Shown in pieces: positions 1-64,000 of a DNA stretch of 64,000 bases. Numbering within the stretch: the first letter of the stretch is position 1; the number at the start of each line of letters is the position of its first letter. Made by a program: the position numbers and the translations under genes. The DNA comes from Ferrovibrio sp. MS7 (GTDB lineage Bacteria > Pseudomonadota > Alphaproteobacteria > Ferrovibrionales > Ferrovibrionaceae): positions 682,001 through 746,000 of the forward strand of contig NZ_JBBKBA010000002.1 in assembly GCF_038404985.1 (NCBI RefSeq). Reading direction: 5' to 3'. Below the pieces are notes generated by a model. It made no database searches. It was not told where the DNA came from and worked only from the letters and a program-made list of their open reading frames with translations.

Positions 1-320
1 AGCCGCACCAGTGAATAGCCGCGCTGCTGCATGCAGTATTCGGTGAGTTCATAGAGCCGGGGGCCGCGCTGGCTGTAGCTGACGGTGAGACCGCCGCCGC
101 CATCATCGCCGCCGCCCTGAATGAATTGCGTGTCGCGGAAGGGCGGATATTTCGCCGTGGTGCCGAAGCTTTCGTCAAACGCCTGGTAGTCGGCAACAGC
201 ATGGCAGCCCTTCTCGTCGGCCAGCCGCTGCTCAGGCGCCGTATCGGCGCGGCGCCATTCTGTGGCCGGCGCGCAGGCAGCCAAGAGCAACAGGCCAAAC
301 AACGGCAGACGTGTCGTCAT
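1..320 (-). CDS. Putative lipoprotein, 3' end outside window
   Basis: The reading frame starts at an ATG (318-320) and runs off the left edge, giving 106 codons. It begins MTTRLPLFGLLLLAAC, a type II signal peptide with an LAAC lipobox, so the product should be lipid-anchored. The mature part has the pattern EWRRAD...EKGCHAVADYQAF and ends in view with YCMQQRGY. The same W..-D-C-A-Q and CM..RGY layout appears in the upstream gene, so the two are paralogues. The start overlaps the upstream stop by 4 bp (ATGA), indicating translational coupling. The function is unknown; the C-terminus is not seen. Confidence 0.7.
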   Translation of the reverse strand, partial: MTTRLPLFGLLLLAACAPATEWRRADTAPEQRLADEKGCHAVADYQAFDESFGTTAKYPPFRDTQFIQGGGDDGGGGLTVSYSQRGPRLYELTEYCMQQRGYSLVR

Positions 321-652
321 GACGTGCCTGTCTGTACCGGGGTCAGGCGGTAGCCCCGCGCCCGCATGCAGAAATCGCTGAGCGATGCCTCACGCTGCTC
401 GCGCTCGAAGAACGGATCATAGGGGAACGGGTCGCGGTAATAGCGGCCATGGCGGTCATACCAGCCGCGATACCCGAAACCAGAGCCGAAGCGCGGCCAG
501 GTTTCGGCAAAAGCCTGCTGGCGCGCCATCTGCCGGCATTCCTGCTGGTCGGCGTGAAGGGCGGCATCCGAGGTGAACGGCCGGTCCCAGACCATGGCCG
601 GTCCACAGGCGGTAAGGAATGCCGCCAGGATCAGGGGCAGCAAACGGCGCAA
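317..652 (-). CDS. Small lipoprotein, paralogue of the downstream gene (TTG start)
   Basis: This encodes about 111 residues. I chose the TTG at 650-652 because AGGAGG sits 8 bases upstream and the product then begins LRRLLPLILAAFLTAC, a lipoprotein signal peptide with lipobox LTAC; the longer ATG-started frame would bury that signal inside the protein. The mature part has WDRPFTSD, a conserved ECRQMARQQAF segment, a Tyr/Arg/Gly-rich middle (FGYRGWYDRHGRYYRD) and ends FCMRARGYRLTPV. The CM-x-RGY ending resembles small alphaproteobacterial lipoproteins of unknown function. It overlaps the next gene by 4 bp and shares its architecture, so this is a tandem duplication. Confidence 0.65.
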   Translation of the reverse strand: MRRLLPLILAAFLTACGPAMVWDRPFTSDAALHADQQECRQMARQQAFAETWPRFGSGFGYRGWYDRHGRYYRDPFPYDPFFEREQREASLSDFCMRARGYRLTPVQTGTS

Positions 653-759
653 AGCGCATTCCTCCTGGAATGGATTGAGGTTAATGCTGCGCCTGGATTC
701 GGGCAAAAGCAAGGCGCCGGTTATTCCTGGAAAAACCAATTATTCCTGGCCGGGGCCCA

Positions 760-1167
760 TCATTCTTGGCAGGGAAAGGCATCTGACAATGCCATGCGCA
801 CCGCCTTGATCGCATCCTGCGCCATGTCGTCGGCATTTTCGGCGCCGTATTCGACGAATTGCTGGCGCAACGTCGCGGCCGGGGCTTCGCGCGGGGCGCA
901 GAACCAGGAAATCTCCTTGCCCTCGCCGACCAACGCCTCATACATCGCCACCGCCGCTTGCAGGTAGCGCAGGCAGCCGTTGCGCTGCGGGCTGGCATCG
1001 GGTGCCTGGCAGAGCGCCAACAGGTCCTTGCCGAGGAACGGGGGCGGCGGCTGCAGCGCGCTGGACATCTGCGCCCAGGCGGATGAAGCGGGCAGCATGG
1101 ACAGGGATATCTGGGCGGCGCCGGCGGCCAGCAGGGCCGCGAACATCAGGGCTTTGGGCAGACGCAT
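760..1167 (-). CDS. Secreted Rap1a/Tai-family-like protein
   Basis: About 135 residues with a cleavable signal peptide (MRLPKALMFAALLAAGAAQ... ending near SSAWAQ). The mature part has four cysteines in the contexts LCQ, GCL, FCAP and FPC and the pattern of a long helix, then CAP, then VEYGAEN and a final ALSDAFPC. This matches what I know of the Rap1a/Tai domain, named after immunity proteins against type VI amidase effectors but also common as orphan periplasmic proteins. The ATG overlaps the upstream molybdopterin gene's stop by one base (TGATG); a TTG one codon earlier is possible but unnecessary. No toxin gene is next to it, so an immunity role is not shown. Confidence 0.6.
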   Translation of the reverse strand: MRLPKALMFAALLAAGAAQISLSMLPASSAWAQMSSALQPPPPFLGKDLLALCQAPDASPQRNGCLRYLQAAVAMYEALVGEGKEISWFCAPREAPAATLRQQFVEYGAENADDMAQDAIKAVRMALSDAFPCQE

Positions 1168-1940
1168 CAAACGATCTCGTTCTCGAACGGCTCCCCGCCC
1201 ATGGCGCGGAAAATGCCGTGCATCTTTTCGGCGGCAGCATCGAGTCGCGCCTTGTCGGTGGAGCGCATCACGATGGCACAGGATGCCTTGCCGCCCCGGA
1301 AAGCCGGATAGGACCCCATATCCACATCCGGAAATTCCTGCTGCAACGCGCCGAGCTGCTCCGCGATGGCGCCTTCCGGGATCAGGGCGATCACAGTGCG
1401 CGACAGCAGCTTGTCGCCCCCCACCAGATCGGCGGCAACCGAAGCCACCATGGCCTGGAAGATCGAGGGTACGCCGGCCATCACCAGCACATTGTCGATG
1501 CGGAAGCCGGGCGCGGCGCTCACCGGGTTGTCGATCAGGCTGGCGGTATCGGGAATGCGGGCCATGCGCAGGCGGGCGGCATTCAGCATGCCGGCTTCAT
1601 AATGCGCCTCCAGCCGGCGGCGCGCTTCCGGGTGGATGTCGATGCCGACACCGAAAGCCTGGGCGATGCAGTCGGCGGTAATGTCGTCATGGGTCGGGCC
1701 GATGCCGCCCGAGGTGAAGACATAGTCATAGGTGGCGCGCAGCTCGTTCACCGCGCGGATGATGCGCTCCGGCACATCCGGCACCACGCGCGCTTCGGCC
1801 AGCCGGATGCCCAGTTCGGTGAGCTTGCCGGCAAGGAAGTGCATGTTGGCGTCGCGGGTACGCCCGGAAAGGATTTCGTTGCCGATCACCAGCATGGCGG
1901 CGGTGACGATCTTGGGCGGGTTGGCTGGGCTATCCGTCAT
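1167..1940 (-). CDS. Molybdopterin-binding protein, CinA N-terminal type
   Basis: 257 residues forming a MoaB/Mog-like (MoCF_biosynth) fold, as in the N-terminal half of CinA. Visible motifs are LVIGNEILSGRTRDAN near residue 18, then TSGGIGPTHDDIT near residue 88, which is the conserved GGhGPThDD ligand loop. The C-terminal nicotinamide-nucleotide amidase domain of full CinA is missing, which is usual for the stand-alone COG1058 family. Its exact role (molybdopterin-like ligand or ADP-ribose pyrophosphatase activity) is not settled. It starts at ATG 1938-1940, divergent from sfsA across 81 bp, and is coupled to the Rap1a-like gene. Confidence 0.85.
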   Translation of the reverse strand: MTDSPANPPKIVTAAMLVIGNEILSGRTRDANMHFLAGKLTELGIRLAEARVVPDVPERIIRAVNELRATYDYVFTSGGIGPTHDDITADCIAQAFGVGIDIHPEARRRLEAHYEAGMLNAARLRMARIPDTASLIDNPVSAAPGFRIDNVLVMAGVPSIFQAMVASVAADLVGGDKLLSRTVIALIPEGAIAEQLGALQQEFPDVDMGSYPAFRGGKASCAIVMRSTDKARLDAAAEKMHGIFRAMGGEPFENEIV

Positions 1941-2021
1941 GGCGCCCTGGACATAGCATTTCCCCCCGGCCGAGGCCAGACCAGCCCTGGACCTGATTTC
2001 AACCTCAGGCTATGGCAGGGC

Positions 2022-2738
2022 ATGCTGTTTCCCCATCCCCTGCAGCCGGCCACCCTGATCCGGCGCTACAAACGCTTCCTGGCCGACATGCGGCTGCCCG
2101 ATGGCACCGAAGTGGTGGCGCATTGCCCCAATCCGGGTGCCATGCTGGGCCTGGCCGAGCCGGGCATGCGGGTGTGGCTGAAGCCCGGCCAGGGCAAGCT
2201 GGCCTGGGGCTGGGTGCTGAGCGAAATCCCTGGCAGCGGTGCCCTCGTCGGGATAGACACCACGCTGCCCAACCGCCTGGTGGCCGAGGCACTGCAGCAG
2301 GGCCGCATCCGCGAGCTGGCCGGCTATACCGATATCCGCCCGGAAGTGCCCTATGGCCGCAACAGCCGGATCGACTTTCTGCTCAACGGCCAGGGCCTGA
2401 AGCCGGCTTACCTGGAAATCAAGAATGTGCATCTGAGCCGCCGCCCGCCGCTGGCCGAGTTCCCGGATTGCGTCACCGCGCGGGGCGCCAAGCATCTTGG
2501 GGAATTGGCCGACCAGGTGCGCCAGGGCAACCGGGCGCTGATGCTTTACCTGGTGCAACGCCCGGATTGCAGCCACTTCCGCCTCGCCCCGGACCTCGAC
2601 CCCGGCTATGCCGCCGCCTACCGCGAGGCTAGGAAAACCGGGGTTGAAGCGCTATGTTACGATTGCAGCGTGACGGAGGCAGGCATTGCCCTTGCCCGCG
2701 CCCTGCCGATCGAAACTGAAGGCGAAACCGAAGGATAG
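2022..2738 (+). CDS. sfsA: Sugar fermentation stimulation protein SfsA
   Basis: 238 residues, the normal SfsA size. I start at ATG 2022 (MLFPHPLQPATLIRRYKRF) after a GGCAGGG purine stretch; the open frame extends far upstream but that part is antisense to the molybdopterin gene. Family landmarks are RYKRFLAD, VVAHCPNPGAMLGL, PNRLVAEAL, the nuclease-like core SRIDFLL with YLEIKNVHL, and FPDCVTARGAKHL. SfsA has an OB-like N-terminal part and a restriction-endonuclease-like core; it was named for an effect on maltose metabolism and its biochemical role is uncertain. It is 6 bp upstream of map. Confidence 0.93.
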   Translation: MLFPHPLQPATLIRRYKRFLADMRLPDGTEVVAHCPNPGAMLGLAEPGMRVWLKPGQGKLAWGWVLSEIPGSGALVGIDTTLPNRLVAEALQQGRIRELAGYTDIRPEVPYGRNSRIDFLLNGQGLKPAYLEIKNVHLSRRPPLAEFPDCVTARGAKHLGELADQVRQGNRALMLYLVQRPDCSHFRLAPDLDPGYAAAYREARKTGVEALCYDCSVTEAGIALARALPIETEGETEG

Positions 2739-2744
2739 AGTTCC

Positions 2745-3578
2745 GTGAACAAGAATGCCGCCCTGCTGGATGAGGACGATCTCGAGGCGCTGCGCCCGGG
2801 CGCCATCCGTCTGCATCGGGCGGAGGATTTCGAAGGCATGCGGCGCGCCGGCCGTCTGGCCGCCGAAACACTCGATTTCATCACCCCGTATGTCGAACCC
2901 GGCGTGACCACCGGCCATCTCGACCAGCTCTGCCACGATTTTATCCTCAAGCATGGCGCCGTGCCGGCGCCGCTGGGCTATCGCGGCTATCCGAAGTCGA
3001 TCTGCACCTCGGTGAACCACGTTGTTTGTCATGGCATCCCGGGCGACAAGCGGCTGGAAAACGGCGATGTGCTCAATATCGACGTCACCGTGATCCTGGA
3101 TGGCTGGCACGGCGATACCAGTCGCATGTTCATGGTCGGCGATGTCGGCGTGAAGGGCCGCCGCCTGACCGAAGTGACCTACGAAGCCATGATGCGCGGC
3201 ATCGAGGTGGTGAAGCCCGGCGCCACCACCGGCGATATCGGCTATGCCATCCAGCGCTTCGTCGAGAAGGAACGCTTCTCCGTGGTGCGCGATTTCTGCG
3301 GCCATGGCTTAGGGCGGATTTTCCACGAACCGCCGAACATCCTGCATTACGGCGAGCCTGGCGCCGGCGTGCCGCTGCGGGCTGGCATGTTCTTCACCAT
3401 CGAGCCGATGGTGAATGCCGGCAAGTGGCAGGTGAAGCTGCTGTCCGACGGCTGGACGGCAGTGACCAAGGACCGTTCGCTGTCGGCGCAGTTCGAGCAT
3501 TCGATCGGCGTTACCGAAACCGGCCATGAGATCTTTACGCTCTCGCCCAAGGGCTGGCACAAGCCGCCCTATGCCTGA
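2745..3578 (+). CDS. map: Type I methionine aminopeptidase
   Basis: 277 residues. It removes the initiator methionine from nascent cytosolic proteins using a dinuclear metal centre. Visible ligand motifs in order are [18 protein letters not shown] (two Asp), [14 protein letters not shown] (His), FTIEPMVN (Glu) and QFEHSIGVT (Glu), plus the substrate His in [11 protein letters not shown]. The start is GTG at 2745 with AAGGATAGAG upstream. About 20 residues precede the usual start of the fold, as in many alphaproteobacteria. It is 6 bp after sfsA and 8 bp before radC, so these three form one transcription unit. Confidence 0.95.
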
Positions 3579-3586
3579 CGGCCGCC

Positions 3587-4318
3587 ATGCCTAAGGCCGC
3601 GGGGCCAAAGCCTAGCACCGCTGCAGATGGTTTGGCCGAAGATGCCGCCAAGCCGCATTATCACGGCCACCGCGAACGCCTGCGCGAGCGCTTCCTGGCG
3701 TCTGGCGGCGACGGCATGCCGGATTACGAAATCCTTGAATTGCTGCTGTTCAACGCCATCCCGCGCCGCGACGTGAAGCCGCTGGCCAAGGCGCTGGTCG
3801 ATCAATTCGGCAGCCTGGGCACCCTGCTCAGCGCCGAACCGGAACGGCTGCGGCGGGCTGGCTGTTCGGAAACCGTGATCGCCATGCTGAAGCTGACGCG
3901 CGAAGCGGGCCTGCGCCTGCTGAAGGGTGAGGTGATGCGCAAGCATGTCATCTCCTCCTGGCAGGCGCTGCTGGATTATTGCCATGCTGCCATGCAGCAT
4001 GATCCGGTGGAGCAGTTCCGCGTCATCTTCCTCGACCGCAAGAACACGGTGATCGGCGACGAGGAACAGCAGCGCGGCACGGTGGACCACACTCCGGTTT
4101 ATCCGCGCGAGGTGGTGCGCCGCGCCCTTGAGTTGCAGGCCAGCGCAGTCATCCTCGTCCACAATCATCCATCTGGCGACCCCACCCCCTCCAAGGCCGA
4201 TATCGAGATGACCAAGCAGGTGCGCGAGGCCGCCCGAGCCGTCGGCATCACCCTGCATGACCATGTCATCGTCGGGCGCCACGGCCATACCAGTTTCCGC
4301 GGCAAAGGTTTAATCTAA
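3587..4318 (+). CDS. radC: RadC/JAB-domain protein
   Basis: 243 residues. The N-terminal half is a helix-hairpin-helix-like region ([20 protein letters not shown]) and the C-terminal half is a JAB1/MPN metalloprotease-like domain with the JAMM signature [14 protein letters not shown] and the upstream Glu region near [19 protein letters not shown]. RadC was once linked to DNA repair, but its molecular function is not established. It follows map by 8 bp. The ATG at 3587 has only a weak purine-rich stretch ahead of it. Confidence 0.93.
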
Positions 4319-4347
4319 ACGCCGCCACCAGCCCGGAGTCCGGTTTC

Positions 4348-4935
4348 ATGCGTATCCTTGCGTTGCTTCTTCTCCTGTTGCTGCCCGCCGCGCTGCATGC
4401 CCAGGATGCGCCGCCGGCCGAGCAGCTCGTGCTGCCGCCGCTGCCCAGCTTCAAGCCGGTCTATCAGGATAACGGCAAGGAGAAGCGCGTGGTGGAACTG
4501 GTGCCGAGCAACCAGACGCTGGAGACCTGGACCGAGCGCGTGGCGATCATCGTCTATGTCGGCGTCACCGGCAAAAGCCCCAAGACCGTGGCGGAAACGT
4601 TGCAGGCGGAGTGGCGCAAGGATTGCGGCAAGTTCGACAGCCATCCGGTGGAACAGCAATTCGAGAAGAGCTATCCCATCGCGGTGTTCGCCATGCAATG
4701 CGTGGACGGCAAGACCGCTGGCCGCCAGCCGAATGAATTCCTGATGGCCAAGATCATCCAGGGCATCGACAACCTGTATCTGGTGCAACATGCCTGGCGC
4801 GGCGGTAAGGATGCACTGCCGCCGCCGCTGCGCGATGACAAGACCGGCGATGAATGGGCGAGCCTGATCCAGAGCGTCGAACTCTGCGACAGCCGCCTGC
4901 GCGGCCAGCCCTGCGGCATGGGCCGGCGGCGCTAA
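4348..4935 (+). CDS. Secreted protein of unknown function
   Basis: 195 residues with a clear Sec signal peptide (MRILALLLLLLLPAALHAQ, cleavage after HAQ). The mature part has one alpha/beta-looking domain with four cysteines (DCGK, MQCVD, ELCDS, QPCG), compatible with two disulfides in the periplasm, and a basic tail GMGRRR. I do not recognise a family. It lies 29 bp after radC on the same strand with a GGAG ribosome binding site before ATG 4348, so it may be the last gene of the sfsA-map-radC unit. It converges with the gene at 4948. Confidence 0.7.
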   Translation: MRILALLLLLLLPAALHAQDAPPAEQLVLPPLPSFKPVYQDNGKEKRVVELVPSNQTLETWTERVAIIVYVGVTGKSPKTVAETLQAEWRKDCGKFDSHPVEQQFEKSYPIAVFAMQCVDGKTAGRQPNEFLMAKIIQGIDNLYLVQHAWRGGKDALPPPLRDDKTGDEWASLIQSVELCDSRLRGQPCGMGRRR

Positions 4936-4947
4936 GTTACAGCCCCA

Positions 4948-5292
4948 TTATTGCTGGCGGGGTTGTGGCGTCCCCTCCAGGCCCCAAATCCGCCCCTCAT
5001 GCCGGCCATGGCGCTGGTAATGCTCGCGCGCCCCAAAGATGCCATGCGCCCCCTTGGGACCATATACCCGGTCCGCCGCGACATCGGGATAGCGCTGCCA
5101 GTAGAGTTCGGCGAGGTAGCGCTCCGTCTCGTTTTCCTGCGCCGCTTCCTTGACCACCTGGTTGGCGGCGGCGACATATTCTGGCCGGGCCGGGTCAAGC
5201 AGCGGCGAGGTCAGCGCACCTTGCGCATAGGCGGCATAGCTGAGCAGCAGCACTATACCCGCAGCCAGATTCCGCATCGTCGCGCCACTCAT
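4948..5292 (-). CDS. Small secreted protein with HYxxHGRxEGR-type motif
   Basis: 114 residues from ATG 5290-5292, which overlaps the upstream sulfatase stop by 4 bp; an in-frame start 24 bases earlier would lie inside that gene. A signal peptide (MRNLAAGIVLLLSYAAYAQG) is followed by a short domain with WQRYPDVAADRVYGPKGA, then AREHYQRHGRHEGRIWG. The RYPDV...GA..HY..HGR.EGR pattern is the short repeat often found in tandem in glycosyltransferase-linked and surface proteins; here there is a single copy. Function unknown; the operon suggests an envelope-polysaccharide role. Confidence 0.65.
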   Translation of the reverse strand: MSGATMRNLAAGIVLLLSYAAYAQGALTSPLLDPARPEYVAAANQVVKEAAQENETERYLAELYWQRYPDVAADRVYGPKGAHGIFGAREHYQRHGRHEGRIWGLEGTPQPRQQ

Positions 5293-6887
5293 GGCAAAGC
5301 CCTCACCTCTATCCACTCACTCCAGGCATCGTCGCGTCCGCTGAGGCCAACACGCAGCCGCACCCGGCCATAGGGCAAGACATAATTGCGCCAGTAGACT
5401 TCGTCGATGCGGCCAAAATCCTTCTCCAGGCCATCGACATCCAACCGGCCCTTGAGGCTCAACGCACCGCCCTCGCCGGCTTCGTATTCCAGCACATATC
5501 GCGCGGCGGAATCGCCGCTCCAGGCCAACTTCACGCCCTCGGCGATATCGGCAAAGCGCAGCGCGCGGCTGCCTGATGGCAGGCGCCAGCGCGGCGCCGG
5601 TCCGGCGGTAGCGGTTGCGACTTCGCGGCGGTCGACACGGCGCGCGTAGAAATCCTGCTGCATCGGCAGAGCAAGCCGCGCCGCGATTTCCGGCTGCGCC
5701 ATGATCAGATTGCGGCTTTCGCCCGGATCATCGGGCAAATGAAAGAGTTCGACATCCACAACAACGCCATCAACGCGGCGCTCGATACGCTTCCAGTCGC
5801 CCTCGATGCGGGCGGCGATGAATTCCCGCACCTGCTTCGGATCAGGCTCGGCAAAGCCGGCAAGGCTGGTCAGGGCGCGCCAAGGCTTCTGTGTCTCATC
5901 CAGCAGCGGCGCAGGCAGCTTCGCCTGCCCCAGCCAGGCCATCAGGCTCGGCATCACCGCGCGGTGATCGGTCGGATGGACCAGATCGCGCGGCGGCTGG
6001 GCCAGATCCGGCGGCAGCCAGACAAAAAGTGGCAGCCGCACGATCTCCTCATGCAATTGCCCACGATGCGTGGTGGAAGCATGGCCGACCTGGCCGCGTT
6101 CGAGATGCTCCTCGCCATGATCAGCGGTCAGCACCAGAATGGTGTTTTGCGCCAGACCGCTGGCCTGGAAGAACTGCCAGAACTGCGCGAACCAGGCGTC
6201 GAATTGGCGCCAGGTGGCTTCATGCAAGGCGACGATGGCGGCGCGGTCGCTGGCCTGGAAGTCGATGCTGCCGGCTGGAATCGAAGGCTGGGTGTTCACT
6301 GCCTGGATCCGCGCCGCGGCGGCGGCATCGCCCGGCGGCAGCAGCTTGCGCCAATCCGGCGCGAAAGCCGGGTCCGGCGCATAAGGCAGATGGGTTTCAA
6401 GATAGTGATGCCAGAGAAAGAACGGCTGGCGGTCGAGCACGCGGCCAGCCAGCCACGGCAGCGGAGCGCCGGCCGGCTCGACCAGCAGGCCGAGATGCTG
6501 GAATTGCTCGATATGCATGAAGGCCTGCAGGCCGGCAACGCGCCAGCCCTGGCGGTTCAAGGCCTGCAGCGGCAATTCGCGGTCGCGCGGCACGGTATCG
6601 CCAGCGGCATGGATACCCTGCTCATAGGCATCGAGGCCGGTAAGCAGGGCCACCGCGTTCGGCGCTGTCCAGGCCGAGATGGCGCGATGCCGCTGGAAGC
6701 GCAGCGCCTGTTGCGCGGCCTCGAAAACATGCGGCGCGATCTCCGGCCGCACCATGTCGAAGCGCGTACTTTCGACGGTGAGCAGGATGACATTGCGGCG
6801 CGGTGCGGCGCCCGGCAACCAGACACTGGCGGCGGCGGCAAGGGCAGCGATGCCGAACAGGCTAGCGAAAAACCAGCGGCGGTACAT
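5289..6887 (-). CDS. Membrane-anchored sulfatase/phosphoethanolamine-transferase-fold enzyme
   Basis: 532 residues. An N-terminal membrane anchor (about residues 5-25) is followed by an alkaline-phosphatase-superfamily domain: LLTVESTRFDMV (metal-binding Glu near 39), SAWTAPNAVALLTGL (nucleophile region), LWHHYLETHLPY and LTADHGEEHLERGQVGHA (metal Asp/His). At the sulfatase Cys/Ser position the residue is Thr (about T74), so formylglycine-type sulfatase chemistry is unlikely; Thr is the nucleophile in phosphoethanolamine and phosphoglycerol transferases. A beta-rich region of about 150 residues follows the catalytic domain. It overlaps the VanZ-like gene by 26 bp and the small downstream gene by 4 bp. 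The substrate is probably an envelope glycan or lipid, by inference. Confidence 0.8.
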   Translation of the reverse strand: MYRRWFFASLFGIAALAAAASVWLPGAAPRRNVILLTVESTRFDMVRPEIAPHVFEAAQQALRFQRHRAISAWTAPNAVALLTGLDAYEQGIHAAGDTVPRDRELPLQALNRQGWRVAGLQAFMHIEQFQHLGLLVEPAGAPLPWLAGRVLDRQPFFLWHHYLETHLPYAPDPAFAPDWRKLLPPGDAAAAARIQAVNTQPSIPAGSIDFQASDRAAIVALHEATWRQFDAWFAQFWQFFQASGLAQNTILVLTADHGEEHLERGQVGHASTTHRGQLHEEIVRLPLFVWLPPDLAQPPRDLVHPTDHRAVMPSLMAWLGQAKLPAPLLDETQKPWRALTSLAGFAEPDPKQVREFIAARIEGDWKRIERRVDGVVVDVELFHLPDDPGESRNLIMAQPEIAARLALPMQQDFYARRVDRREVATATAGPAPRWRLPSGSRALRFADIAEGVKLAWSGDSAARYVLEYEAGEGGALSLKGRLDVDGLEKDFGRIDEVYWRNYVLPYGRVRLRVGLSGRDDAWSEWIEVRALP

Positions 6888-7674
6888 GGCTCAGCAGCGG
6901 ATAGAGCGCCAGCGGCGCGGTGAACAGCAGAAGCAGCAGATGCAGGCGCCGCACCGCCGGGTCCGAGTCCGGCAGCAGCAGCAACACGGCAGCGCCAGCC
7001 AGCAGCGGCGCAACGGTCCAGGGCGGGATCGGATAGCCCGCGAGACGCTCCAGCGGCACCAGCAGCAGCATGAGACCGACGCCGAGCGGCAGCGCCGGCA
7101 GGCTGGCCCGGCGGAACGAGAGTTGTGCCACGCTTTTGCCTGTCGTCAGGCCCAGGCCATGGCCAAGCAGGGTGCCGGCCAGCGCGCCGAGGCCATCGAC
7201 GCCGATATCGCGCAAACCATAGCTGCGGCTCGGCAGCAGGCCCTGCAGCATTTCATCATGCATGCCGGCAAACAGGCCGAGCAAAGCGGCCATCAGGGTG
7301 AGCGGCCAGCCGGCGAACCAGGGACACAGCGCGCGGCGCAGCACCAGCGCCAGCACGGCATATTCCGCGACATGAATCCGCTTCGCCGGAAAGGCCGGAT
7401 CGGTGGCGAGCAACCCGAGCGCCGCGCAGATGATCGCGGCCAGCAGCAGCCGCCAATCCCAGGGCCGCCGCCGCCAGGCAATCAAGGCCAGCGGCAGCAG
7501 CACAGCCGTAAGCGCCAGCATCGGCAGCCATCTGGCCCCGCCGCCAAGCTGCACGCTCAAGGCTTGCCAGGCCGGAAAGGCATTGACGAAAGCCAGCAGC
7601 AGCACGGCGGCCAGCGGCCAGCAGGCCAGCGCCATCCAGTCGCGGCGAGAATCCGGCTGGGCCAAAGCGGTCAT
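6862..7674 (-). CDS. VanZ-like polytopic membrane protein
   Basis: 270 residues with about seven to eight hydrophobic segments. The VanZ-like pattern is visible in the middle: KRIHVAEYAVLALVL, then FAGMHDEMLQGLLPSRSYGLRDIGVDGLGALAG (described here as KxxHxxEY followed by DExxQ, PxRxxxxxD and a Gly-rich helix). VanZ-like proteins are envelope proteins mostly of unknown activity. The stop of the upstream lipoprotein overlaps its start by 4 bp, and its own end overlaps the sulfatase start by 26 bp, so the three are co-translated. Confidence 0.75.
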   Translation of the reverse strand: MTALAQPDSRRDWMALACWPLAAVLLLAFVNAFPAWQALSVQLGGGARWLPMLALTAVLLPLALIAWRRRPWDWRLLLAAIICAALGLLATDPAFPAKRIHVAEYAVLALVLRRALCPWFAGWPLTLMAALLGLFAGMHDEMLQGLLPSRSYGLRDIGVDGLGALAGTLLGHGLGLTTGKSVAQLSFRRASLPALPLGVGLMLLLVPLERLAGYPIPPWTVAPLLAGAAVLLLLPDSDPAVRRLHLLLLLFTAPLALYPLLSHVPPLVFR

Positions 7675-9038
7675 GCCAGCCGCAGGCGATACAGCCGCAC
7701 GCCGAAGGGCGTGAAGCGGTCGCGGATCAGATTCGGCTCGGCCAGTGTCATCTCCGGCATGGCAACCGGCAAAAATGGCGCGAGCGTGGCGATGACACGG
7801 TCGCAGGTAATGTCGACGTTCAGCGCCATATCCTCGATATTCACCGCAATCAGCAGCAGGTCGCCATTATCCGCCGGCTTGACGATCAGGCGGATCGGCT
7901 GGCTGCGGCGATAGGGACCGTCGGCTTTCACCGTGCAGGCGAGATCGGCTGTCGGCTGCAGCATGCTGGGGCCGACCAGGGCCAGTTCATGGTTCAGTGC
8001 CACCACCTGGCGCCACATCGCCTGTGACTGGCGAAGTTGCTGCGGCGTTGCCACCAGTGCCGGCTTCTTGCTGTTGTCATAGTCCGGCACGTCGCCGTAA
8101 TCGGCGATTGGCGACGGGCTGTAGCCGAGCACGTCACCATCGCGGGTGCCGTGGCTGTCATAGCTGAAATGGATCACCCCGGTGGCACCATGCACCAGCG
8201 CGGTATAGATCGTGGCGCGCAACTGCTCGGCATCGGGCATGTACCAGCCCATACGGGTATCGGCGAAAGCCTGGGAAATATACCAGACCGGCTTCTTTCC
8301 CTCGGTCAGACGCACGGCCCGCGACATGGTACGTGCCACCCGTTCGATATGCTGCACCGGGTCGGCACGGCGGAAAAAGGGGTAGTTGAACAGAGCCGAG
8401 ATATCGGCCTTTTCCCGCCATGCCGCCCAGCGTTGATAGTAAATCGGCGCCAGGCCTGCGCCATCAACGATCAATGAGGCGCGCCCGGGATCGAAGCTGC
8501 GAAAGCGCGCCAGGGTCTGGTCGAACACAGCCAGACGGGCCGGCGTGTCCGCGTCGGAGACGAATTGCGCTGCTTCATTCTCCAGCATCCAGGCGAGAAT
8601 GGCCGGACTCTGCCAGCGCCGTCGCGCCAGCGTCTCTTCGGGGTTCTCCACGATTGCCTGCAGGCCCAGCCGCTCGGCAGCATCCAGGGCGGCATCAATA
8701 TTCTGCACCGGCCACAGATGCACCGTGTTGAAACCGGCTTGCTTGAACAATGCGAGATCATGCTTCTGGCCGAAGGCTTCGCCATGCAGCGCGTGGTAGG
8801 CGCCGATGGGAAAGAAGGAACGGGCCGGATCATAGGCGCGGCGCAGGTTGCCCTGGGCATCCGTGTGCGGCACGCCCTCGCGATGCACCATCTGCTGCGC
8901 CGTAGCCGGCGGCTCGTCCGGAACCGTCACGGACTGGCAGGCGGAAAGGCCGAGAAATACCAGCAACATCGCAAGCCGGGCGGCGCTCCGGCCCACATAC
9001 CCGCTGTGGATGAAATCAAGCTGCCCGGCCCGCACCAT
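7671..9038 (-). CDS. TIM-barrel glycoside-hydrolase-like lipoprotein
   Basis: 455 residues from ATG 9036-9038; an internal ATG at 8969 would give a shorter and more typical lipoprotein leader (MLLVFLGLSAC), and the choice is open. After the lipobox the protein reads like a clan-A glycosidase: FFPIGAYHALHG, LFKQAGFNTVHLWP (beta-2 strand), LQAIVENPEE, AWMLENEAAQF (Asn-Glu pair at the acid/base position), then WYISQAFAD and GVIHFSYDS. A beta-sandwich region closes it. No exact GH family is recognised. First gene of the 9038-to-4948 operon; likely trims or modifies an envelope glycan. Confidence 0.7.
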   Translation of the reverse strand: MVRAGQLDFIHSGYVGRSAARLAMLLVFLGLSACQSVTVPDEPPATAQQMVHREGVPHTDAQGNLRRAYDPARSFFPIGAYHALHGEAFGQKHDLALFKQAGFNTVHLWPVQNIDAALDAAERLGLQAIVENPEETLARRRWQSPAILAWMLENEAAQFVSDADTPARLAVFDQTLARFRSFDPGRASLIVDGAGLAPIYYQRWAAWREKADISALFNYPFFRRADPVQHIERVARTMSRAVRLTEGKKPVWYISQAFADTRMGWYMPDAEQLRATIYTALVHGATGVIHFSYDSHGTRDGDVLGYSPSPIADYGDVPDYDNSKKPALVATPQQLRQSQAMWRQVVALNHELALVGPSMLQPTADLACTVKADGPYRRSQPIRLIVKPADNGDLLLIAVNIEDMALNVDITCDRVIATLAPFLPVAMPEMTLAEPNLIRDRFTPFGVRLYRLRLA

Positions 9039-9104
9039 TGAATCCCCGCAATTTCATTCCCAAATGATATAAGCTGAACCTGTTTCAAGCTCCAGGAGGG
9101 CCCC

Positions 9105-9308
9105 ATGAAGTTTAGCATTCTCACCCTTGCCGCCGGTATGCTGCTGATTGGCAGCACCGTTGCCCAGGCGCAGACAGTGCCCCAGGTCGTAACGCCGGTG
9201 ATCGCGCCGATCGTCACCCAGAACCAGGCCGGTGCCACTTCCCAGGCGGTCCAGGACGGGACCAAGAAGGCCGAGGAAAAGGCTTCGGAGCAGGCACCGA
9301 AGAAGTAA
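9105..9308 (+). CDS. Very small secreted protein with its own terminator
   Basis: 67 codons with a strong AGGAGGG ribosome binding site 5 bases before ATG. A standard Sec signal peptide (MKFSILTLAAGMLLIGSTVA, cleavage after AQA) leaves about 43 residues: a Pro/Val segment (VPQVVTPVIAPIVTQ) and then a charged helix ending KKAEEKASEQAPKK. There is no cysteine or lipobox, so it is free in the periplasm or secreted. Terminator at 9329-9367 makes it a single-gene unit, divergent from the lipoprotein operon across 66 bp. Family unknown. Confidence 0.7.
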   Translation: MKFSILTLAAGMLLIGSTVAQAQTVPQVVTPVIAPIVTQNQAGATSQAVQDGTKKAEEKASEQAPKK

Positions 9309-9328
9309 GCCTGTACGCCACTCTGTCG

Positions 9329-9367
9329 GCCGCGCCGGATGTGACAATTCGGCGCGGCTTTATTTTT
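9329..9367 (+). terminator. Rho-independent terminator of the 67-residue secreted protein gene
   Basis: A perfect 9-bp stem GCCGCGCCG (9329-9337) / CGGCGCGGC (9350-9358) with a 12-base loop is followed by TTTATTTTT. It lies 20 bases after the stop of the small gene on the same strand. Confidence 0.85.
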
Positions 9368-9392
9368 GCGCCGAACCAGCGTAAGCCGGGCC

Positions 9393-10235
9393 ATGTTCCC
9401 GAGCCAGAATCTCCTGCCCTCGCCCTTGTCGCCGGATTACTGGCCCGCTGTTGCCGGCCTTGGCTGGCCACTGGCTGCGGCCTTCCTGGTCGCGCTGGCA
9501 GGTACCTGGCTTGGCATGCGGCTGGCACCCAGGCTTGGCGCCATTGCGCAGGTGCAGGCCGACCGCTGGCACCAGAGCGGCGCCGTGCCGAAGCTGGCCG
9601 GGCCGGGCCTGCTGGCAGGCCTGGTCTTTGCCCTGCCGCTGCCGCTATGGCTGGTGGCGGCCTCAGCCTGCCTGATCGGCTGCCTCGATGACCGCCAGCA
9701 CCTCGCGGCGGGGCCGAAGGCGCTGCTGCTGCTGGTTCCGGCCCTGGCCGGTGCCTGGGTAACCGGACAGGCCTGGGTAGCCCCGGCGATCTGGATCGCG
9801 GCGAATGCCTGGAACCTGCTGGATCATGCCGATGGCCTTGCCGCCGCCGCCGCCTGCGCCGCCTGCCTGCTGATGGGCGTTGCCGGCGGCCCGCTGGCGG
9901 CCGCGGCGCTGGCCGGCTTCCTGGTCTTCAATCTGCCGCCGGCCCGCAGCTTCATGGGCGATGGCGGCAGCCTGCTGCTGGGCACCACCCTGGTGCTGCT
10001 GGCGGCGCCGCTGGGGCCGGAAGTAGCCCTGGCCTGGAGCGCGGTGCCGCTGCTCGATTCCGCCCTGGTGGTGGCGAGCCGGTTGCAGCGCGGCGCGAAA
10101 CCCTGGATCGGCGGCACCGATCATTCCGGCCACCGCCTGCTGCGCACCGGCCTGCCGGCTTTCTTGCTTCCGCCACTCTATGCCCTGGCCGCCGCCCTGT
10201 TCGGCCTGACCGTAACTGCCCTGATGATGCGTTAG
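9393..10235 (+). CDS. WecA/MraY-family undecaprenyl-phosphate sugar-1-phosphate transferase
   Basis: 280 residues, shorter than the usual 320-370, with about nine hydrophobic helices. Family motifs are in order: GCLDDR (Mg-binding Asp-Asp), NAWNLLDHADGLAA (the N..N..DG.DGL loop, with His where many members have Gly or Asn), FMGDGGSLLLG and the cytosolic GGTDHSGHRL (His-rich loop). It should start a glycan by moving a sugar-phosphate from UDP-sugar to the C55 lipid. I start at ATG 9393 because the earlier TTG lies in the terminator. Converges with the GT2 gene, sharing 4 bp at the stops. Confidence 0.85.
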   Translation: MFPSQNLLPSPLSPDYWPAVAGLGWPLAAAFLVALAGTWLGMRLAPRLGAIAQVQADRWHQSGAVPKLAGPGLLAGLVFALPLPLWLVAASACLIGCLDDRQHLAAGPKALLLLVPALAGAWVTGQAWVAPAIWIAANAWNLLDHADGLAAAAACAACLLMGVAGGPLAAAALAGFLVFNLPPARSFMGDGGSLLLGTTLVLLAAPLGPEVALAWSAVPLLDSALVVASRLQRGAKPWIGGTDHSGHRLLRTGLPAFLLPPLYALAAALFGLTVTALMMR

Positions 10236-11185
10236 GTGTCGCGCTGAAAAGCCCGGCGTAAAATGCCGGGCAAGTCGCCGGGCAGACGCCGCAGAAAGAT
10301 CAGCCCGAAACGCAGCCACAGCAACGTCGAGACCAGCGACAGGAACCAGCGCGGATAGCTGGTGTGGAAATGCTTGACGAAATAGTAGCTGGCGCTGCGC
10401 GTCTTGTGCCATTCGACGAAGATGCGGGAGACATCAGACGTGGAGAGATGGTGCGGGATCGGTATGTCGCCAGCATAGAGCACCCGCCCACCCATCTGAG
10501 CGATGCGGATGCACAGGTCGGCATCGTCGAAATGCAGGAACATGTGATCATCCATGCCGCCGAGCTGTTCATAATAGCGGCGTGGAATCATCATGAACGC
10601 CCCCGACACCGTGGGCACTTCAGCCACACTACGCTCTGCTTCGGCATCAAAGCGGTGCAGGCGGCGGAAATAGGGATGATTGGGAAACAGCCGGTCCAGC
10701 CGCAGCAATTCCATCAGTACGCGCCAGGGCGAGAGGATTTCGCGCCGGCCACCACGCTGCTCGCGGCCATCGGGATGTTGCAGCCGGCCGCCGCAGAGCC
10801 AGACCCGCTCCTGCTGCGCAAAGACATCAAGGATCCGGCTGAAGGTCGCGGGCAACAGCACGCAATCGGGATTGACGAAGGCGATGTAGTCGGCCTGGGC
10901 CTGCGCCGCGCCGAAATTGCAGCCAGCGGCAAAGCCAAGATTGCGCCTGGCTCGCAGCAGCTTGAGACGCGGTTCGGTTGCCGCCATTGCGGCCAGGCGC
11001 TGGCGCGTCTCTGCCGAGTTGCCGTTATCCACCAGGATCAATTCGACCAGTTCCGGCTGCGCCAATTGCGAGGCGATGTTTTCCCACAGCACCGGGCCGG
11101 TGTAGTAGCTGACAGTCACAGCCGAGACCCGGCGCGGCAATGGCGCGTTCAATTCGCTCGGCAATGCTAACGGCTGCTCAGACAC
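10232..11185 (-). CDS. Glycosyltransferase family 2, rhamnosyltransferase-like
   Basis: 317 residues starting at GTG 11183-11185. The GT-A fold is seen as VTVSYYTGPVLWENI, ELILVDNGNSAETRQRL, RNLGFAAGCNFGA, then FVNPDCVLL (the DXD-equivalent region, here N-P-D) and SGAFMMIPRRYYEQLGGMDDHMFLHFDDADLCIRI, here cited by its parts: a GGMD acceptor-loop and a DDADL catalytic segment. These are typical of rhamnosyl- and related transferases that extend cell-surface glycans. The C-terminus has a hydrophobic segment. It follows the O-antigen-ligase-like gene by 67 bp on the same strand. Confidence 0.85.
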   Translation of the reverse strand: MSEQPLALPSELNAPLPRRVSAVTVSYYTGPVLWENIASQLAQPELVELILVDNGNSAETRQRLAAMAATEPRLKLLRARRNLGFAAGCNFGAAQAQADYIAFVNPDCVLLPATFSRILDVFAQQERVWLCGGRLQHPDGREQRGGRREILSPWRVLMELLRLDRLFPNHPYFRRLHRFDAEAERSVAEVPTVSGAFMMIPRRYYEQLGGMDDHMFLHFDDADLCIRIAQMGGRVLYAGDIPIPHHLSTSDVSRIFVEWHKTRSASYYFVKHFHTSYPRWFLSLVSTLLWLRFGLIFLRRLPGDLPGILRRAFQRDT

Positions 11186-11252
11186 ACGATACTCCGAAGG
11201 GCCTAAAACCGGCTCAATACCTTAATTCCAGCGCCTTGTCGAACCGCCGGAC

Positions 11253-13391
11253 CTATCGAACACTATTGATCAGGGCCTTGAAATTGTCGTCCAAAGGGAA
11301 AAATTGCTCAACGCCCGCGGCAATGGCGCGCCGTGCCAGAGCAGCGCCTTGGCGCTTAGCCTCCGGTTCTGGCTGCTGCAGCAATACCCCTCCTTCGAAA
11401 AAGAGGCCAATCGGGTCCTCCGGCCGGGCCTTGCGCAAGCGGAGGGCCAGCTCCCTGACCTTATCAAGCTGACCTGTCTGGAAGGTCCAGTTCAGATAGC
11501 CGAGGGCAATGTTGCTGCGCCAAGGGGCCAGCTCCAGGCCGCGCTCAATAATCTGGCGCCACAATGCGATATGGGGCAGCAGCAATGGCTGGTAAGCCGC
11601 GAGGGTTGGCCGCAGCATGATTTCGTCAAACAATGCACTGCCATACAGCGGTATCAACGGCGACGTGGTTTCAGGCAGGCGCAACACGATGATCTGCCTC
11701 AGCCAATCGATACGCGCCGCCTCTCGCTCGAAATTGGGTGTTGGTTTGCCCGGCTCGTGGCGACCGACCAGGAACCGGATTTCATAGTCCACCATATCCG
11801 CGATTTGGATATCGGCGCGGCGCGGATCCGCCGGCAAAGGTGGTGGTGGCGCGAGCGGCTGGCGCTGCGATTCAGTCTCGGCTGAAAACCAAGCTCGCTG
11901 CTGATCGATATCGCGGGCATAGCGATCCAACAAAATGGCGCCCCAGATATAGGTGACGGAAATCAATATCAGACTGCTCGCTGCGGCCGTGCGCCTGATC
12001 AGAACCGCACGCATCGGCGCGGCGCGCACCAGGGCAGCATTGCCGCCAGCCACAAGCGGGATGCCTTGCCGCCCGATAACGGCAATCCAGGCCAGAGCCA
12101 TGTAGGGTACGGCGAAGATCAGCTCAAACCACAAGCCCAGCGAGAGAATATAGGCCACCACCAGACCAAGCGTGAGACCCCGCCGCAGCGGCAGATGTTG
12201 ATCTTGCGCGAGCCATGCCGGCTGCAGCAGCAACCAAGCGGTCAACAACACCGCCGGCAAGCCACCATCATGCAAAGCCTGCATCAGCCAGTTATGCGCA
12301 TGCAGGTATTTTGAGGTCAGCACGTGCCAATCGTTCACCCGCCATATAGGGAAACCGGAAAACGTGACATGAGACATCATGGTGTTCGATATGCTGCCGG
12401 CGCCATTGCCAAACAGCCAGGCGATGGGCTGTTGCTCAGCCGCTGCCCTGATGACCAACCACACCATGCGGCGATCCTCCAGTGAGGCGATACTGGCGGT
12501 CAACGCTGGAATGCTGACGAGGATAAGAGGCAACAAAGCGGCGAATACCAGGATCAGCCCGACCATTGCCGGGCGGCGGATCAAACTGAGCCAGCCCTGC
12601 TTCGGCAGGCGCCACCATAACAGGGCAATGGCAAGGCCGACCAAAGCCGCGCCCATCATGGTCAATGCCTTTGACAGGACCAGCAGGCCCACGGCGAGCA
12701 AGCCAGCAATGATCCGCTCGGCAATTTCCAACCGGCCCTGCGCGGGCATTGCCCAGGCCATGACCGGCAGCGCGAGCCCGGGCCAGGCATAGTAGGCCAG
12801 CACCTGGAATACCGTCTCGGTACCGTTGAGGCGATCAAGGCCAAGCACCACCAGGATGCCTGCGGATGCGGCCATGCCGCCCCATAAGACCAGCCGCAAG
12901 GCGCGCGGCTGGCGCAGCACCAGATCGCCCAACAGCAGCCAGAGGCCAAGCCCGGTATACCATAGCGGCCCGAAGCCGGATTGCGGCACGCCAAGCAGAC
13001 GCAGCCGCCATTCGGCGCCCGTGAAACCGCCCGGGCCGCTTAGCAGCAGCCAGGCGGCAAGCAGGAAGGCTGGCAGGGCCAGCAAGAGCGCAGGTCGTGA
13101 TGGCCGGCCACCCGCCCCCAGCCAGACCGCCAAGACCATTGCGCCAAGCGCGGCCGCAATGAAATGCGCAATCACAATCGGCTCGGCCAATTGCCAAAGC
13201 CCGCGCTTGAATAGCGGCAGAGAAAAAAGCGGGCCGGCCAGCGCCAGCCACAGCACTGGCACCGCAAGATAGGGCGCGATACGTTCAACAGCCGCCACAG
13301 CGGCGCTGCCGGTCTCCTCGCCTGCAGGGCGGGCCACAGCGCTGGCAGAGGATGCTGGCTGCTGTTGTGGGCGTTTGGCCTTCCTGCTCAT
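11253..13391 (-). CDS. Wzy/O-antigen-ligase-like membrane protein with C-terminal TPR-like region
   Basis: 712 residues starting at ATG 13389-13391 (MSRKAKRPQQQ), which has a GAGGGG ribosome binding site; the frame is open further upstream without support. About twelve membrane helices fill residues 40-470, with a large periplasmic loop holding HAHNWLMQALHDGGLPAVLL, the His-rich Wzy_C/WaaL signature. A soluble C-terminal part of about 200 residues looks helical and TPR-like (ALGYLNWTFQTGQLDKVREL), as in PglL-type oligosaccharyltransferases. It likely polymerises or ligates a lipid-linked glycan. Whether lipid A, protein or another acceptor is used cannot be told. Confidence 0.75.
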   Translation of the reverse strand: MSRKAKRPQQQPASSASAVARPAGEETGSAAVAAVERIAPYLAVPVLWLALAGPLFSLPLFKRGLWQLAEPIVIAHFIAAALGAMVLAVWLGAGGRPSRPALLLALPAFLLAAWLLLSGPGGFTGAEWRLRLLGVPQSGFGPLWYTGLGLWLLLGDLVLRQPRALRLVLWGGMAASAGILVVLGLDRLNGTETVFQVLAYYAWPGLALPVMAWAMPAQGRLEIAERIIAGLLAVGLLVLSKALTMMGAALVGLAIALLWWRLPKQGWLSLIRRPAMVGLILVFAALLPLILVSIPALTASIASLEDRRMVWLVIRAAAEQQPIAWLFGNGAGSISNTMMSHVTFSGFPIWRVNDWHVLTSKYLHAHNWLMQALHDGGLPAVLLTAWLLLQPAWLAQDQHLPLRRGLTLGLVVAYILSLGLWFELIFAVPYMALAWIAVIGRQGIPLVAGGNAALVRAAPMRAVLIRRTAAASSLILISVTYIWGAILLDRYARDIDQQRAWFSAETESQRQPLAPPPPLPADPRRADIQIADMVDYEIRFLVGRHEPGKPTPNFEREAARIDWLRQIIVLRLPETTSPLIPLYGSALFDEIMLRPTLAAYQPLLLPHIALWRQIIERGLELAPWRSNIALGYLNWTFQTGQLDKVRELALRLRKARPEDPIGLFFEGGVLLQQPEPEAKRQGAALARRAIAAGVEQFFPLDDNFKALINSVR

Positions 13392-13564
13392 GTCTAACCC
13401 CTCATGGCTCTCGGTCCATGACTCCGCTAGACGCCAGTGCGCCTGACTCGCTCGACTGGGACAGGGACGGCTTGGCCACGCAGCACGCTCCAATGATGTT
13501 ATTGGGGCTGATTAAACGAAAATGGCGGCTTTGTCGAACCGGGCTTTACTTTCAGCCCGCCTCC

Positions 13565-14422
13565 TTACCGCTGTGGCGCCACTGGCGACAGTCGCGACAA
13601 TTGCGGCCACAGCTTCGCCCAGCAGCAATCGTGATCGGCGTCGTCGATCCGTGTCACCAGGGCTTCAGGCTGCAGGCCATACCGGCGCAGGGCGGCAAAG
13701 GTCAGCTCCGGCGGCACCTGCTTGTCGCGGCTGCCGACAAAATGGCGCTGCGGCAAACGCGTCCAGGCCGCAGCAGTCTCGGTGCTGTTGCGCGAGCCGA
13801 AGAGCGGCGTGTCGCCGAAATGACTGGTCCAAGCCTGATGGTCGAGCAGGCCTGAAACGGTGACGATGCTTTCGATGTCATTGCGGCTGCCAGCCAGCAG
13901 CAGCGCCATCAACGCCCCACCGGAATAGCCATAAAGCTGCAACCGCCGCGCACCAAAGCGGGCGACATACTGGTCGATGGCCTCATTCAGTGCCGCCACG
14001 GTTTCCGGCGCGAAGCGGTGTGTGGTCCAGTATTCCGAAACGCAGTTGCGCGCCTTATCGCCGCCGATGAACTGGCAGGGCCGCGCCAAATACAGCAGGT
14101 TGGGCAAAGGATGGCGTGCCGCCAGATCCAGCGCCACCGGCTTGCCTGGTGTCGGATCGCCAGAGCGCTGATAGCGGCTGATATAGGCTTCGCCATCGCC
14201 CTCGATGAAAATGCCAAGACGCGGATCGCTCGGATCGCCTTGGCGATAATATGCCGCGATATCGAAGCTGCGCGTGGCGAAGCGCACCCGCTGCAGCGGC
14301 GGATTTGCCAGGCGCGCGGCGGCATCGGCGCGGGCTTCATCGCTCAGCAGCAGTCCGCCGCCTTCGCAGCCGGCCAGCAGGAGCATAAATAACAGGCAGC
14401 CAATACCGCGCAACAGAGTCAT
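13565..14422 (-). CDS. Alpha/beta-hydrolase lipoprotein
   Basis: About 285 residues. The start is ambiguous: ATG 14422 (MTLLRGIG) has GGGG about ten bases upstream, while ATG 14440 or 14434 would add six or four residues. A lipobox LLAGC anchors it. The alpha/beta-hydrolase triad can be read as Ser in YGYSGGALMA, Asp in VGSRDKQVPPE and His in DDADHDCCW. A Cys pair (RPCQF...NCVSEYW) may form a disulfide. It is a predicted periplasmic or outer-membrane esterase/lipase-like enzyme without known substrate. It stands alone, 174 bp downstream of the start of the Wzy-like gene. Confidence 0.75.
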   Translation of the reverse strand: MTLLRGIGCLLFMLLLAGCEGGGLLLSDEARADAAARLANPPLQRVRFATRSFDIAAYYRQGDPSDPRLGIFIEGDGEAYISRYQRSGDPTPGKPVALDLAARHPLPNLLYLARPCQFIGGDKARNCVSEYWTTHRFAPETVAALNEAIDQYVARFGARRLQLYGYSGGALMALLLAGSRNDIESIVTVSGLLDHQAWTSHFGDTPLFGSRNSTETAAAWTRLPQRHFVGSRDKQVPPELTFAALRRYGLQPEALVTRIDDADHDCCWAKLWPQLSRLSPVAPQR

Positions 14423-14525
14423 ATCAGCAGGCATCCCCATCCCGTGACGGCATCATCATGCCAGCCAGACTGCCTGCCGTCGCCACGTTTGAAAAGCGGC
14501 ATGGCAAAGAATGGTGCCTGAACAG

Positions 14526-14559
14526 CAAAAAGGGCCAGACCTTGCGGTCTGGCCCTTTT
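14526..14559 (-). terminator. Rho-independent terminator of the autotransporter-like gene
   Basis: A perfect 14-bp stem AAAAGGGCCAGACC (14528-14541) / GGTCTGGCCCTTTT (14546-14559) has a 4-base loop. Read on the minus strand it follows the stop at 14594 and ends in a T tract. Because of its A/T symmetry it could also stop transcription from the other side. Confidence 0.9.
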
Positions 14560-14593
14560 GTTTAAGCCGGCCGTTTAAGCCGGAAGGTCTGGC

Positions 14594-15697
14594 TTAGAAG
14601 GTGGCGCGGAGACGGGCCGAGACGCTCCACACGTCAAGGTCCTGGCGGCCAGCCGAGAGATAGGCGCCTTCCACATTGCCGGAGAAACTACCCAAGCCGA
14701 AGAAGTTGATGCCAAGGCCGATCTGCGCGCCGAGCTCGTCGTCATTCGAGAAGGTGCCGTTGCCCAGGGCCACCGGGGCGTTCTTCTCGAAATCATACTC
14801 GCCAACCAGCTTCACATACGGCATCACCTTCTCGAAGGCATAGCCGACATTGCCGCCGAAGGTCACGCGACCCAGCTTGGTGGTGCTGGAGCCGACCAGG
14901 CCGCCGGTCGATTCAGTGTAGGCGTCGCTCTTTTCTTCAAGATACATCACGCCAACCGTCGGCATCAGGCGCCAGCGACCGAAGCCATAGGCGCCGTTCA
15001 GGTTGCCGGAAACAAACCAGCGCTCGGCATCATACGAGCCGCGCACGTTGGTGTTGCGGACCACGTCGTAGTTGAGCATGCCGTAGCCGCCCGAAGCGCT
15101 GATGCTCCAGGTGTTGTTCAGCTGGAAGCCGAAATACGGGATGATCGAAAGACCGTCGCTCTTGGTGGAGCCATTGTTGAACGTGGTGGTGAGGTCGAGG
15201 TTCTCGTAGCCCAGCGAAACGCCGATCAGGGCGCGGTCGCTAAGCTTGTAATCAAGGCCGCCGACCACGTTGTAAACGTTGCCATCCATCTGCAGGCCGG
15301 CCTGGCTGTTCTCCACCGAAGCATAGCTGCCCTGCATCCAGGTGCCGAACTTCTTGTCGGCCGAACCGGCGGCGCGACCGGAGTCGCGACCGTTCATCGA
15401 GATGGGACCAGGGGTAGCGCCGCCGCTGGGGCTGAAGCCACCGCCGGTGCCGCCGCCAGTAAAGCCGCCGCCGATGCCGCCGCTGATGGCGCCACCGATG
15501 GCACCGCTGATCAGGCTAGCGGTCTGGGCCGAGGCGATCGGCGCGGCCACCGCGGTAACTGCCTGGTTGGCAACGGCACCCGAATTGGAGACGTCAGAAG
15601 CGGCGAAAGCCGGCGCGGCGGCGAAGAGGCCACCGGCCACCAGGCCAAACGTAAGGACGCCGAAGGCAAATCTTGCCGCTGCGATTTTCCGAATCAT
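14594..15697 (-). CDS. Autotransporter-type outer-membrane beta-barrel protein without large passenger
   Basis: 367 residues. Signal peptide (residues 1-32, ending APAFA), a short Ala/Val region, a low-complexity Gly-rich stretch (about 63-95, GGxGGGFTGGGTGGGF) and then an autotransporter beta-domain of about 260 residues with alternating aromatic strands, ending in the expected terminal Phe (RLRATF). It starts with GTWMQGSYASVEN, typical of the barrel's first strand. The passenger is at most about 90 residues, so this may be a pore-like or adhesin-remnant barrel. It has its own promoter, leader hairpin and terminator. Confidence 0.85.
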   Translation of the reverse strand: MIRKIAAARFAFGVLTFGLVAGGLFAAAPAFAASDVSNSGAVANQAVTAVAAPIASAQTASLISGAIGGAISGGIGGGFTGGGTGGGFSPSGGATPGPISMNGRDSGRAAGSADKKFGTWMQGSYASVENSQAGLQMDGNVYNVVGGLDYKLSDRALIGVSLGYENLDLTTTFNNGSTKSDGLSIIPYFGFQLNNTWSISASGGYGMLNYDVVRNTNVRGSYDAERWFVSGNLNGAYGFGRWRLMPTVGVMYLEEKSDAYTESTGGLVGSSTTKLGRVTFGGNVGYAFEKVMPYVKLVGEYDFEKNAPVALGNGTFSNDDELGAQIGLGINFFGLGSFSGNVEGAYLSAGRQDLDVWSVSARLRATF

Positions 15698-15712
15698 TAT
15701 TGCGCTCCCAAT

Positions 15713-15762
15713 AAAAAAACCTCAGGCGCCAGTCCGTTTGCAGACCGAAACCGCTTCAGGTT
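15713..15762 (-). promoter_or_regulatory. Leader hairpin with U7 tract ahead of the autotransporter-like gene
   Basis: On the minus strand a 7-bp stem with two G-U pairs (CGGTCTG at 15747-15741, CGGACTG at 15736-15730, loop CAAA) is enclosed by an outer AACCT/AGGTT pair and followed by seven T residues (15719-15713), then the ribosome binding site GGGAGCG and ATG. It resembles an intrinsic terminator placed in the 5' leader, so it may be an attenuator; a 5' stability hairpin is the alternative. Confidence 0.5.
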
Positions 15763-15764
15763 GG

Positions 15765-15794
15765 AGACTATGTGAGTCCGGCGACGCTGGTCAA
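15765..15794 (-). promoter_or_regulatory. Putative sigma70 promoter of the autotransporter-like gene
   Basis: On the minus strand, TTGACC (15794-15789) is separated by 18 bases from TAGTCT (15770-15765). The predicted transcript would start just before the leader hairpin. The -10 match is modest. Confidence 0.4.
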
Positions 15795-16073
15795 CCTGAC
15801 AATGCGCCTCTGCCGTTTACTTTGCTCGCTGTTGCAAAAACAGCACAGTCTGGTTGGTTTTTTTACAATTTCGCACGCCCCAACACAGCGTTAGCCAGAC
15901 TTTTCCCTGGGCCGAGGGGAGCTTTACCCGTGCTTTTTCGCGCCGCTTAAGGCTTTCACCACCGAGACTCCACATCTTGCAGTATATGTATTTGACACAG
16001 GAAGTTGACCATACGCGCTCATAAACACAACTTTTAGTGGCTTTTTTCGCGTCGCCGAGGTATCTGCCCGGAT

Positions 16074-16102
16074 TTGACCCGGCGGCTTCCGTATTCTACT
16101 TT
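16074..16102 (+). promoter_or_regulatory. Putative thiC promoter
   Basis: TTGACC (16074-16079), a 17-base spacer and TACTTT (16097-16102). The predicted start of transcription, about 16108, coincides with the first base of the TPP riboswitch, which supports the assignment. Confidence 0.5.
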
Positions 16103-16107
16103 TGCCG

Positions 16108-18150
<2,043 letters not shown>

Positions 18151-18187
18151 CCGAACTTCTGGGTGAATTGGCTGGAGGATTTCCGGG

Positions 18188-18212
18188 CGGTGACATCTTG
18201 CATAAGTCACCG
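18188..18212. repeat. Perfect inverted repeat CGGTGAC-N11-GTCACCG
   Basis: Seven-base arms at 18188-18194 and 18206-18212 lie between thiC and the Tim44-like gene. No T tract follows, so it is either a weak terminator for thiC or an operator for the next gene; it cannot be decided by sight. Confidence 0.45.
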
Positions 18213-18292
18213 TCCGGCCTTACATAAATATCCCATAACCAGCAGCCGCATGGACGGCGCTGGGGTATGGGAGATGGAAGGGGAATCCGCCG

Positions 18293-19363
18293 ATGCGTCG
18301 CATCACCAAGTTTCTCGGTATTTTTGGCCTGGCTTTCAGCCTTGCCATCCTGCCCGCCCTGGTGGAAGCCAAGGCCGGCCGCTCCGGCGGCGGTGGCGCC
18401 AGCATTGGCAGCCGTGGCAGCCGCACCTATGATGCCGCACCCTCGACGCCGACGGCGCCCACCGCGCGTCCGGTGGAGCGCAGCGTGACCCCACCGCCTG
18501 CCAACCAGCCGGCTGCCAATCAAGCTGGCACCCGCCAGGCGGCTCCTGCCGCCGCGCCTGCCGCCCAGGGCGGCTTCTTCCAGCGCAATCCCTTCATGGC
18601 CGGCATGATGGGCGGCCTGCTCGGCGCCGGCCTGGTTGGCCTGCTGTTCGGCTCCGGCCTGTTCGGCTCCGGCCTGGGTGCCGCCGGCATCCTCGGCCTG
18701 CTGCTGCAGGGCCTGCTGATCGGCGGCCTGGTCTACCTGGTGGTCGCCATGTTCCGTCGCCGCAGCGCCGCTTCCGGCCCGCAGCCGGCTTATGCCGGGG
18801 CTGGTGCTGGTGCCGGTACTGGGGGCAACCCGGAGACCATGGCGCGGCAATCTTATGAGGCGCCGTCGCATGGTGGTGGGCGCTACGACATCCCTGCCGG
18901 CGGCAGCAGCAATGCCCGCGGCCAGATGGCGCTGCAGACCGATGGCGTAGGCATCGAGGAAGCCGACTATCAGGCTTTCGAGCAGAGCCTGAAGGATATC
19001 CAGGCCGCCTGGAGCAAGGGCGACCTGACGGCGCTGGGCAATCTGGCAACGCCGGAAGTCTCCAGCTTCTTCGCCCGCGAACTGGCCACCCTGGCCAGCC
19101 GTGGCCTCGCCAACCATGTCGAGCAGGTAACCCTGGAACAGGGCGATCTGGCCGAAGCCTGGCGCGAGGACGGCATCGACTATGCCACCGTCGCGATGCG
19201 GTGGACGGCGCTGGACTACACATTGAACCGTACGGATGGCAGCCTGGTCGAAGGCAGCCGCAGCGAGCGCGGCGAGAGTGTGGAAATCTGGACCTTCATG
19301 CGCGCCAGCCAGGGCGGCAAGTGGCTGCTCTCGGCGATCCAGCAGCCGGAAGACACCAACTAA
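18293..19363 (+). CDS. Tim44-like domain membrane protein
   Basis: 356 residues. Signal-like hydrophobic N-terminus (MRRITKFLGIFGLAFSLAIL), a basic Gly/Ser then Ala/Pro-rich linker (about 28-85), two Gly/Leu-rich membrane segments (about 100-160, GLLGAGLVGLLFGSGLFGSG), a short basic stretch FRRRSA, a linker and a C-terminal Tim44-like domain (about 215-350: EADYQAFEQSLKDIQAAWSKGD ... WTFMRASQGGKWLLSAIQQ, quoted in part). Bacterial homologues are inner-membrane proteins of unclear function related to the mitochondrial import subunit. It has its own terminator at 19386. Confidence 0.85.
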   Translation: MRRITKFLGIFGLAFSLAILPALVEAKAGRSGGGGASIGSRGSRTYDAAPSTPTAPTARPVERSVTPPPANQPAANQAGTRQAAPAAAPAAQGGFFQRNPFMAGMMGGLLGAGLVGLLFGSGLFGSGLGAAGILGLLLQGLLIGGLVYLVVAMFRRRSAASGPQPAYAGAGAGAGTGGNPETMARQSYEAPSHGGGRYDIPAGGSSNARGQMALQTDGVGIEEADYQAFEQSLKDIQAAWSKGDLTALGNLATPEVSSFFARELATLASRGLANHVEQVTLEQGDLAEAWREDGIDYATVAMRWTALDYTLNRTDGSLVEGSRSERGESVEIWTFMRASQGGKWLLSAIQQPEDTN

Positions 19364-19385
19364 TCAGATACGTCTGAACGAACAG

Positions 19386-19413
19386 CGGCGCGGGAGCCCC
19401 GCCGTTTTTTATT
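19386..19413 (+). terminator. Rho-independent terminator of the Tim44-like gene
   Basis: A GC stem CGGCGCGGG / CCCCGCCG with one bulged base ends in TTTTTTATTT, 22 bases after the stop. Confidence 0.8.
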
Positions 19414-19436
19414 TGGCGCCAAACAAAATCCTCACT

Positions 19437-19469
19437 CAAAACAAAACGGGCGCCGCAAGGGCGCCCGTT
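19437..19469 (-). terminator. Rho-independent terminator of the atp operon
   Basis: On the minus strand a perfect 10-bp stem AACGGGCGCC (19469-19460) / GGCGCCCGTT (19454-19445) with a 5-base loop is followed by TTGTTTTGAG, 24 bases after the atpC stop. Confidence 0.88.
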
Positions 19470-19492
19470 CCGTTAATTGATATGCGGTAACT

Positions 19493-19894
19493 TTAAGCCG
19501 CAGCTTCCAGCATCGCGCTGAGCTTGTCGATCTCGGCCTGGGCGCGGTTGCGGGCGTGGTCTTCCTTGGCATCCGCCAGGTCCTCGCGCGCATCCTTCAG
19601 CTTGGCTTCGATCTTGTCGCGCTTCAGCTCAGCTACCGGCACGGCCTCCTCGGCCAGCACGGTCAGCTTGTTGTTCGACATCTCGGCGAAGCCGCCGGCG
19701 ACGAAGATGCGCTCCTCGCCCCCGCCGGCCTTGGTCACGTCGATGACGCCAAGCCGCAGCGACGAGATCACCGGCGAGTGGCCGGGCAGAATGCCCATGT
19801 CGCCTTCCTCACCCGGCACCGTCACCATTTCGGCCTCGATCGAGAGCAGAAGCTTCTCGGGCGAAACCAGCTCGAAACCAAAGGTCTCGGCCAT
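19493..19894 (-). CDS. atpC: ATP synthase F1 epsilon subunit
   Basis: 133 residues. The N-terminal beta-sandwich is visible (FELVSPEKLLLSIEAEMVTVPGEEGDMGILPGH, of which VPGEEGDMGILPGHSPVI is the family hallmark) and a C-terminal Ala/Asp/Glu-rich helix pair follows. It is part of the F1 central stalk and connects rotation to catalysis. Last gene of the operon, 33 bp after atpD, followed by a strong terminator. Confidence 0.96.
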   Translation of the reverse strand: MAETFGFELVSPEKLLLSIEAEMVTVPGEEGDMGILPGHSPVISSLRLGVIDVTKAGGGEERIFVAGGFAEMSNNKLTVLAEEAVPVAELKRDKIEAKLKDAREDLADAKEDHARNRAQAEIDKLSAMLEAAA

Positions 19895-19927
19895 GCTGCG
19901 TACTCCTTAAATCGGACCGCTTCAGGC

Positions 19928-21370
<1,443 letters not shown>

Positions 21371-21401
21371 CTATTCTCTGATCGTCCCGCGCGCGCCGTT
21401 C

Positions 21402-22286
21402 TTAAACGGCCTCGGCGCCGGAGATGATTTCGATGAGTTCCTTGGTGATCTGCGCCTGGCGGGTACGGTTGTACACCGTGGTCAGTTTCTTGATCATTTC
21501 GCCAGCATTGCGCGTGGCGTTGTCCATCGCCGACATGCGCGCGCCCTGTTCGGAGGCGGCATTCTCGAGCAGCGCCCGGTAGACCTGCACCGACAGATTG
21601 CGCGGCAGCAGCTTTTCCAGGATGGCGCCTTCTTCCGGCTCATACTCGTAGGCCGCGCCGCCGATATCGCCCGCGACTTCGCCTTCACCGCCAACCTGGG
21701 CGGGGATGAGCTGGGTGCCGGTCGGGATCTGGCTGATCACGGACTTGAAGTTGTTGAAGAAGATGGTCGCGACGTCGAATTCGCCGGCCTCGAACATCGC
21801 CAGCACGCGGTCGGAAATCTCCTGCGCTTCGGTGAAGCCCACCTTGCGCACCTTGGAGAGATCGACGGTGTCGACGATCTTGTCGGCATGGTCGCGACGC
21901 AACTGGTCGCGGCCCTTCTTGCCGACGCAGAGAATTTTCACCTTCTTGCCCTGGGCGGTCAGCTCCTCGATCCGCCGGCGCGCCAGCTTGACGATCGAGG
22001 AATTGAAGGCGCCGCAAAGGCCGCGTTCGGCGGTGGCGACGACGAGCAGATGCACGTCGTCCTTGCCGGTGCCGATCAGCAGGCGGGGGGCGTTATCCGC
22101 ACCCGCCTGGCCGGCGGCCAGGGAGGACAGCATGCCTGCCATGCGCTCGGCGTAGGGACGGGCCGCTTCCGCGGCCTCCTGCGCCCGGCGCAGCTTGGAG
22201 GCTGCCACCATCTTCATCGCCTTCGTGATCTTCTGGGTCGATTTGACCGAGTTGATCCGAATGCGCAGGCTCTTAAGGCTGGGCAT
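21402..22286 (-). CDS. atpG: ATP synthase F1 gamma subunit
   Basis: 294 residues. Rotor shaft of F1. The N-terminal helix [20 protein letters not shown] and [18 protein letters not shown], the ERGLCGAFN motif and the C-terminal helix [15 protein letters not shown] are diagnostic. Length is normal for alphaproteobacteria. Lies 18 bp after atpA. Confidence 0.97.
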
Positions 22287-22304
22287 CGCGCGTGATCCTC
22301 AGGC

Positions 22305-23833
<1,529 letters not shown>

Positions 23834-23834
<1 letters not shown>

Positions 23835-24394
23835 CACGCAACCCCTTTCATCACGGACTTGAGCGAGTTGAGCTTGGCACGGACCGACGCATCGATCATG
23901 CGCGAACCGAGCTTAACGACGAGGCCACCGATCAGCTCGGGTTCGACCCGGGCCTGAAGCACCACGTTGCCGGCGGCGGCCGACGACAACGCCGTTTTGA
24001 GCTGCGCCAGCGACTGATCGTCGAGCGGCGCGGCCGACACCACCTCGGCGACGATTTCGCCGCGATGATGGCTGAGCAACTTCTTGTAGGAGGAAATCAC
24101 ATCCGCCAGAACGAACAGCCGGCGGTTCTGCGCCAGCACACCAACGAAACGGCGGGTGAGATCGTTGAAACCAGCCTTGTCCATCACAGCAGCGATGGCA
24201 GCGCCCTGTTCGGCGCGCGAAAAGGCGGGCGAACGGATCAGCCGCACCAGATCGGCCGACGAGGCCAGCATCTTGGTGAACTGCTCCAGATCATTGGCAA
24301 CGGCATCAAGCTGGCCGTTGTCCCGCGCCATGTCGAACAGCGCGGTGGCGTAACGACCGGCAATGCCGGAGACGAGAGCGCTTTCCTGAGCCAC
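23834..24394 (-). CDS. atpH: ATP synthase F1 delta subunit
   Basis: 186 residues beginning at GTG 24392-24394 ([20 protein letters not shown]), with AAAGGG upstream. It carries the OSCP/delta pattern: an N-terminal six-helix bundle with [11 protein letters not shown], and a C-terminal [20 protein letters not shown] segment that binds the alpha subunit. The first gene of the operon; the F0 genes are not in the window, which is usual in Alphaproteobacteria. Confidence 0.95.
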
Positions 24395-24769
24395 GTACGA
24401 CCCTTTGTTTATCGGTCCGCCCTCGCGCTGCGGCGCAAGGAGAACCCCCAGTCGGAACCACGAGTGCTATGTTGGGCCGCCTAAATCTTCGCCAGGGAGG
24501 CACAAGATCTTGATTGGCCTGGCTTTTTGCACACAAACGGAGCGGTAATCCGCCACCCACCCGGCGCGAAAGCCGCGTTTACCTAGCATAAGGGTTTCGC
24601 CCCCGCAACATAGACCGGTGTGGCAGTCGCGACTAAACGTCGCATAAACGGCAGCTTCTCGAAGTTATCCACAGGTTCCGCTCTGATCTGTATCGAATAC
24701 TGCGCGAAAAGGTAACGGAATCGATGGCGAGACATCGCGGGACGCGCAGTGATGGCGTAGCTTTCGGCC
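24395..24769. other. 375-bp divergent intergenic region between atpH and mutY
   Basis: This must hold the promoters for the atp operon (leftward) and mutY (rightward). I cannot pick a convincing -35/-10 pair for either. The only clear short motif is TTATCCACA at 24665-24673, identical to a consensus DnaA box, but it stands alone. No open frame here looks coding. Confidence 0.5.
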
Positions 24770-25873
24770 ATGCCCCGCCGCCCTAAAGAAGCGAATCCGA
24801 GTCCTGTCCTTGATCCCAGCCAAAAGCGTCAGGCGGCACGCATCGCCGGGCTGCTGCTGCCCTGGTACGACCGCCATCACCGCTCCCTGCCTTGGCGGGC
24901 CAATCCGGGCCAGCCGAAAACCGAGCCCTACCGGGTCTGGCTCAGCGAAATCATGCTGCAGCAGACCACGGTGGCGACCGTCGGCCCGTATTTCGGGCGC
25001 TTCCTGGCGCGCTGGCCAACGCTGACTGCACTGGCCGATGCCCCACAAGAGGATGTGCTGGCCGAATGGGCCGGGCTTGGCTATTACGCCCGCGCCCGCA
25101 ACCTGCATGCCTGCGCCAAGGTACTGCGCGACCAGCATGGCGGTATTTTCCCCGATAGCGTCGAGGCCCTGCTGGCCCTGCCCGGCATCGGTGCCTACAC
25201 GGCGGCCGCCATCGCGGCGATTGCCTTCGACCGCCCTGCCGCCGTGATGGATGGCAATGTCGAGCGCGTGCTGGCGCGGCTGTTTGCCGTGCGCGAGCCG
25301 CTGCCCGTCGCCAAGCCGGTGCTGCGCGCCCTGGCGGAAGCCGCGACGCCTGACGAACGCCCCGGCGACTACGCCCAGGCGATGATGGATCTCGGCGCCA
25401 CGATCTGCTCGCCGGGCGAACCCGACTGCCTGCTCTGTCCGCTCAATAAGCTCTGCGCCGCGCGCAAGCTCGGTATCGCCGCCAGCCTGCCGGCCAAGGC
25501 GCCGAAGCCGGAACGGCCACGCCGGCATACCCTGGCCTTCCTGCTGATGCGGCCGGACGGCGCCATGCTGTTCCGCCGTCGCCCCGAAAAGGGCCTGCTC
25601 GGCGGTATGCTGGAAGTGCCGAGCGCGCCGTGGCGCGATACGCCCTGGGCACTAAAAGATGCCCTGGCCCATGCGCCGCTGGACCGCATCGACTGGCAGG
25701 AACGGCCCACCAGCGCCGAACATGTCTTCACCCATTTCGCGCTGACCATCCGTGTCGCGGAAGCGCGTATCGATGCGCGGCAGGCGGCGAAACTGGAAGG
25801 CGACTGGCTGCCACCCAACGAGGCAGCCGTTCCGACCGCGATCAAGAAAATGCTGAAGCTGCGGTCGGGTTAA
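24770..25873 (+). CDS. mutY: A/G-specific adenine glycosylase MutY
   Basis: 367 residues. It removes adenine mispaired with 8-oxoguanine. Visible: LPWRANPGQPKTEPYRVWLSE, IMLQQTTVATV, the helix-hairpin-helix LPGIGAYTAAAIAAIAF followed by the catalytic-Asp region AVMDGNVERVLAR, the 4Fe-4S loop with C-x6-C-x2-C-x5-C (CSPGEPDCLLCPLNKLC) and a C-terminal NUDIX-like 8-oxoG recognition domain (RPEKGLLGGMLEVPS ... EHVFTHFAL). A full-length enzyme starting at ATG 24770. Confidence 0.97.
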   Translation: MPRRPKEANPSPVLDPSQKRQAARIAGLLLPWYDRHHRSLPWRANPGQPKTEPYRVWLSEIMLQQTTVATVGPYFGRFLARWPTLTALADAPQEDVLAEWAGLGYYARARNLHACAKVLRDQHGGIFPDSVEALLALPGIGAYTAAAIAAIAFDRPAAVMDGNVERVLARLFAVREPLPVAKPVLRALAEAATPDERPGDYAQAMMDLGATICSPGEPDCLLCPLNKLCAARKLGIAASLPAKAPKPERPRRHTLAFLLMRPDGAMLFRRRPEKGLLGGMLEVPSAPWRDTPWALKDALAHAPLDRIDWQERPTSAEHVFTHFALTIRVAEARIDARQAAKLEGDWLPPNEAAVPTAIKKMLKLRSG

Positions 25874-25922
25874 AAGAACACATTTTCATGCCCGGGGATG
25901 ACGAGAGTAATAGTATGAAGCC

Positions 25923-26693
25923 TTAAATCTCTTTGAAGCTTCCATGGCGGCCGGCGCCATCGCGGAAACGCGCGGCACCGTTGATGGCTTCGGCCTCCAC
26001 CACCGGCCAGCCGCCTTCCGCCTCGTGATGCAGCGCGGCGTCGATCGAGAGATTCCACTGATCATAGCTCGATATCCGGTCGGTCTTCATGCAGAGCTGC
26101 GGGAATTGCGCGATCTCGGCGGCCATGGCTTCCGCCGCCTGGCGCGCCTGGCCGTCAGGCACCACACGGTTGGCCAGCCCGAAGGACAAAGCTTCCGCCG
26201 CCGGTACGGCGCGGCCGGTGAGGATCATGTCCAGCGCCCGGCTATGGCCGATCATGCGCGGCAGCCGCACCGTGCCGCCATCGATCAGCGGCACGCCCCA
26301 GCGGCGGCAGAACACGCCGAACACCGCGCTCTCCTCCGCCACGCGCAAGTCGCACCAGCAGGCGAGTTCCAGGCCGCCGGCCACGGCATAACCCGCCACC
26401 GCCGCGATCACCGGCTTCGACATCTGCAGCCGCGTCGGCCCCATCGGGCCTTCGCTTTCCGGCGTGGCGTCGTTGCGCCGCTCGCCATCGGCCACCGCCT
26501 TGAGGTCAGCGCCGGCGCAGAAATTGCCGCCCTCGCCCCACAGCACCGCAACGCGGGCCGTGTCATCGGCGTCGAAAGCCTTGAAGGCGGCGCGTAATTC
26601 ATCGGCATGCGGCTTGTCCACCGCGTTGCGCGCTTCCGCCCGCGACAGGATCACGGTGGTCACCGCGCCCTGCTTCTCCACCCGCACCGCCAT
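25923..26693 (-). CDS. Enoyl-CoA hydratase/isomerase family protein
   Basis: 256 residues of the crotonase fold. The oxyanion-hole loops are GEGGNFCAGADLKAVAD (near residue 50-66) and VAGYAVAGGLELACWCDLRVA (near 100-120). The Glu of the second loop (GGLELA) is typical, while the second catalytic Glu position reads FCRRWGVPLIDGGT, without the EVxxGLxPG consensus, so true hydratase activity is uncertain. AGGAAAC precedes ATG. Single gene, divergent from the EF-G-like gene. Confidence 0.88.
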   Translation of the reverse strand: MAVRVEKQGAVTTVILSRAEARNAVDKPHADELRAAFKAFDADDTARVAVLWGEGGNFCAGADLKAVADGERRNDATPESEGPMGPTRLQMSKPVIAAVAGYAVAGGLELACWCDLRVAEESAVFGVFCRRWGVPLIDGGTVRLPRMIGHSRALDMILTGRAVPAAEALSFGLANRVVPDGQARQAAEAMAAEIAQFPQLCMKTDRISSYDQWNLSIDAALHHEAEGGWPVVEAEAINGAARFRDGAGRHGSFKEI

Positions 26694-26874
26694 GGCTGTT
26701 TCCTCCAGATATCAATTGTTTAGGCGAGGCTAACGGGCGGTTCCAGGAACAACAACCATTATTCCGAGACTCTTTCGCCGTGATGTGGAATCCTAGTGAC
26801 CAGACGGGCCGGTCAAAACCCGCGTCGAGTATTCCCCAGACTGCATCTGGCATCTGAAAACGGGAGGAAAGCGC

Positions 26875-28908
26875 ATGGTAGCCAAACCGCTAGCCAAGCC
26901 GCGCGTAGCCGCCCTGGTGGGGCCCTACACCGCCGGCAAGACAACCCTGCTCGAGTCACTGCTGTTCGCTGCGGGAGCGATCCCGCGCAAAGGCTCCGTC
27001 GCCGCCGGCACATCGCTCGGCGACAGCCAGCCGGAAGCGCGGGCACGGCAGATGACCATCGAGCCGAATATCGCATCGCTTTCCTTCCTGGGCGAAAGCT
27101 GGACCTTCATCGACTGCCCCGGTTCGGTGGAACTGGCGCAGGAGGCGCTGGCAGCATTGATGGTGGCGGATATCGCCATCGTGGTAGCCGAGCCGGATCC
27201 GGCACGCGCGGTGACCCTGGCGCCTTTGCTGCAATTCCTTGATGCGCGGCGGATTCCGCATCTGCTGTTCATCAACAAGATGGACAAGAGCAGCTTGCGC
27301 ATGCGCGACCTGCTCACCGTGCTGCAAACCGTGTCGTCGCGACCCCTGGTGCTGCGCGAAGTGCCGATCCGCGATGGCGAGCAGATCGCCGGCTATGTCG
27401 ACCTGGTAAGCGAGCGCGCCTATCGCTGGCGTCCGAATGCCGCCTCCGACCTGATCGAGATGCCGGAACTGGTGAAGCCACGCGAGGCCGAGGCCCGCCA
27501 GAGCATGCTGGAAGCCATCGCCGACTTCGACGATGTGCTGCTGGAGCAATTGCTGGAAGACCGCGTGCCAGCGCCCGCCGAAATCTACAGCCAACTTACC
27601 CGCGACCTGCAGCAGGACCTGATCGTGCCGGTATTCTTCGGCTCGGCGGAACAGGGCAATGGCGTGATGCGGCTGCTGAAAGCCTTGCGGCATGAAACGC
27701 CGGAGCCGATGCAGACCGCCGAACGGCTGGGTATCAAGAGCAACGGCAGCTTCGCCGCCACGGTGTTCAAGACCCTGTATCAGGCCCATACCGGCAAGCT
27801 GTCGCTCTGCCGTGTGTGGTCCGGCAGCCTGGGCGAGAATGCCACGCTCGGCAGCCGGCGCATCGCCGGGCTGCTCAAACCCATGGGCGGCGAACTGACA
27901 AAGCTGCCCATGGCCGAAACCGGCATGGTGGCGGCCATCGCCAAGCTGGAAGAAGCCCAGACCGGCGACCGCCTCGGCGCGGAAGGCCGGCAGCAGGCGG
28001 AAGCCGGCTGGCCAGAGGCACCTGCGCCGGTGATGGCCTATGCGCTGGCACCGGCCGACCGCAAGGATGAGGTGAAACTCTCCGCCGCCCTGCACAAGCT
28101 GCTGGAAGAGGACCGCGCGTTGAGCCTTGAGCATGGCGGCCAGCACGGCCAGTTGCTGCTCAAGGGCCAGGGGGAAATCCATCTCAAGCTCGCCATCGAG
28201 CGGCTGCAGCAGCGCTTCAATGTCTCGGTGCGGATTGCGGCACCCCTCACCGCCTATCGCGAGACGATCCGCCACAGCACTTCCTACCATGCCCGCTTCA
28301 AGCGCCAGAGCGGTGGCCATGGGCAGTTCGCCGATGTGAAAGTGGAAATCGCACCGCAGCCGCGCGGCAATGGGTATGTCTTCCATAACCGCGTGGTCGG
28401 CGGCGCGATCCCGAAAAACTACATCCCCGCCGTGGACGAGGGCATTCAGGAAGCCCTGGTGCGCGGGCCGCTCGGCTTCCCCGTGGTGGATGTGGCGGTG
28501 ACGTTGCTGGACGGGCAATCGCATGCCGTCGATTCCAGCGATCAGGCCTTCCGCACCGCCGGCGGCATGGCCCTGCATGAAGGCTTGCCGAATTGCGCGC
28601 CGGTGCTGCTGGAGCCGATCCAGAGTGTCAGCTTCACGGTGCCGAATGCCTTCACCGCCAAGGTGCATGCCATCGTCGCCAGCCGGCGCGGGCAAATCCT
28701 CGGCATGACAGCCCGTGAAGGCTGGAGCGGCTGGGATGTGATCGACTGCTACCTGCCGGAATCCGAGATGACCGGGCTGGCCACCGAACTGCGCTCGGCG
28801 ACTTTGGGCGTCGGCGGCTTCGCGGCGCGGTTCGATCACCTGCAGGAACTGATCGGCAAGCTGGCCGACCGCGTGGTGGAGGACCGGCGGCGCGCGCTTG
28901 CCGCCTGA
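26875..28908 (+). CDS. Elongation factor G-like GTPase (FusA2 type)
   Basis: 677 residues with the five-domain EF-G layout: G domain with P-loop VGPYTAGKTTLLES, switch II DCPGSVELAQEAL, NKMD at about 138-141, then domains II-V including the EF-G domain IV segment (GGHGQFADVKVEI) and domain V PNAFTAKVHAIVASRRGQIL. Canonical EF-G has D-x-P-G-H in switch II; here the His is Ser. The family is a second, non-essential EF-G-like group in alphaproteobacteria; its role is unknown. Good ribosome binding site (GGAGGAAAG) and lone gene. Confidence 0.85.
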   Translation: MVAKPLAKPRVAALVGPYTAGKTTLLESLLFAAGAIPRKGSVAAGTSLGDSQPEARARQMTIEPNIASLSFLGESWTFIDCPGSVELAQEALAALMVADIAIVVAEPDPARAVTLAPLLQFLDARRIPHLLFINKMDKSSLRMRDLLTVLQTVSSRPLVLREVPIRDGEQIAGYVDLVSERAYRWRPNAASDLIEMPELVKPREAEARQSMLEAIADFDDVLLEQLLEDRVPAPAEIYSQLTRDLQQDLIVPVFFGSAEQGNGVMRLLKALRHETPEPMQTAERLGIKSNGSFAATVFKTLYQAHTGKLSLCRVWSGSLGENATLGSRRIAGLLKPMGGELTKLPMAETGMVAAIAKLEEAQTGDRLGAEGRQQAEAGWPEAPAPVMAYALAPADRKDEVKLSAALHKLLEEDRALSLEHGGQHGQLLLKGQGEIHLKLAIERLQQRFNVSVRIAAPLTAYRETIRHSTSYHARFKRQSGGHGQFADVKVEIAPQPRGNGYVFHNRVVGGAIPKNYIPAVDEGIQEALVRGPLGFPVVDVAVTLLDGQSHAVDSSDQAFRTAGGMALHEGLPNCAPVLLEPIQSVSFTVPNAFTAKVHAIVASRRGQILGMTAREGWSGWDVIDCYLPESEMTGLATELRSATLGVGGFAARFDHLQELIGKLADRVVEDRRRALAA

Positions 28909-28940
28909 GTCGAAAGGGCACGGAACAGCGGCGCGGATAA

Positions 28941-28976
28941 GGGCGCGGCGGGATTGGCATTGACGCCGCCGCGCCC
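28941..28976 (+). repeat. 11-bp GC hairpin between the EF-G-like gene and the ABC importer
   Basis: GGGCGCGGCGG (28941-28951) pairs perfectly with CCGCCGCGCCC (28966-28976) over a 14-base loop. No T run follows (AAATCC), so termination would have to be imperfect or Rho-dependent. It lies 33 bases after the stop. Confidence 0.45.
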
Positions 28977-29014
28977 AAATCCGAGACTGCTGTAAAGGAA
29001 CTGTCACAAACCTG

Positions 29015-31240
29015 ATGCCGTCCGCCCGCACGCCCATCAACCTCTGGCCCATCACAGCCTGGCCCATCACGCCCCAGTCGGTAACATTCTGGCTGGCCGT
29101 GGCTGCCCTCGGTCTGCTGGTGCTGCCCTGGTATGCGCTGCCTGGTGCCGGCCTCGCCTCGCTGGCCTGGCTTGGCAGCTTCCCGGCACAGGATACCGGG
29201 CCGGCCTGGCTGCTGGCTTCCCGCGAGGGCCATGGCTGGCTATGGCCGCTGCTGCTGCCGCTCGGCCTGGCGGCGTTGCACCGGCGCGGCGCGCGGTGGC
29301 TGATCGCCGCCGGCCTGCTCGGGCTTGGCTATCTCTTCGCGCAAGGCTTCGCCATTGATCACAAGGGGCCGACGCTGGCCCTGCTCGGCTCGCTTGGCGC
29401 CGGCGGCCAGCCCGGCTTCGGCCTCGGCGCAACATTCTATGGCATCGCCGCCTTGATGTGGCTGAGCTTCGGCCTCGCCCGGCTTGGCTGGTGCCGCGGC
29501 GATACCTTCGTCATTGCTTCCATCACCGGCATCGTCACGCTGATCACGCTGTTCGTGTTCCTGCCGGTGCTGATCGTGCTGGTGCATGCGCTGAAAGACG
29601 AACAGGGCGCGATTTCGCTGCTGCATTTCCTTGGCCGGCTTGCCGATAGCTCGATCTGGGGCCTGGATTGCCTCACTGGTCCGCAGCGCTGCGGCGTCGC
29701 CTGGAACACCCTGTTCCTCGCCCTGCTGGTTGGCGCCGGCACCACGGCGCTGGGCCTCGCCTTTGCGCTGATCGCGGTGCGCACCAGCTTCCGCTTCAAG
29801 CCGCTGCTGCGGGCGCTGACCGTGCTGCCGATCATCACGCCGCCTTTCGTCATCGGCCTGGCGCTGATCCTGCTGTTTGGTCGTTCCGGCGCGGTCACGG
29901 CGCTGCTCACCGAATGGTTCGACATCCCGCGCTCGCGCTGGATCTACGGCCTTACCGGCGTGCTGATCGCGCAATTGCTCGCCTTCACGCCGATCGCCTT
30001 CCTGGTGCTGATCGGCGTGGTGCAAGGCATCGCGCCCTCGCTGGAAGAAGCCGCGCAGACCTTGCGTGCCAGCCGCTGGACCACCTTCCGCACCGTCACC
30101 TGGCCGCTGCTGCGCCCCGGCGTCGCCAATGCCTTCCTGCTTGGTTTCGTCGAAAGCCTGGCGGATTTCGGCAATCCGCTGGTGCTGGGTGGCAATTTCG
30201 AAGTGCTCTCGACCAAGATCTTCTTCGCCGTGGTCGGCGCCGCCCATGACCAGGGCAAGGCCGCCATGCTCGCCTTCGTGCTGCTCGCCTTCACGCTCGG
30301 CGTATTCTGGGCGCAGCAACGCTGGCTGGGGCAGAAAAGCTATACCACCATGACCGGCAAGGGCGATGCCGGCATCGCCCAGGCCTTGCCGCGCCGCGTC
30401 TCATACCTGGCCTATGGCCTGGCTTTACCCTGGGCAGCCTTCACCATCGTGATCTATGCCACCATCCTGTTCGGTGGCTTCGTGAAATCGGTCGGCCGCG
30501 ATCACAGCTTCACGCTGGCGCATTACCTTGCCGGCTTCAGCCTCGACTGGGGGCCGCATGGCCTGCTGTTCACCGGCGCGGCCTGGAACAGCTTCTGGGT
30601 CACACTGGGTGTGGCCGGCATCTCGGCGCCACTCACTGCTAGCATCGGGATACTCACGGCCTACCTGCTGGCGCGCCAGGATTTCCAGGGCCGCCGCGCC
30701 TTTGAATTCGGCACCCTGCTCAGCTTCGCCATCCCTGGCACGGTGATCGGCGTTGCCTATGTGATGGCGTTCAACACCCCGCCGCTGGAACTCACCGGCA
30801 CCGGCCTGATCCTGGTGCTGTGCTTCGTGTTCCGCAACATGCCGGTCGGCGTGCGCGCCGGCATTGCCAGCTTGAGCCAGATCGACAAGAGCCTGGATGA
30901 AGCCTCGCTCACATTGGGCGCCGGCACCGGCGGCACGCTCCGGCGCATCATGCTGCCGCTGCTGCGCCCCGCCATCATCGCCGCCCTGGTCTACAGCTTC
31001 GTGCGCGCCATGACGGCGGTGAGCGCCGTGATCTTCCTGGTCACCGCGCAATACAATCTTTCCACCGCCTATATCGTCGGCCGCGTCGAGGCCGGCGAAC
31101 TCGGCCTTGCCATCGCCTATTCCTCGGCCCTGATCCTGGTGATGATCCTGGCCATCATCGGCATTCAATGGCTGGTCGGCGAACGCCGCATCGGCCGCCG
31201 TGCCGCCAGTGACCAGCTTGCGCCTTTTGGTGCCGGTTAA
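29015..31240 (+). CDS. ABC transporter permease, FbpB-like fused double module
   Basis: 741 residues, about fifteen or more membrane helices. An N-terminal extra membrane region (about residues 20-150) precedes two binding-protein-dependent permease modules. Each has the EAA loop that docks the ATPase: LEEAAQTLRASRWTTFRTV (about 345) and LDEASLTLGAGTGGTLRRIM (about 628). Two modules in one chain are typical of Fe3+ (FbpB/SfuB) and related AfuA-type importers. The ATG at 29015 has a distant AAGGA, so the exact start is uncertain. First gene of a four-gene operon. Confidence 0.88.
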   Translation: MPSARTPINLWPITAWPITPQSVTFWLAVAALGLLVLPWYALPGAGLASLAWLGSFPAQDTGPAWLLASREGHGWLWPLLLPLGLAALHRRGARWLIAAGLLGLGYLFAQGFAIDHKGPTLALLGSLGAGGQPGFGLGATFYGIAALMWLSFGLARLGWCRGDTFVIASITGIVTLITLFVFLPVLIVLVHALKDEQGAISLLHFLGRLADSSIWGLDCLTGPQRCGVAWNTLFLALLVGAGTTALGLAFALIAVRTSFRFKPLLRALTVLPIITPPFVIGLALILLFGRSGAVTALLTEWFDIPRSRWIYGLTGVLIAQLLAFTPIAFLVLIGVVQGIAPSLEEAAQTLRASRWTTFRTVTWPLLRPGVANAFLLGFVESLADFGNPLVLGGNFEVLSTKIFFAVVGAAHDQGKAAMLAFVLLAFTLGVFWAQQRWLGQKSYTTMTGKGDAGIAQALPRRVSYLAYGLALPWAAFTIVIYATILFGGFVKSVGRDHSFTLAHYLAGFSLDWGPHGLLFTGAAWNSFWVTLGVAGISAPLTASIGILTAYLLARQDFQGRRAFEFGTLLSFAIPGTVIGVAYVMAFNTPPLELTGTGLILVLCFVFRNMPVGVRAGIASLSQIDKSLDEASLTLGAGTGGTLRRIMLPLLRPAIIAALVYSFVRAMTAVSAVIFLVTAQYNLSTAYIVGRVEAGELGLAIAYSSALILVMILAIIGIQWLVGERRIGRRAASDQLAPFGAG

Positions 31241-31257
31241 CTCATGGAGACAATCCC

Positions 31258-32277
31258 ATGCTGAAACGCTGCCTGCTCGCCTTACCGTTCGTGCTTCTGC
31301 TTGGCGCCGAAGCCAAAGCGCAACCGACCGTGACGGTCTATTGCAGCCTGCTCAGCGAATGGTGCGAATTGATGCGCGCGAGCTTCGAGCGCGATACCGG
31401 CATCAAGGCGCAGGTAACGACCAAGAGCACCGGCGAGACCTTCGCGCAGATCCGCGCCGAGGCCGACAATCCGCGCGCCGATGTGTGGTGGGGCGGCCCG
31501 ACCGACTCCCATCTCCAGGCGGCCGAACTCGGCCTGCTGCAGGAATACAAGAGCCCGACCCTGCCCAAGCTGCACCCCTGGGCGCAGCGCGCGGCGGAAA
31601 TTTCCGGCTGGCGCAGCGTCGGCATTTATGCCGGCACGCTTGGCATCGTGTGGAACACCGATGCCCTGGCGAAGCGCAAGCTGCCGGCGCCGAAATGCTG
31701 GGCCGACCTGCTGAACCCGGCCTATCGCGACGAAATCCAGATGTCGAGCCCGGCCACCTCCGGCACCTCCTATACTGTGCTGGCGACCCTGGTGCAGATC
31801 ATGGGCGAGGAACCGGCCTTCGCCTATATGAAGAAGCTGCATGTCAACATGAACCAGTATCCGCGCTCCGGCGCGGCACCGATGGCCAATGTGGCGCGCG
31901 GCGAAAGCCTGCTCGGCATCACCTGGATGTTCGCTGCCGTGGCGGAGGCGCAGCTTGGCGCGCCGGTCACTTCGATAGCGCCCTGCGAGGGCACCGGCTA
32001 CGAGATCGGCTCGATGTCGCTGGTGAAAGGCGGCAAGAATCCGGAGAATGCGCGCAAGTGGTATGAGTATGTACTCAGCCCGGCGGCGCAGGCCACCGGC
32101 GCCCGGGCCAAGAGCTTCCAGATTCCCAGCAACGTGGAGGCGCCGATCCCGCCCAACACGCCGAGGCTGGAGGAAGTGAAACTGATCGACTATGACTTCG
32201 TGAAATACGGCTCGGCCGCCGAACGCAAGCGGCTGCTAGAGCGCTGGGAAAAGGAAGTGGCTTCGCTGCCGAAGTGA
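31258..32277 (+). CDS. AfuA-type periplasmic substrate-binding protein (copy 1)
   Basis: 339 residues with a signal peptide (to about AKA-Q at 21). The COG1840 pattern is clear: VTVYCSLLSEWC, FERDTGIKAQV, SGETFAQIRAE-like TGETFAQIRAEADNP, ADVWWGGPTDSH and GSMSLVKGGKNPENARK. Family members bind ferric ion, or organic substrates such as 2-aminoethylphosphonate. The typical ferric-ligand Tyr-Tyr pair is not obvious, so I leave the substrate open. It is 17 bp after the permease and 30 bp before a close paralogue. Confidence 0.88.
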   Translation: MLKRCLLALPFVLLLGAEAKAQPTVTVYCSLLSEWCELMRASFERDTGIKAQVTTKSTGETFAQIRAEADNPRADVWWGGPTDSHLQAAELGLLQEYKSPTLPKLHPWAQRAAEISGWRSVGIYAGTLGIVWNTDALAKRKLPAPKCWADLLNPAYRDEIQMSSPATSGTSYTVLATLVQIMGEEPAFAYMKKLHVNMNQYPRSGAAPMANVARGESLLGITWMFAAVAEAQLGAPVTSIAPCEGTGYEIGSMSLVKGGKNPENARKWYEYVLSPAAQATGARAKSFQIPSNVEAPIPPNTPRLEEVKLIDYDFVKYGSAAERKRLLERWEKEVASLPK

Positions 32278-32307
32278 GGCTCAAGAAAACGCACAAGGAG
32301 GAACACC

Positions 32308-33330
32308 ATGCGTAATACTCTGATTGCCGCCGGCCTGCTGGCCAGCACGGCTCTTTTTGCCGCCCAGCCGGCCCAGGCCCAGGTCACGGTATATTGCAGC
32401 GCTCTGATGGACTGGTGCCAGGTGATGTCCAACGCCTTCGAGAAGAAGACCGGCATCAAGGTGACGATGACGCAGAAGGGTTCGGGCGAAACGCTGGCGC
32501 AGATCCGCGCCGAGGCCAGCAACCCCAAGGGCGATATCTGGTGGGGCGGCACCGGCGACCCGCATCTGCAGATGGCGGAAGAAAATTTGAGCGAAGCCTA
32601 TCGCTCGCCGCAGCTTGAGAAGCTGCATCCTTGGGCGCAGAGCCAGGCCAAGCAATCGGGCTACCGCACGGTCGGCATTTATGCCGGCACGCTCGGTTTT
32701 GCCTACAACACCGAGCTGATCGCCAAGAAGAAGGTGCAGCCGCCGATGTGCTGGGCCGACCTCTTGAAGCCGCAATACAAGGACGAGGTGCAGATTTCCA
32801 ATCCGGCTTCCTCGGGCACTGCCTATACCGCCATCGCCACGCTGGTGCAGTTGATGGGCGAGGACAAGGCCTTCGCCTATCTCAAGGGCCTGCACGGGCA
32901 GGTGAACCAGTATACCCGCTCCGGCCCGGCGCCGGCGCGCAACACGGCGCGCGGCGAAACCATGATCGGCGTGATGTTTCTGCATGATGCCGTGGCCGAG
33001 GCCGTGGAAGGCTTCCCGGTCGCGGTGCAGGCGCCTTGCGAGGGCACCGGCTACGAGATCGGCTCGATGTCGATCATCAAGGGCGCGCGCAATCTGGAAA
33101 ATGCCAAGAAGTGGTATGAATTCGCCCTGACGCCGGAAGCCCAGGCGCTGGCGGTGCAGGGCAAGTCCTACCAGATCCCGAGCAACCCGCAGACCCCGAC
33201 GCCACCCAAGGCGCCGAAGCTGGAGCAGGTGAAGCTGATCGACTACGACTTCGCCAAATATGGCACCTCCGCCGAGCGCAAGCGGCTGATCGCGCGCTGG
33301 GAGAAGGATGTCGGATCGCAGCCCAAGTAA
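32308..33330 (+). CDS. AfuA-type periplasmic substrate-binding protein (copy 2)
   Basis: 340 residues with its own signal peptide (ending AAQPAQAQ) and AAGGAGGAA ribosome binding site. It aligns with copy 1 without gaps from VTVYCS to the ends (LIDYDF.KYG..AERKRL); by eye more than half of the positions are identical. Both keep the Cys pair in YCSxxxxWC. Differences cluster in FEKKTGIKVTMTQKG, the hinge segment and the C-terminal PPxxP stretch. Two binding proteins for one permease suggest two related ligands, or one for scavenging and one for bulk uptake. Confidence 0.88.
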   Translation: MRNTLIAAGLLASTALFAAQPAQAQVTVYCSALMDWCQVMSNAFEKKTGIKVTMTQKGSGETLAQIRAEASNPKGDIWWGGTGDPHLQMAEENLSEAYRSPQLEKLHPWAQSQAKQSGYRTVGIYAGTLGFAYNTELIAKKKVQPPMCWADLLKPQYKDEVQISNPASSGTAYTAIATLVQLMGEDKAFAYLKGLHGQVNQYTRSGPAPARNTARGETMIGVMFLHDAVAEAVEGFPVAVQAPCEGTGYEIGSMSIIKGARNLENAKKWYEFALTPEAQALAVQGKSYQIPSNPQTPTPPKAPKLEQVKLIDYDFAKYGTSAERKRLIARWEKDVGSQPK

Positions 33331-33343
33331 GCCCAGAGCATAA

Positions 33344-34417
33344 ATGTCCCAGCAGCCGGCTTCGGTCGAATTCCAGCAGGTAGTGAAGCGCTACGGCGCC
33401 TTCACCGCCGTGAAGGACGTGTCATTCACCATCGAGCCGGGAACGCTGGTGACTCTGCTCGGACCATCGGGCTGCGGCAAGACCACCACATTGCGCCTCA
33501 TCGCCGGCCTGGAGATGGCAAGTGCTGGCCGCATCCTGATCGGCGGGCGCGACGTGACGCGGCTATCGGCTGCCGAACGCGGCGTCAGCATGGTGTTCCA
33601 GTCCTATGCCTTGTTTCCGCATATGACCGTGCTGGAAAATGCCGCCTATGGTCCGCTGGTGAGCGGCATCGACAAGGCCAAGGCGGAAGCCATGGCAGCC
33701 GAGAAGCTGAAGCTGATGGGTCTGGCCGGGCTGGAAAAGCGCCTGCCGTCGGAGCTTTCCGGCGGCCAGCAACAGCGCGTGGCGGTGGCGCGCGCCCTGG
33801 TGCTGGAGCCAACCGTGCTGCTGTTCGACGAGCCCTTGTCGAATCTGGATGCCAAGCTGCGCCGCCGCGTGCGCGAGGATATCCGCGAATTGCAGCAGAG
33901 CCTGAAGCTAACCGTGGTCTATGTGACCCATGACCAGCAGGAAGCCCTTGCGGTTTCCGACCGCATCATCGTGATGTCGAATGCCGAGATCGCGCAATCG
34001 GGCAGCCCGCGCGACCTCTATGAGCGCCCGGCGAATCTGTTCGTCGCCGATTTCATCGGCGATGCCAATGTGCTGGAAGCGGAGGTATTGCCGCTGGACG
34101 ATGCCCGCGCCGAAGTTAGGCTGGGCAATGTGGTGCTGGAACTGCCGCGCCGTGGCTTGAATTCCGGCAGGGCCAGGATCGCCGCACGGCCAGAGGCGCT
34201 GGTGCTGAGCGACACCGCGCCGGCGACTCCCGCCTTGCAGGGCGTGATCCGCAAGGCGGCCTATCTCGGCACCCATATGGAATACACGGTGACCACGCCG
34301 CAGGGTGAGGTGTTCATCGTCGATCCGCATGTGGGACGGCCGCTCGCCATCGGCAGCGATGCCTGGATCGGCTTCACCGGTGCCGGCGTTACCCTGGTGC
34401 CGGGTTCTGCGGCCTGA
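33344..34417 (+). CDS. ABC transporter ATP-binding protein (importer, TOBE domain)
   Basis: 357 residues. Walker A LGPSGCGKTTTLRLIAG, Q-loop FQSYALFPHMTV, signature LSGGQQQRVAVARAL, Walker B VLLFDEPLSNLD, H-loop VYVTHDQQEALAVS and a C-terminal TOBE domain (about 280-350). The energising subunit of the importer encoded by the three genes before it. Last 29 bp overlap the convergent Imm-like gene. Confidence 0.92.
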   Translation: MSQQPASVEFQQVVKRYGAFTAVKDVSFTIEPGTLVTLLGPSGCGKTTTLRLIAGLEMASAGRILIGGRDVTRLSAAERGVSMVFQSYALFPHMTVLENAAYGPLVSGIDKAKAEAMAAEKLKLMGLAGLEKRLPSELSGGQQQRVAVARALVLEPTVLLFDEPLSNLDAKLRRRVREDIRELQQSLKLTVVYVTHDQQEALAVSDRIIVMSNAEIAQSGSPRDLYERPANLFVADFIGDANVLEAEVLPLDDARAEVRLGNVVLELPRRGLNSGRARIAARPEALVLSDTAPATPALQGVIRKAAYLGTHMEYTVTTPQGEVFIVDPHVGRPLAIGSDAWIGFTGAGVTLVPGSAA

Positions 34418-34583
34418 GGGCCAGGATCAGCAGCACGATCCAGCCAATCACCGTCCAGCCCAAAGCCGCATTGGCCAGAAAAATCAGGCCGGCGCGCGGA
34501 ACGCGCCGGCGCCAGGCGAACAAGGCCGGCATGAAATAGACCGTGCCGACCACCAGGGCCAGGATCAGCCCTGGCAGTCCCAT
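34389..34583 (-). CDS. Superinfection-immunity (Imm)-family small membrane protein
   Basis: 64 residues with two membrane helices: LPGLILALVVGTVYFMPALFA and AGLIFLANAALGWTVIGWIVL (cited by their cores). The second helix contains LxNxxLGWTxIGW, the hallmark of the T4 Imm-like superinfection immunity family, which is widespread in chromosomes with no shown role there. It lies 15 bp after the GST gene on the same strand, and its 3' end is antisense to the last 29 bp of the ABC ATPase gene. No phage genes are near. Confidence 0.75.
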   Translation of the reverse strand: MGLPGLILALVVGTVYFMPALFAWRRRVPRAGLIFLANAALGWTVIGWIVLLILALRPQNPAPG

Positions 34584-34598
34584 TGCCTTACAGCTCCG

Positions 34599-35207
34599 TC
34601 AGGCCGCCGGCACCGTTGCCTTGAAGGACGGGCGCTCGAACAGCTTCGCCGCCCAGGCGGCAGTGGCCTTGTAGGTATCGCGCCAGTTCATGTCGGCGTA
34701 GCGGAAATCGAGATAGCCGAGCGCGCAGCCGATGCTGATCAGGCCGATATCCAGGCCGTCGCCAAAGGACGGCGCCTGGCGCTCAATTTCTGCGAGGCTC
34801 GCCGCCATCTTGGTCGACTGGCCGCTGGTCCAGTCCGACCAGCGCTTGTCCTCGGGCCGCAGGAAGCCTTCGTAGCGCACCAGCAACGCGGCATCGAGCA
34901 GGCCATCACCCAGCGCCTGGCGCACCAGGGCGGTCCAGCGCGCCTTGCCGCTGGCCGGGAACAGCTTGTTGCCCGCCAGGCTGTCGAGATATTCACAGAT
35001 CACGCGGCTGTCGTAGAGCGCCTGGCCGTCATCGGTGACAAAGGTCGGCACCTTGCCGAGCGGATTGCTAGCGGCCACCAGTTCGTCGCGCGACACCGGC
35101 GACACCACCTTATTGACGCGCTCGATCTTGTCATTGAGGCCGGTTTCGATGGCCAGCACCACGACCTTGCGCACATAGGGCGAGGTCGGCGAGTAATACA
35201 GCTTCAT
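34599..35207 (-). CDS. Glutathione S-transferase family protein
   Basis: 202 residues. N-terminal thioredoxin-like domain MKLYYSPTSPYVRKVVVLA with the Ser/Tyr region, the cis-Pro segment NPLGKVPTFVTDDG and GSH-binding DSRVICEYLDSLAG, then a helical C-terminal domain. Family activity is glutathione conjugation or reduction; the substrate is unknown. It is 44 bp after the aldolase-like gene, so it may be the tail of the TRAP operon. Confidence 0.9.
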   Translation of the reverse strand: MKLYYSPTSPYVRKVVVLAIETGLNDKIERVNKVVSPVSRDELVAASNPLGKVPTFVTDDGQALYDSRVICEYLDSLAGNKLFPASGKARWTALVRQALGDGLLDAALLVRYEGFLRPEDKRWSDWTSGQSTKMAASLAEIERQAPSFGDGLDIGLISIGCALGYLDFRYADMNWRDTYKATAAWAAKLFERPSFKATVPAA

Positions 35208-35251
35208 GGCGTTTCCTTGTGTGTTTTGGCTGCTTTGCGGGGGCGGGTTAA

Positions 35252-35884
35252 TCAGGATTTAAGCGCGGCGAGCGTATCCGTGGCACGCTTGGTAATGGCA
35301 GCCCAGTCGCGGGCGCGCACCAGCGCCTCGGGCGCCAGCCAGGAACCGCCGACGCAGGGCACATTCGGCAGCGTCAGATAGTTCTTGGCTTTTTCCGCAT
35401 CGATGCCGCCGGTGGGGCAGAAACGCAGATCGGCGATGGGGCCGCTTACCGCCTTGAGATAGGCCATGCCGCCGGCCGGCTCGGCGGGAAAGAATTTCAT
35501 ATGGCGGAAACCGAGATCGCGGAGCGCCAGCATCTCGCTCACCGTGCCGCTGCCGGGCAACGCCGCCAGACCGGAGCGTGCCAGCGCCTCGCCGAGCTTC
35601 GGCGGCGTGCCGGGGGTGACAATGAAATGCGCGCCGGCATCGCGGGCAGCCGCCAATTGCCGGTGGTCCAGCACCGAACCGATGCCGAGTGCGATACCCG
35701 GCACTGCCTTGGCGACACGGGCGGCGGCTTCCAGGGCCTGCGGTGTGCGCAGTGTTATTTCGATGATGCCGATGCCGCCTGCGAGCAAGGCCTCGGCCAG
35801 CGGCACCGCATCCTGCACCGCTTCCACCACCACCACGGGGATGACCGGCGAAAGGGCGACGATGTCTTCGATGCTGCGCGTCAT
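35252..35884 (-). CDS. eda: KDPG/KHG aldolase-like protein
   Basis: 210 residues from ATG 35882-35884 (MTRSIEDIVALSPVIPVVVV). The class I aldolase features are visible: IIEITLRTPQAL (catalytic Glu near 43), the LGIGSVL strand, HFIVTPGTPPKL and the Schiff-base Lys in RHMKFFPAEPAGG, followed by RFCPTGGI phosphate loop. The usual reaction is cleavage of 2-keto-3-deoxy-6-phosphogluconate to pyruvate and glyceraldehyde-3-phosphate. No other Entner-Doudoroff gene (edd, zwf) is near, so another 2-oxo acid aldol may be the substrate. 22 bp after the HpxW-like gene. Confidence 0.88.
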   Translation of the reverse strand: MTRSIEDIVALSPVIPVVVVEAVQDAVPLAEALLAGGIGIIEITLRTPQALEAAARVAKAVPGIALGIGSVLDHRQLAAARDAGAHFIVTPGTPPKLGEALARSGLAALPGSGTVSEMLALRDLGFRHMKFFPAEPAGGMAYLKAVSGPIADLRFCPTGGIDAEKAKNYLTLPNVPCVGGSWLAPEALVRARDWAAITKRATDTLAALKS

Positions 35885-35906
35885 GGCGCGCAGAGTAGCG
35901 GCCCCG

Positions 35907-37496
35907 TCAGAAAGCGGCAACGGCTCCGTCGCTGCGCGGATCGGTAGCGCCCTCCAGGGCACCATCCGGATGCCGCACGATGGCGCCGGCATGGCCCATG
36001 GTGGCGGTGAAATCCGCCATCATCTCCACGTCGTGGCCGGCACGGCTGAGATGCGCCACCAGATCGGGATCGAAGCGGCCTTCCAGCTTCAGCGTCACGC
36101 TGTTCTCGCCCCAGGTCTTGCCCAGCAGCCAGCGCGGCGCGGTGATCGCCTGCTGCAGCGGCTGGCCGAACAGGCCGTAGCGGCTGAACAGGGCGGATTG
36201 AGTCTGCGGCTGGCCCTCGCCGCCCATGGTGCCATAGACCATGTCGCGGCCATCCTTGAAGCGCGCCATCGCCGGATTGAGGGTGTGGAACGGGCGTCGG
36301 CCAGGCGCCAGCAGGCGCGGCCCCTTGCCGCTGAGCAGGAAGCTTGAGCCGCGATTCTGCCACACGATGCCGCTTTCCGGCAGCACGCAGCCGGAGCCGA
36401 ATTCGAAATAGATGCTCTGGATGAAACTGGCCTGGCGGCCCTCGCCATCAATGGCCCCCATCCACACCGTGTCACCGGGATTGACCGGATAGGGCCAGGG
36501 CAAAGCCTTTTCGCGGTCTATGCGCTGCACCAACTGGTCCAGCGCCTCCGGCGCAAGATAAGGCCCCGGCTGCTCCGGCATCGAATCCGGATCGCCGAGG
36601 ATGCGGTCGCGGATCAGGAAGGCCTGCTTGGTTGCCTCCACCAGGCCATGAATATGCGCGAAGCCTTCCGCCTCGCGCACATTCAGCCGGTCGAACAGGC
36701 CGAGGATCATCAGCGAAGCAAAACCCTGGGTCGGCGGCGCGAAATTGTAGAGCGTGGCATTCTTCAGCGCGACTGAAAGCGCCGCGGGCCGCCGCGCCTG
36801 ATGCACCGCCAAATCGCTCTGCGCCAGCGGCGTGCCAAAGCGGGCATGGTCGGCGGCCAGGCTCCTGGCCAATTCACCGCGATAGAAATCCTCGGTACCG
36901 GCCTGGCCGATGCGCTTCAATGTCGCGCCCAAGGCTGGCAGTTTCATGCGCTCGCCTTCGCGCGGCAGACAGCCATCGATCAGGAAAGCTTCCTTGAAGC
37001 CCGGCGCATCCTTCAGCTCAGGCCATTTCTGCTCGGTGAGTTCGGCCTGGCTCAGCGTGACAGCGAAGCCATTTTCGGCATGCCAGGCAGCCTCTTCCAC
37101 CAAACGGCTCAAGGGCAGCTTGCCGCCCCAGGCGACGGAAGTCTTCAGCACCTCGCCCCAGCCAGAAATGGTGCCGGCCACGGTATTGGCGGCAAGCGGC
37201 CCGCGCCACGGGATGCTTTCCAGGCCCTGGGCGCGATAAAGCGCCACATCGGCCTTGGCCACGGCCGCGCCGCAGCCCTCCACCGCTTCCGGCACCTGGC
37301 CCGGCTGCGCCACCAGCCAGAAGCCATCGCCACCGATGCTGGTCATATGCGGGTAGACCACGGCCAGCGCCGCCGCCATCGCCACCGTCGCCTCGATGGC
37401 ATTGCCGCCCTCGCGCAACACGGCGAGGCCGGCCTGGGAGGCCAGGTGATGCGGCGCGGTGACCATGCCGCGACGGGCGCGCGGGGTGTGGAGCAT
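35907..37496 (-). CDS. Gamma-glutamyltransferase-family amidohydrolase, HpxW-like
   Basis: 529 residues from ATG 37494-37496 (MLHTPRARRGMVTAPHHLAS). An Ntn-hydrolase proenzyme: the autocleavage Thr is about T343 in NPGDTVWMGAIDGEG, followed by SIYFEFGSG and the oxyanion loop MVYGTMGGEGQPQT. There is no signal peptide, unlike periplasmic GGT, which favours a cytosolic amidohydrolase such as HpxW (oxamate amidohydrolase). It sits in an operon with a TRAP importer, near AtzE/HpxY, DUF4089 and HpxZ homologues, which supports that reading. Oxamate hydrolysis to oxalate and ammonia is an inference. 10 bp after the TSUP permease. Confidence 0.85.
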   Translation of the reverse strand: MLHTPRARRGMVTAPHHLASQAGLAVLREGGNAIEATVAMAAALAVVYPHMTSIGGDGFWLVAQPGQVPEAVEGCGAAVAKADVALYRAQGLESIPWRGPLAANTVAGTISGWGEVLKTSVAWGGKLPLSRLVEEAAWHAENGFAVTLSQAELTEQKWPELKDAPGFKEAFLIDGCLPREGERMKLPALGATLKRIGQAGTEDFYRGELARSLAADHARFGTPLAQSDLAVHQARRPAALSVALKNATLYNFAPPTQGFASLMILGLFDRLNVREAEGFAHIHGLVEATKQAFLIRDRILGDPDSMPEQPGPYLAPEALDQLVQRIDREKALPWPYPVNPGDTVWMGAIDGEGRQASFIQSIYFEFGSGCVLPESGIVWQNRGSSFLLSGKGPRLLAPGRRPFHTLNPAMARFKDGRDMVYGTMGGEGQPQTQSALFSRYGLFGQPLQQAITAPRWLLGKTWGENSVTLKLEGRFDPDLVAHLSRAGHDVEMMADFTATMGHAGAIVRHPDGALEGATDPRSDGAVAAF

Positions 37497-37506
37497 AGCT
37501 AGGTCC

Positions 37507-38331
37507 TCAGGTGAGCAGGTCGTAGAACATGCGCAACGCCGTGAAGCCGAGGAAGACGGCGAAGACACGCTTGAGATTGCGGGTATTGAGACCATGCGCC
37601 AGCTTGGCGCCATAGGGTGCCAGCAAGGTCGAGGTCGGGAAGATCAGGGCGAAGCCGATCAGGCTGATATAGCCCAGGGAGAATGGCGGCAGGCCAGGCA
37701 CATTCCAGCCCGCCAGCACGAAACCGATGGCGCCGGGAATGCCGATGATGAAACCGATGGCAGCGGCAGTGCCCACCGCGCGGTGGATCGGATAACCGAA
37801 CAGCGACAGGATCGGCACGCTCAACGTGCCGCCACCAATGCCCATCATGGCCGAGATGGTGCCGATGGTACCGGCCAGCAGGGCTTTCGGCGCCCCCTTC
37901 GGCAGGCTTTCCGCAAGTCGCCATTCCGGCTTGGCGAAACCCATATGCAACGACACGACCAAAGCCACGGTGGCGAAAACGGCGCTGAGCACCGGGCCGC
38001 GCACATAGCTCGCCAGCGCGGTGCCACAGAGCACGCCAAAGAAAATCCACGGTCCCCAGCTTTTCAGCAGGGTGAAATCCACCGCGCCGCGCTTGTGATG
38101 CGACCGGACCGAGGAAACCGAGGTGGCGATGATCGAGGCCAGCGAGGTGCCGACCGCGACATGCATGCGCACATCCTCGTCGATGCCAAGGGCCGAGAAC
38201 AGGTGCCACAACACCGGCACGATGACGATACCGCCGCCAACCCCGAGCAGGCCGGCGGTGATGCCCGCCACCGCACCGGCGGCGAGCAGCAGCGCGCCAA
38301 ACAACAGAACCTGACTGAGATCGAGCGACAT
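37507..38331 (-). CDS. TauE/SafE (TSUP) family membrane transporter
   Basis: 274 residues with eight or so helices in two repeats. The repeat signature GITAGLLGVGGGIVIVPVL (first) and GMMGIGGGTLSVPIL-like ISAMMGIGGGTLSVPIL (second) is characteristic. The family exports sulfite, sulfoacetate and other small anions. No sulfonate-metabolism gene is visible, so the anion may be an end product of the operon (for example oxalate), which is only a guess. Lies 43 bp after dctM. Confidence 0.88.
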   Translation of the reverse strand: MSLDLSQVLLFGALLLAAGAVAGITAGLLGVGGGIVIVPVLWHLFSALGIDEDVRMHVAVGTSLASIIATSVSSVRSHHKRGAVDFTLLKSWGPWIFFGVLCGTALASYVRGPVLSAVFATVALVVSLHMGFAKPEWRLAESLPKGAPKALLAGTIGTISAMMGIGGGTLSVPILSLFGYPIHRAVGTAAAIGFIIGIPGAIGFVLAGWNVPGLPPFSLGYISLIGFALIFPTSTLLAPYGAKLAHGLNTRNLKRVFAVFLGFTALRMFYDLLT

Positions 38332-38374
38332 GACTTGGCCTCGCGGCGCCGGGGCCCTGCCTGACCGCCCCTGC

Positions 38375-39700
38375 CTACCAGCCGATGGCCTTGGGCAGCC
38401 AGGTGGCGATGGTGGGGTTGAAGAAGACGATGACCAGCGCGATCAATTGCAGCCCGATGAATGGGACCACGCCCTTGTAGATGTCAAGGGTCGTAACCTG
38501 CGGCGGAGCGACGCCACGCAGGTAGAACAGGGCCCAGCCGAAGGGTGGTGTCAGGAACGAAGTCTGCAGATTGAGGGCGATCAGGGTGGCTACCCAGACC
38601 AGATCGACATTCGCCGCCTGCAGGATCGGCAGGAATAGCGGTACGACAATGTAGCTGATCTCAATCCATTCGATGAAGAAGCCGAGGATAAAGATCAGGA
38701 ACATCATGAACCACAGCACGCCGGTGATGCCGCCGGGCACGATCTTGAAGAAATCATGCACCAGTTGCTCGCCTTGCAGACCACGGAAAGCCAGGGCGAA
38801 AACCTGGGCGCAGATCAGGATGAACATCATCGAGGCGGTGATGCGGCCGGTGGCATAGACCGTTTCCTTCAGCATCTGCCAGTTCAGGCGGCCGGAAATC
38901 GCCGCCACAAGGATGGAACCCAGCGCCCCCATGGAGGCGGCTTCCGTCGGCGCCGCAACGCCGGCGATGATGGAACCCAGCACCGCCAGCACCAGGGCGA
39001 TAGGCGGCAGGCCTACTTTGAGGGTCTTTTGCAGCAATTCCTGCCGGCTCATGGCGAAGCGTTCCTCGGCCGGAATCGGCGGCACCATTTCCGGCTTCAC
39101 CATGCCGAGTACCAGCAGGAAAATGCAGAAGATGCCAGACAGCATCAGGCCCGGGAACACGGCGGCGGCAAACAGTGTGCCGACCGACTGGCCGAGAATA
39201 TCGGCGAGCAGGATGATGATCGTGCTGGGCGGGATGATCTGGCCGAGCGTGCCCGAGGCGCAGATGGTGCCGCAGGCGATGGACTTGTTGTAGCCGCGCC
39301 GCAGCAATGTGGGCAACGTCAGCAGGCCCAGCGTGACGATGGTGGCACCGACAATGCCGGTAGTGGCGCCCATCAGTACGCCAACCAGCACGATGCCGAT
39401 GCCCATGCCGCCGCGCAAGCCGCCGGAGAGATGGCCGATCACCTCCATCAGGTCATTCGCGATCTTCGACTTCTCCAGCATCATGCCCATGAAGACGAAA
39501 AGCGGAATGGCGATCAGGGTATAATTGGCCGTTACCCCGAAGATGCGCGCCGGCAGCAGATTGAACAGCAACGCGCCGAAACCGAGATAGCCGAAAAAGA
39601 AACCGCTGATCGCCAGCGTCAGCGCAACCGGCACACCCACGGCTAACAACAGGAAAAACGAAACGATACAGGAAATAGCCAGGATTTCGTTAAGCGGCAT
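38375..39700 (-). CDS. TRAP transporter large permease DctM
   Basis: 441 residues from ATG 39698-39700 (MPLNEILAISCIVSF), twelve or so helices. Family sequences include GVPVALTLAISGFFFG, IPLFVFMGMMLEKS, TICASGTLGQIIPPSTIIILL and NLQTSFLTPPFGWALFYLRG near the end. The transport channel for Na+-driven uptake with DctP and DctQ. Overlaps dctQ by 11 bp. Confidence 0.94.
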   Translation of the reverse strand: MPLNEILAISCIVSFFLLLAVGVPVALTLAISGFFFGYLGFGALLFNLLPARIFGVTANYTLIAIPLFVFMGMMLEKSKIANDLMEVIGHLSGGLRGGMGIGIVLVGVLMGATTGIVGATIVTLGLLTLPTLLRRGYNKSIACGTICASGTLGQIIPPSTIIILLADILGQSVGTLFAAAVFPGLMLSGIFCIFLLVLGMVKPEMVPPIPAEERFAMSRQELLQKTLKVGLPPIALVLAVLGSIIAGVAAPTEAASMGALGSILVAAISGRLNWQMLKETVYATGRITASMMFILICAQVFALAFRGLQGEQLVHDFFKIVPGGITGVLWFMMFLIFILGFFIEWIEISYIVVPLFLPILQAANVDLVWVATLIALNLQTSFLTPPFGWALFYLRGVAPPQVTTLDIYKGVVPFIGLQLIALVIVFFNPTIATWLPKAIGW

Positions 39701-40244
39701 GTTCCAACTCTTGATCAGGCTTGTTCTGCGATGGTGGGCCGCCAAGCAAAGGGATCAGGGCGCGACAGGTGGCCGCCAGACTTTGCAGCAGCAGCAGCAC
39801 GAAACCGGCCGGGATCATCGCCTTGAGGATGAAGCGGTATGGCAGGCCACCGGGATCGGGCGATTTCTCGCCGATGCGGTAGGATTGCTCGACATAGCCG
39901 AAGCTCAGCTTGATGACGATGACGCAGAGCGCCACGGCGGCAAGGCAGGAGATGAATTCCACCACCTGCTGCATTTTCGGGGAGAAGCGGCCATAGAGAA
40001 TATCCACCCGGACATGACCTTCATGCTTGATCGCATAAGCCATGCAGAGCAGCGAGACCGGCGCCATCAGATGCCATTCAAGCTCCTGCATCGCCACGGA
40101 TCCGGTGCGGAAGCCGTAACGCAGCAGCACATTGAAGGCCATGACCAGGACCAGCGCAAAGCCGGTCCAGGATGCAAGCCGCCCGCAATGCTCGACAAGA
40201 AAATCGAGCTTGCGGGCGGCGGACTCCAGACGGGAGGCAGACAT
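39690..40244 (-). CDS. TRAP transporter small permease DctQ
   Basis: 184 residues from ATG 40242-40244. Four hydrophobic helices with the DctQ signature RYGFRTGSVAMQELEWHLM and EGHVRVDILYGRFS. The small subunit of the TRAP membrane complex. 8 bp after dctP. Confidence 0.92.
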   Translation of the reverse strand: MSASRLESAARKLDFLVEHCGRLASWTGFALVLVMAFNVLLRYGFRTGSVAMQELEWHLMAPVSLLCMAYAIKHEGHVRVDILYGRFSPKMQQVVEFISCLAAVALCVIVIKLSFGYVEQSYRIGEKSPDPGGLPYRFILKAMIPAGFVLLLLQSLAATCRALIPLLGGPPSQNKPDQELEHAA

Positions 40245-40252
40245 GGAGGAGA

Positions 40253-41374
40253 TTACGCCTTGCTCAACTGACCGCGAATCTGGCCCTGATAGACGGCTTC
40301 CGAGATGCCGGCCCACTTATCGTGGTTAGCCTTGAATGCCATGAAGGCATCGTGCACTTTCTTGATCGACGGGTCCTTGGCCGCGCCATCGTTCAGCACC
40401 GCTTCGGTCACTTCCTTCAGCTTGGCGACGATCGAGACCGGCAGCGGCTGCGCCGTGACGCCTTGGTTCTTCACCAGATCGTCCAGCGCCTCGGCATTGG
40501 TCGCCTCGCACCAAGTGTGGCTGATGGTATTGCAGGCGGCGGCGGCGACACGCACGATTTCCTGCAGGTCGGCCGGCAGTGACTCGAAGGCCTTCTTGTT
40601 GACAATCAGTTCGGTGACGTTGGACGGCTCGTGCCAGCCCGTGGTGTAGTAGTATTTCGCTGCCTTCTGCAGGCCGAGGCGGCGGTCCTGGTAGGGGCCG
40701 ACGAATTCGGCCGCGTCGATCACGCCACGTTCCAGTGCCGGGAAGATTTCGCCGCCAGGCAACAGCTTCACGTCGACGCCGAGCGCGGCATAGACCTTGC
40801 CCGCCAGGCCCGGGATGCGCATCTTCAGGCCCTTGTAGTCATCCACACTGGTCACCGGCTTGCGGTACCAGCCGGTCATCTGCACGCCGGTATTGCCCAT
40901 CGCCATCGGCACCAGATCGAACGGCGCGTAGAGTTCTTCCCACAGCTTCTGACCGCCACCATGGTAGATCCACGCGGTCTGGCCCTGGAAATTCAGGCCG
41001 AACGGCACCACGGTGAAATACTGTGCGGCAGGAATCTTGCCGGCCCAGAAGTAGCTGTTGGCGGCATTCATCTCCACCACACCCTTGGACACCGCATCGA
41101 AGCCCTCCAGCGCCGGGATCAGTTCGCCAGCGGCGAAATGCTGGATCGTCAGGCGGCCGCCCGACATCTTCTTGACCATTTCGCAGAAATCGGTGGGGCT
41201 GCCGGGGCCAGCGACATAGAAGGGCGAACCCGGACCGTAAGCGTTGGTCATCTTCCACTGGAAGGTCCGCGACTGCGCGGCAACAACATTGGGCATGGCG
41301 AAACCGCCGACAGCGGCGCCGGCCAGGCCGGCCTTGACGAGCGAACGGCGGTTGATCGAGGTCTTGCGGGTCAT
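40253..41374 (-). CDS. TRAP substrate-binding protein DctP, TakP-like (2-oxo acid type), Tat signal
   Basis: 373 residues from ATG 41372-41374 (MTRKTSINRRSLVKAG). A twin-arginine signal (NRRSLVKAG) is followed by a mature DctP fold. The sequence AAEFVGPYQDRRLGL with YYYTTGWHEPSN resembles the ligand site of TakP-like proteins that bind 2-oxo monocarboxylates such as pyruvate or lactate. If that holds, oxamate (an amide analogue of pyruvate) would be a natural ligand and fits the HpxW-like neighbour. An operator-like element lies 60 bp upstream. Confidence 0.9.
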   Translation of the reverse strand: MTRKTSINRRSLVKAGLAGAAVGGFAMPNVVAAQSRTFQWKMTNAYGPGSPFYVAGPGSPTDFCEMVKKMSGGRLTIQHFAAGELIPALEGFDAVSKGVVEMNAANSYFWAGKIPAAQYFTVVPFGLNFQGQTAWIYHGGGQKLWEELYAPFDLVPMAMGNTGVQMTGWYRKPVTSVDDYKGLKMRIPGLAGKVYAALGVDVKLLPGGEIFPALERGVIDAAEFVGPYQDRRLGLQKAAKYYYTTGWHEPSNVTELIVNKKAFESLPADLQEIVRVAAAACNTISHTWCEATNAEALDDLVKNQGVTAQPLPVSIVAKLKEVTEAVLNDGAAKDPSIKKVHDAFMAFKANHDKWAGISEAVYQGQIRGQLSKA

Positions 41375-41433
41375 TGGGGTGGCCTCTTCCTCTGGTTTTC
41401 GGCTGCTTGAGCCTGGGCGGTTGGCTTTTCGCA

Positions 41434-41452
41434 CGCTGCATACAGCATGCAA
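41434..41452 (-). promoter_or_regulatory. Operator-like element in front of the dctP operon
   Basis: Minus-strand TTGCATGCTGTATGCAGCG. It contains TGCAT-N5-ATGCA as a dyad and matches the element before the second GntR gene at 15 of 19 positions. It lies between the upstream operon's terminator and dctP, 60 bases from the dctP start, so it is well placed to be an operator for a GntR/FCD regulator. Confidence 0.6.
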
Positions 41453-41519
41453 TCCGACCCATTGATGTGTGCAATCGGCGTGCCAGCCGTAACCAAGCCG
41501 TCAAATGGGCGTAAAAAAG

Positions 41520-41556
41520 CTGAAAAAGGCGCCGGACTTGCGTCGGGCGCCTCTTT
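41520..41556 (-). terminator. Rho-independent terminator after the hpxZ/atzH-like gene
   Basis: On the minus strand GGCGCC (41551-41546) pairs with GGCGCC (41533-41528), with inner GAC/GTC pairs around a GCAA loop, and TTTTTC follows. It comes 50 bases after the stop at 41603 and separates the dpp-atz operon from the dctP operon. Confidence 0.82.
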
Positions 41557-41602
41557 AGTTGCTCGCTATCGCGGCAGAACTCTGCCCAAGCGGGCAGCAG
41601 CG

Positions 41603-41995
41603 TCAGGTTTTCGGGGCGTCGAGCAGGCTGACATGGGCGGAAATCACCCGCCAGCCCTCGGGCGTGCGCATCCAGGTCTGGCTCTGACGGCCAGTCTTGG
41701 TGCTGTTCGCCCGCTGGAATTCGGTATTGGCCGTGGCGAAGTCGCGGCCATAGGTGGTGATCACCGTATTATAGATCGTACGCTCCAGGCCCGCTGATGG
41801 ACGCGAAGAACGGAAAGCGGCAATGGCCGCGTAGCCATGCAGGTTCTCGGTGACGCCATAGCGCAACGTATGCGGGCTGTTCCAGAACAGTTCGTCCAGC
41901 ACTGCCACATCGTTGCCGGTCAGCGCCTTTTCGTAGCGGGCGAACTGCGCCTGCACTTCCGCCAGCACCTCGGGGATATTGATTTCCAGGCTCAT
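41603..41995 (-). CDS. DUF3225 protein, AtzH/HpxZ-like
   Basis: 130 residues from ATG 41993-41995 ([22 protein letters not shown]), overlapping the amidase stop by 4 bp. A SnoaL/NTF2-like cone fold is suggested by the pattern [41 protein letters not shown] and [24 protein letters not shown]. The family includes HpxZ of oxalurate utilisation and AtzH of cyanuric-acid degradation in Pseudomonas, where it acts on dicarboxyurea-type intermediates. The role here is inferred from context. Confidence 0.88.
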
Positions 41996-43377
41996 GCCAC
42001 CCTCGACGAAGCAATACCGATCTTTTCCAGTTGCCGCGCCACGCGCAGGGCCAGGTCCTCGCGCCAGGGCGCCGCGATCACCTGCACGCCGATCGGCAGC
42101 GGCCGGGCATCGGCATAGGGCGTCGCCACCACCGGCAGGCCGGCAAAGGAAATCGGCTGCGTGAAGATGCCGAGATTGGCCCGTACCGGCATCTCGACAC
42201 CCGCGATTGTCATCATCTTCTGGCCCAGCAAAGGCGCCGAACAAGGCGTCGCCGGCGCCAGCAGCACATCCACGTCCTTGAACATTTCCAAGAGCCGCGC
42301 ACGATACCAGCGACGGAAACGCTGCGCCTGCACATACCAGTCGCCGGGCAGCATCAGGCCGGCGAAGAAGCGGTCGCGTGTATCGGGGTCGAAATCCTGC
42401 GGTCGCTCGCGCAGGCGCTGGCGATGCAGGTTGGCGCCTTCATGGGCGGTGATGACATAGGCCGCCGAGCGACCGCGCTTGGCTTCCGGCACCGTGACGC
42501 GCCGCGTCACGCCCAGCGCCTTGGCGAAGGCTTCCACCGCCGCATGGGCATAGGGCTCGCCACCGCTGGCGAAATAATCATCGGCCACGGCGATGCGCAG
42601 GCCATCGATGCCCTTATCCAGTTCCGGGAAGGCCGGCTCAATGGCACGCTGGGCGCAGGCCGGATCCTCGGCATCCGGCCCCTGCATGGCATCGTAGCTC
42701 AGGGCCAGGTCGGCGGTGCTGCGTGCCAGGGGCCCGAGATGATCAATGCTGGCAACGAACATGAAGCTGCCATGGCGCGACAGCCGGCCAAAGGTCGGCT
42801 TGAGGCCAAACAGGCCGCACAGCGAGGAGGGCACACGGATCGAGCCATTGGTATCGGAGCCGAGGCTTACCGGCACCATGCCGGCAGCCACCGCCGTGCC
42901 CGAACCGCCGGACGAGCCACCCGACATACGGTTCGGGTCATGCGGATTGCGCGAGGGCCCGTAATGGCTGTTCTCGCCGGTGAAATCATAGGCGTATTCG
43001 CCCATGTTGAGGCCACCGACCAGCACCGCGCCGGCGGCTTCCATGCGGCGCACCAGGGTGCCGTCCTGCTTGGCCGGGGCATGGTCGCGGTTGATCTTGG
43101 AACCGGCCAGCGTCGGCAGCCCGGCGATATCGAACAGGTTCTTGACGCCAAAAGGCACACCGGCGAGCGGGCCGAGCACCTCGCCGCGCACCTTCGCCGC
43201 ATCCACGGCCTTGGCCTTGGCGCGGGCGCGTTCAGCCGTGATGTCGATGAAGCCGTTAAGCTGCGGATTGGTGGCCCTGATACGGGCGAGCGATACTTCC
43301 ACCGCTTCCGCCGCACTGACCTTGCCGGTGGAGACGGCAGCGGCGATTTCAGCAGCCGTGCTGGTATGGTCGATCAT
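41992..43377 (-). CDS. AtzE/HpxY-family amidase
   Basis: 461 residues of the amidase-signature family. The Ser-cisSer-Lys triad is present: Lys in [15 protein letters not shown], cis-Ser in [17 protein letters not shown] and the nucleophile Ser in [20 protein letters not shown]. AtzE hydrolyses 1-carboxybiuret and needs the small partner AtzG; HpxY is the counterpart in oxalurate clusters. The AtzG-like gene overlaps its start by 4 bp. The C-terminal region ends [12 protein letters not shown]-like. Substrate unknown here because atzD is absent. Confidence 0.9.
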
Positions 43378-43556
43378 GGCACATAGGTCGCCGCCGGCTC
43401 GACATCGTCGGGCAGCGGAAAATCGAGATAAACCTTGGCGATGGCCGCTGAGCGCTTGAGGTTATCGATCACGCCCGGGCGATAGGCCGGATCGAGTTCC
43501 AGGCCGGTCAGCGCCAGAGCCTGATCGAGATAAGCTTCCGCATCGAATTCAGCCAT
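43374..43556 (-). CDS. DUF4089 protein, AtzG/HpxX-like amidase partner
   Basis: 60 residues. The pattern MAEFDAEAYLDQAL, LELDPAYRPGVIDNLKR, AAIAKVYLDFPLPDD-type ending is the DUF4089/AtzG signature, a GatC-like small subunit that wraps and stabilises AtzE. It overlaps the AtzE-like gene by 4 bp and starts 5 bp after the ABC ATPase, so stoichiometric production through coupling is likely. Confidence 0.9.
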   Translation of the reverse strand: MAEFDAEAYLDQALALTGLELDPAYRPGVIDNLKRSAAIAKVYLDFPLPDDVEPAATYVP

Positions 43557-43561
43557 GACTT

Positions 43562-44602
43562 TTACGCTACCTCACGCATCAAATCCGGGTCTGGCGTTGC
43601 CTTGTGGCAGGCGGCCTGATGGCCCGCCGCCATGGCACGCAATTCTGGCATGGTGGTTTCGCAAGCGCTATCGCCTTTCGGGCAGCGGCCATAAAAGCGG
43701 CAGACATTCGGCGACGGATCAATCGGGCTGCGCGGCTCGCCGCCCAGCCGCACCCGCTGCGTCTCCACCCCGGGATCGAAATGCGGGATCGCCGAAAGCA
43801 AGGCCTTGGTATAGGGATGGCGCGGATTGCGGAACACCGATTCCGCCGGCCCGATTTCCACGATCTTGCCGAGATACATCACCATGACGCGGTCGCAGAG
43901 CAGCCGCACCACATTGAGGTCGTGGCTGACGAACAGATAGCTCATGCCGAGCTTCTGCTTCAGGGTCTCGAGCAATTGCAGGATCACCACCTGCACCGAC
44001 ACGTCGAGTGCCGCCGTCGGCTCATCCAGGATCAGCAATTCCGGGTCCACGGCGATGGCGCGGGCAATGCCGACGCGCGCCTTCTGGCCGCCGGAAAGCT
44101 GATGCGGGAAGCGGCTGAGCAAGGCTACAGGCAAGCCGCAGAGCTCGGCCAGTTCCTCGACGCGCGGCTTCAGCTTATCCTTGGGCATGGGCTTCAGGCG
44201 ATGGATCGGATCGGCGATGGCATCGAAGGCGGTGTAACGTGGATTAAGGCTGTCGGTGGCATCCTGAAACACCATCTGCACGCGCGGCCGATAGGGGCTG
44301 GAGCCGAAACCCTTGGCCGGCATATGGCCGATTTCCTCGCCGTTCAGCCGGATGCTGCCATCGCTGGGGTCGAGCAGGCGAGTGATCAGGCGGACCAAAG
44401 TCGACTTGCCGCAGCCGGACTCGCCAACCAGGCCCATCGTTTCGCCGCGCGCGACCTGGAAGCTGACATTATCCACTGCATGCAGCTTGGCCACCGGCTT
44501 GTCGGCGCCGCGGGCACGGGCAAACAGGCCAGGCTTCTGCCCGACCGGAAACAGCTTGTAAAGCGAGGCGATATCGAGCAGGGGAGCGGGGGCGTCGGTC
44601 AT
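43562..44602 (-). CDS. Oligopeptide/dipeptide-type ABC ATPase (DppF-like)
   Basis: 346 residues from ATG 44600-44602 (MTDAPAPLLDIASLYKLF). Walker A GLVGESGCGKSTLVRLI, Q-loop MVFQDATDSLNPRYTAFD, signature HQLSGGQKARVGIARAI, Walker B LLILDEPTAALDVS, H-loop LFVSHDLNVV and the C-terminal oligo_HPY region with Cys motif VCRFYGRCPKGDSACE. The second ATPase of a Dpp-type importer; overlaps DppD-like by 4 bp. Confidence 0.94.
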   Translation of the reverse strand: MTDAPAPLLDIASLYKLFPVGQKPGLFARARGADKPVAKLHAVDNVSFQVARGETMGLVGESGCGKSTLVRLITRLLDPSDGSIRLNGEEIGHMPAKGFGSSPYRPRVQMVFQDATDSLNPRYTAFDAIADPIHRLKPMPKDKLKPRVEELAELCGLPVALLSRFPHQLSGGQKARVGIARAIAVDPELLILDEPTAALDVSVQVVILQLLETLKQKLGMSYLFVSHDLNVVRLLCDRVMVMYLGKIVEIGPAESVFRNPRHPYTKALLSAIPHFDPGVETQRVRLGGEPRSPIDPSPNVCRFYGRCPKGDSACETTMPELRAMAAGHQAACHKATPDPDLMREVA

Positions 44603-45567
44603 AGCGGATTCCAGCAGGCAACGAGGCCGCCATCGCCGCGCTGCTGCTTGGGCAGCGAACGCTCGCAATTGGCCAGCTTGCGTTCGCAACGCAGGCTGTA
44701 GCGGCAGGGCGGAATGCTTTCGGCGCGCAGATCGGGCAGCGAGCCGGGAATCGAGGCCAGGCTTGCCAGCGAGGCGGTGGGGCGCGGCGTGGCGGCGATC
44801 AGCTTGGCCGTGTAGGGATGGCGTGGATTGCGGAACAGTTCCACCGTCGGTGCGCTTTCCACCACATGGCCGGCATGCATCACCACGATGCGGTCGCAGT
44901 ATTCCGCCGCCATGCCGAGATCATGGGTGATCAGCACGGTCGCCATGCCCTGGGCCTGGCCGAGTTCCTGCACCAGATCCATGATCACCGCCTGGGTGGT
45001 CACATCCAGGCCGGTGGTCGGTTCGTCGGCGATCAGCAGCTTCGGCTGGCAGGCGAGCGCAATGGCGATCATGATGCGCTGGCACATGCCGCCGGAAAGC
45101 TCGAAAGGATAGGCCTTGGCGCGGCGTTCCGGATCGGGGATGCGCACTTTCTGCAACATATCGATGGCGCGTTTCGGTGCCTCGGCATGGGTGACGCCGC
45201 CATGCTCGATCAGCACATCGGCAATCTGCTGCCCCACCCGGCGGATCGGGTTCAGTGCCACGCGCGGATTCTGGAAGATCATCGACATCTCGCGGCCGCG
45301 CAATTCGCGCAGCGCACCCTCGCTGGCTTGCAGCAGGTCGAGACCACCGAACACTGCACTGCCGGTAGTGACCTTGCCGGCGGGATCGAGAATGCCCATC
45401 ACGGTATAGGCCGTCACCGACTTGCCCGAACCGGACTCGCCGACAATCGCCACCATCTCGCCCTTGTGAATATCGAAATCGACACGGTCGAGCGCTTTCA
45501 CGATGCCTGAGCGGGTGCGGAAATCGACACTGAGGTCGGTAACGGAGAGCAGAGGAACGGCTGTCAT
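44599..45567 (-). CDS. Oligopeptide/dipeptide-type ABC ATPase (DppD-like)
   Basis: 322 residues from ATG 45565-45567 (MTAVPLLSVTDLSVDF), which has GAGG upstream; a GTG at 45603 directly after the DppC stop is an alternative. Walker A VAIVGESGSGKSVTAYTV, signature FELSGGMCQRIMIAIAL, Walker B LLIADEPTTGLDVTTQ, H-loop VLITHDLGMAAEY and a C-terminal Cys-rich oligo_HPY tail (CRYSLRCERKLANCE). Confidence 0.93.
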   Translation of the reverse strand: MTAVPLLSVTDLSVDFRTRSGIVKALDRVDFDIHKGEMVAIVGESGSGKSVTAYTVMGILDPAGKVTTGSAVFGGLDLLQASEGALRELRGREMSMIFQNPRVALNPIRRVGQQIADVLIEHGGVTHAEAPKRAIDMLQKVRIPDPERRAKAYPFELSGGMCQRIMIAIALACQPKLLIADEPTTGLDVTTQAVIMDLVQELGQAQGMATVLITHDLGMAAEYCDRIVVMHAGHVVESAPTVELFRNPRHPYTAKLIAATPRPTASLASLASIPGSLPDLRAESIPPCRYSLRCERKLANCERSLPKQQRGDGGLVACWNPL

Positions 45568-45603
45568 GGCTACGTTCGCCTCAGCATTTTCTGGTCGGCG
45601 CAC

Positions 45604-46449
45604 TCATGTGCGCCTCCGGGGATCGACAATATCGCGCAGACCATCGCCGAGCAGGTTGAAGCAGAACACCGCCAGCATCAGGGCAAGGCCTGGAAACAGC
45701 GCCACCCACCATTCGCCGGAGATGATGAACTGCGCCCCTTCCGCCACCAGGATGCCCCATTCCGGCGTCGGCGGCGCGATGCCGAGGCCGATGAAGCTCA
45801 GGCCCGCCGCATTCAGGATGGCATAGCCCATGGTGAGCGAGCATTGCACCATCAGGATCGGCAGGATGTTGGGCAGGATATGCATGAACAGGATGCGGCC
45901 TTCCGAATTGCCGGAAAGCCGCGCCGCCTCGATGAAGCCGGCATTGCGCCGCACATTGGCTTCGGCGCGGGCGACACGGGCATAGAGCGGCATATTGATG
46001 ATCGCGGTGGCGATCACGATATTGCCCACCGTGTTGCCCAGAGCCGCGACGATGCCCATGGCCAGCACGAAGAGCGGGAAGGCCATGATGGTATCGCCGA
46101 TGCGCCCGACGATGCGGTCTGGCCAGCCACCGAAATAGCCCGCCGCGATGCCGGCAATGGCGCCGATGCCGAAGGTGAGGATCACGGCGGCGAAAGCGAT
46201 GGTGAGATCAAGCCTTGTCGCCACCAGCACGCGGCTGAAAATATCGCGGCCCAAAGCATCGGTGCCGAACCAGAATTGCGCCGAGGGCGGCTTCAGCGCC
46301 CGGCTGGCATCGGTGGCCAGCGGGTCATAGGGCGCCAGCAGCGGCCCGAAGATGGCCGCGAAGAGCAGCAGGAAAAACAGGCTGAAGGCGAACAGCGTCA
46401 CCGGGTTTTCGGTGATCACGTAACGAATATGCTTCAGCGTGGCGTTCAT
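45604..46449 (-). CDS. Oligopeptide/dipeptide-type ABC permease (DppC-like)
   Basis: 281 residues, six helices. N-terminal OppC_N segment NPVTLFAFSLFFLLLFAAIFG, HPFGTD-like FWFGTDALGRDIFSRVL, EAA loop AARLSGNSEGRILFMHILPN and C-terminal PRRRT. Permease subunit of the Dpp-type importer. 13 bp after the DppB-like gene. Confidence 0.94.
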   Translation of the reverse strand: MNATLKHIRYVITENPVTLFAFSLFFLLLFAAIFGPLLAPYDPLATDASRALKPPSAQFWFGTDALGRDIFSRVLVATRLDLTIAFAAVILTFGIGAIAGIAAGYFGGWPDRIVGRIGDTIMAFPLFVLAMGIVAALGNTVGNIVIATAIINMPLYARVARAEANVRRNAGFIEAARLSGNSEGRILFMHILPNILPILMVQCSLTMGYAILNAAGLSFIGLGIAPPTPEWGILVAEGAQFIISGEWWVALFPGLALMLAVFCFNLLGDGLRDIVDPRRRT

Positions 46450-46462
46450 GATTCAAAGCCCC

Positions 46463-47476
46463 TCATGATTCGAAACCGACGCGCGGGTCGATCACGATGT
46501 AGAGGATGTCGATCAGCAGGTTCAGTGCCACATAGAGCATCGCCATGGTGAGCACGAAGCCCTGGATCGGGGCGTAATCGGAAGCGATCAGTGCCTCGAT
46601 GGCAAACGTGCCGATGCCGGGCCAGGAGAACACCTTCTCCACCAGCACATTGGCACCGAGCAGAAAGGAGAACACCATGCCCAGCGTGGTAATCACCGGC
46701 AGCATGGCGTTGCGGAAGGCATAGCCGTAGATCACCTTGGTTTTCGACAGGCCGCTGGCCCGTGCGGTGCGGATGAAATCGCTGCTCAGCACTTCCAGCA
46801 TCGAGGCGCGCGTCATGCGCGCCAGCGGTGCCAGGGTAAAGAAGGCCAGCGTGAAGGCCGGCAGCGCCAACTGCTTCAGCGCCGAGACGAAGGTTTCGCC
46901 ATCGCGCGCCAGCAGGCTGTCGACCAGATACAGGCCAGTGACATGCGGCGGCGTGGAGGCATAAATATCGAGCCGGCCAAGTGGTGCCGGCGCCCAGCCG
47001 AGCAGATAGTAAAGCACATAGATCAGCAGTAGGCCGCTGAAGAAGGCCGGCAGACTGACGCCCGCCGTGGTGATGACTCGGCAGCTATGGTCGATCCATG
47101 ACCCTGGCCGTGTTGCCGCCGCGATGCCGAGCGGCACCGCGATGCCGACAGAAACGATCAGGCCGATCAAGGTCAGTTCAAGCGATGCCGGCAGGCGCGT
47201 GGCGATCTCCTCCACCACCGGGCGACCGGTGGCAATGGAGTTGCCAAGATTGCCGCGTACCAGATCCTTCACATAGACCACGAACTGCTCGGGCAGGCTC
47301 TTGTCCAACCCGAGCGCCTTGCGGATCTGTTCGATGGCCTCCTGGCTGGCGGCGGGCCCGGCGAAATACACCGCCGGGTCGCCGGGCAAGGCGCGGGTGA
47401 GCAGGAAGGTGACGATCAGCACCCCGATGATGCTCGGGATGGCACTCACCAACCTTTTGCTGATCAGCCGCAGCAT
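46463..47476 (-). CDS. Oligopeptide/dipeptide-type ABC permease (DppB-like)
   Basis: 337 residues, six helices. Hallmarks are the N-terminal LISKRLVSAIPSIIGVLIVTF, GDPAVYFAG, LPEQFVVYVKDLVRGNLGNS and the EAA loop TARASGLSKTKVIYGYAFRN. Partner of the DppC-like permease. 14 bp after dppA-like. Confidence 0.94.
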   Translation of the reverse strand: MLRLISKRLVSAIPSIIGVLIVTFLLTRALPGDPAVYFAGPAASQEAIEQIRKALGLDKSLPEQFVVYVKDLVRGNLGNSIATGRPVVEEIATRLPASLELTLIGLIVSVGIAVPLGIAAATRPGSWIDHSCRVITTAGVSLPAFFSGLLLIYVLYYLLGWAPAPLGRLDIYASTPPHVTGLYLVDSLLARDGETFVSALKQLALPAFTLAFFTLAPLARMTRASMLEVLSSDFIRTARASGLSKTKVIYGYAFRNAMLPVITTLGMVFSFLLGANVLVEKVFSWPGIGTFAIEALIASDYAPIQGFVLTMAMLYVALNLLIDILYIVIDPRVGFES

Positions 47477-47490
47477 GGGTCAGCCGGTTC

Positions 47491-49107
47491 TCAGAGCTTT
47501 TCGAGCTGGCGGAAATCGAGCTGGCGGTGGAACCAGTAGGTATAGCCCTTGATGTTCTTCTGCATGCCGACATCAAGGATCTGCTGGTACATCGGCACGC
47601 GCGGCACTTCATCAATCGCCATCTTGATAAAGCCCTTCACCTGCTCGGCATACTTGGCCGGGTCTTCCTCATAGCGCGAGGCATCGATCAGGGCGTCCAT
47701 CGCCTTGTTCTGGTAGGACATGGTGTTGAACACCGCGTTCTGGCCATGGTAGCCCCAGAAGAAGAAGTAATCCGGGAAGTTCAGCCAGCCGCCAAAGCTG
47801 GCGATATGCAGCGGCCGGTTCTTCTGCAGCATGGCATTGCGGAAATTGGCGCCCGGGATCTTCTCGATGGTGGTCTTGATGCCGATCTGCGCCAGCGACT
47901 GCTGCAGCAGCACGGCTTCCGGTTCCGAAGCCGTGGCATCGCCAAGATCGATGGAGATGGTGGTCTCGAAACCATCAGGATAACCGGCCTCGGTCAAGAG
48001 CTGCTTGGCTTTGACAAGATCGGTCTTGTAGGGGAAAGGCTGCGGCCAGACCGCATCCTTGGGCGCATCGGCCGGACCGCCGGACATCGGAATGCCGCGG
48101 CCATAGATGGCAGTCTTGTAGATCTGCTCGAACGGCGTGGCATAGGCAATGGCCTGACGCACCTTCGGATTATCGAAGGGCTTCATGGTGGAGACCATGC
48201 CGACATATTTCAGCGAATTCTCCACCGGCACGCCGACAACCTTGTACTTGCCGGCTTCACCGAGCGCGAGCAGTTCGGCGGAATCCTTCTGCGGCATATC
48301 CACCGAGATATCGGCGTCGCCGCGTTCCATCAGGGCGCGGCGGTTGCCGGCCTGCGGCACCTCGCGCAGGATGACGCGCTGAATCTTGGGCAGCGGGCCA
48401 TTCTTCCAGTCGTCGTTGCGCACCAGGATGGTTTCCTGGCCCGGCGTCCACTTTTCCAGCTTATAGGCGCCGCCGCCGGCACCATTGGTCTTCATCCAGT
48501 CCATCGCCCACGGATCCTTCTCCGTGGCGTTCTTCTTGGCCAGCTTGGAATTGTAGATCGCAGGCACCACCACGGCCATGTCGGGCAGAGCCAGCTTGTC
48601 GCGCTTCGGCAGGTCGACGCGGAAGGTGTAGTCGTCCACCACCACGAACTGCTCCGGCTTGGTCAGCGAGCCGGCGGCCATCTGGAAGGTGGGGAAGCCA
48701 CCGACAGAGACGGCACGGTCGTAGGACCACTTCACGTCATGCGCCGTCACCGGCTCGCCGTCGTGGAATTTCGCGTTGCGGCGGATCTTGAAGGTGAAGC
48801 TCTTGCCGTCCGGCGAGACCGTGTAGCTCTCGGCCAGTTCCGGCACGATCTTGCTGTAATCGTACATCTGCGTGCCATCCGGCAACGTCTTGATGCCGAA
48901 GGAGACAAGGCGGTCATACATGTTCCACGCCGCTACATAGGAGCGGAAGCTGGTGCCGACGCCGTGGATGTCCATGCTGTTCGGGCCGTTCTCCACCAGC
49001 ACCAGCAAAGTATCCTTGCGGCCCTGGGCCTCGGCCGGTGCGGCAGCGCCCAGCAGCGATAAAGCGGAAAGTATCGTAGTGGCTACGAGAAAGGCACGGC
49101 GGCGCAT
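47491..49107 (-). CDS. Dpp-type periplasmic substrate-binding protein
   Basis: 538 residues from ATG 49105-49107 (MRRRAFLVATTILSALSLL), with GGAG 7 bases upstream. Signal peptide then a SBP_bac_5 fold: YDRLVSFGIKTLPDG, ELAESYTVSPDGKSFTFKIR, NAKFHDGEPVTAHDVKWSYD, NGAGGGAYKLEKWTPGQE and DNPKVRQAIAYATP. The family carries peptides but also opines, glutathione and other amides. First gene of an eight-gene operon that ends with the AtzH-like gene, so the ligand is probably the amide processed by the amidase. Confidence 0.92.
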   Translation of the reverse strand: MRRRAFLVATTILSALSLLGAAAPAEAQGRKDTLLVLVENGPNSMDIHGVGTSFRSYVAAWNMYDRLVSFGIKTLPDGTQMYDYSKIVPELAESYTVSPDGKSFTFKIRRNAKFHDGEPVTAHDVKWSYDRAVSVGGFPTFQMAAGSLTKPEQFVVVDDYTFRVDLPKRDKLALPDMAVVVPAIYNSKLAKKNATEKDPWAMDWMKTNGAGGGAYKLEKWTPGQETILVRNDDWKNGPLPKIQRVILREVPQAGNRRALMERGDADISVDMPQKDSAELLALGEAGKYKVVGVPVENSLKYVGMVSTMKPFDNPKVRQAIAYATPFEQIYKTAIYGRGIPMSGGPADAPKDAVWPQPFPYKTDLVKAKQLLTEAGYPDGFETTISIDLGDATASEPEAVLLQQSLAQIGIKTTIEKIPGANFRNAMLQKNRPLHIASFGGWLNFPDYFFFWGYHGQNAVFNTMSYQNKAMDALIDASRYEEDPAKYAEQVKGFIKMAIDEVPRVPMYQQILDVGMQKNIKGYTYWFHRQLDFRQLEKL

Positions 49108-49180
49108 GGCAGTCTCCAGTTCGGGTCCGATGCCTATTGCACTGCAACGGGCGTGCCATGGTGACGGCCCGTTTATGCGA

Positions 49181-49192
49181 ATTGTATGCACG
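49181..49192. promoter_or_regulatory. Operator-like half site on the dppA side
   Basis: ATTGTATGCACG contains the octamer TGTATGCA found in the dctP operator. It lies about 75 bases upstream of the dppA-like start. Confidence 0.45.
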
Positions 49193-49268
49193 TTGCTGAA
49201 ATGGCTAGGAGAATCACCACTCACCACCACCAGACGGTGCAGAGGTTGCAGCTTTGCGCAGAAACTGG

Positions 49269-49302
49269 ATTGCCTATTTAATATCCATACACTAGAGGCA
49301 AT
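49269..49302. repeat. Inverted repeat ATTGCCT-N20-AGGCAAT
   Basis: Perfect 7-bp arms at 49269-49275 and 49296-49302 around a 20-base AT-rich spacer in the middle of the divergent promoter region. Could be a second transcription-factor site. Confidence 0.4.
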
Positions 49303-49381
49303 ATGACTAAGTGCGCGGCAGCAGGATCGAGAAAAGTCGCATAATTTCAAGGCAATCGTGCAGTTATGGGCCGGTATGACA

Positions 49382-49393
49382 GTTGCATACAAC
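49382..49393. promoter_or_regulatory. Operator-like site in front of atzF
   Basis: GTTGCATACAAC has GTTG/CAAC arms around CATA and contains TGCATACA, the reverse complement of TGTATGCA. It lies 30 bases before the atzF start, where it could overlap the transcription start. Confidence 0.5.
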
Positions 49394-49422
49394 GACCTCG
49401 ACACCTCTTGCCGGAGCTTTCC

Positions 49423-51225
49423 ATGACTCTGCCCAGCCTTAGCATTGCCACCCTGCAGGCAGCCTATGCAGCAGGCGAAACCAGCCCTTCCAAACTGGTC
49501 GCCGCCATTGCCGAGGCGATAGCGGCCCGGGGCCAGGATGCGGTCTGGCTCAGCCTCACCCCGCCCGAAGCCCTGCTCAAGCGCGCCGCCGCACTGGAGG
49601 CCGCCGGCCCGGCGGGCAAGCCGCTTTACGGCATCCCTTTCGCGGTGAAGGACAATATCGACGTCGCCGGCCTGCCGACCACGGCGGCCTGCCCGGCTTT
49701 CGCCTATACCCCGTCGCAATCCGCGACGGCGGTGGCAAAGCTGGAAGCCGCCGGCGCCATCGTCATCGGCAAGACCAATCTGGACCAGTTCGCCACCGGC
49801 CTGGTTGGCGTGCGCTCGCCTTATGGTGTGGCGGTGAACCCGTTCAACAAGGAGTATGTGCCGGGCGGTTCGTCCTCGGGCTCGGCTGTGGCGGTGAGCG
49901 CCGGCCTGGTCAGCTTCTCGCTCGGCACCGATACCGCCGGCTCCGGCCGCGTGCCGGCCGGCTTCAACAACATCGTCGGCCTCAAGCCCTCCATCGGCCT
50001 GATCAGTTCCAGCGGCATGCTGCCGGCCTGCCGTTCGCTGGATTGCATTTCGGTTTTCGCCCTTACGGTCGCCGATGCCATGGCGGTGCTGGAAGCGGCG
50101 CGCGGCCTGGATGCGGCTGATGCCTATTCACGCAGCGCGCCGGCGGGTTTCCGCTCCACCGTGCCGCCCTGCCCGGCCAAGTTCCGTTTCGCCGTGCCTG
50201 ACAAACCGCAATTCTTTGGCGATGCCGAGGCCGAAAAGCTGTTCCATGCCGCCGTGGCGCGCTTTGAGACCATGGGCGGCGAGAAGCAGGTGATTGACTA
50301 CGCGCCCTTCGCCGAAGCACAGGCGATGCTCTATTCGCCGCCTGGCGCTGCCGAACGGGTGACGGCGTTGCATGATTTCTTCCGCGATCATGCGGATGCT
50401 TTCCATCCGGTGACGCGCGGCATCCTGGAGAGTGGCCAATCCGCCAGCGCGGTCGATCTCTACCGCATGCAGCAGCGGCTGCGAGCCTTGAAGCAGCAGA
50501 TCGACCCGATCTGGGGCGAGGTTGATTTCATGCTGGTGCCGACCAGCGGCACGATCTACCGCGTCGCCGAAATCCTGGCCGAGCCGCTGAAGCTCAACGC
50601 CAATCTCGGCTACTACACGAATTTCGTGAATTACTTCGATCTCAGCGCCCTTGCCGTGCCGAATGCGATGCGCGCCGATGGCCTGCCGAGTGGCGTGACG
50701 CTGATCGCCCCGGCCTTCTTCGAGGCCAAACTCGCCGGCTTCGGCGCCGCCTTCCATGCCAAGGCCAAGCTGCCGCTCGGCGCCACCGGCCATGCCCTGC
50801 CGGAAACGGCGGCAACGGCAGCACCGCCCTCGCCCAGCATCCGCATCGCGGTGTTCGGCGCCCATATGCAGGGCCAGCCGCTGAACCACGAAATCCTTGG
50901 CCTTGGCGGCCGCTATGTCGCCGAGATCAAGACCGCGCCGATCTACAAGCTCTACCGCATCGATGCCGGCGGCCCGCCGCGCCCCGGCGTGCTGCGCGTG
51001 GCAGAAAGCGGCGTGGCATTGGCCGGCGAAATCTGGGATCTGCCCACGGCGGGTTTCGGCGCCTTTGTCGCCGGCATCCCGGCACCACTCGGCATCGGCA
51101 CGGTGACACTGGCTGATGGCACCACGGTGAAAGGCTTCCTCTGCGAGGCGGCAGCGACGGTAGGCGCGGAAGACATTTCGCGCTTCGCCGACTGGCGCGC
51201 CTACCGCGCCTGGCTGGCGAAATAG
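49423..51225 (+). CDS. atzF: Allophanate hydrolase AtzF
   Basis: 600 residues from ATG 49423 (MTLPSLSIATLQAAYAAG) with GGAG upstream. The N-terminal amidase domain (about 1-450) has Lys in GIPFAVKDNIDVAGLPT, cis-Ser in GGSSSGSAVAVSAG and Ser in GTDTAGSGRVPAGFNNI. The C-terminal domain (about 465-600, IRIAVFGAHMQGQPLNHE ... GEIWDLPTAGFGAFVA) is the AtzF/DUR1-type domain that finishes breakdown. The family converts allophanate to CO2 and ammonia. Divergent from the dpp-atz operon. No urea carboxylase or biuret hydrolase lies next to it, so the allophanate should come from the amidase operon or elsewhere. Confidence 0.94.
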   Translation: MTLPSLSIATLQAAYAAGETSPSKLVAAIAEAIAARGQDAVWLSLTPPEALLKRAAALEAAGPAGKPLYGIPFAVKDNIDVAGLPTTAACPAFAYTPSQSATAVAKLEAAGAIVIGKTNLDQFATGLVGVRSPYGVAVNPFNKEYVPGGSSSGSAVAVSAGLVSFSLGTDTAGSGRVPAGFNNIVGLKPSIGLISSSGMLPACRSLDCISVFALTVADAMAVLEAARGLDAADAYSRSAPAGFRSTVPPCPAKFRFAVPDKPQFFGDAEAEKLFHAAVARFETMGGEKQVIDYAPFAEAQAMLYSPPGAAERVTALHDFFRDHADAFHPVTRGILESGQSASAVDLYRMQQRLRALKQQIDPIWGEVDFMLVPTSGTIYRVAEILAEPLKLNANLGYYTNFVNYFDLSALAVPNAMRADGLPSGVTLIAPAFFEAKLAGFGAAFHAKAKLPLGATGHALPETAATAAPPSPSIRIAVFGAHMQGQPLNHEILGLGGRYVAEIKTAPIYKLYRIDAGGPPRPGVLRVAESGVALAGEIWDLPTAGFGAFVAGIPAPLGIGTVTLADGTTVKGFLCEAAATVGAEDISRFADWRAYRAWLAK

Positions 51226-51238
51226 CCGACGAGGCGGA

Positions 51239-51982
51239 TCAGGCTTCGCTGTCTTCCATCTGCTGCTGGCGGCGGCCCTCGATCAAGGTCGCTGACGCCA
51301 CGCTGACCTTGCTGACATGCTCGCGCATGCTGTTTTCCGCCGCCTGGGCATCGCCGCGCAGCACGGCCTCGACGATGCGGTCATGCTCGGCGAAGGAATT
51401 GCCCAAACGCCCCAGCACACGGAACTGGCTGCGGCGGAAGGGTTGCACCCGGCGGCGCACCGACAGCGTGGTCTCCTCCAGGAAGCGGTTATGGGCGCCG
51501 CGATAGAGCGCGGAGTGGAACGCCAGATTGGCGGCGTCGTAATCCTCCATGCGGCCTTCCCGCACATGTTCCAGCGAGCGGCGATGCATCGCCTCGAAAT
51601 CGCGCCGCTCGGCGGCGTCCATGCGCAAAGCGGCAAGCCGGGCACAGAGCGCCTCGAGTTCTGACATCACCTCGAACATCTCGGCGATGCGCTGCTGTTC
51701 CGGGAAGGCGACGATAACGCCGCGATGCGGCCGGTATTCGGCAAGGCCAACGGCGGCAAGCTGGCGCAGGGCCTCGCGCACCGGCGTGCGCGACATGCCA
51801 TAGCGGTCGGCAAGGTCATGCTCATCCAGCCGGCTGCCCGGCGGCAATTCACCGGCCATGATCGCATCGGCAAGGCGGCGACGCAGATCGTCGGCCAGGG
51901 TCGGTCGGCCGCTGGATCGGCGCGGCGCGTCGTCGATCGAGAGGTCGAGCAGGATCTTGCGGGTCTCGGTGGTCACGGTCAT
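51239..51982 (-). CDS. GntR-family regulator, FCD domain (copy 1)
   Basis: 247 residues. Winged helix (about 28-95, LPPGSRLDEHDLADRYGMSRTPVREAL cited in part: SRLDEHDLADRYGMSRTPVR) followed by an FCD ligand/metal-binding domain (about 100-235) with His residues in FHSALYRGAHNRFL and AEHDRIVEAVLRGD. Convergent with atzF, 13 bp apart. Likely a repressor of the surrounding catabolic operons that responds to a carboxylate. It resembles the second GntR protein at 62377, sharing SRTPVREAL, PHRGV/PHKGV and FRRxQF. Confidence 0.9.
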   Translation of the reverse strand: MTVTTETRKILLDLSIDDAPRRSSGRPTLADDLRRRLADAIMAGELPPGSRLDEHDLADRYGMSRTPVREALRQLAAVGLAEYRPHRGVIVAFPEQQRIAEMFEVMSELEALCARLAALRMDAAERRDFEAMHRRSLEHVREGRMEDYDAANLAFHSALYRGAHNRFLEETTLSVRRRVQPFRRSQFRVLGRLGNSFAEHDRIVEAVLRGDAQAAENSMREHVSKVSVASATLIEGRRQQQMEDSEA

Positions 51983-52116
51983 GCACTTCTGTCCACGGAC
52001 GATCAGCGACCGTCCTCATCACAATAAACCGAAATCCTCTAGCGAATACCGTGCCAACTTCTTGGGCAGAGCCACAGGAGTCGTCGGATTGACATAATCG
52101 TGCTACCACAGCGGCC

Positions 52117-52785
52117 ATGGCTGACCTTGATCCCATCGCCCTGGTGCTGCACCAGGATTCCTGCCTGCTGGTGCTGAACAAGCCCGCCGGGCTGGCGGTG
52201 CATGCCGGCCCTAAAACCCCGGAAAGCCTGGAAAACCATCTCGAAGCGCTGCGTTTCGGCAACCGCTTCCTGCCGCAACCAGCGCATCGCCTGGACCGCG
52301 ATACCAGTGGCTGCCTGCTGCTCGGGCGGCATGAAAAGGCGATGCGGCGCCTGGGCCAGCTTTTCGCCGAGCATCGTGTGGTGAAAACCTACTGGGCCAT
52401 CGTGCAGGGCAAGCCGGCGGAACCGCGCGGCCGCATCGATCTCGCGCTGCTGAAAATCAACACGCGGCAAGGCTGGCATATGGAACCCAATTCCGCCGGC
52501 CAGCCGGCGCGCACCGATTACGAACTTTTGGGCAGCAACGGCAGCCTGAGCTGGATCGCCTTCCGGCCGCATACCGGACGTACGCACCAGATCCGCGTGC
52601 ATGCGGCATCACTCGGCTGCCCACTGCTTGGCGACGCGCAATACGGCGTGAACGGCGCGATGCCGATGCAATTGCATGCGCGCAAGCTGGCGATCCCGTA
52701 TCATGTCGAGAAAGCCGCGGTGCAGGTGGAAGCACCGCCGCCGGATCACATGATTGAGAATCTGCGCCTGCTGGGTTTCGCTTAA
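52117..52785 (+). CDS. RluA-family pseudouridine synthase
   Basis: 222 residues. The catalytic Asp is in HRLDRDTSGCLLLGR (about residue 58), with the flanking LVLNKPAGLAVHAG and RTHQIRVHAASLGCPLLGD motifs. No S4 domain, as in RluA/TruC-type enzymes, so the RNA target cannot be named. It converges with the SDR gene, sharing 4 bp at the stops. Confidence 0.92.
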   Translation: MADLDPIALVLHQDSCLLVLNKPAGLAVHAGPKTPESLENHLEALRFGNRFLPQPAHRLDRDTSGCLLLGRHEKAMRRLGQLFAEHRVVKTYWAIVQGKPAEPRGRIDLALLKINTRQGWHMEPNSAGQPARTDYELLGSNGSLSWIAFRPHTGRTHQIRVHAASLGCPLLGDAQYGVNGAMPMQLHARKLAIPYHVEKAAVQVEAPPPDHMIENLRLLGFA

Positions 52786-53534
52786 AGCATCTGCCCGCCA
52801 TCGACCACGATGGTCTGGCCAGTGACCCAGCTCGCCAGGTCGGAAGCCAGAAACAGCACGGTATTAGCCACTTCCTCCGGCTTGCCCATGCGGCCGAAGG
52901 GAATGCTGCCGAGCGTGGCGTCGTATAGCGGGCGGTTATGCTGGCGGGCCTGATCCCACACGCCGCCGACGAATTCGATCGAACCCGGCGCGACGCAATT
53001 GACGCGGATATTCTTCGCCGCCAGGGCCGCTGCCTGGGTCTGGGTATACTGGATCAGCGCTGCCTTTACCGCGCCATAGGGCGGCGTGCGCGTGCTCGGC
53101 CCCAGGCCGGAAATCGAGGAGATATGCACGATGCTGCCGCCGCCGGCATTCTGCAGATACGGCAACGCGGCGCGGCAGGCACGCACAGTCGCCAGCAGGT
53201 CGACATTGATCGAGGCGGCCCAGCCATCCTCGTCGTCGCTGCGGCCGAAGCCCGAGGCGTTATTGATCAGGATGTCGATGCCGCCCAATGCCGTGGCCGC
53301 CGCCTCAATGTATCCGGCGACGGCCTTGCCATCGGCTAGATCGCAAGCCGCGCCATGGGCCTTGGCGCCAAGTTCGGCCACCGCCTTGGCGACGCCCTCG
53401 GCGCCCCGGGCGCAGATCGAAACCGCCGCGCCGCCGGCCGCGAAGCCAAGCGCGATAGAGCGGCCGATACCCCGGCTGCCGCCCGCCACCACCACCCGCT
53501 TACCCTTGAATACCCCACCGAACACCTCTGGCAT
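52782..53534 (-). CDS. Short-chain dehydrogenase/reductase
   Basis: 250 residues from ATG 53532-53534 (MPEVFGGVFKGKRVVVAGGS), which has an ideal AGGAG 7 bases upstream; an ATG 15 bases earlier is less well placed. Classical SDR: GGSRGIGRSIALG nucleotide loop, NNASG, Ser of SSISGLG, YGAVKAALIQY (Tyr-x3-Lys) and the C-terminal FLASDLASWVTGQTIVVDGG. Substrate unknown. Divergent from the transglutaminase operon across 229 bp. Confidence 0.92.
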   Translation of the reverse strand: MPEVFGGVFKGKRVVVAGGSRGIGRSIALGFAAGGAAVSICARGAEGVAKAVAELGAKAHGAACDLADGKAVAGYIEAAATALGGIDILINNASGFGRSDDEDGWAASINVDLLATVRACRAALPYLQNAGGGSIVHISSISGLGPSTRTPPYGAVKAALIQYTQTQAAALAAKNIRVNCVAPGSIEFVGGVWDQARQHNRPLYDATLGSIPFGRMGKPEEVANTVLFLASDLASWVTGQTIVVDGGQML

Positions 53535-53763
53535 ACCGATCTCCTGCATGTGATTCTGCCCATAGGATAGCTCTTTCCGGAACCGGCGCTAGCCACCACC
53601 CGGTTTATGCCTATTTTATGATCAACAAGCCGCCTCATTGGGCGTTACCGTCGCCAGTCAAACACAAGTAGCACGCGGATTCCGCTTGCACTTCGCCCGG
53701 CATACCGATTGCATTCTTTTACAGGTTTCTTTGTGCAAGTTTATTGGCGGAAGGCGAGGACTT

Positions 53764-56700
53764 ATGAGCATTCAGGTTGCGCTGCACCATCGCACCACGT
53801 ATCGCTACGACCGCCTGATCAATTTGGGCCCCCAGACCATCCGCCTGCGGCCGGCGCCGCATTCCCGCACCCCGATCCTGAGTTATTCGCTCAAGGTCTC
53901 GCCGGCGGATCATTTCATCAACTGGCAGCAGGACCCCCAGGGCAACTACCTCGCCCGCCTGGTCTTCCCTGAACGCACGGACCATTTCGACGTCACCGTC
54001 GACCTTGTCGCCGACATGGCGGTGATCAACCCGTTCGACTTCTTCCTGGAACCGGAAGCGGAAAACTTCCCCTTCACCTACGATCCCGCGCTGCATGAAG
54101 ACCTGGCGCCCTTCCGCCGCCTCTCGAAGCCCGGGCCACTGCTGAGCAAATGGCTGGCCAGCGTCGACCGCACACCGAAGCGCACGGTGGATTTCCTCGT
54201 CGGCCTCAACCAGCGGCTGGCCAACGAGATCAAGTATCTCATCCGGCTCGAGCCCGGCGTGCAGACGGCGGAGGAAACGCTCGGCAATGCCAGCGGCTCC
54301 TGCCGCGACACGTCCTGGCTGCTGGTGCAGGCCTTGCGCCATCTCGGCCTCGCGGCGCGTTTCGTCTCGGGCTACCTGATCCAGCTTGTCGCCGATGTGA
54401 AACCGATCGAGGGGCCGGAAGGCCCGGCGCAGGATTTCACCGACCTGCATGCCTGGTGTGAAGTCTATCTGCCTGGCGCCGGCTGGATCGGGCTGGACCC
54501 GACCTCCGGCCTGATGGCCGGCGAAGGCCATATCCCGCTGGCAGCAACGCCAGAGCCGCAATCGGCCGCGCCGATTTCCGGCATGCTGGACGAAGCCGAG
54601 GTTGAATTTGGCCATGAGATGAGCGTGCGGCGATTCCACGAGACGCCGCGCGTCACCAAGCCGATCAGCGACGAGGCCTGGGACAAGCTGCTTAAGCTTG
54701 GCGACAAGGTGGATGGCGCGATCAACCGCGCCGACCTGCGCCTGACCATGGGCGGCGAACCGACCTTCGTTTCCATCGACGACATGGAAGGCGCGGAATG
54801 GAACACCGCCGCGCTCGGCCCGAACAAACGGCTGCTGGCCGGCAAGCTGCTGCGCCGCCTTGCCGACCGCTTCTCCAGCGGCGAGTTGCTGCATTACGGC
54901 CAGGGCAAATGGTATCCCGGGGAGCAATTGCCACGCTGGGCCTTGTCCTGCCATTGGCGCCGTGATGGTGAGCCGATCTGGAAGGACCGTGCACTGCTGG
55001 CCGCCGATGAGGATGCCGGCGATGGCGCCGATGTGGCCCTGGCCGATCTGTTCGCCGCCGCCCTCGCTGAACGCCTGCAGGTCGATCCGGGCCACCGTAT
55101 CCCCGGCTTCGAGGACGCCTGGTACTATCTCTGGCGCGAACGCCGGCTGCCGACCAATGTCGATCCGTTCAAGTCGAAGCTGGCCGATCCGCAGGAGCGC
55201 GCGCGACTGGCGCGCATCTTCGAACAGGGTCTGGACAAGGTGGTGGGCTACACCTTGCCGCTGCGCGCCGAACCGGGCAGCAATGGCAGCCGCACGCGCT
55301 GGCGTTCCGGCCCGTGGTTCTTCCGGCCGCAGACCATGTTCCTGCTGCCTGGCGACAGCCCGATGGGCTATCGCCTGCCGCTAGATAGCCTGCCCTGGTC
55401 GGCGCCGGGCGACACGCTCTACCAGTTTGACCGCGACAGTATGGAGGAGCGGCCGCCGCTGCCGCCGCATGACGTGTTCCGCGAGGCGCACAAGATCGTC
55501 GCCGAACGCATGCAGGCCTGGACCAAGGGCAGCCTCTATCAAGCTGCCGGTGCGCCGCGGGCGCAGCAGCCGCTGCCGGCGGATCAACAATCAGCGACCG
55601 ACGTGATCCGCACCGCGATCTGCGTCGAGCCGCGTGGCGGGCTGCTGCATGTCTTCATGCCGCCGCTGGAAAATGCCGAATACTATCTCGATCTCGTCGC
55701 CGCCATTGAGGATACGGCGGCGACGCTGAACCATAAGGTTGTGATCGAAGGCTATCTGCCGCCGCGCGATCATCGCCTGATACATTTCAGCGTCACGCCC
55801 GATCCGGGTGTGATCGAGGTCAACATCCACCCCTCCGATTCCTGGCGCCAGCTCGCCGAGCGCACCGAGACCCTCTACGAGGAAGCACGCCAGACCCGGC
55901 TCGGCACCGAGAAATTCATGCTCGATGGCCGCCATGTCGGCACCGGCGGCGGCAACCATGTGGTGATGGGAGCGGCCTCGCCCGCCGACAGCCCGTTCCT
56001 GCGCCGCCCCGATCTGCTGCGCAGCCTGCTTGGCTATTGGCAGAACCATCCGTCGCTGTCCTATCTCTTCTCCGGGCTTTTCATCGGCCCGACCAGCCAG
56101 CATCCGCGTGTGGACGAAGCGCGCGACGATGCCCTGGTCAATCTGGAAGTCGCCTTCGAGCAGGTGGCGAAGTTCGGCGACAACCCGCCGCCCTGGCTGG
56201 TCGACCGCATTTTCCGCAATGTGCTGGTGGACCTCACCGGCAACACGCACCGCACCGAATTCTGCATCGACAAGCTGTTCTCACCCGATGGCCCCACCGG
56301 CCGGCTCGGCCTGGTGGAACTGCGCGCTTTCGAGATGCCGCCGCATGCTCGCATGAGCCTGGCGCAGCAGGCCCTGCTGCGCGCGCTGGTCGCCGCCTTC
56401 GCCGAGCGGCCCTATACACGCAAGCCGGTGCGCTGGGGCACAAGACTGCATGACGAATTCCTGCTGCCGCATTTCTGCATGCAGGATTTCAACGACGTGC
56501 TGGAAGACCTCTCCGAGCGCGGCTATGCCTTCGACCCGGACTGGTTCTCGGCCCATGCCGAATTCCGCTTCCCGCATGTTGGCAGTATCGCGGCGCGCGG
56601 CATTGAACTGGAACTGCGCCATGCGCTGGAGCCCTGGCATGTGCTGGGCGAGGAAGCCACTGCCGGCGGCACCGCGCGCTATGTCGATTCCTCGATCGAG

Positions 56701-57108
56701 CGGTTGCAGGTGAAACTGAAGGGCCTCACCGATGCCCGCCATGTGGTGGCCTGCAATGGCCGCGCCGTGCCGCTGCGTGCCACCGGCGTGCCGGGCGAAT
56801 ATATCGCCGGCGTGCGCTTCAAGGCCTGGGGCCCGCCGAGCGCGTTGCATCCGACCGTGCCGGTACACACCCCGGTGGTGTTCGATCTGTTCGATGGCTG
56901 GAATGGCCGCTCCATCGGCGGCTGCACCTACCATGTCGCGCATCCGGGCGGTCGCAATTACGATACCTTCCCGGTGAACGCGAACGAAGCCGAGGCGCGG
57001 CGCCGCGCGCGCTTCTTTGCCATAGGCCACACACCTGGCCCGATGCCGCAGCCAGCGAGCCAGGCGCCGGGTCAGCAACCGCTTACACTGGACTTGCGCA
57101 GCGGCTAA
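53764..57108 (+). CDS. Transglutaminase-amidoligase fusion (bacterial TG N, TG core, DUF2126)
   Basis: 1114 residues from ATG 53764 (MSIQVALHHRTTYRYDRL). N-terminal beta domain and transglutaminase-like core (to about 290) with the triad C180 (SGSCRDTSW), H229 (DLHAWCEVY) and D245 (GLDPTSG). The rest is DUF2126, a putative amidoligase related to glutamine-synthetase-type COOH-NH2 ligases (LRLTMGGEPTFVSIDD, GWHRDGEPIW-like HWRRDGEPIWKDRALL, GGGNHVVMGAASPADSPFLR). It probably acts with the ATP-grasp protein encoded 32 bp downstream, to make or attach a peptide. Cytosolic; no signal peptide. Confidence 0.9.
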   Translation: MSIQVALHHRTTYRYDRLINLGPQTIRLRPAPHSRTPILSYSLKVSPADHFINWQQDPQGNYLARLVFPERTDHFDVTVDLVADMAVINPFDFFLEPEAENFPFTYDPALHEDLAPFRRLSKPGPLLSKWLASVDRTPKRTVDFLVGLNQRLANEIKYLIRLEPGVQTAEETLGNASGSCRDTSWLLVQALRHLGLAARFVSGYLIQLVADVKPIEGPEGPAQDFTDLHAWCEVYLPGAGWIGLDPTSGLMAGEGHIPLAATPEPQSAAPISGMLDEAEVEFGHEMSVRRFHETPRVTKPISDEAWDKLLKLGDKVDGAINRADLRLTMGGEPTFVSIDDMEGAEWNTAALGPNKRLLAGKLLRRLADRFSSGELLHYGQGKWYPGEQLPRWALSCHWRRDGEPIWKDRALLAADEDAGDGADVALADLFAAALAERLQVDPGHRIPGFEDAWYYLWRERRLPTNVDPFKSKLADPQERARLARIFEQGLDKVVGYTLPLRAEPGSNGSRTRWRSGPWFFRPQTMFLLPGDSPMGYRLPLDSLPWSAPGDTLYQFDRDSMEERPPLPPHDVFREAHKIVAERMQAWTKGSLYQAAGAPRAQQPLPADQQSATDVIRTAICVEPRGGLLHVFMPPLENAEYYLDLVAAIEDTAATLNHKVVIEGYLPPRDHRLIHFSVTPDPGVIEVNIHPSDSWRQLAERTETLYEEARQTRLGTEKFMLDGRHVGTGGGNHVVMGAASPADSPFLRRPDLLRSLLGYWQNHPSLSYLFSGLFIGPTSQHPRVDEARDDALVNLEVAFEQVAKFGDNPPPWLVDRIFRNVLVDLTGNTHRTEFCIDKLFSPDGPTGRLGLVELRAFEMPPHARMSLAQQALLRALVAAFAERPYTRKPVRWGTRLHDEFLLPHFCMQDFNDVLEDLSERGYAFDPDWFSAHAEFRFPHVGSIAARGIELELRHALEPWHVLGEEATAGGTARYVDSSIERLQVKLKGLTDARHVVACNGRAVPLRATGVPGEYIAGVRFKAWGPPSALHPTVPVHTPVVFDLFDGWNGRSIGGCTYHVAHPGGRNYDTFPVNANEAEARRRARFFAIGHTPGPMPQPASQAPGQQPLTLDLRSG

Positions 57109-57140
57109 AATAGCCGCCGCGATTCGCCTCCGGGAGAACC

Positions 57141-59729
57141 ATGTCCTCCGCGCCCCCAATAAAGGCCGAAAAGCCCACCGCCCCGGTCGGTGGCGACGCA
57201 GCGGCGCGCGAACCGGAAGCCTGGGATGAAATGGTCACCGGCCAGGGCAGCATCCGGCCGCATTGGCAGCCGCTGTTGGCTTCCTTGAGCCTGCTAGGCG
57301 CCAGTGGCCTGGTGGAGCGCGCCGAACGCGGCCGCCAGCATCTGGAAGATGAAGGCGTCACCTACAACGTCTACGAACTGCCGAACGAACCCGGCCGCGG
57401 CAGCACGGTGGAGATCGCACCGCCGATCCCGGAGCAGCGCCCCTGGCGGCTCGATCCAGTGCCAGTGATTCTGTCCAAGGGCGAATGGGCCGTCATCGAG
57501 GCAGGCCTGATCCAGCGCGCGCAACTGCTCGATGCCTGGCTCCGCGACATCTACGGTCCGATGCGCAGCCTGAAGGAAGGCCGATATCCGCCCGCGCTGG
57601 TCTATGGCCACCGCGATTTCCTGCGCCCCGCGCGCCAGGCCGATGGCGGCACCCCCGGCCGCATGCTGCAGCATTACTCAGCCGAACTGGTGCGCGGCCC
57701 TGACGGCGTGTGGCGTGTCATCGCCGACCGCACCCAGGCACCCGCCGGCGCAGGCTATGCCTTGCAGAACCGCCGCGTCATGTCGCGCCTGATGGGTGCC
57801 GCCCTGCGCGAATGCCGGGCACGGCCGATCAATGCCTATTTCGAATACTGGCAGGCCGATCTGCAGGCGCGCGGCCAGACGATGCGCGATAACCCACGCG
57901 TCGTGCTGCTTACCCCTGGCCCCTATAACGAAGCCTATTTCGAGCATATCTATCTGGCGCGCGAACTCGGCGCCACGCTGGTGGAAGGCGCCGACCTCAC
58001 CATGCGCGACGGCCGCATCTACCTGAAGACACTGGGCGGTCTTGACCCGGTGGAAGTGATCCTGCGCCGGCTTGATGGCGAATGGTGCGACCCGCTGGAA
58101 CTGCGCGCCGAATCCGCGCTCGGCGTCACCGGCCTGCTGCAGGCGGTGCGCGAGGGCCGCGTGGCGGTGAGCAATGGCATTGGCAGCGGCATCGCCGAAC
58201 AGCCGGCCCTGCTCGCTTTCCTCCCCACCCTTTCCGAGCAGCTGCTTGGCGAACCGCTGCAGATGCCGTCCATCGCCACCTGGTGGTGCGGGCAATCCTA
58301 TGCCTTGCATGAAGTGGAATCGCGCTTCGACCAGATGGTGGTGCGTGGCGCACGCGACCTGCGCTTCGCACCGATCACGGTGGCGAATTTGAGCGAGGCG
58401 GAACAGGCCGCCCTGCTGGCACGCATCAAGGCCAGGCCGGCGGATTTCGTGGCGCAGGAGCGCATCGTGCCTTCCGTGGCGCCGGGGTTGGGCGAAAGCG
58501 GCAAGCTGGAGCCGACGCCGATCCTGCTGCGTGTGCAGGTGGTGGCCGATGGCGACAGCTATGTGGTGATGCCTGGCGGTCTGGCGCGCGTGCCGAGTGG
58601 CGGCGATCCGTTCAGCGCCACCATCCAGCGTGGCGGCATCAACAAGGATGTCTGGGTTGAGGCGACCGATCCCGGTCCGCTAGTGATCCGTGGCAACACG
58701 CCGCGCCAGCGCCTGCAACTCCGCCGTTCGTCCGGCACGCTGCAGAGCCGTGTTGCCGATGATCTGTTCTGGCTCGGCCGCTCGGTGGAGCGCCTGGATG
58801 ATGGTGCGCGGCTGCTGCGCGCCACGCTCACCCGCCTGATCGGCGAAATCGGCAGCGCCCGCGATCTGGTGGAAATGTCGGTACTGGCACGCGCGCTGTC
58901 GCGCTGCGGCATCATCGACCAGCGCGCGGCAGCGGCACCGCCCGATACGCAGGTCTTCGCCCGCGCCGTCACCAATGCCTGTGCGCCGAACCAGACTTTG
59001 GGCCAGACCCTGGAAGCCATGGAGCGCCTGGCGGCCGTGGCGCGGCATCGCTTCTCCGCCGATATGTGGCGGATGCTGAATCACCTGCTTGGCGAGCTGC
59101 GCCTGTCCCGGCCTGGCGCCAGCGGCGACCCAGATGCAATGCTGGAATTCTGCGACCAGATCATCCGCGCCACCGCCGCCATCGCCGGCATGCTGGCCGA
59201 ACACATGACGCGCGGCAGCGGCTGGCGCTTCCTTGATTTCGGCCGCCGGCTGGAGCGCGGCATCTACATCGCGCGCACGGTCTCGGCGGCCGCCACCGTG
59301 CTGGCGAGCAACCAGGAATCGGCTTTCCGCGTGGCGCTGGAACTCAACGATTCCAGCCTCACCTATCGCCGCCGCTACCGCGCTTCGCTGCAGGCAGCCG
59401 CGGTGTTCGACCTGCTGCTGCTCGATGTCAGCAACCCGCATTCGCTGGGTTTCCAGTTGCAGACCATGGCGCAGCATCTCGATATCCTGCCACGCCGCGA
59501 ACAGCCGCCGCGCTCTGAGGATTGCCTCAGCCTGAGCCAGCCTTTCGCCGATATCGTTGAACGCTTCGACCGCGACGACCTGTCCGGTGCCGAGTGGCAG
59601 ACCCAGGTATCGCGCCTGCGCGGCAGCCTGGATGCCACCACCCAGGGCCTGATGGATATTTCCGATCAGATCACGCGCACCTATTTCTCGCATATCCAGT
59701 TGGCGCATGCCTTCGGGTTCGGTTCGTGA
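57141..59729 (+). CDS. Circularly permuted ATP-grasp plus alpha-E domain protein
   Basis: 862 residues (GGGAGAA before ATG 57141). The N-terminal ATP-grasp half (about 70-480) contains NRRVMSRLMGA, VVLLTPGPYNEAYFEH, EGADLTMRDGRIYLKT, DGEWCDPLELRAESALGV and FRLDFV-like VAQERIVPSVAPG. The second half (about 540-850) is the helical alpha-E domain (VADDLFWLGRSVERLDDGARLLRA). In many genomes these are two neighbouring genes (DUF404/DUF407 and DUF403); here they are fused. Peptide-bond-forming ligase activity is predicted for the family but not shown. Last base shared with the next gene. Confidence 0.92.
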   Translation: MSSAPPIKAEKPTAPVGGDAAAREPEAWDEMVTGQGSIRPHWQPLLASLSLLGASGLVERAERGRQHLEDEGVTYNVYELPNEPGRGSTVEIAPPIPEQRPWRLDPVPVILSKGEWAVIEAGLIQRAQLLDAWLRDIYGPMRSLKEGRYPPALVYGHRDFLRPARQADGGTPGRMLQHYSAELVRGPDGVWRVIADRTQAPAGAGYALQNRRVMSRLMGAALRECRARPINAYFEYWQADLQARGQTMRDNPRVVLLTPGPYNEAYFEHIYLARELGATLVEGADLTMRDGRIYLKTLGGLDPVEVILRRLDGEWCDPLELRAESALGVTGLLQAVREGRVAVSNGIGSGIAEQPALLAFLPTLSEQLLGEPLQMPSIATWWCGQSYALHEVESRFDQMVVRGARDLRFAPITVANLSEAEQAALLARIKARPADFVAQERIVPSVAPGLGESGKLEPTPILLRVQVVADGDSYVVMPGGLARVPSGGDPFSATIQRGGINKDVWVEATDPGPLVIRGNTPRQRLQLRRSSGTLQSRVADDLFWLGRSVERLDDGARLLRATLTRLIGEIGSARDLVEMSVLARALSRCGIIDQRAAAAPPDTQVFARAVTNACAPNQTLGQTLEAMERLAAVARHRFSADMWRMLNHLLGELRLSRPGASGDPDAMLEFCDQIIRATAAIAGMLAEHMTRGSGWRFLDFGRRLERGIYIARTVSAAATVLASNQESAFRVALELNDSSLTYRRRYRASLQAAAVFDLLLLDVSNPHSLGFQLQTMAQHLDILPRREQPPRSEDCLSLSQPFADIVERFDRDDLSGAEWQTQVSRLRGSLDATTQGLMDISDQITRTYFSHIQLAHAFGFGS

Positions 59730-60673
59730 TGAAGTACCGCCTGCGTCATACCACTTCCTACAGCTATAGCTGGGCGGTCGACATGTCGCACCACCTGCTG
59801 CATCTGGCCTTGCAGGATGGGTCGCGCCAGACCGTGCGCAATTGCCGCATCACTACCGCGCCGGAAGGCCGCACTCTCACCGAGAGCGTCGATCATTTCG
59901 GCAACCGCATTGGCTATCTCGCCATCGAGGAGCCGCATACGCGCTTCGATGTCGAAGTGGTGGCGGAAGTGGATGTGCAGCCCTTCAAGGCGCCGGCGGA
60001 TGAGGCAACACCGCCCTGGGAAGAAATCCGCGCGACCTTGAACGGCGACGGCTTTCCAACCGAGAGCGCCGCCTGCGAATTCGTGCTGGAATCGCCGCTG
60101 GCCGTCGCCGACAAGGCTATCACCGACTATGCCGCCACATCGCTGACGCCGAAACGCCCAATCCTGGCGGCGGCGCGCGACCTTACCGCGCGCATCAACA
60201 AGGATTTCCGCTACGACCCGGCGGCGACGGAAGTATTCACGCCGGTCGCCGAGGCGATGGCGAAGCGCGCCGGCGTCTGCCAGGATTTCGCGCATCTGCA
60301 GATCGCCATGCTGCGCTCCCATGGCCTCGCCGCGCGCTATGTATCAGGTTACATCCGCACCATGCAGCCGGGCGATAAGGCCGGCCTGCGCGGCTACGAT
60401 GCCAGCCATGCCTGGGTGTCGGTGTGGTGCGGCGCTGAACATGGCTGGATCGACCTCGACCCGACCAACAATCTGGTGGTCTCGGAAGATCATGTCACCA
60501 CTGCCACGGGCCGTGACTACAGCGATATCAGCCCGGTGCGTGGCGTTGTGCTGGGCGGTGGCCCGCATCGCGTGAACGTGGCGGTGGAGTTGCTGCCGCT
60601 GCCGGTTGCCGCACCCGCTCCAGCTCCCACAGTTATGGCGCAAAGCCAGAGCCAGACCCAAAGCCCCGGCTAG
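59729..60673 (+). CDS. Transglutaminase-like cysteine protease
   Basis: 314 residues from ATG 59729, overlapping the previous stop by one base (TGATG). Bacterial transglutaminase N domain (MKYRLRHTTSYSYSWAVD) and core with C184 (AGVCQDFAH), H227 (DASHAWVSV) and D244 (LDPTNNL). Ends with an Ala/Pro then Gln/Ser tail (QSQSQTQSPG). In the operon it probably cleaves or transfers the peptide made by the ligases. Its stop overlaps the convergent SDR gene by 4 bp. Confidence 0.92.
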   Translation: MKYRLRHTTSYSYSWAVDMSHHLLHLALQDGSRQTVRNCRITTAPEGRTLTESVDHFGNRIGYLAIEEPHTRFDVEVVAEVDVQPFKAPADEATPPWEEIRATLNGDGFPTESAACEFVLESPLAVADKAITDYAATSLTPKRPILAAARDLTARINKDFRYDPAATEVFTPVAEAMAKRAGVCQDFAHLQIAMLRSHGLAARYVSGYIRTMQPGDKAGLRGYDASHAWVSVWCGAEHGWIDLDPTNNLVVSEDHVTTATGRDYSDISPVRGVVLGGGPHRVNVAVELLPLPVAAPAPAPTVMAQSQSQTQSPG

Positions 60674-61404
60674 AGCGATTCTCCGCCATCGATGGTCAAT
60701 GCCTGGCCGGTGATGTTGGCCGCTGCCACCCCCGCCAGATACAGCACCATTGCCGCCACTTCATCCGGCATCGTGACACGTCCAAGCGGCGCAGTGGCAC
60801 CAGCTTGCGCTGCCGTGATGCCAAGCTCGGCAAACCGCTGCCGCGCCATGGCGGTATCGACCCAGCCGGGGCAAATGGCATTCACTGTGATGCCGCGCGG
60901 TCCCAATGCCTGCGCCAGCGCCTTGGTAAGGCCCACGACACCATGCTTGGCCGCGACATAGGCAATCTGGTCCGGCACACCGCGCAGGCCCAGCACGGAA
61001 GCGATATTGACGATGCGGCCCATGCCATCCACCAGCAGGTCACGCGCCGCACGACAGCACAGATAGGTGCCGGTGAGATTGGTGGCGAGGATGCCATCCC
61101 AGGCCGCAGCTTCCGCCACACTGCCGAATTCGGCACCGCCCGCGATGCCGGCATTATTCACCAGCAGATGCAGCCGGCCATGCTGCTTTTTCACCGCAGC
61201 AAACATTGCCGCCACCGCATCCGCATCGGTCACATCGCAATGATGCGGCTGCAATCCGGGCAAGGGCTCGAAGCCGTCGCGCGCCGCGCCATGCACCACA
61301 TAGCCAGCCTCGATCAGCGCCACCGCAATGGCACGGCCGATGCCTCGGCTGGCACCGGTGACGATGGCGATGCGTGGTTCAGCATTCCCTGCCTTGGCAA
61401 TCAT
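60670..61404 (-). CDS. Short-chain dehydrogenase/reductase, FabG-like
   Basis: 244 residues. TGASRGIGRAIAVAL, NNAGIAGG, IASVLGLRG (Ser), YVAAKHGVVGL (Tyr-x3-Lys) and YLAGVAAANITGQALTIDGG are all typical. Overlaps the next upstream SDR stop by 4 bp (ATGA). The pair may reduce or oxidise one substrate class. Confidence 0.92.
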   Translation of the reverse strand: MIAKAGNAEPRIAIVTGASRGIGRAIAVALIEAGYVVHGAARDGFEPLPGLQPHHCDVTDADAVAAMFAAVKKQHGRLHLLVNNAGIAGGAEFGSVAEAAAWDGILATNLTGTYLCCRAARDLLVDGMGRIVNIASVLGLRGVPDQIAYVAAKHGVVGLTKALAQALGPRGITVNAICPGWVDTAMARQRFAELGITAAQAGATAPLGRVTMPDEVAAMVLYLAGVAAANITGQALTIDGGESL

Positions 61405-62126
61405 TGCGCCGTGCCTCCACCATCCACCGGGATCACCGCACCGGTGACAAAGGAAGCCGCATCGGACGCCAGGAATGCCACCATGGCGGCGATCTCGCCC
61501 GGCGCGGCGAAGCGCCCCAATGGCACGGCCTGGGTATAGGCTGCATCCGATGTGCCGGCGAAGGCTTCCGGATAGCGCTGCCCCAGACCCGCGATCACGC
61601 CACGCAGCATCGGCGTATCGGTGCTGCCGGGCGCCACACAGTTGAAGCGGATATTATGCGGCGCCCAGTCCAGCGCCGCGCTCTTGGTCAATTGCGCAAT
61701 GGCCGCCTTGCTGGCGCCATAAGCCGCAGAGACCCGCTTGCCGATGAAGGCCTGGTCGCTGGCGATATTCACCACGCTGCCGCGCCGGGCCGCGATCATA
61801 TCGGGCAGAACCGCCTGCATCAGGGCAAAGGGTGCCAGCACATTGATGCGGAAAACCCGCTCGGCATCCTCGACCGGGGTATCGAGCAGGCTGCCCAACA
61901 AGGTCGTGCCGGCATTATTGACCAGGATATCGATGGTGCCGGCACGGGCGCGCAATTCGGCTACCCAGCCCGGAACCGCCTCCAGCCGCGAGAGATCCTG
62001 CTCCGGCAGGTCAAAGCCATGCACGTCGGCACCGCATTCGGCCAGCGTGGCGGCTATGGCCGCACCGATGCCGCCCTTATGCCCGGTCACCAGGGCCCGC
62101 CGCCCCTTAAGATCCACGAGACTCAA
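61401..62126 (-). CDS. Short-chain dehydrogenase/reductase (TTG start)
   Basis: About 241 residues. The first ATG is too far inside, and TTG 62124-62126 follows AGGGAG 8 bases away, giving MSLVDLKGRRALVTGH; GTG 62156 is an alternative. SDR motifs are GHKGGIGAAIAATL, NNAGTTLLG, IASDQAFIG (Ser), YGASKAAIAQL and FLASDAASFVTGAVIPVDGG. The Gly-rich loop has GHKGG in place of the more usual GxxxGxG Ser/Ala. Divergent from the second GntR gene across 250 bp. Confidence 0.85.
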   Translation of the reverse strand: MSLVDLKGRRALVTGHKGGIGAAIAATLAECGADVHGFDLPEQDLSRLEAVPGWVAELRARAGTIDILVNNAGTTLLGSLLDTPVEDAERVFRINVLAPFALMQAVLPDMIAARRGSVVNIASDQAFIGKRVSAAYGASKAAIAQLTKSAALDWAPHNIRFNCVAPGSTDTPMLRGVIAGLGQRYPEAFAGTSDAAYTQAVPLGRFAAPGEIAAMVAFLASDAASFVTGAVIPVDGGGTAQ

Positions 62127-62299
62127 AATGCCGACTCCCTGCTCGCCTTTGGTCACTATACTGACGCTCTCCCGCTCTGGATCAACGCACCGCCCGGAAA
62201 ATAAGCAAAGCGCGGCACCGCCCGAGTCCGCCCAAGGCTTCAGCAAGTCAATTAATTCCCCATAACATTCAAATAGTTGTAATAAGTCTTACGGCCCCA

Positions 62300-62335
62300 T
62301 TGGCAGGACTGGCACGGCGACTGCATACTGTATGG
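62300..62335 (+). promoter_or_regulatory. Promoter with overlapping operator in front of the second GntR gene
   Basis: TTGGCA (62300-62305), 18-base spacer and CATACT (62324-62329). The palindrome CATAC-T-GTATG (62324-62334) covers the -10, a position expected for repression. The 19-base stretch CTGCATACTGTATGGAGCA (62321-62339) matches the dctP operator at 15 of 19 positions. It lies 42 bases before the GntR start, so autoregulation is likely. Confidence 0.6.
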
Positions 62336-62376
62336 AGCACTTAAACGCCCCGCTCTTCTGCCGCTCCGGTAGCCCC

Positions 62377-63066
62377 ATGAACGAGACCATCGCCCTCCGC
62401 TCTGCCGTGCTGAAACGCAGCACCACGACCGACGATGTGCGTGAGCGACTCGCCGACGAAATCCTGCTGGGACAGCTCGAACCCGGCTCCCGCCTGGACG
62501 AGCAGAGCCTGGCGCAGCGTTTCGGTGTGTCGCGCACGCCGGTACGCGAGGCCCTGAAGCAATTGGCCGTCACCGGGCTGGTCGAGGCCCGCCCGCATAA
62601 GGGCGTGGTGGTTTCGGCGGTGACGCCGGAACGCCTGGCGCAGATGTTCGAGGCCATGGCCGATCTGGAAGCCGCCTGCGCGCGGCATGCCGCCCTGCGC
62701 ATGGACGATGCCGAGCGCCACGCCCTGGCCTCGCTGCATGCCCTGAGCCGCGAGGCGGCAACGGCGGGTGATTTCGAACGCTATGACCAGCTCAACCGCG
62801 ATTTCCACGCCCTGATCCTGCGCGGCTGCCATAACGATTATCTGTCGGAAGCGGCACAAAGCCTGCGCCTGCGCGTTACGCCCTTCCGCCGCGCGCAATT
62901 CCTCAATCCGGCCCGCATCGAGGAATCCTACGCCGAGCATGAAGCCCTGGTGGCGGCCATTCTCGCGCGCGATGCCGATGCCGCCCAGGCCACCATGCGC
63001 GGCCATCTCGCCCAGGCCGGCGATGCCTCGGCCGAATTCCTCGCCCGTCCCAAACATCCGATCTGA
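62377..63066 (+). CDS. GntR-family regulator, FCD domain (copy 2)
   Basis: 229 residues from ATG 62377 (MNETIALRSAVLKRSTTT); the earlier ATG 62332 lies within the operator and has no ribosome binding site. Winged helix (SRLDEQSLAQRFGVSRTPVR) and FCD domain with FHALILRGCHNDYL and YAEHEALVAAILARD His positions. It precedes a GGT-family gene by 6 bp and probably controls it. It is related to the regulator at 51239. Confidence 0.9.
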   Translation: MNETIALRSAVLKRSTTTDDVRERLADEILLGQLEPGSRLDEQSLAQRFGVSRTPVREALKQLAVTGLVEARPHKGVVVSAVTPERLAQMFEAMADLEAACARHAALRMDDAERHALASLHALSREAATAGDFERYDQLNRDFHALILRGCHNDYLSEAAQSLRLRVTPFRRAQFLNPARIEESYAEHEALVAAILARDADAAQATMRGHLAQAGDASAEFLARPKHPI

Positions 63067-63072
63067 ATCAGC

Positions 63073-64000
63073 ATGAGCAAAGAACCGCGCTTCACCACTC
63101 GCCCGGAAATTCGTGGCAATTTCGGCGTCGTCGCCTCCACCCACTGGATCGCGGCACAGGCCGCCATGGGCGTGCTGGAACGCGGCGGCAATGCCTTCGA
63201 TGCCGCCGTCACCGCCGGCTTCGTGCTGCAGGTCGTGGAACCGCATCTCAACGGTGCCGGCGGCGACCTGCCGGCCCTGATCTGGGATGCCAGGCGGCAG
63301 AAGATGGAGGTGCTGTGCGGCCAGGGTCCTTCGCCTGCGGCCGCAAAGCCGGAGGCTTTCCGCAAGCTGGATCTGGCGCTGATTCCCGGCTCCGGCCTGC
63401 TGGCGCCCTGTGTGCCCGGCGCCATGGATGCCTGGCTGCTGATGCTGCGCGACCATGGCACCATCTCGGCCGCCGAGGCGCTGGCGCCCGCCATCCACTA
63501 TGCCGGCCAGGGCTATCCGCTGGTGCATCGCATCGTCGATACCATCGCTACCGTGACCGAGCTGTTCCGCGACGAGTGGCAGAGTTCGGCGGCGATCTAC
63601 CTGCCCAACGGCAACCTGCCGCGTCCGCTGCAGATGTTCCGCAATCCCGCTCTCGCTGCCTTCTACGAGAAGCTGGCCAAGATCGGCAGCGAAGCCTCGG
63701 GCAGCCGCGAAACCAGGATCGACGCCGTGCGCAAGGCCTGGAGCGAGGGCTTCGTCGCCGAACGCATCGACCGCTTCTGCCGCGAGACCGAGGCAATGGA
63801 TGCCTCTGGCCGCCGCCATCGCGGCCTGCTCACCGGCGCCGACATGGCCGGCTGGCAGGCAAGCTGGGAAGCGCCGCTGACCTACGATTACAAGGGCTGG
63901 ACGGTGGCAAAATGCGGCCCCTGGAGCCAGGGTCCGGCTTTCCTGCAGCAGCTCGCCTTGCTGCGTTATTTCGACCTCGACAAGATGGACCCGGCGGGGC
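63073..64000 (+). CDS. Gamma-glutamyltransferase-family protein, 3' end outside window
   Basis: 309 codons are visible from ATG 63073 and the gene runs off the right edge. It has the GGT alpha-chain start: RGNFGVVASTHWIAAQAAMGVLERGGNAFDA, cited by its core HWIAAQAAMGVLERGGNAFD, then VVEPHLNGAGGD and PGAMDAWLLMLRDHG. No signal peptide, so it is cytosolic like the HpxW-like enzyme at 35907. The catalytic Thr lies beyond the window. Function: an amide or gamma-glutamyl hydrolase, undefined. In an operon with the GntR regulator. Confidence 0.88.
   Translation, partial: MSKEPRFTTRPEIRGNFGVVASTHWIAAQAAMGVLERGGNAFDAAVTAGFVLQVVEPHLNGAGGDLPALIWDARRQKMEVLCGQGPSPAAAKPEAFRKLDLALIPGSGLLAPCVPGAMDAWLLMLRDHGTISAAEALAPAIHYAGQGYPLVHRIVDTIATVTELFRDEWQSSAAIYLPNGNLPRPLQMFRNPALAAFYEKLAKIGSEASGSRETRIDAVRKAWSEGFVAERIDRFCRETEAMDASGRRHRGLLTGADMAGWQASWEAPLTYDYKGWTVAKCGPWSQGPAFLQQLALLRYFDLDKMDPAG

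What the first reader, a model, noticed from the sequence alone, without database searches (positions are those of the whole stretch)
35907..41374. TakP-like TRAP transporter plus HpxW-like hydrolase: possible oxamate uptake and use
The DctP protein resembles binders of 2-oxo monocarboxylates (EFVGPYQDRRLGL, YYYTTGWHEPSN). Oxamate is a close structural analogue of pyruvate and the HpxW family is associated with oxamate hydrolysis to oxalate and ammonia. Both lie in one operon with a TSUP anion permease that could export the leftover acid.
Basis: inference. Interest (0 to 1): 0.6.

Follow-up and report, generated by a model that had tools for sequence, protein, structure and literature searches.

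The report
Probable oxamate-scavenging transporter and hydrolase operon
A bacterium carries an operon that probably imports oxamate, a waste product of purine breakdown, splits off its ammonia as a nitrogen source and pumps the leftover oxalate out; no importer for oxamate turned up in the literature searched.

Summary
At 41374-35907 (minus strand) lies a tight operon dctP-dctQ-dctM-TSUP-hpxW in a Ferrovibrio genome. HpxW's best solved relative is 5hft (55.5%; recalled as Klebsiella oxamate amidohydrolase); it shares 5hft's pocket residues and lacks those of gamma-glutamyltransferase. DctP is TakP-like: cation and carboxylate ligands kept, but the hydrophobic tail pocket is polar (Asn106, Asn252, Thr254) in 23 of 23 close orthologues; neither Asn occurs in 28 distant TakP-like receptors. 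Of the 80 best HpxW loci, 20 have dctPQM directly upstream, 14 others a relative of the oxalate/formate antiporter OxlT within 2.5 kb, 6 a TSUP (2 of them with the TRAP). Oxalurate is thus a rival ligand, but 6 of 15 TRAP-HpxW genomes outside Ferrovibrio (two of them isolates) have no HpxZ match. Best reading: oxamate uptake, cytoplasmic hydrolysis to NH3 + oxalate, oxalate export. Ligand and activity are inferred, not shown. Each part belongs to a known family; the TRAP-HpxW system and re-tooled receptor are, within my searches, undescribed.

The parts
40253..41374 (-). dctP: TakP-like TRAP substrate-binding protein, proposed oxamate receptor
   Evidence: PF03480 182 bits; PDB relatives incl. 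TakP 2hzk; head-group ligands Q165, R186, E223, E249 kept, tail pocket Y46/N106/N252/T254
39690..40244 (-). dctQ: TRAP small permease
   Evidence: PF04290 79.8 bits
38375..39700 (-). dctM: TRAP large permease
   Evidence: PF06808 260 bits; TIGR00786 over cut-off
37507..38331 (-). TSUP (TauE/SafE) permease, proposed oxalate exporter
   Evidence: PF01925 164 bits; TSUP next to HpxW in 6 of 80 loci and in plasmid pSC52_1
35907..37496 (-). hpxW: Ntn-type (GGT-superfamily) oxamate amidohydrolase, nucleophile Thr343
   Evidence: 5hft chains A and B best PDB hits; pocket residues as 5hft, not as E. coli GGT; below the GGT equivalog cut-off, 302.5 vs 357.85 bits
41515..41560 (-). terminator-like hairpin between hpxZ and dctP
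   Evidence: -23.1 kcal/mol, z -4.56, 0 of 200 shuffles as stable, stem ending in a U run; the consensus scan did not list it
41603..41995 (-). hpxZ / atzH-like
   Evidence: NF033625 HpxZ 209 vs cut-off 135; PF11533 AtzH-like 199; start read
41992..43377 (-). hpxY / atzE-like amidase
   Evidence: NF006631 AtzE family 730 vs 461
43374..43556 (-). hpxX / atzG-like small subunit
   Evidence: PF13318 AtzG-like 63.9 vs 24; NF033624 HpxX only 25 vs 70
43562..49107 (-). dppABCDF-type ABC importer (substrate unknown), travels with hpxXYZ
   Evidence: Pfam on the two ATPases; NCBIfam hits of the SBP, none over cut-off; the two permeases named by reading only; order conserved in the genus
49423..51225 (+). 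atzF allophanate hydrolase, divergent
   Evidence: TIGR02713 759 vs 511
51239..51982 (-). GntR-type regulator next to atzF
   Evidence: GntR-family NCBIfam matches, none over cut-off; orthologues beside atzF in five fetched genus loci, L026, L027, L029, L030, L038

Best explanation
dctPQM-TSUP-hpxW is an oxamate scavenging unit. DctP captures oxamate in the periplasm as a cation complex: Arg186 holds the carboxylate, the cation held by Gln165, Glu223 and Glu249 holds the 2-oxo group, and the polar tail pocket (Asn106, Asn252, Thr254) takes the amide. DctQM imports it with an ion gradient. HpxW, after self-cleavage before Thr343, hydrolyses it to oxalate and ammonia; ammonia is assimilated and the TSUP protein expels oxalate. 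In this genome the unit sits next to hpxXYZ, so an oxalurate branch could feed the same enzyme. Shown: gene order, families, residues, conserved linkage. Inferred: ligand, reaction, direction of the TSUP.
For: HpxW nearest to 5hft; pocket Y363, R382, H404-T405 as in 5hft. A Klebsiella HpxW is reported to release oxalate and ammonium from oxamate (passage of PMC5270733). dctPQM directly upstream of hpxW in 20 of 80 HpxW loci; 7 of 8 Ferrovibrio genomes with the DctP orthologue have hpxW beside it. A DctP-only plasmid search gave 94 records, 2 at 60% identity or more, both with a GGT-superfamily gene adjacent, one of them HpxW followed by a TauE/SafE permease. For SC52 the DctP is next but two to hpxW (dctQ and dctM lie between). 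Asn at both pocket sites in 23 of 23 close DctPs, at neither site in 28 below 50% identity. OxlT relatives within 2.5 kb of HpxW in 14 of 80 loci, none of these a TRAP locus; three of the 14 tested against TIGR04259, all over cut-off. No HpxZ match in 6 of 15 TRAP-HpxW genomes. E. coli turned 19.5 mM allantoin into 17.7 mM oxamate, which 'is no longer metabolized' (passages of PMC11326118).
Against: No ligand or activity data. That 5hft is the characterised HpxW is recalled; the PDB listing calls it gamma-glutamyltranspeptidase. Tyr100 of TakP, which H-bonds the carboxylate, is Phe109 here. 60 of 80 HpxW loci have no TRAP upstream, and HpxW also sits beside amidohydrolase, TctC, SBP_bac_5 or Peripla_BP_6 genes. 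Of the 20 TRAP loci 9 are Ancylobacter and 5 Ferrovibrio, so they are not independent. HpxZ is present in 9 of 15 TRAP-HpxW genomes, and the polar pocket also fits oxalurate. In G009 the DctP orthologue is not next to hpxW; in G010 hpxW has no DctP orthologue. Four TRAP receptors at 65-66% identity share the first Asn, yet their genomes show no HpxW at E 1e-150. In Skermanella the related DctP sits beside a GGT-family protein only 31% identical to HpxW. SC52 HpxW has Phe for Tyr363 and Thioclava HpxW Thr for His404.
Confidence: 0.62

Rival explanations
1. The TRAP system imports oxalurate. HpxXY deaminates its terminal ureido group, HpxZ decarboxylates the product to oxamate (by analogy with AtzEG/AtzH), and HpxW finishes the job.
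For: hpxXYZ directly upstream here and in G006 and G007; AllG absent from 18 of 18 genomes of the order, so no oxamate transcarbamylase of that kind; HpxZ in 9 of 15 other TRAP-HpxW genomes; polar pocket fits a ureido tail; AtzEG/AtzH chemistry described for cyanuric acid (PMC6219798, passages, section 14).
Against: hpxZ (40% identity or more) or hpxY (60% or more) within the fetched flanks in only 3 of the 20 TRAP-HpxW loci; a terminator-like hairpin separates the units here; no HpxZ match in 6 of 15 TRAP-HpxW genomes, two of them isolates. AllFGH was not tested in those genomes. AtzD in three Ferrovibrio genomes suggests that hpxXYZ may serve another, carboxybiuret-like substrate.
Confidence: 0.2
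2. An ordinary pyruvate/2-oxo acid TRAP uptake system; its neighbourhood with HpxW reflects carbon use or chance.
For: DctP is homologous to TakP and to 7ug8 'Ketoacid-binding protein' and keeps the cation and carboxylate ligands.
Against: Linkage to HpxW in 20 of 80 loci over several orders; the hydrophobic tail pocket that the TakP paper links to aliphatic tails (PMC1839085, passages) is replaced in 23 of 23 close orthologues.
Confidence: 0.1
3. HpxW here is a true gamma-glutamyltransferase or another amidase, and the TRAP brings a different amide or 2-oxo compound.
For: GGT superfamily; plasmid records often annotate relatives as gamma-glutamyltransferase; Skermanella pairs a similar DctP with a more distant GGT-family protein.
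Against: Below the GGT equivalog cut-off; GGT residues N411, Q430, D433 and S462-S463 are replaced as in 5hft, apart from Ser385 where 5hft has Ala; OxlT relatives accompany HpxW in 14 of 80 loci.
Confidence: 0.08

Closest known systems
TakP (Rhodobacter sphaeroides, PDB 2hzk/2hzl), TRAP receptor for 2-oxo acids
   Same: Family and the Gln, Arg, Glu, Glu cation/carboxylate ligands (paper passages)
   Different: Tyr100 is Phe; tail-pocket residues F40, V97, P243, V245 are Tyr, Asn, Asn, Thr; operon partner is HpxW
HpxW oxamate amidohydrolase of Klebsiella (PDB 5hft; this identification is recalled)
   Same: 55.5% identity over 521 positions, Thr at the processing site, same pocket signature but for Ser385/Ala
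   Different: Here encoded with a TRAP transporter and TSUP rather than in one operon with hpxX, Y and Z (operon: PMC3560190, passages)
atzG-atzE-atzH / hpxXYZ clusters (Esquirol et al. 2018, PMC6219798)
   Same: atzG-E-H order; 'ggt' beside it in Enterobacteriaceae; allophanate hydrolase plus ABC variant in beta-proteobacteria (section 14 read)
   Different: Here both types are joined and a TRAP-TSUP unit stands between hpxZ and hpxW; that section discusses ggt as a glutathione enzyme
OxlT oxalate/formate antiporter (TIGR04259)
   Same: A relative lies within 2.5 kb of HpxW in 14 of 80 loci; tested members over cut-off
   Different: A different transporter family from TSUP; analogue of role only, by inference

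Membership tests
TakP-type 2-oxo acid TRAP receptors | Gln156, Arg177, Glu214, Glu240 (TakP numbering) binding cation and carboxylate | tested here: met
   Q165, R186, E223, E249 in the window; 23 of 23 close orthologues
TakP-type 2-oxo acid TRAP receptors | Tyr100 H-bond to the carboxylate | tested here: not met
   Phe109 in the window; F in 21 of 23, Y in 2 of 23
TakP-type 2-oxo acid TRAP receptors | Hydrophobic tail pocket (F40, V97, P243, V245) | tested here: not met
   Y, N, N, T in 23 of 23 close orthologues
TakP-type 2-oxo acid TRAP receptors | Binds 2-oxo monocarboxylates; helix-swapped dimer | not testable with these tools
   Needs protein; my AlphaFold model is too poor, mean pLDDT 66.1
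HpxW oxamate amidohydrolase | Closest solved relative 5hft, processing site before Thr, same pocket residues | tested here: met
HpxW oxamate amidohydrolase | Hydrolyses oxamate to oxalate and ammonia | not testable with these tools
   Activity of the Klebsiella enzyme taken from a citing passage; primary paper not held
gamma-glutamyltransferase (TIGR00066) | Score over the equivalog cut-off | tested here: not met
   302.5 vs 357.85 bits
gamma-glutamyltransferase (TIGR00066) | Glutamate-binding residues R114, N411, Q430, D433, S462-S463 (E. coli numbering, recalled) | tested here: not met
   C75 (read from the alignment), Y363, R382, S385, H404-T405
hpxWXYZ oxalurate cluster | HpxZ equivalog NF033625 | tested here: met
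   209 vs 135 bits
hpxWXYZ oxalurate cluster | HpxX equivalog NF033624 | tested here: not met
   25 vs 70 bits; Pfam AtzG-like met instead
hpxWXYZ oxalurate cluster | W, X, Y and Z contiguous | tested here: not met
   TRAP and TSUP genes and a hairpin lie between Z and W; the units lie apart in G008, G011, G012, G013
TSUP (TauE/SafE) exporters | PF01925 domain | tested here: met
   164 vs 32.6 bits
TSUP (TauE/SafE) exporters | Transports oxalate outward | not testable with these tools
   inferred from neighbourhood only

The most novel reading that the evidence does not exclude
A dedicated high-affinity oxamate importer: a TRAP system whose keto-acid receptor was re-tooled by Asn and Thr in the tail pocket, paired with HpxW and an oxalate exporter (TSUP, with OxlT as its non-homologous stand-in beside HpxW in other loci). 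It would let alphaproteobacteria live off oxamate released by anaerobic allantoin degraders.
Probability: 0.55. Interest if true: 0.65.

Novelty: new variant of a known kind. Interest (0 to 1): 0.52.

Why it matters
Oxamate is the dead end of anaerobic allantoin use in E. coli (PMC11326118, passages). I found no account of who takes it up and how: two library searches found no paper on an oxamate transporter. If true, this closes a purine nitrogen cross-feeding loop, gives a ligand to a TRAP subfamily, suggests a role for a TSUP protein, and offers a receptor for an oxamate sensor. It would also help to stop HpxW being annotated as gamma-glutamyltransferase, a confusion already noted in print (PMC3560190, passages).

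Tried and rejected
The AlphaFold model of DctP (11 sequences) has mean pLDDT 66.1, and two segments at or next to the proposed site (205-223, 246-253) are below 50; it was not used. The promoter/terminator consensus scan gave nothing above chance: 10 terminator-like sites against a mean of 9.6, 0 promoters against 3.0; the hairpin is argued from folding alone. A GntR-type operator upstream of dctP was sought; the window and L102/L103 share a TGCA...TGTATGCA repeat, which I did not see in the other loci printed, so no claim is made. Oxalyl-CoA decarboxylase: 18 of 18 genomes gave matches, 0 over the cut-off; I read these as other ThDP enzymes. Urea carboxylase and AllB allantoinase: matches in the own genome, none over cut-off. 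AtzD: 4 of 18 genomes, not the own one. Neighbours of the related 57-66% TRAP receptors gave no ligand clue. A TSUP-oxalate literature search gave nothing useful (listing only). I considered oxalurate as the main ligand and ranked it second because.
Full report
What is there. The window lies in a 4.58 Mb, 5-contig genome. Contigs of its genus-mates match named Ferrovibrio records in length and place, so I read it as Ferrovibrio. On the minus strand from 41374 to 35907 run dctP, dctQ, dctM, a TauE/SafE (TSUP) gene and a GGT-superfamily gene, with gaps of at most ~45 nt or overlaps. Directly upstream are atzG-, atzE- and atzH-like genes, that is hpxX, hpxY and hpxZ (HpxZ 209 vs cut-off 135 bits, AtzE family 730 vs 461, HpxX only 25 vs 70), then a dpp-type ABC importer, a divergent allophanate hydrolase and a GntR-type gene. 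So counterparts of all four Hpx genes are present, not only HpxW. Between hpxZ and dctP a hairpin ending in a U run folds at -23.1 kcal/mol, z -4.56, which suggests two transcription units; the simple consensus scan did not list it.

The enzyme. The best solved relatives are both chains of 5hft, 55.5% identical over 521 aligned positions. The PDB listing calls 5hft gamma-glutamyltranspeptidase; that it is the Klebsiella HpxW of Hicks and Ealick 2016 is recalled. A citing paper says that HpxW releases oxalate and ammonium from oxamate (passage of PMC5270733); the primary paper is not held. The window protein has Thr343 at the processing site and the 5hft-like residues Y363, R382 and H404-T405, where E. 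coli GGT has N411, Q430 and S462-S463; D433 is S385 (A in 5hft), and R114 aligns with C75. The GGT residue numbers are recalled. The score is under the GGT equivalog cut-off.

The receptor. TakP holds pyruvate through Arg177, Tyr100 and a cation ligated by Gln156, Glu214, Glu240 and the carbonyl of Trp215; its tail pocket is hydrophobic, and its authors expect polar compounds to bind poorly (passages of PMC1839085). In the window DctP the Arg, Gln and both Glu are kept; Tyr100 is Phe109; tail residues F40, V97, P243 and V245 are Tyr46, Asn106, Asn252 and Thr254. As a control I took the DctPs that tblastn (E 1e-20) found in the loci held; matches under 250 residues and identical sequences were dropped, leaving 57. 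Asn at both V97 and P243 occurs in 23 of 23 at 72% identity or more; among 28 below 50%, 0 have Asn at either site; among 6 at 50-71%, 4 have Asn at V97 and all 6 have Thr at P243. These sequences are related, so the counts are not independent. SC52 DctP has the same pocket; Skermanella DctP has both Asn but Gly at V245.

Conserved linkage. Within the genus, 8 of 10 genomes have the DctP orthologue (87-100%) and 9 of 10 HpxW at 73% or more. In 7 of the 8 DctP genomes hpxW follows the TRAP genes; in G009 it does not. In G010 there is no DctP orthologue and the order is hpxXYZ-TSUP-hpxW. In G008, G011, G012 and G013 the TRAP-hpxW unit lies apart from hpxXYZ. In 20 of 80 dctPQM lies directly upstream on the same strand: 5 Ferrovibrio-type loci, 9 Ancylobacter, 4 other Rhizobiales (one a Rhizobium) and two similar MAGs named Magnetospirillum and Rhodospirillaceae, these last two with TSUP in between as in the window. 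68 of 80 loci have at least 4 kb upstream. hpxZ at 40% or hpxY at 60% identity or more lies within the fetched flanks in 3 of 80; weaker amidase matches of hpxY (39-46%) in 7 Azospirillum-type loci were not counted. An OxlT relative lies within 2.5 kb in 14 of 80, in two of these on the opposite strand, and a TSUP next to HpxW in 6 of 80, 2 of these with the TRAP. Three of the 14 and one from a Paraburkholderia plasmid were tested against TIGR04259; all four pass its cut-off. That plasmid is annotated GntR-hpxW-oxlT. Other neighbours are amidohydrolase, TctC, SBP_bac_5 and Peripla_BP_6 genes. DctP and HpxW pairwise identities among 21 linked pairs (the window, SC52 and 19 of the 20 loci; L103, whose hpxW reads as two pieces, was left out) correlate (rho 0.88, descriptive only).

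Independent look from the transporter side. A plasmid search with DctP alone found 94 records, 2 of them at 60% or more. One, Rhodobacteraceae SC52, reads dctPQM-hpxW-TauE/SafE. The other, Skermanella, has a GGT-family gene only 31% identical to HpxW. Thioclava pairs HpxW with a different TRAP. In a class-wide sample of 385 genomes 9 had DctP at E 1e-130 and 33 had HpxW at E 1e-150. Of the 6 DctP genomes outside the genus (receptors 57-66% identical), 2 have HpxW: G320, with hpxW tail-to-tail to the TRAP genes, and G349, elsewhere in the genome; one of the four without, G143, is only 74% complete.

Oxamate or oxalurate. HpxZ was sought in the 15 TRAP-HpxW genomes outside Ferrovibrio: 9 have it and 6 do not. 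The six are four MAGs (L129, L142, L148, L155), which may be incomplete, and two isolates, Ancylobacter moscoviensis (L157) and Rhizobium halophytocola (L176). A TRAP-HpxW pair that works without HpxXYZ points to HpxW's own substrate, oxamate. AllFGH was not tested there. In Ferrovibrio's order AllG is absent from 18 of 18 genomes. The own genome has no AllB allantoinase or urea carboxylase over cut-off and no oxalyl-CoA decarboxylase over cut-off, which fits uptake of pathway ends from outside and export of oxalate; other routes were not tested. By AtzEG/AtzH analogy (PMC6219798, section 14) HpxXYZ could deaminate and decarboxylate oxalurate to oxamate; this is inference, and AtzD in three Ferrovibrio genomes leaves room for a carboxybiuret-like substrate.

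Source of oxamate. E. coli grown anaerobically on allantoin turned 19.5 mM allantoin into 17.7 mM oxamate; culture supernatants were analysed and the authors state that oxamate is not metabolised further (passages of PMC11326118).

Novelty. Library searches for oxamate with TRAP transporter (one paper, where the two terms concern separate genes, passages) and for oxamate transport, uptake, utilization, degradation or catabolism (one paper, on a fly lactate/pyruvate transporter, listing only) found no oxamate importer. The library lacks most subscription journals. [quoted passage not shown] its main text does not mention TRAP, and its supplements were not read. All parts belong to known families; the combination and the pocket change are what is new.

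Noticed in passing
window 31258-32277 and 32308-33330: Two tandem paralogous substrate-binding proteins beside a permease (29015-31240) and an ATPase (33344-34417) that look like an iron(III)-type ABC importer (from reading the ORFs; no family search run).
   Followed up: no
window 35252-35884: A KDPG/4-hydroxy-2-oxoglutarate aldolase-like gene follows hpxW, then a glutathione S-transferase-like gene (34599-35207); the aldolase also follows hpxW in G006, G008 and G010, and a 42-47% relative lies downstream of hpxW on the opposite strand in six Afipia/Hyphomicrobiales loci. These names are from sequence reading.
   Followed up: partly
window 43562-51225: Allophanate hydrolase and the dpp-type ABC importer travel with hpxXYZ in 8 of the 9 genus genomes that have hpxZ, the window's included (in the ninth, G008, the contig ends within dppF), although AtzD and a urea carboxylase over cut-off are not found in the own genome; the source of allophanate is unexplained. 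AtzD is present in G011, G012 and G013.
   Followed up: partly
L098:8304-13796: In G009 hpxW sits between an allantoate amidohydrolase-type M20 gene and a cytosine deaminase-like amidohydrolase with a GntR gene nearby.
   Followed up: partly
L184-L187: TRAP receptors 65-66% identical to the window DctP with Asn at the V97 site but Thr at the P243 site, in genomes without HpxW at E 1e-150; perhaps for a different polar 2-oxo acid.
   Followed up: partly
L202:5098-9593: A Thioclava plasmid pairs HpxW with a different, poorly alignable TRAP receptor and a longer large permease, a second TRAP-HpxW association.
   Followed up: partly
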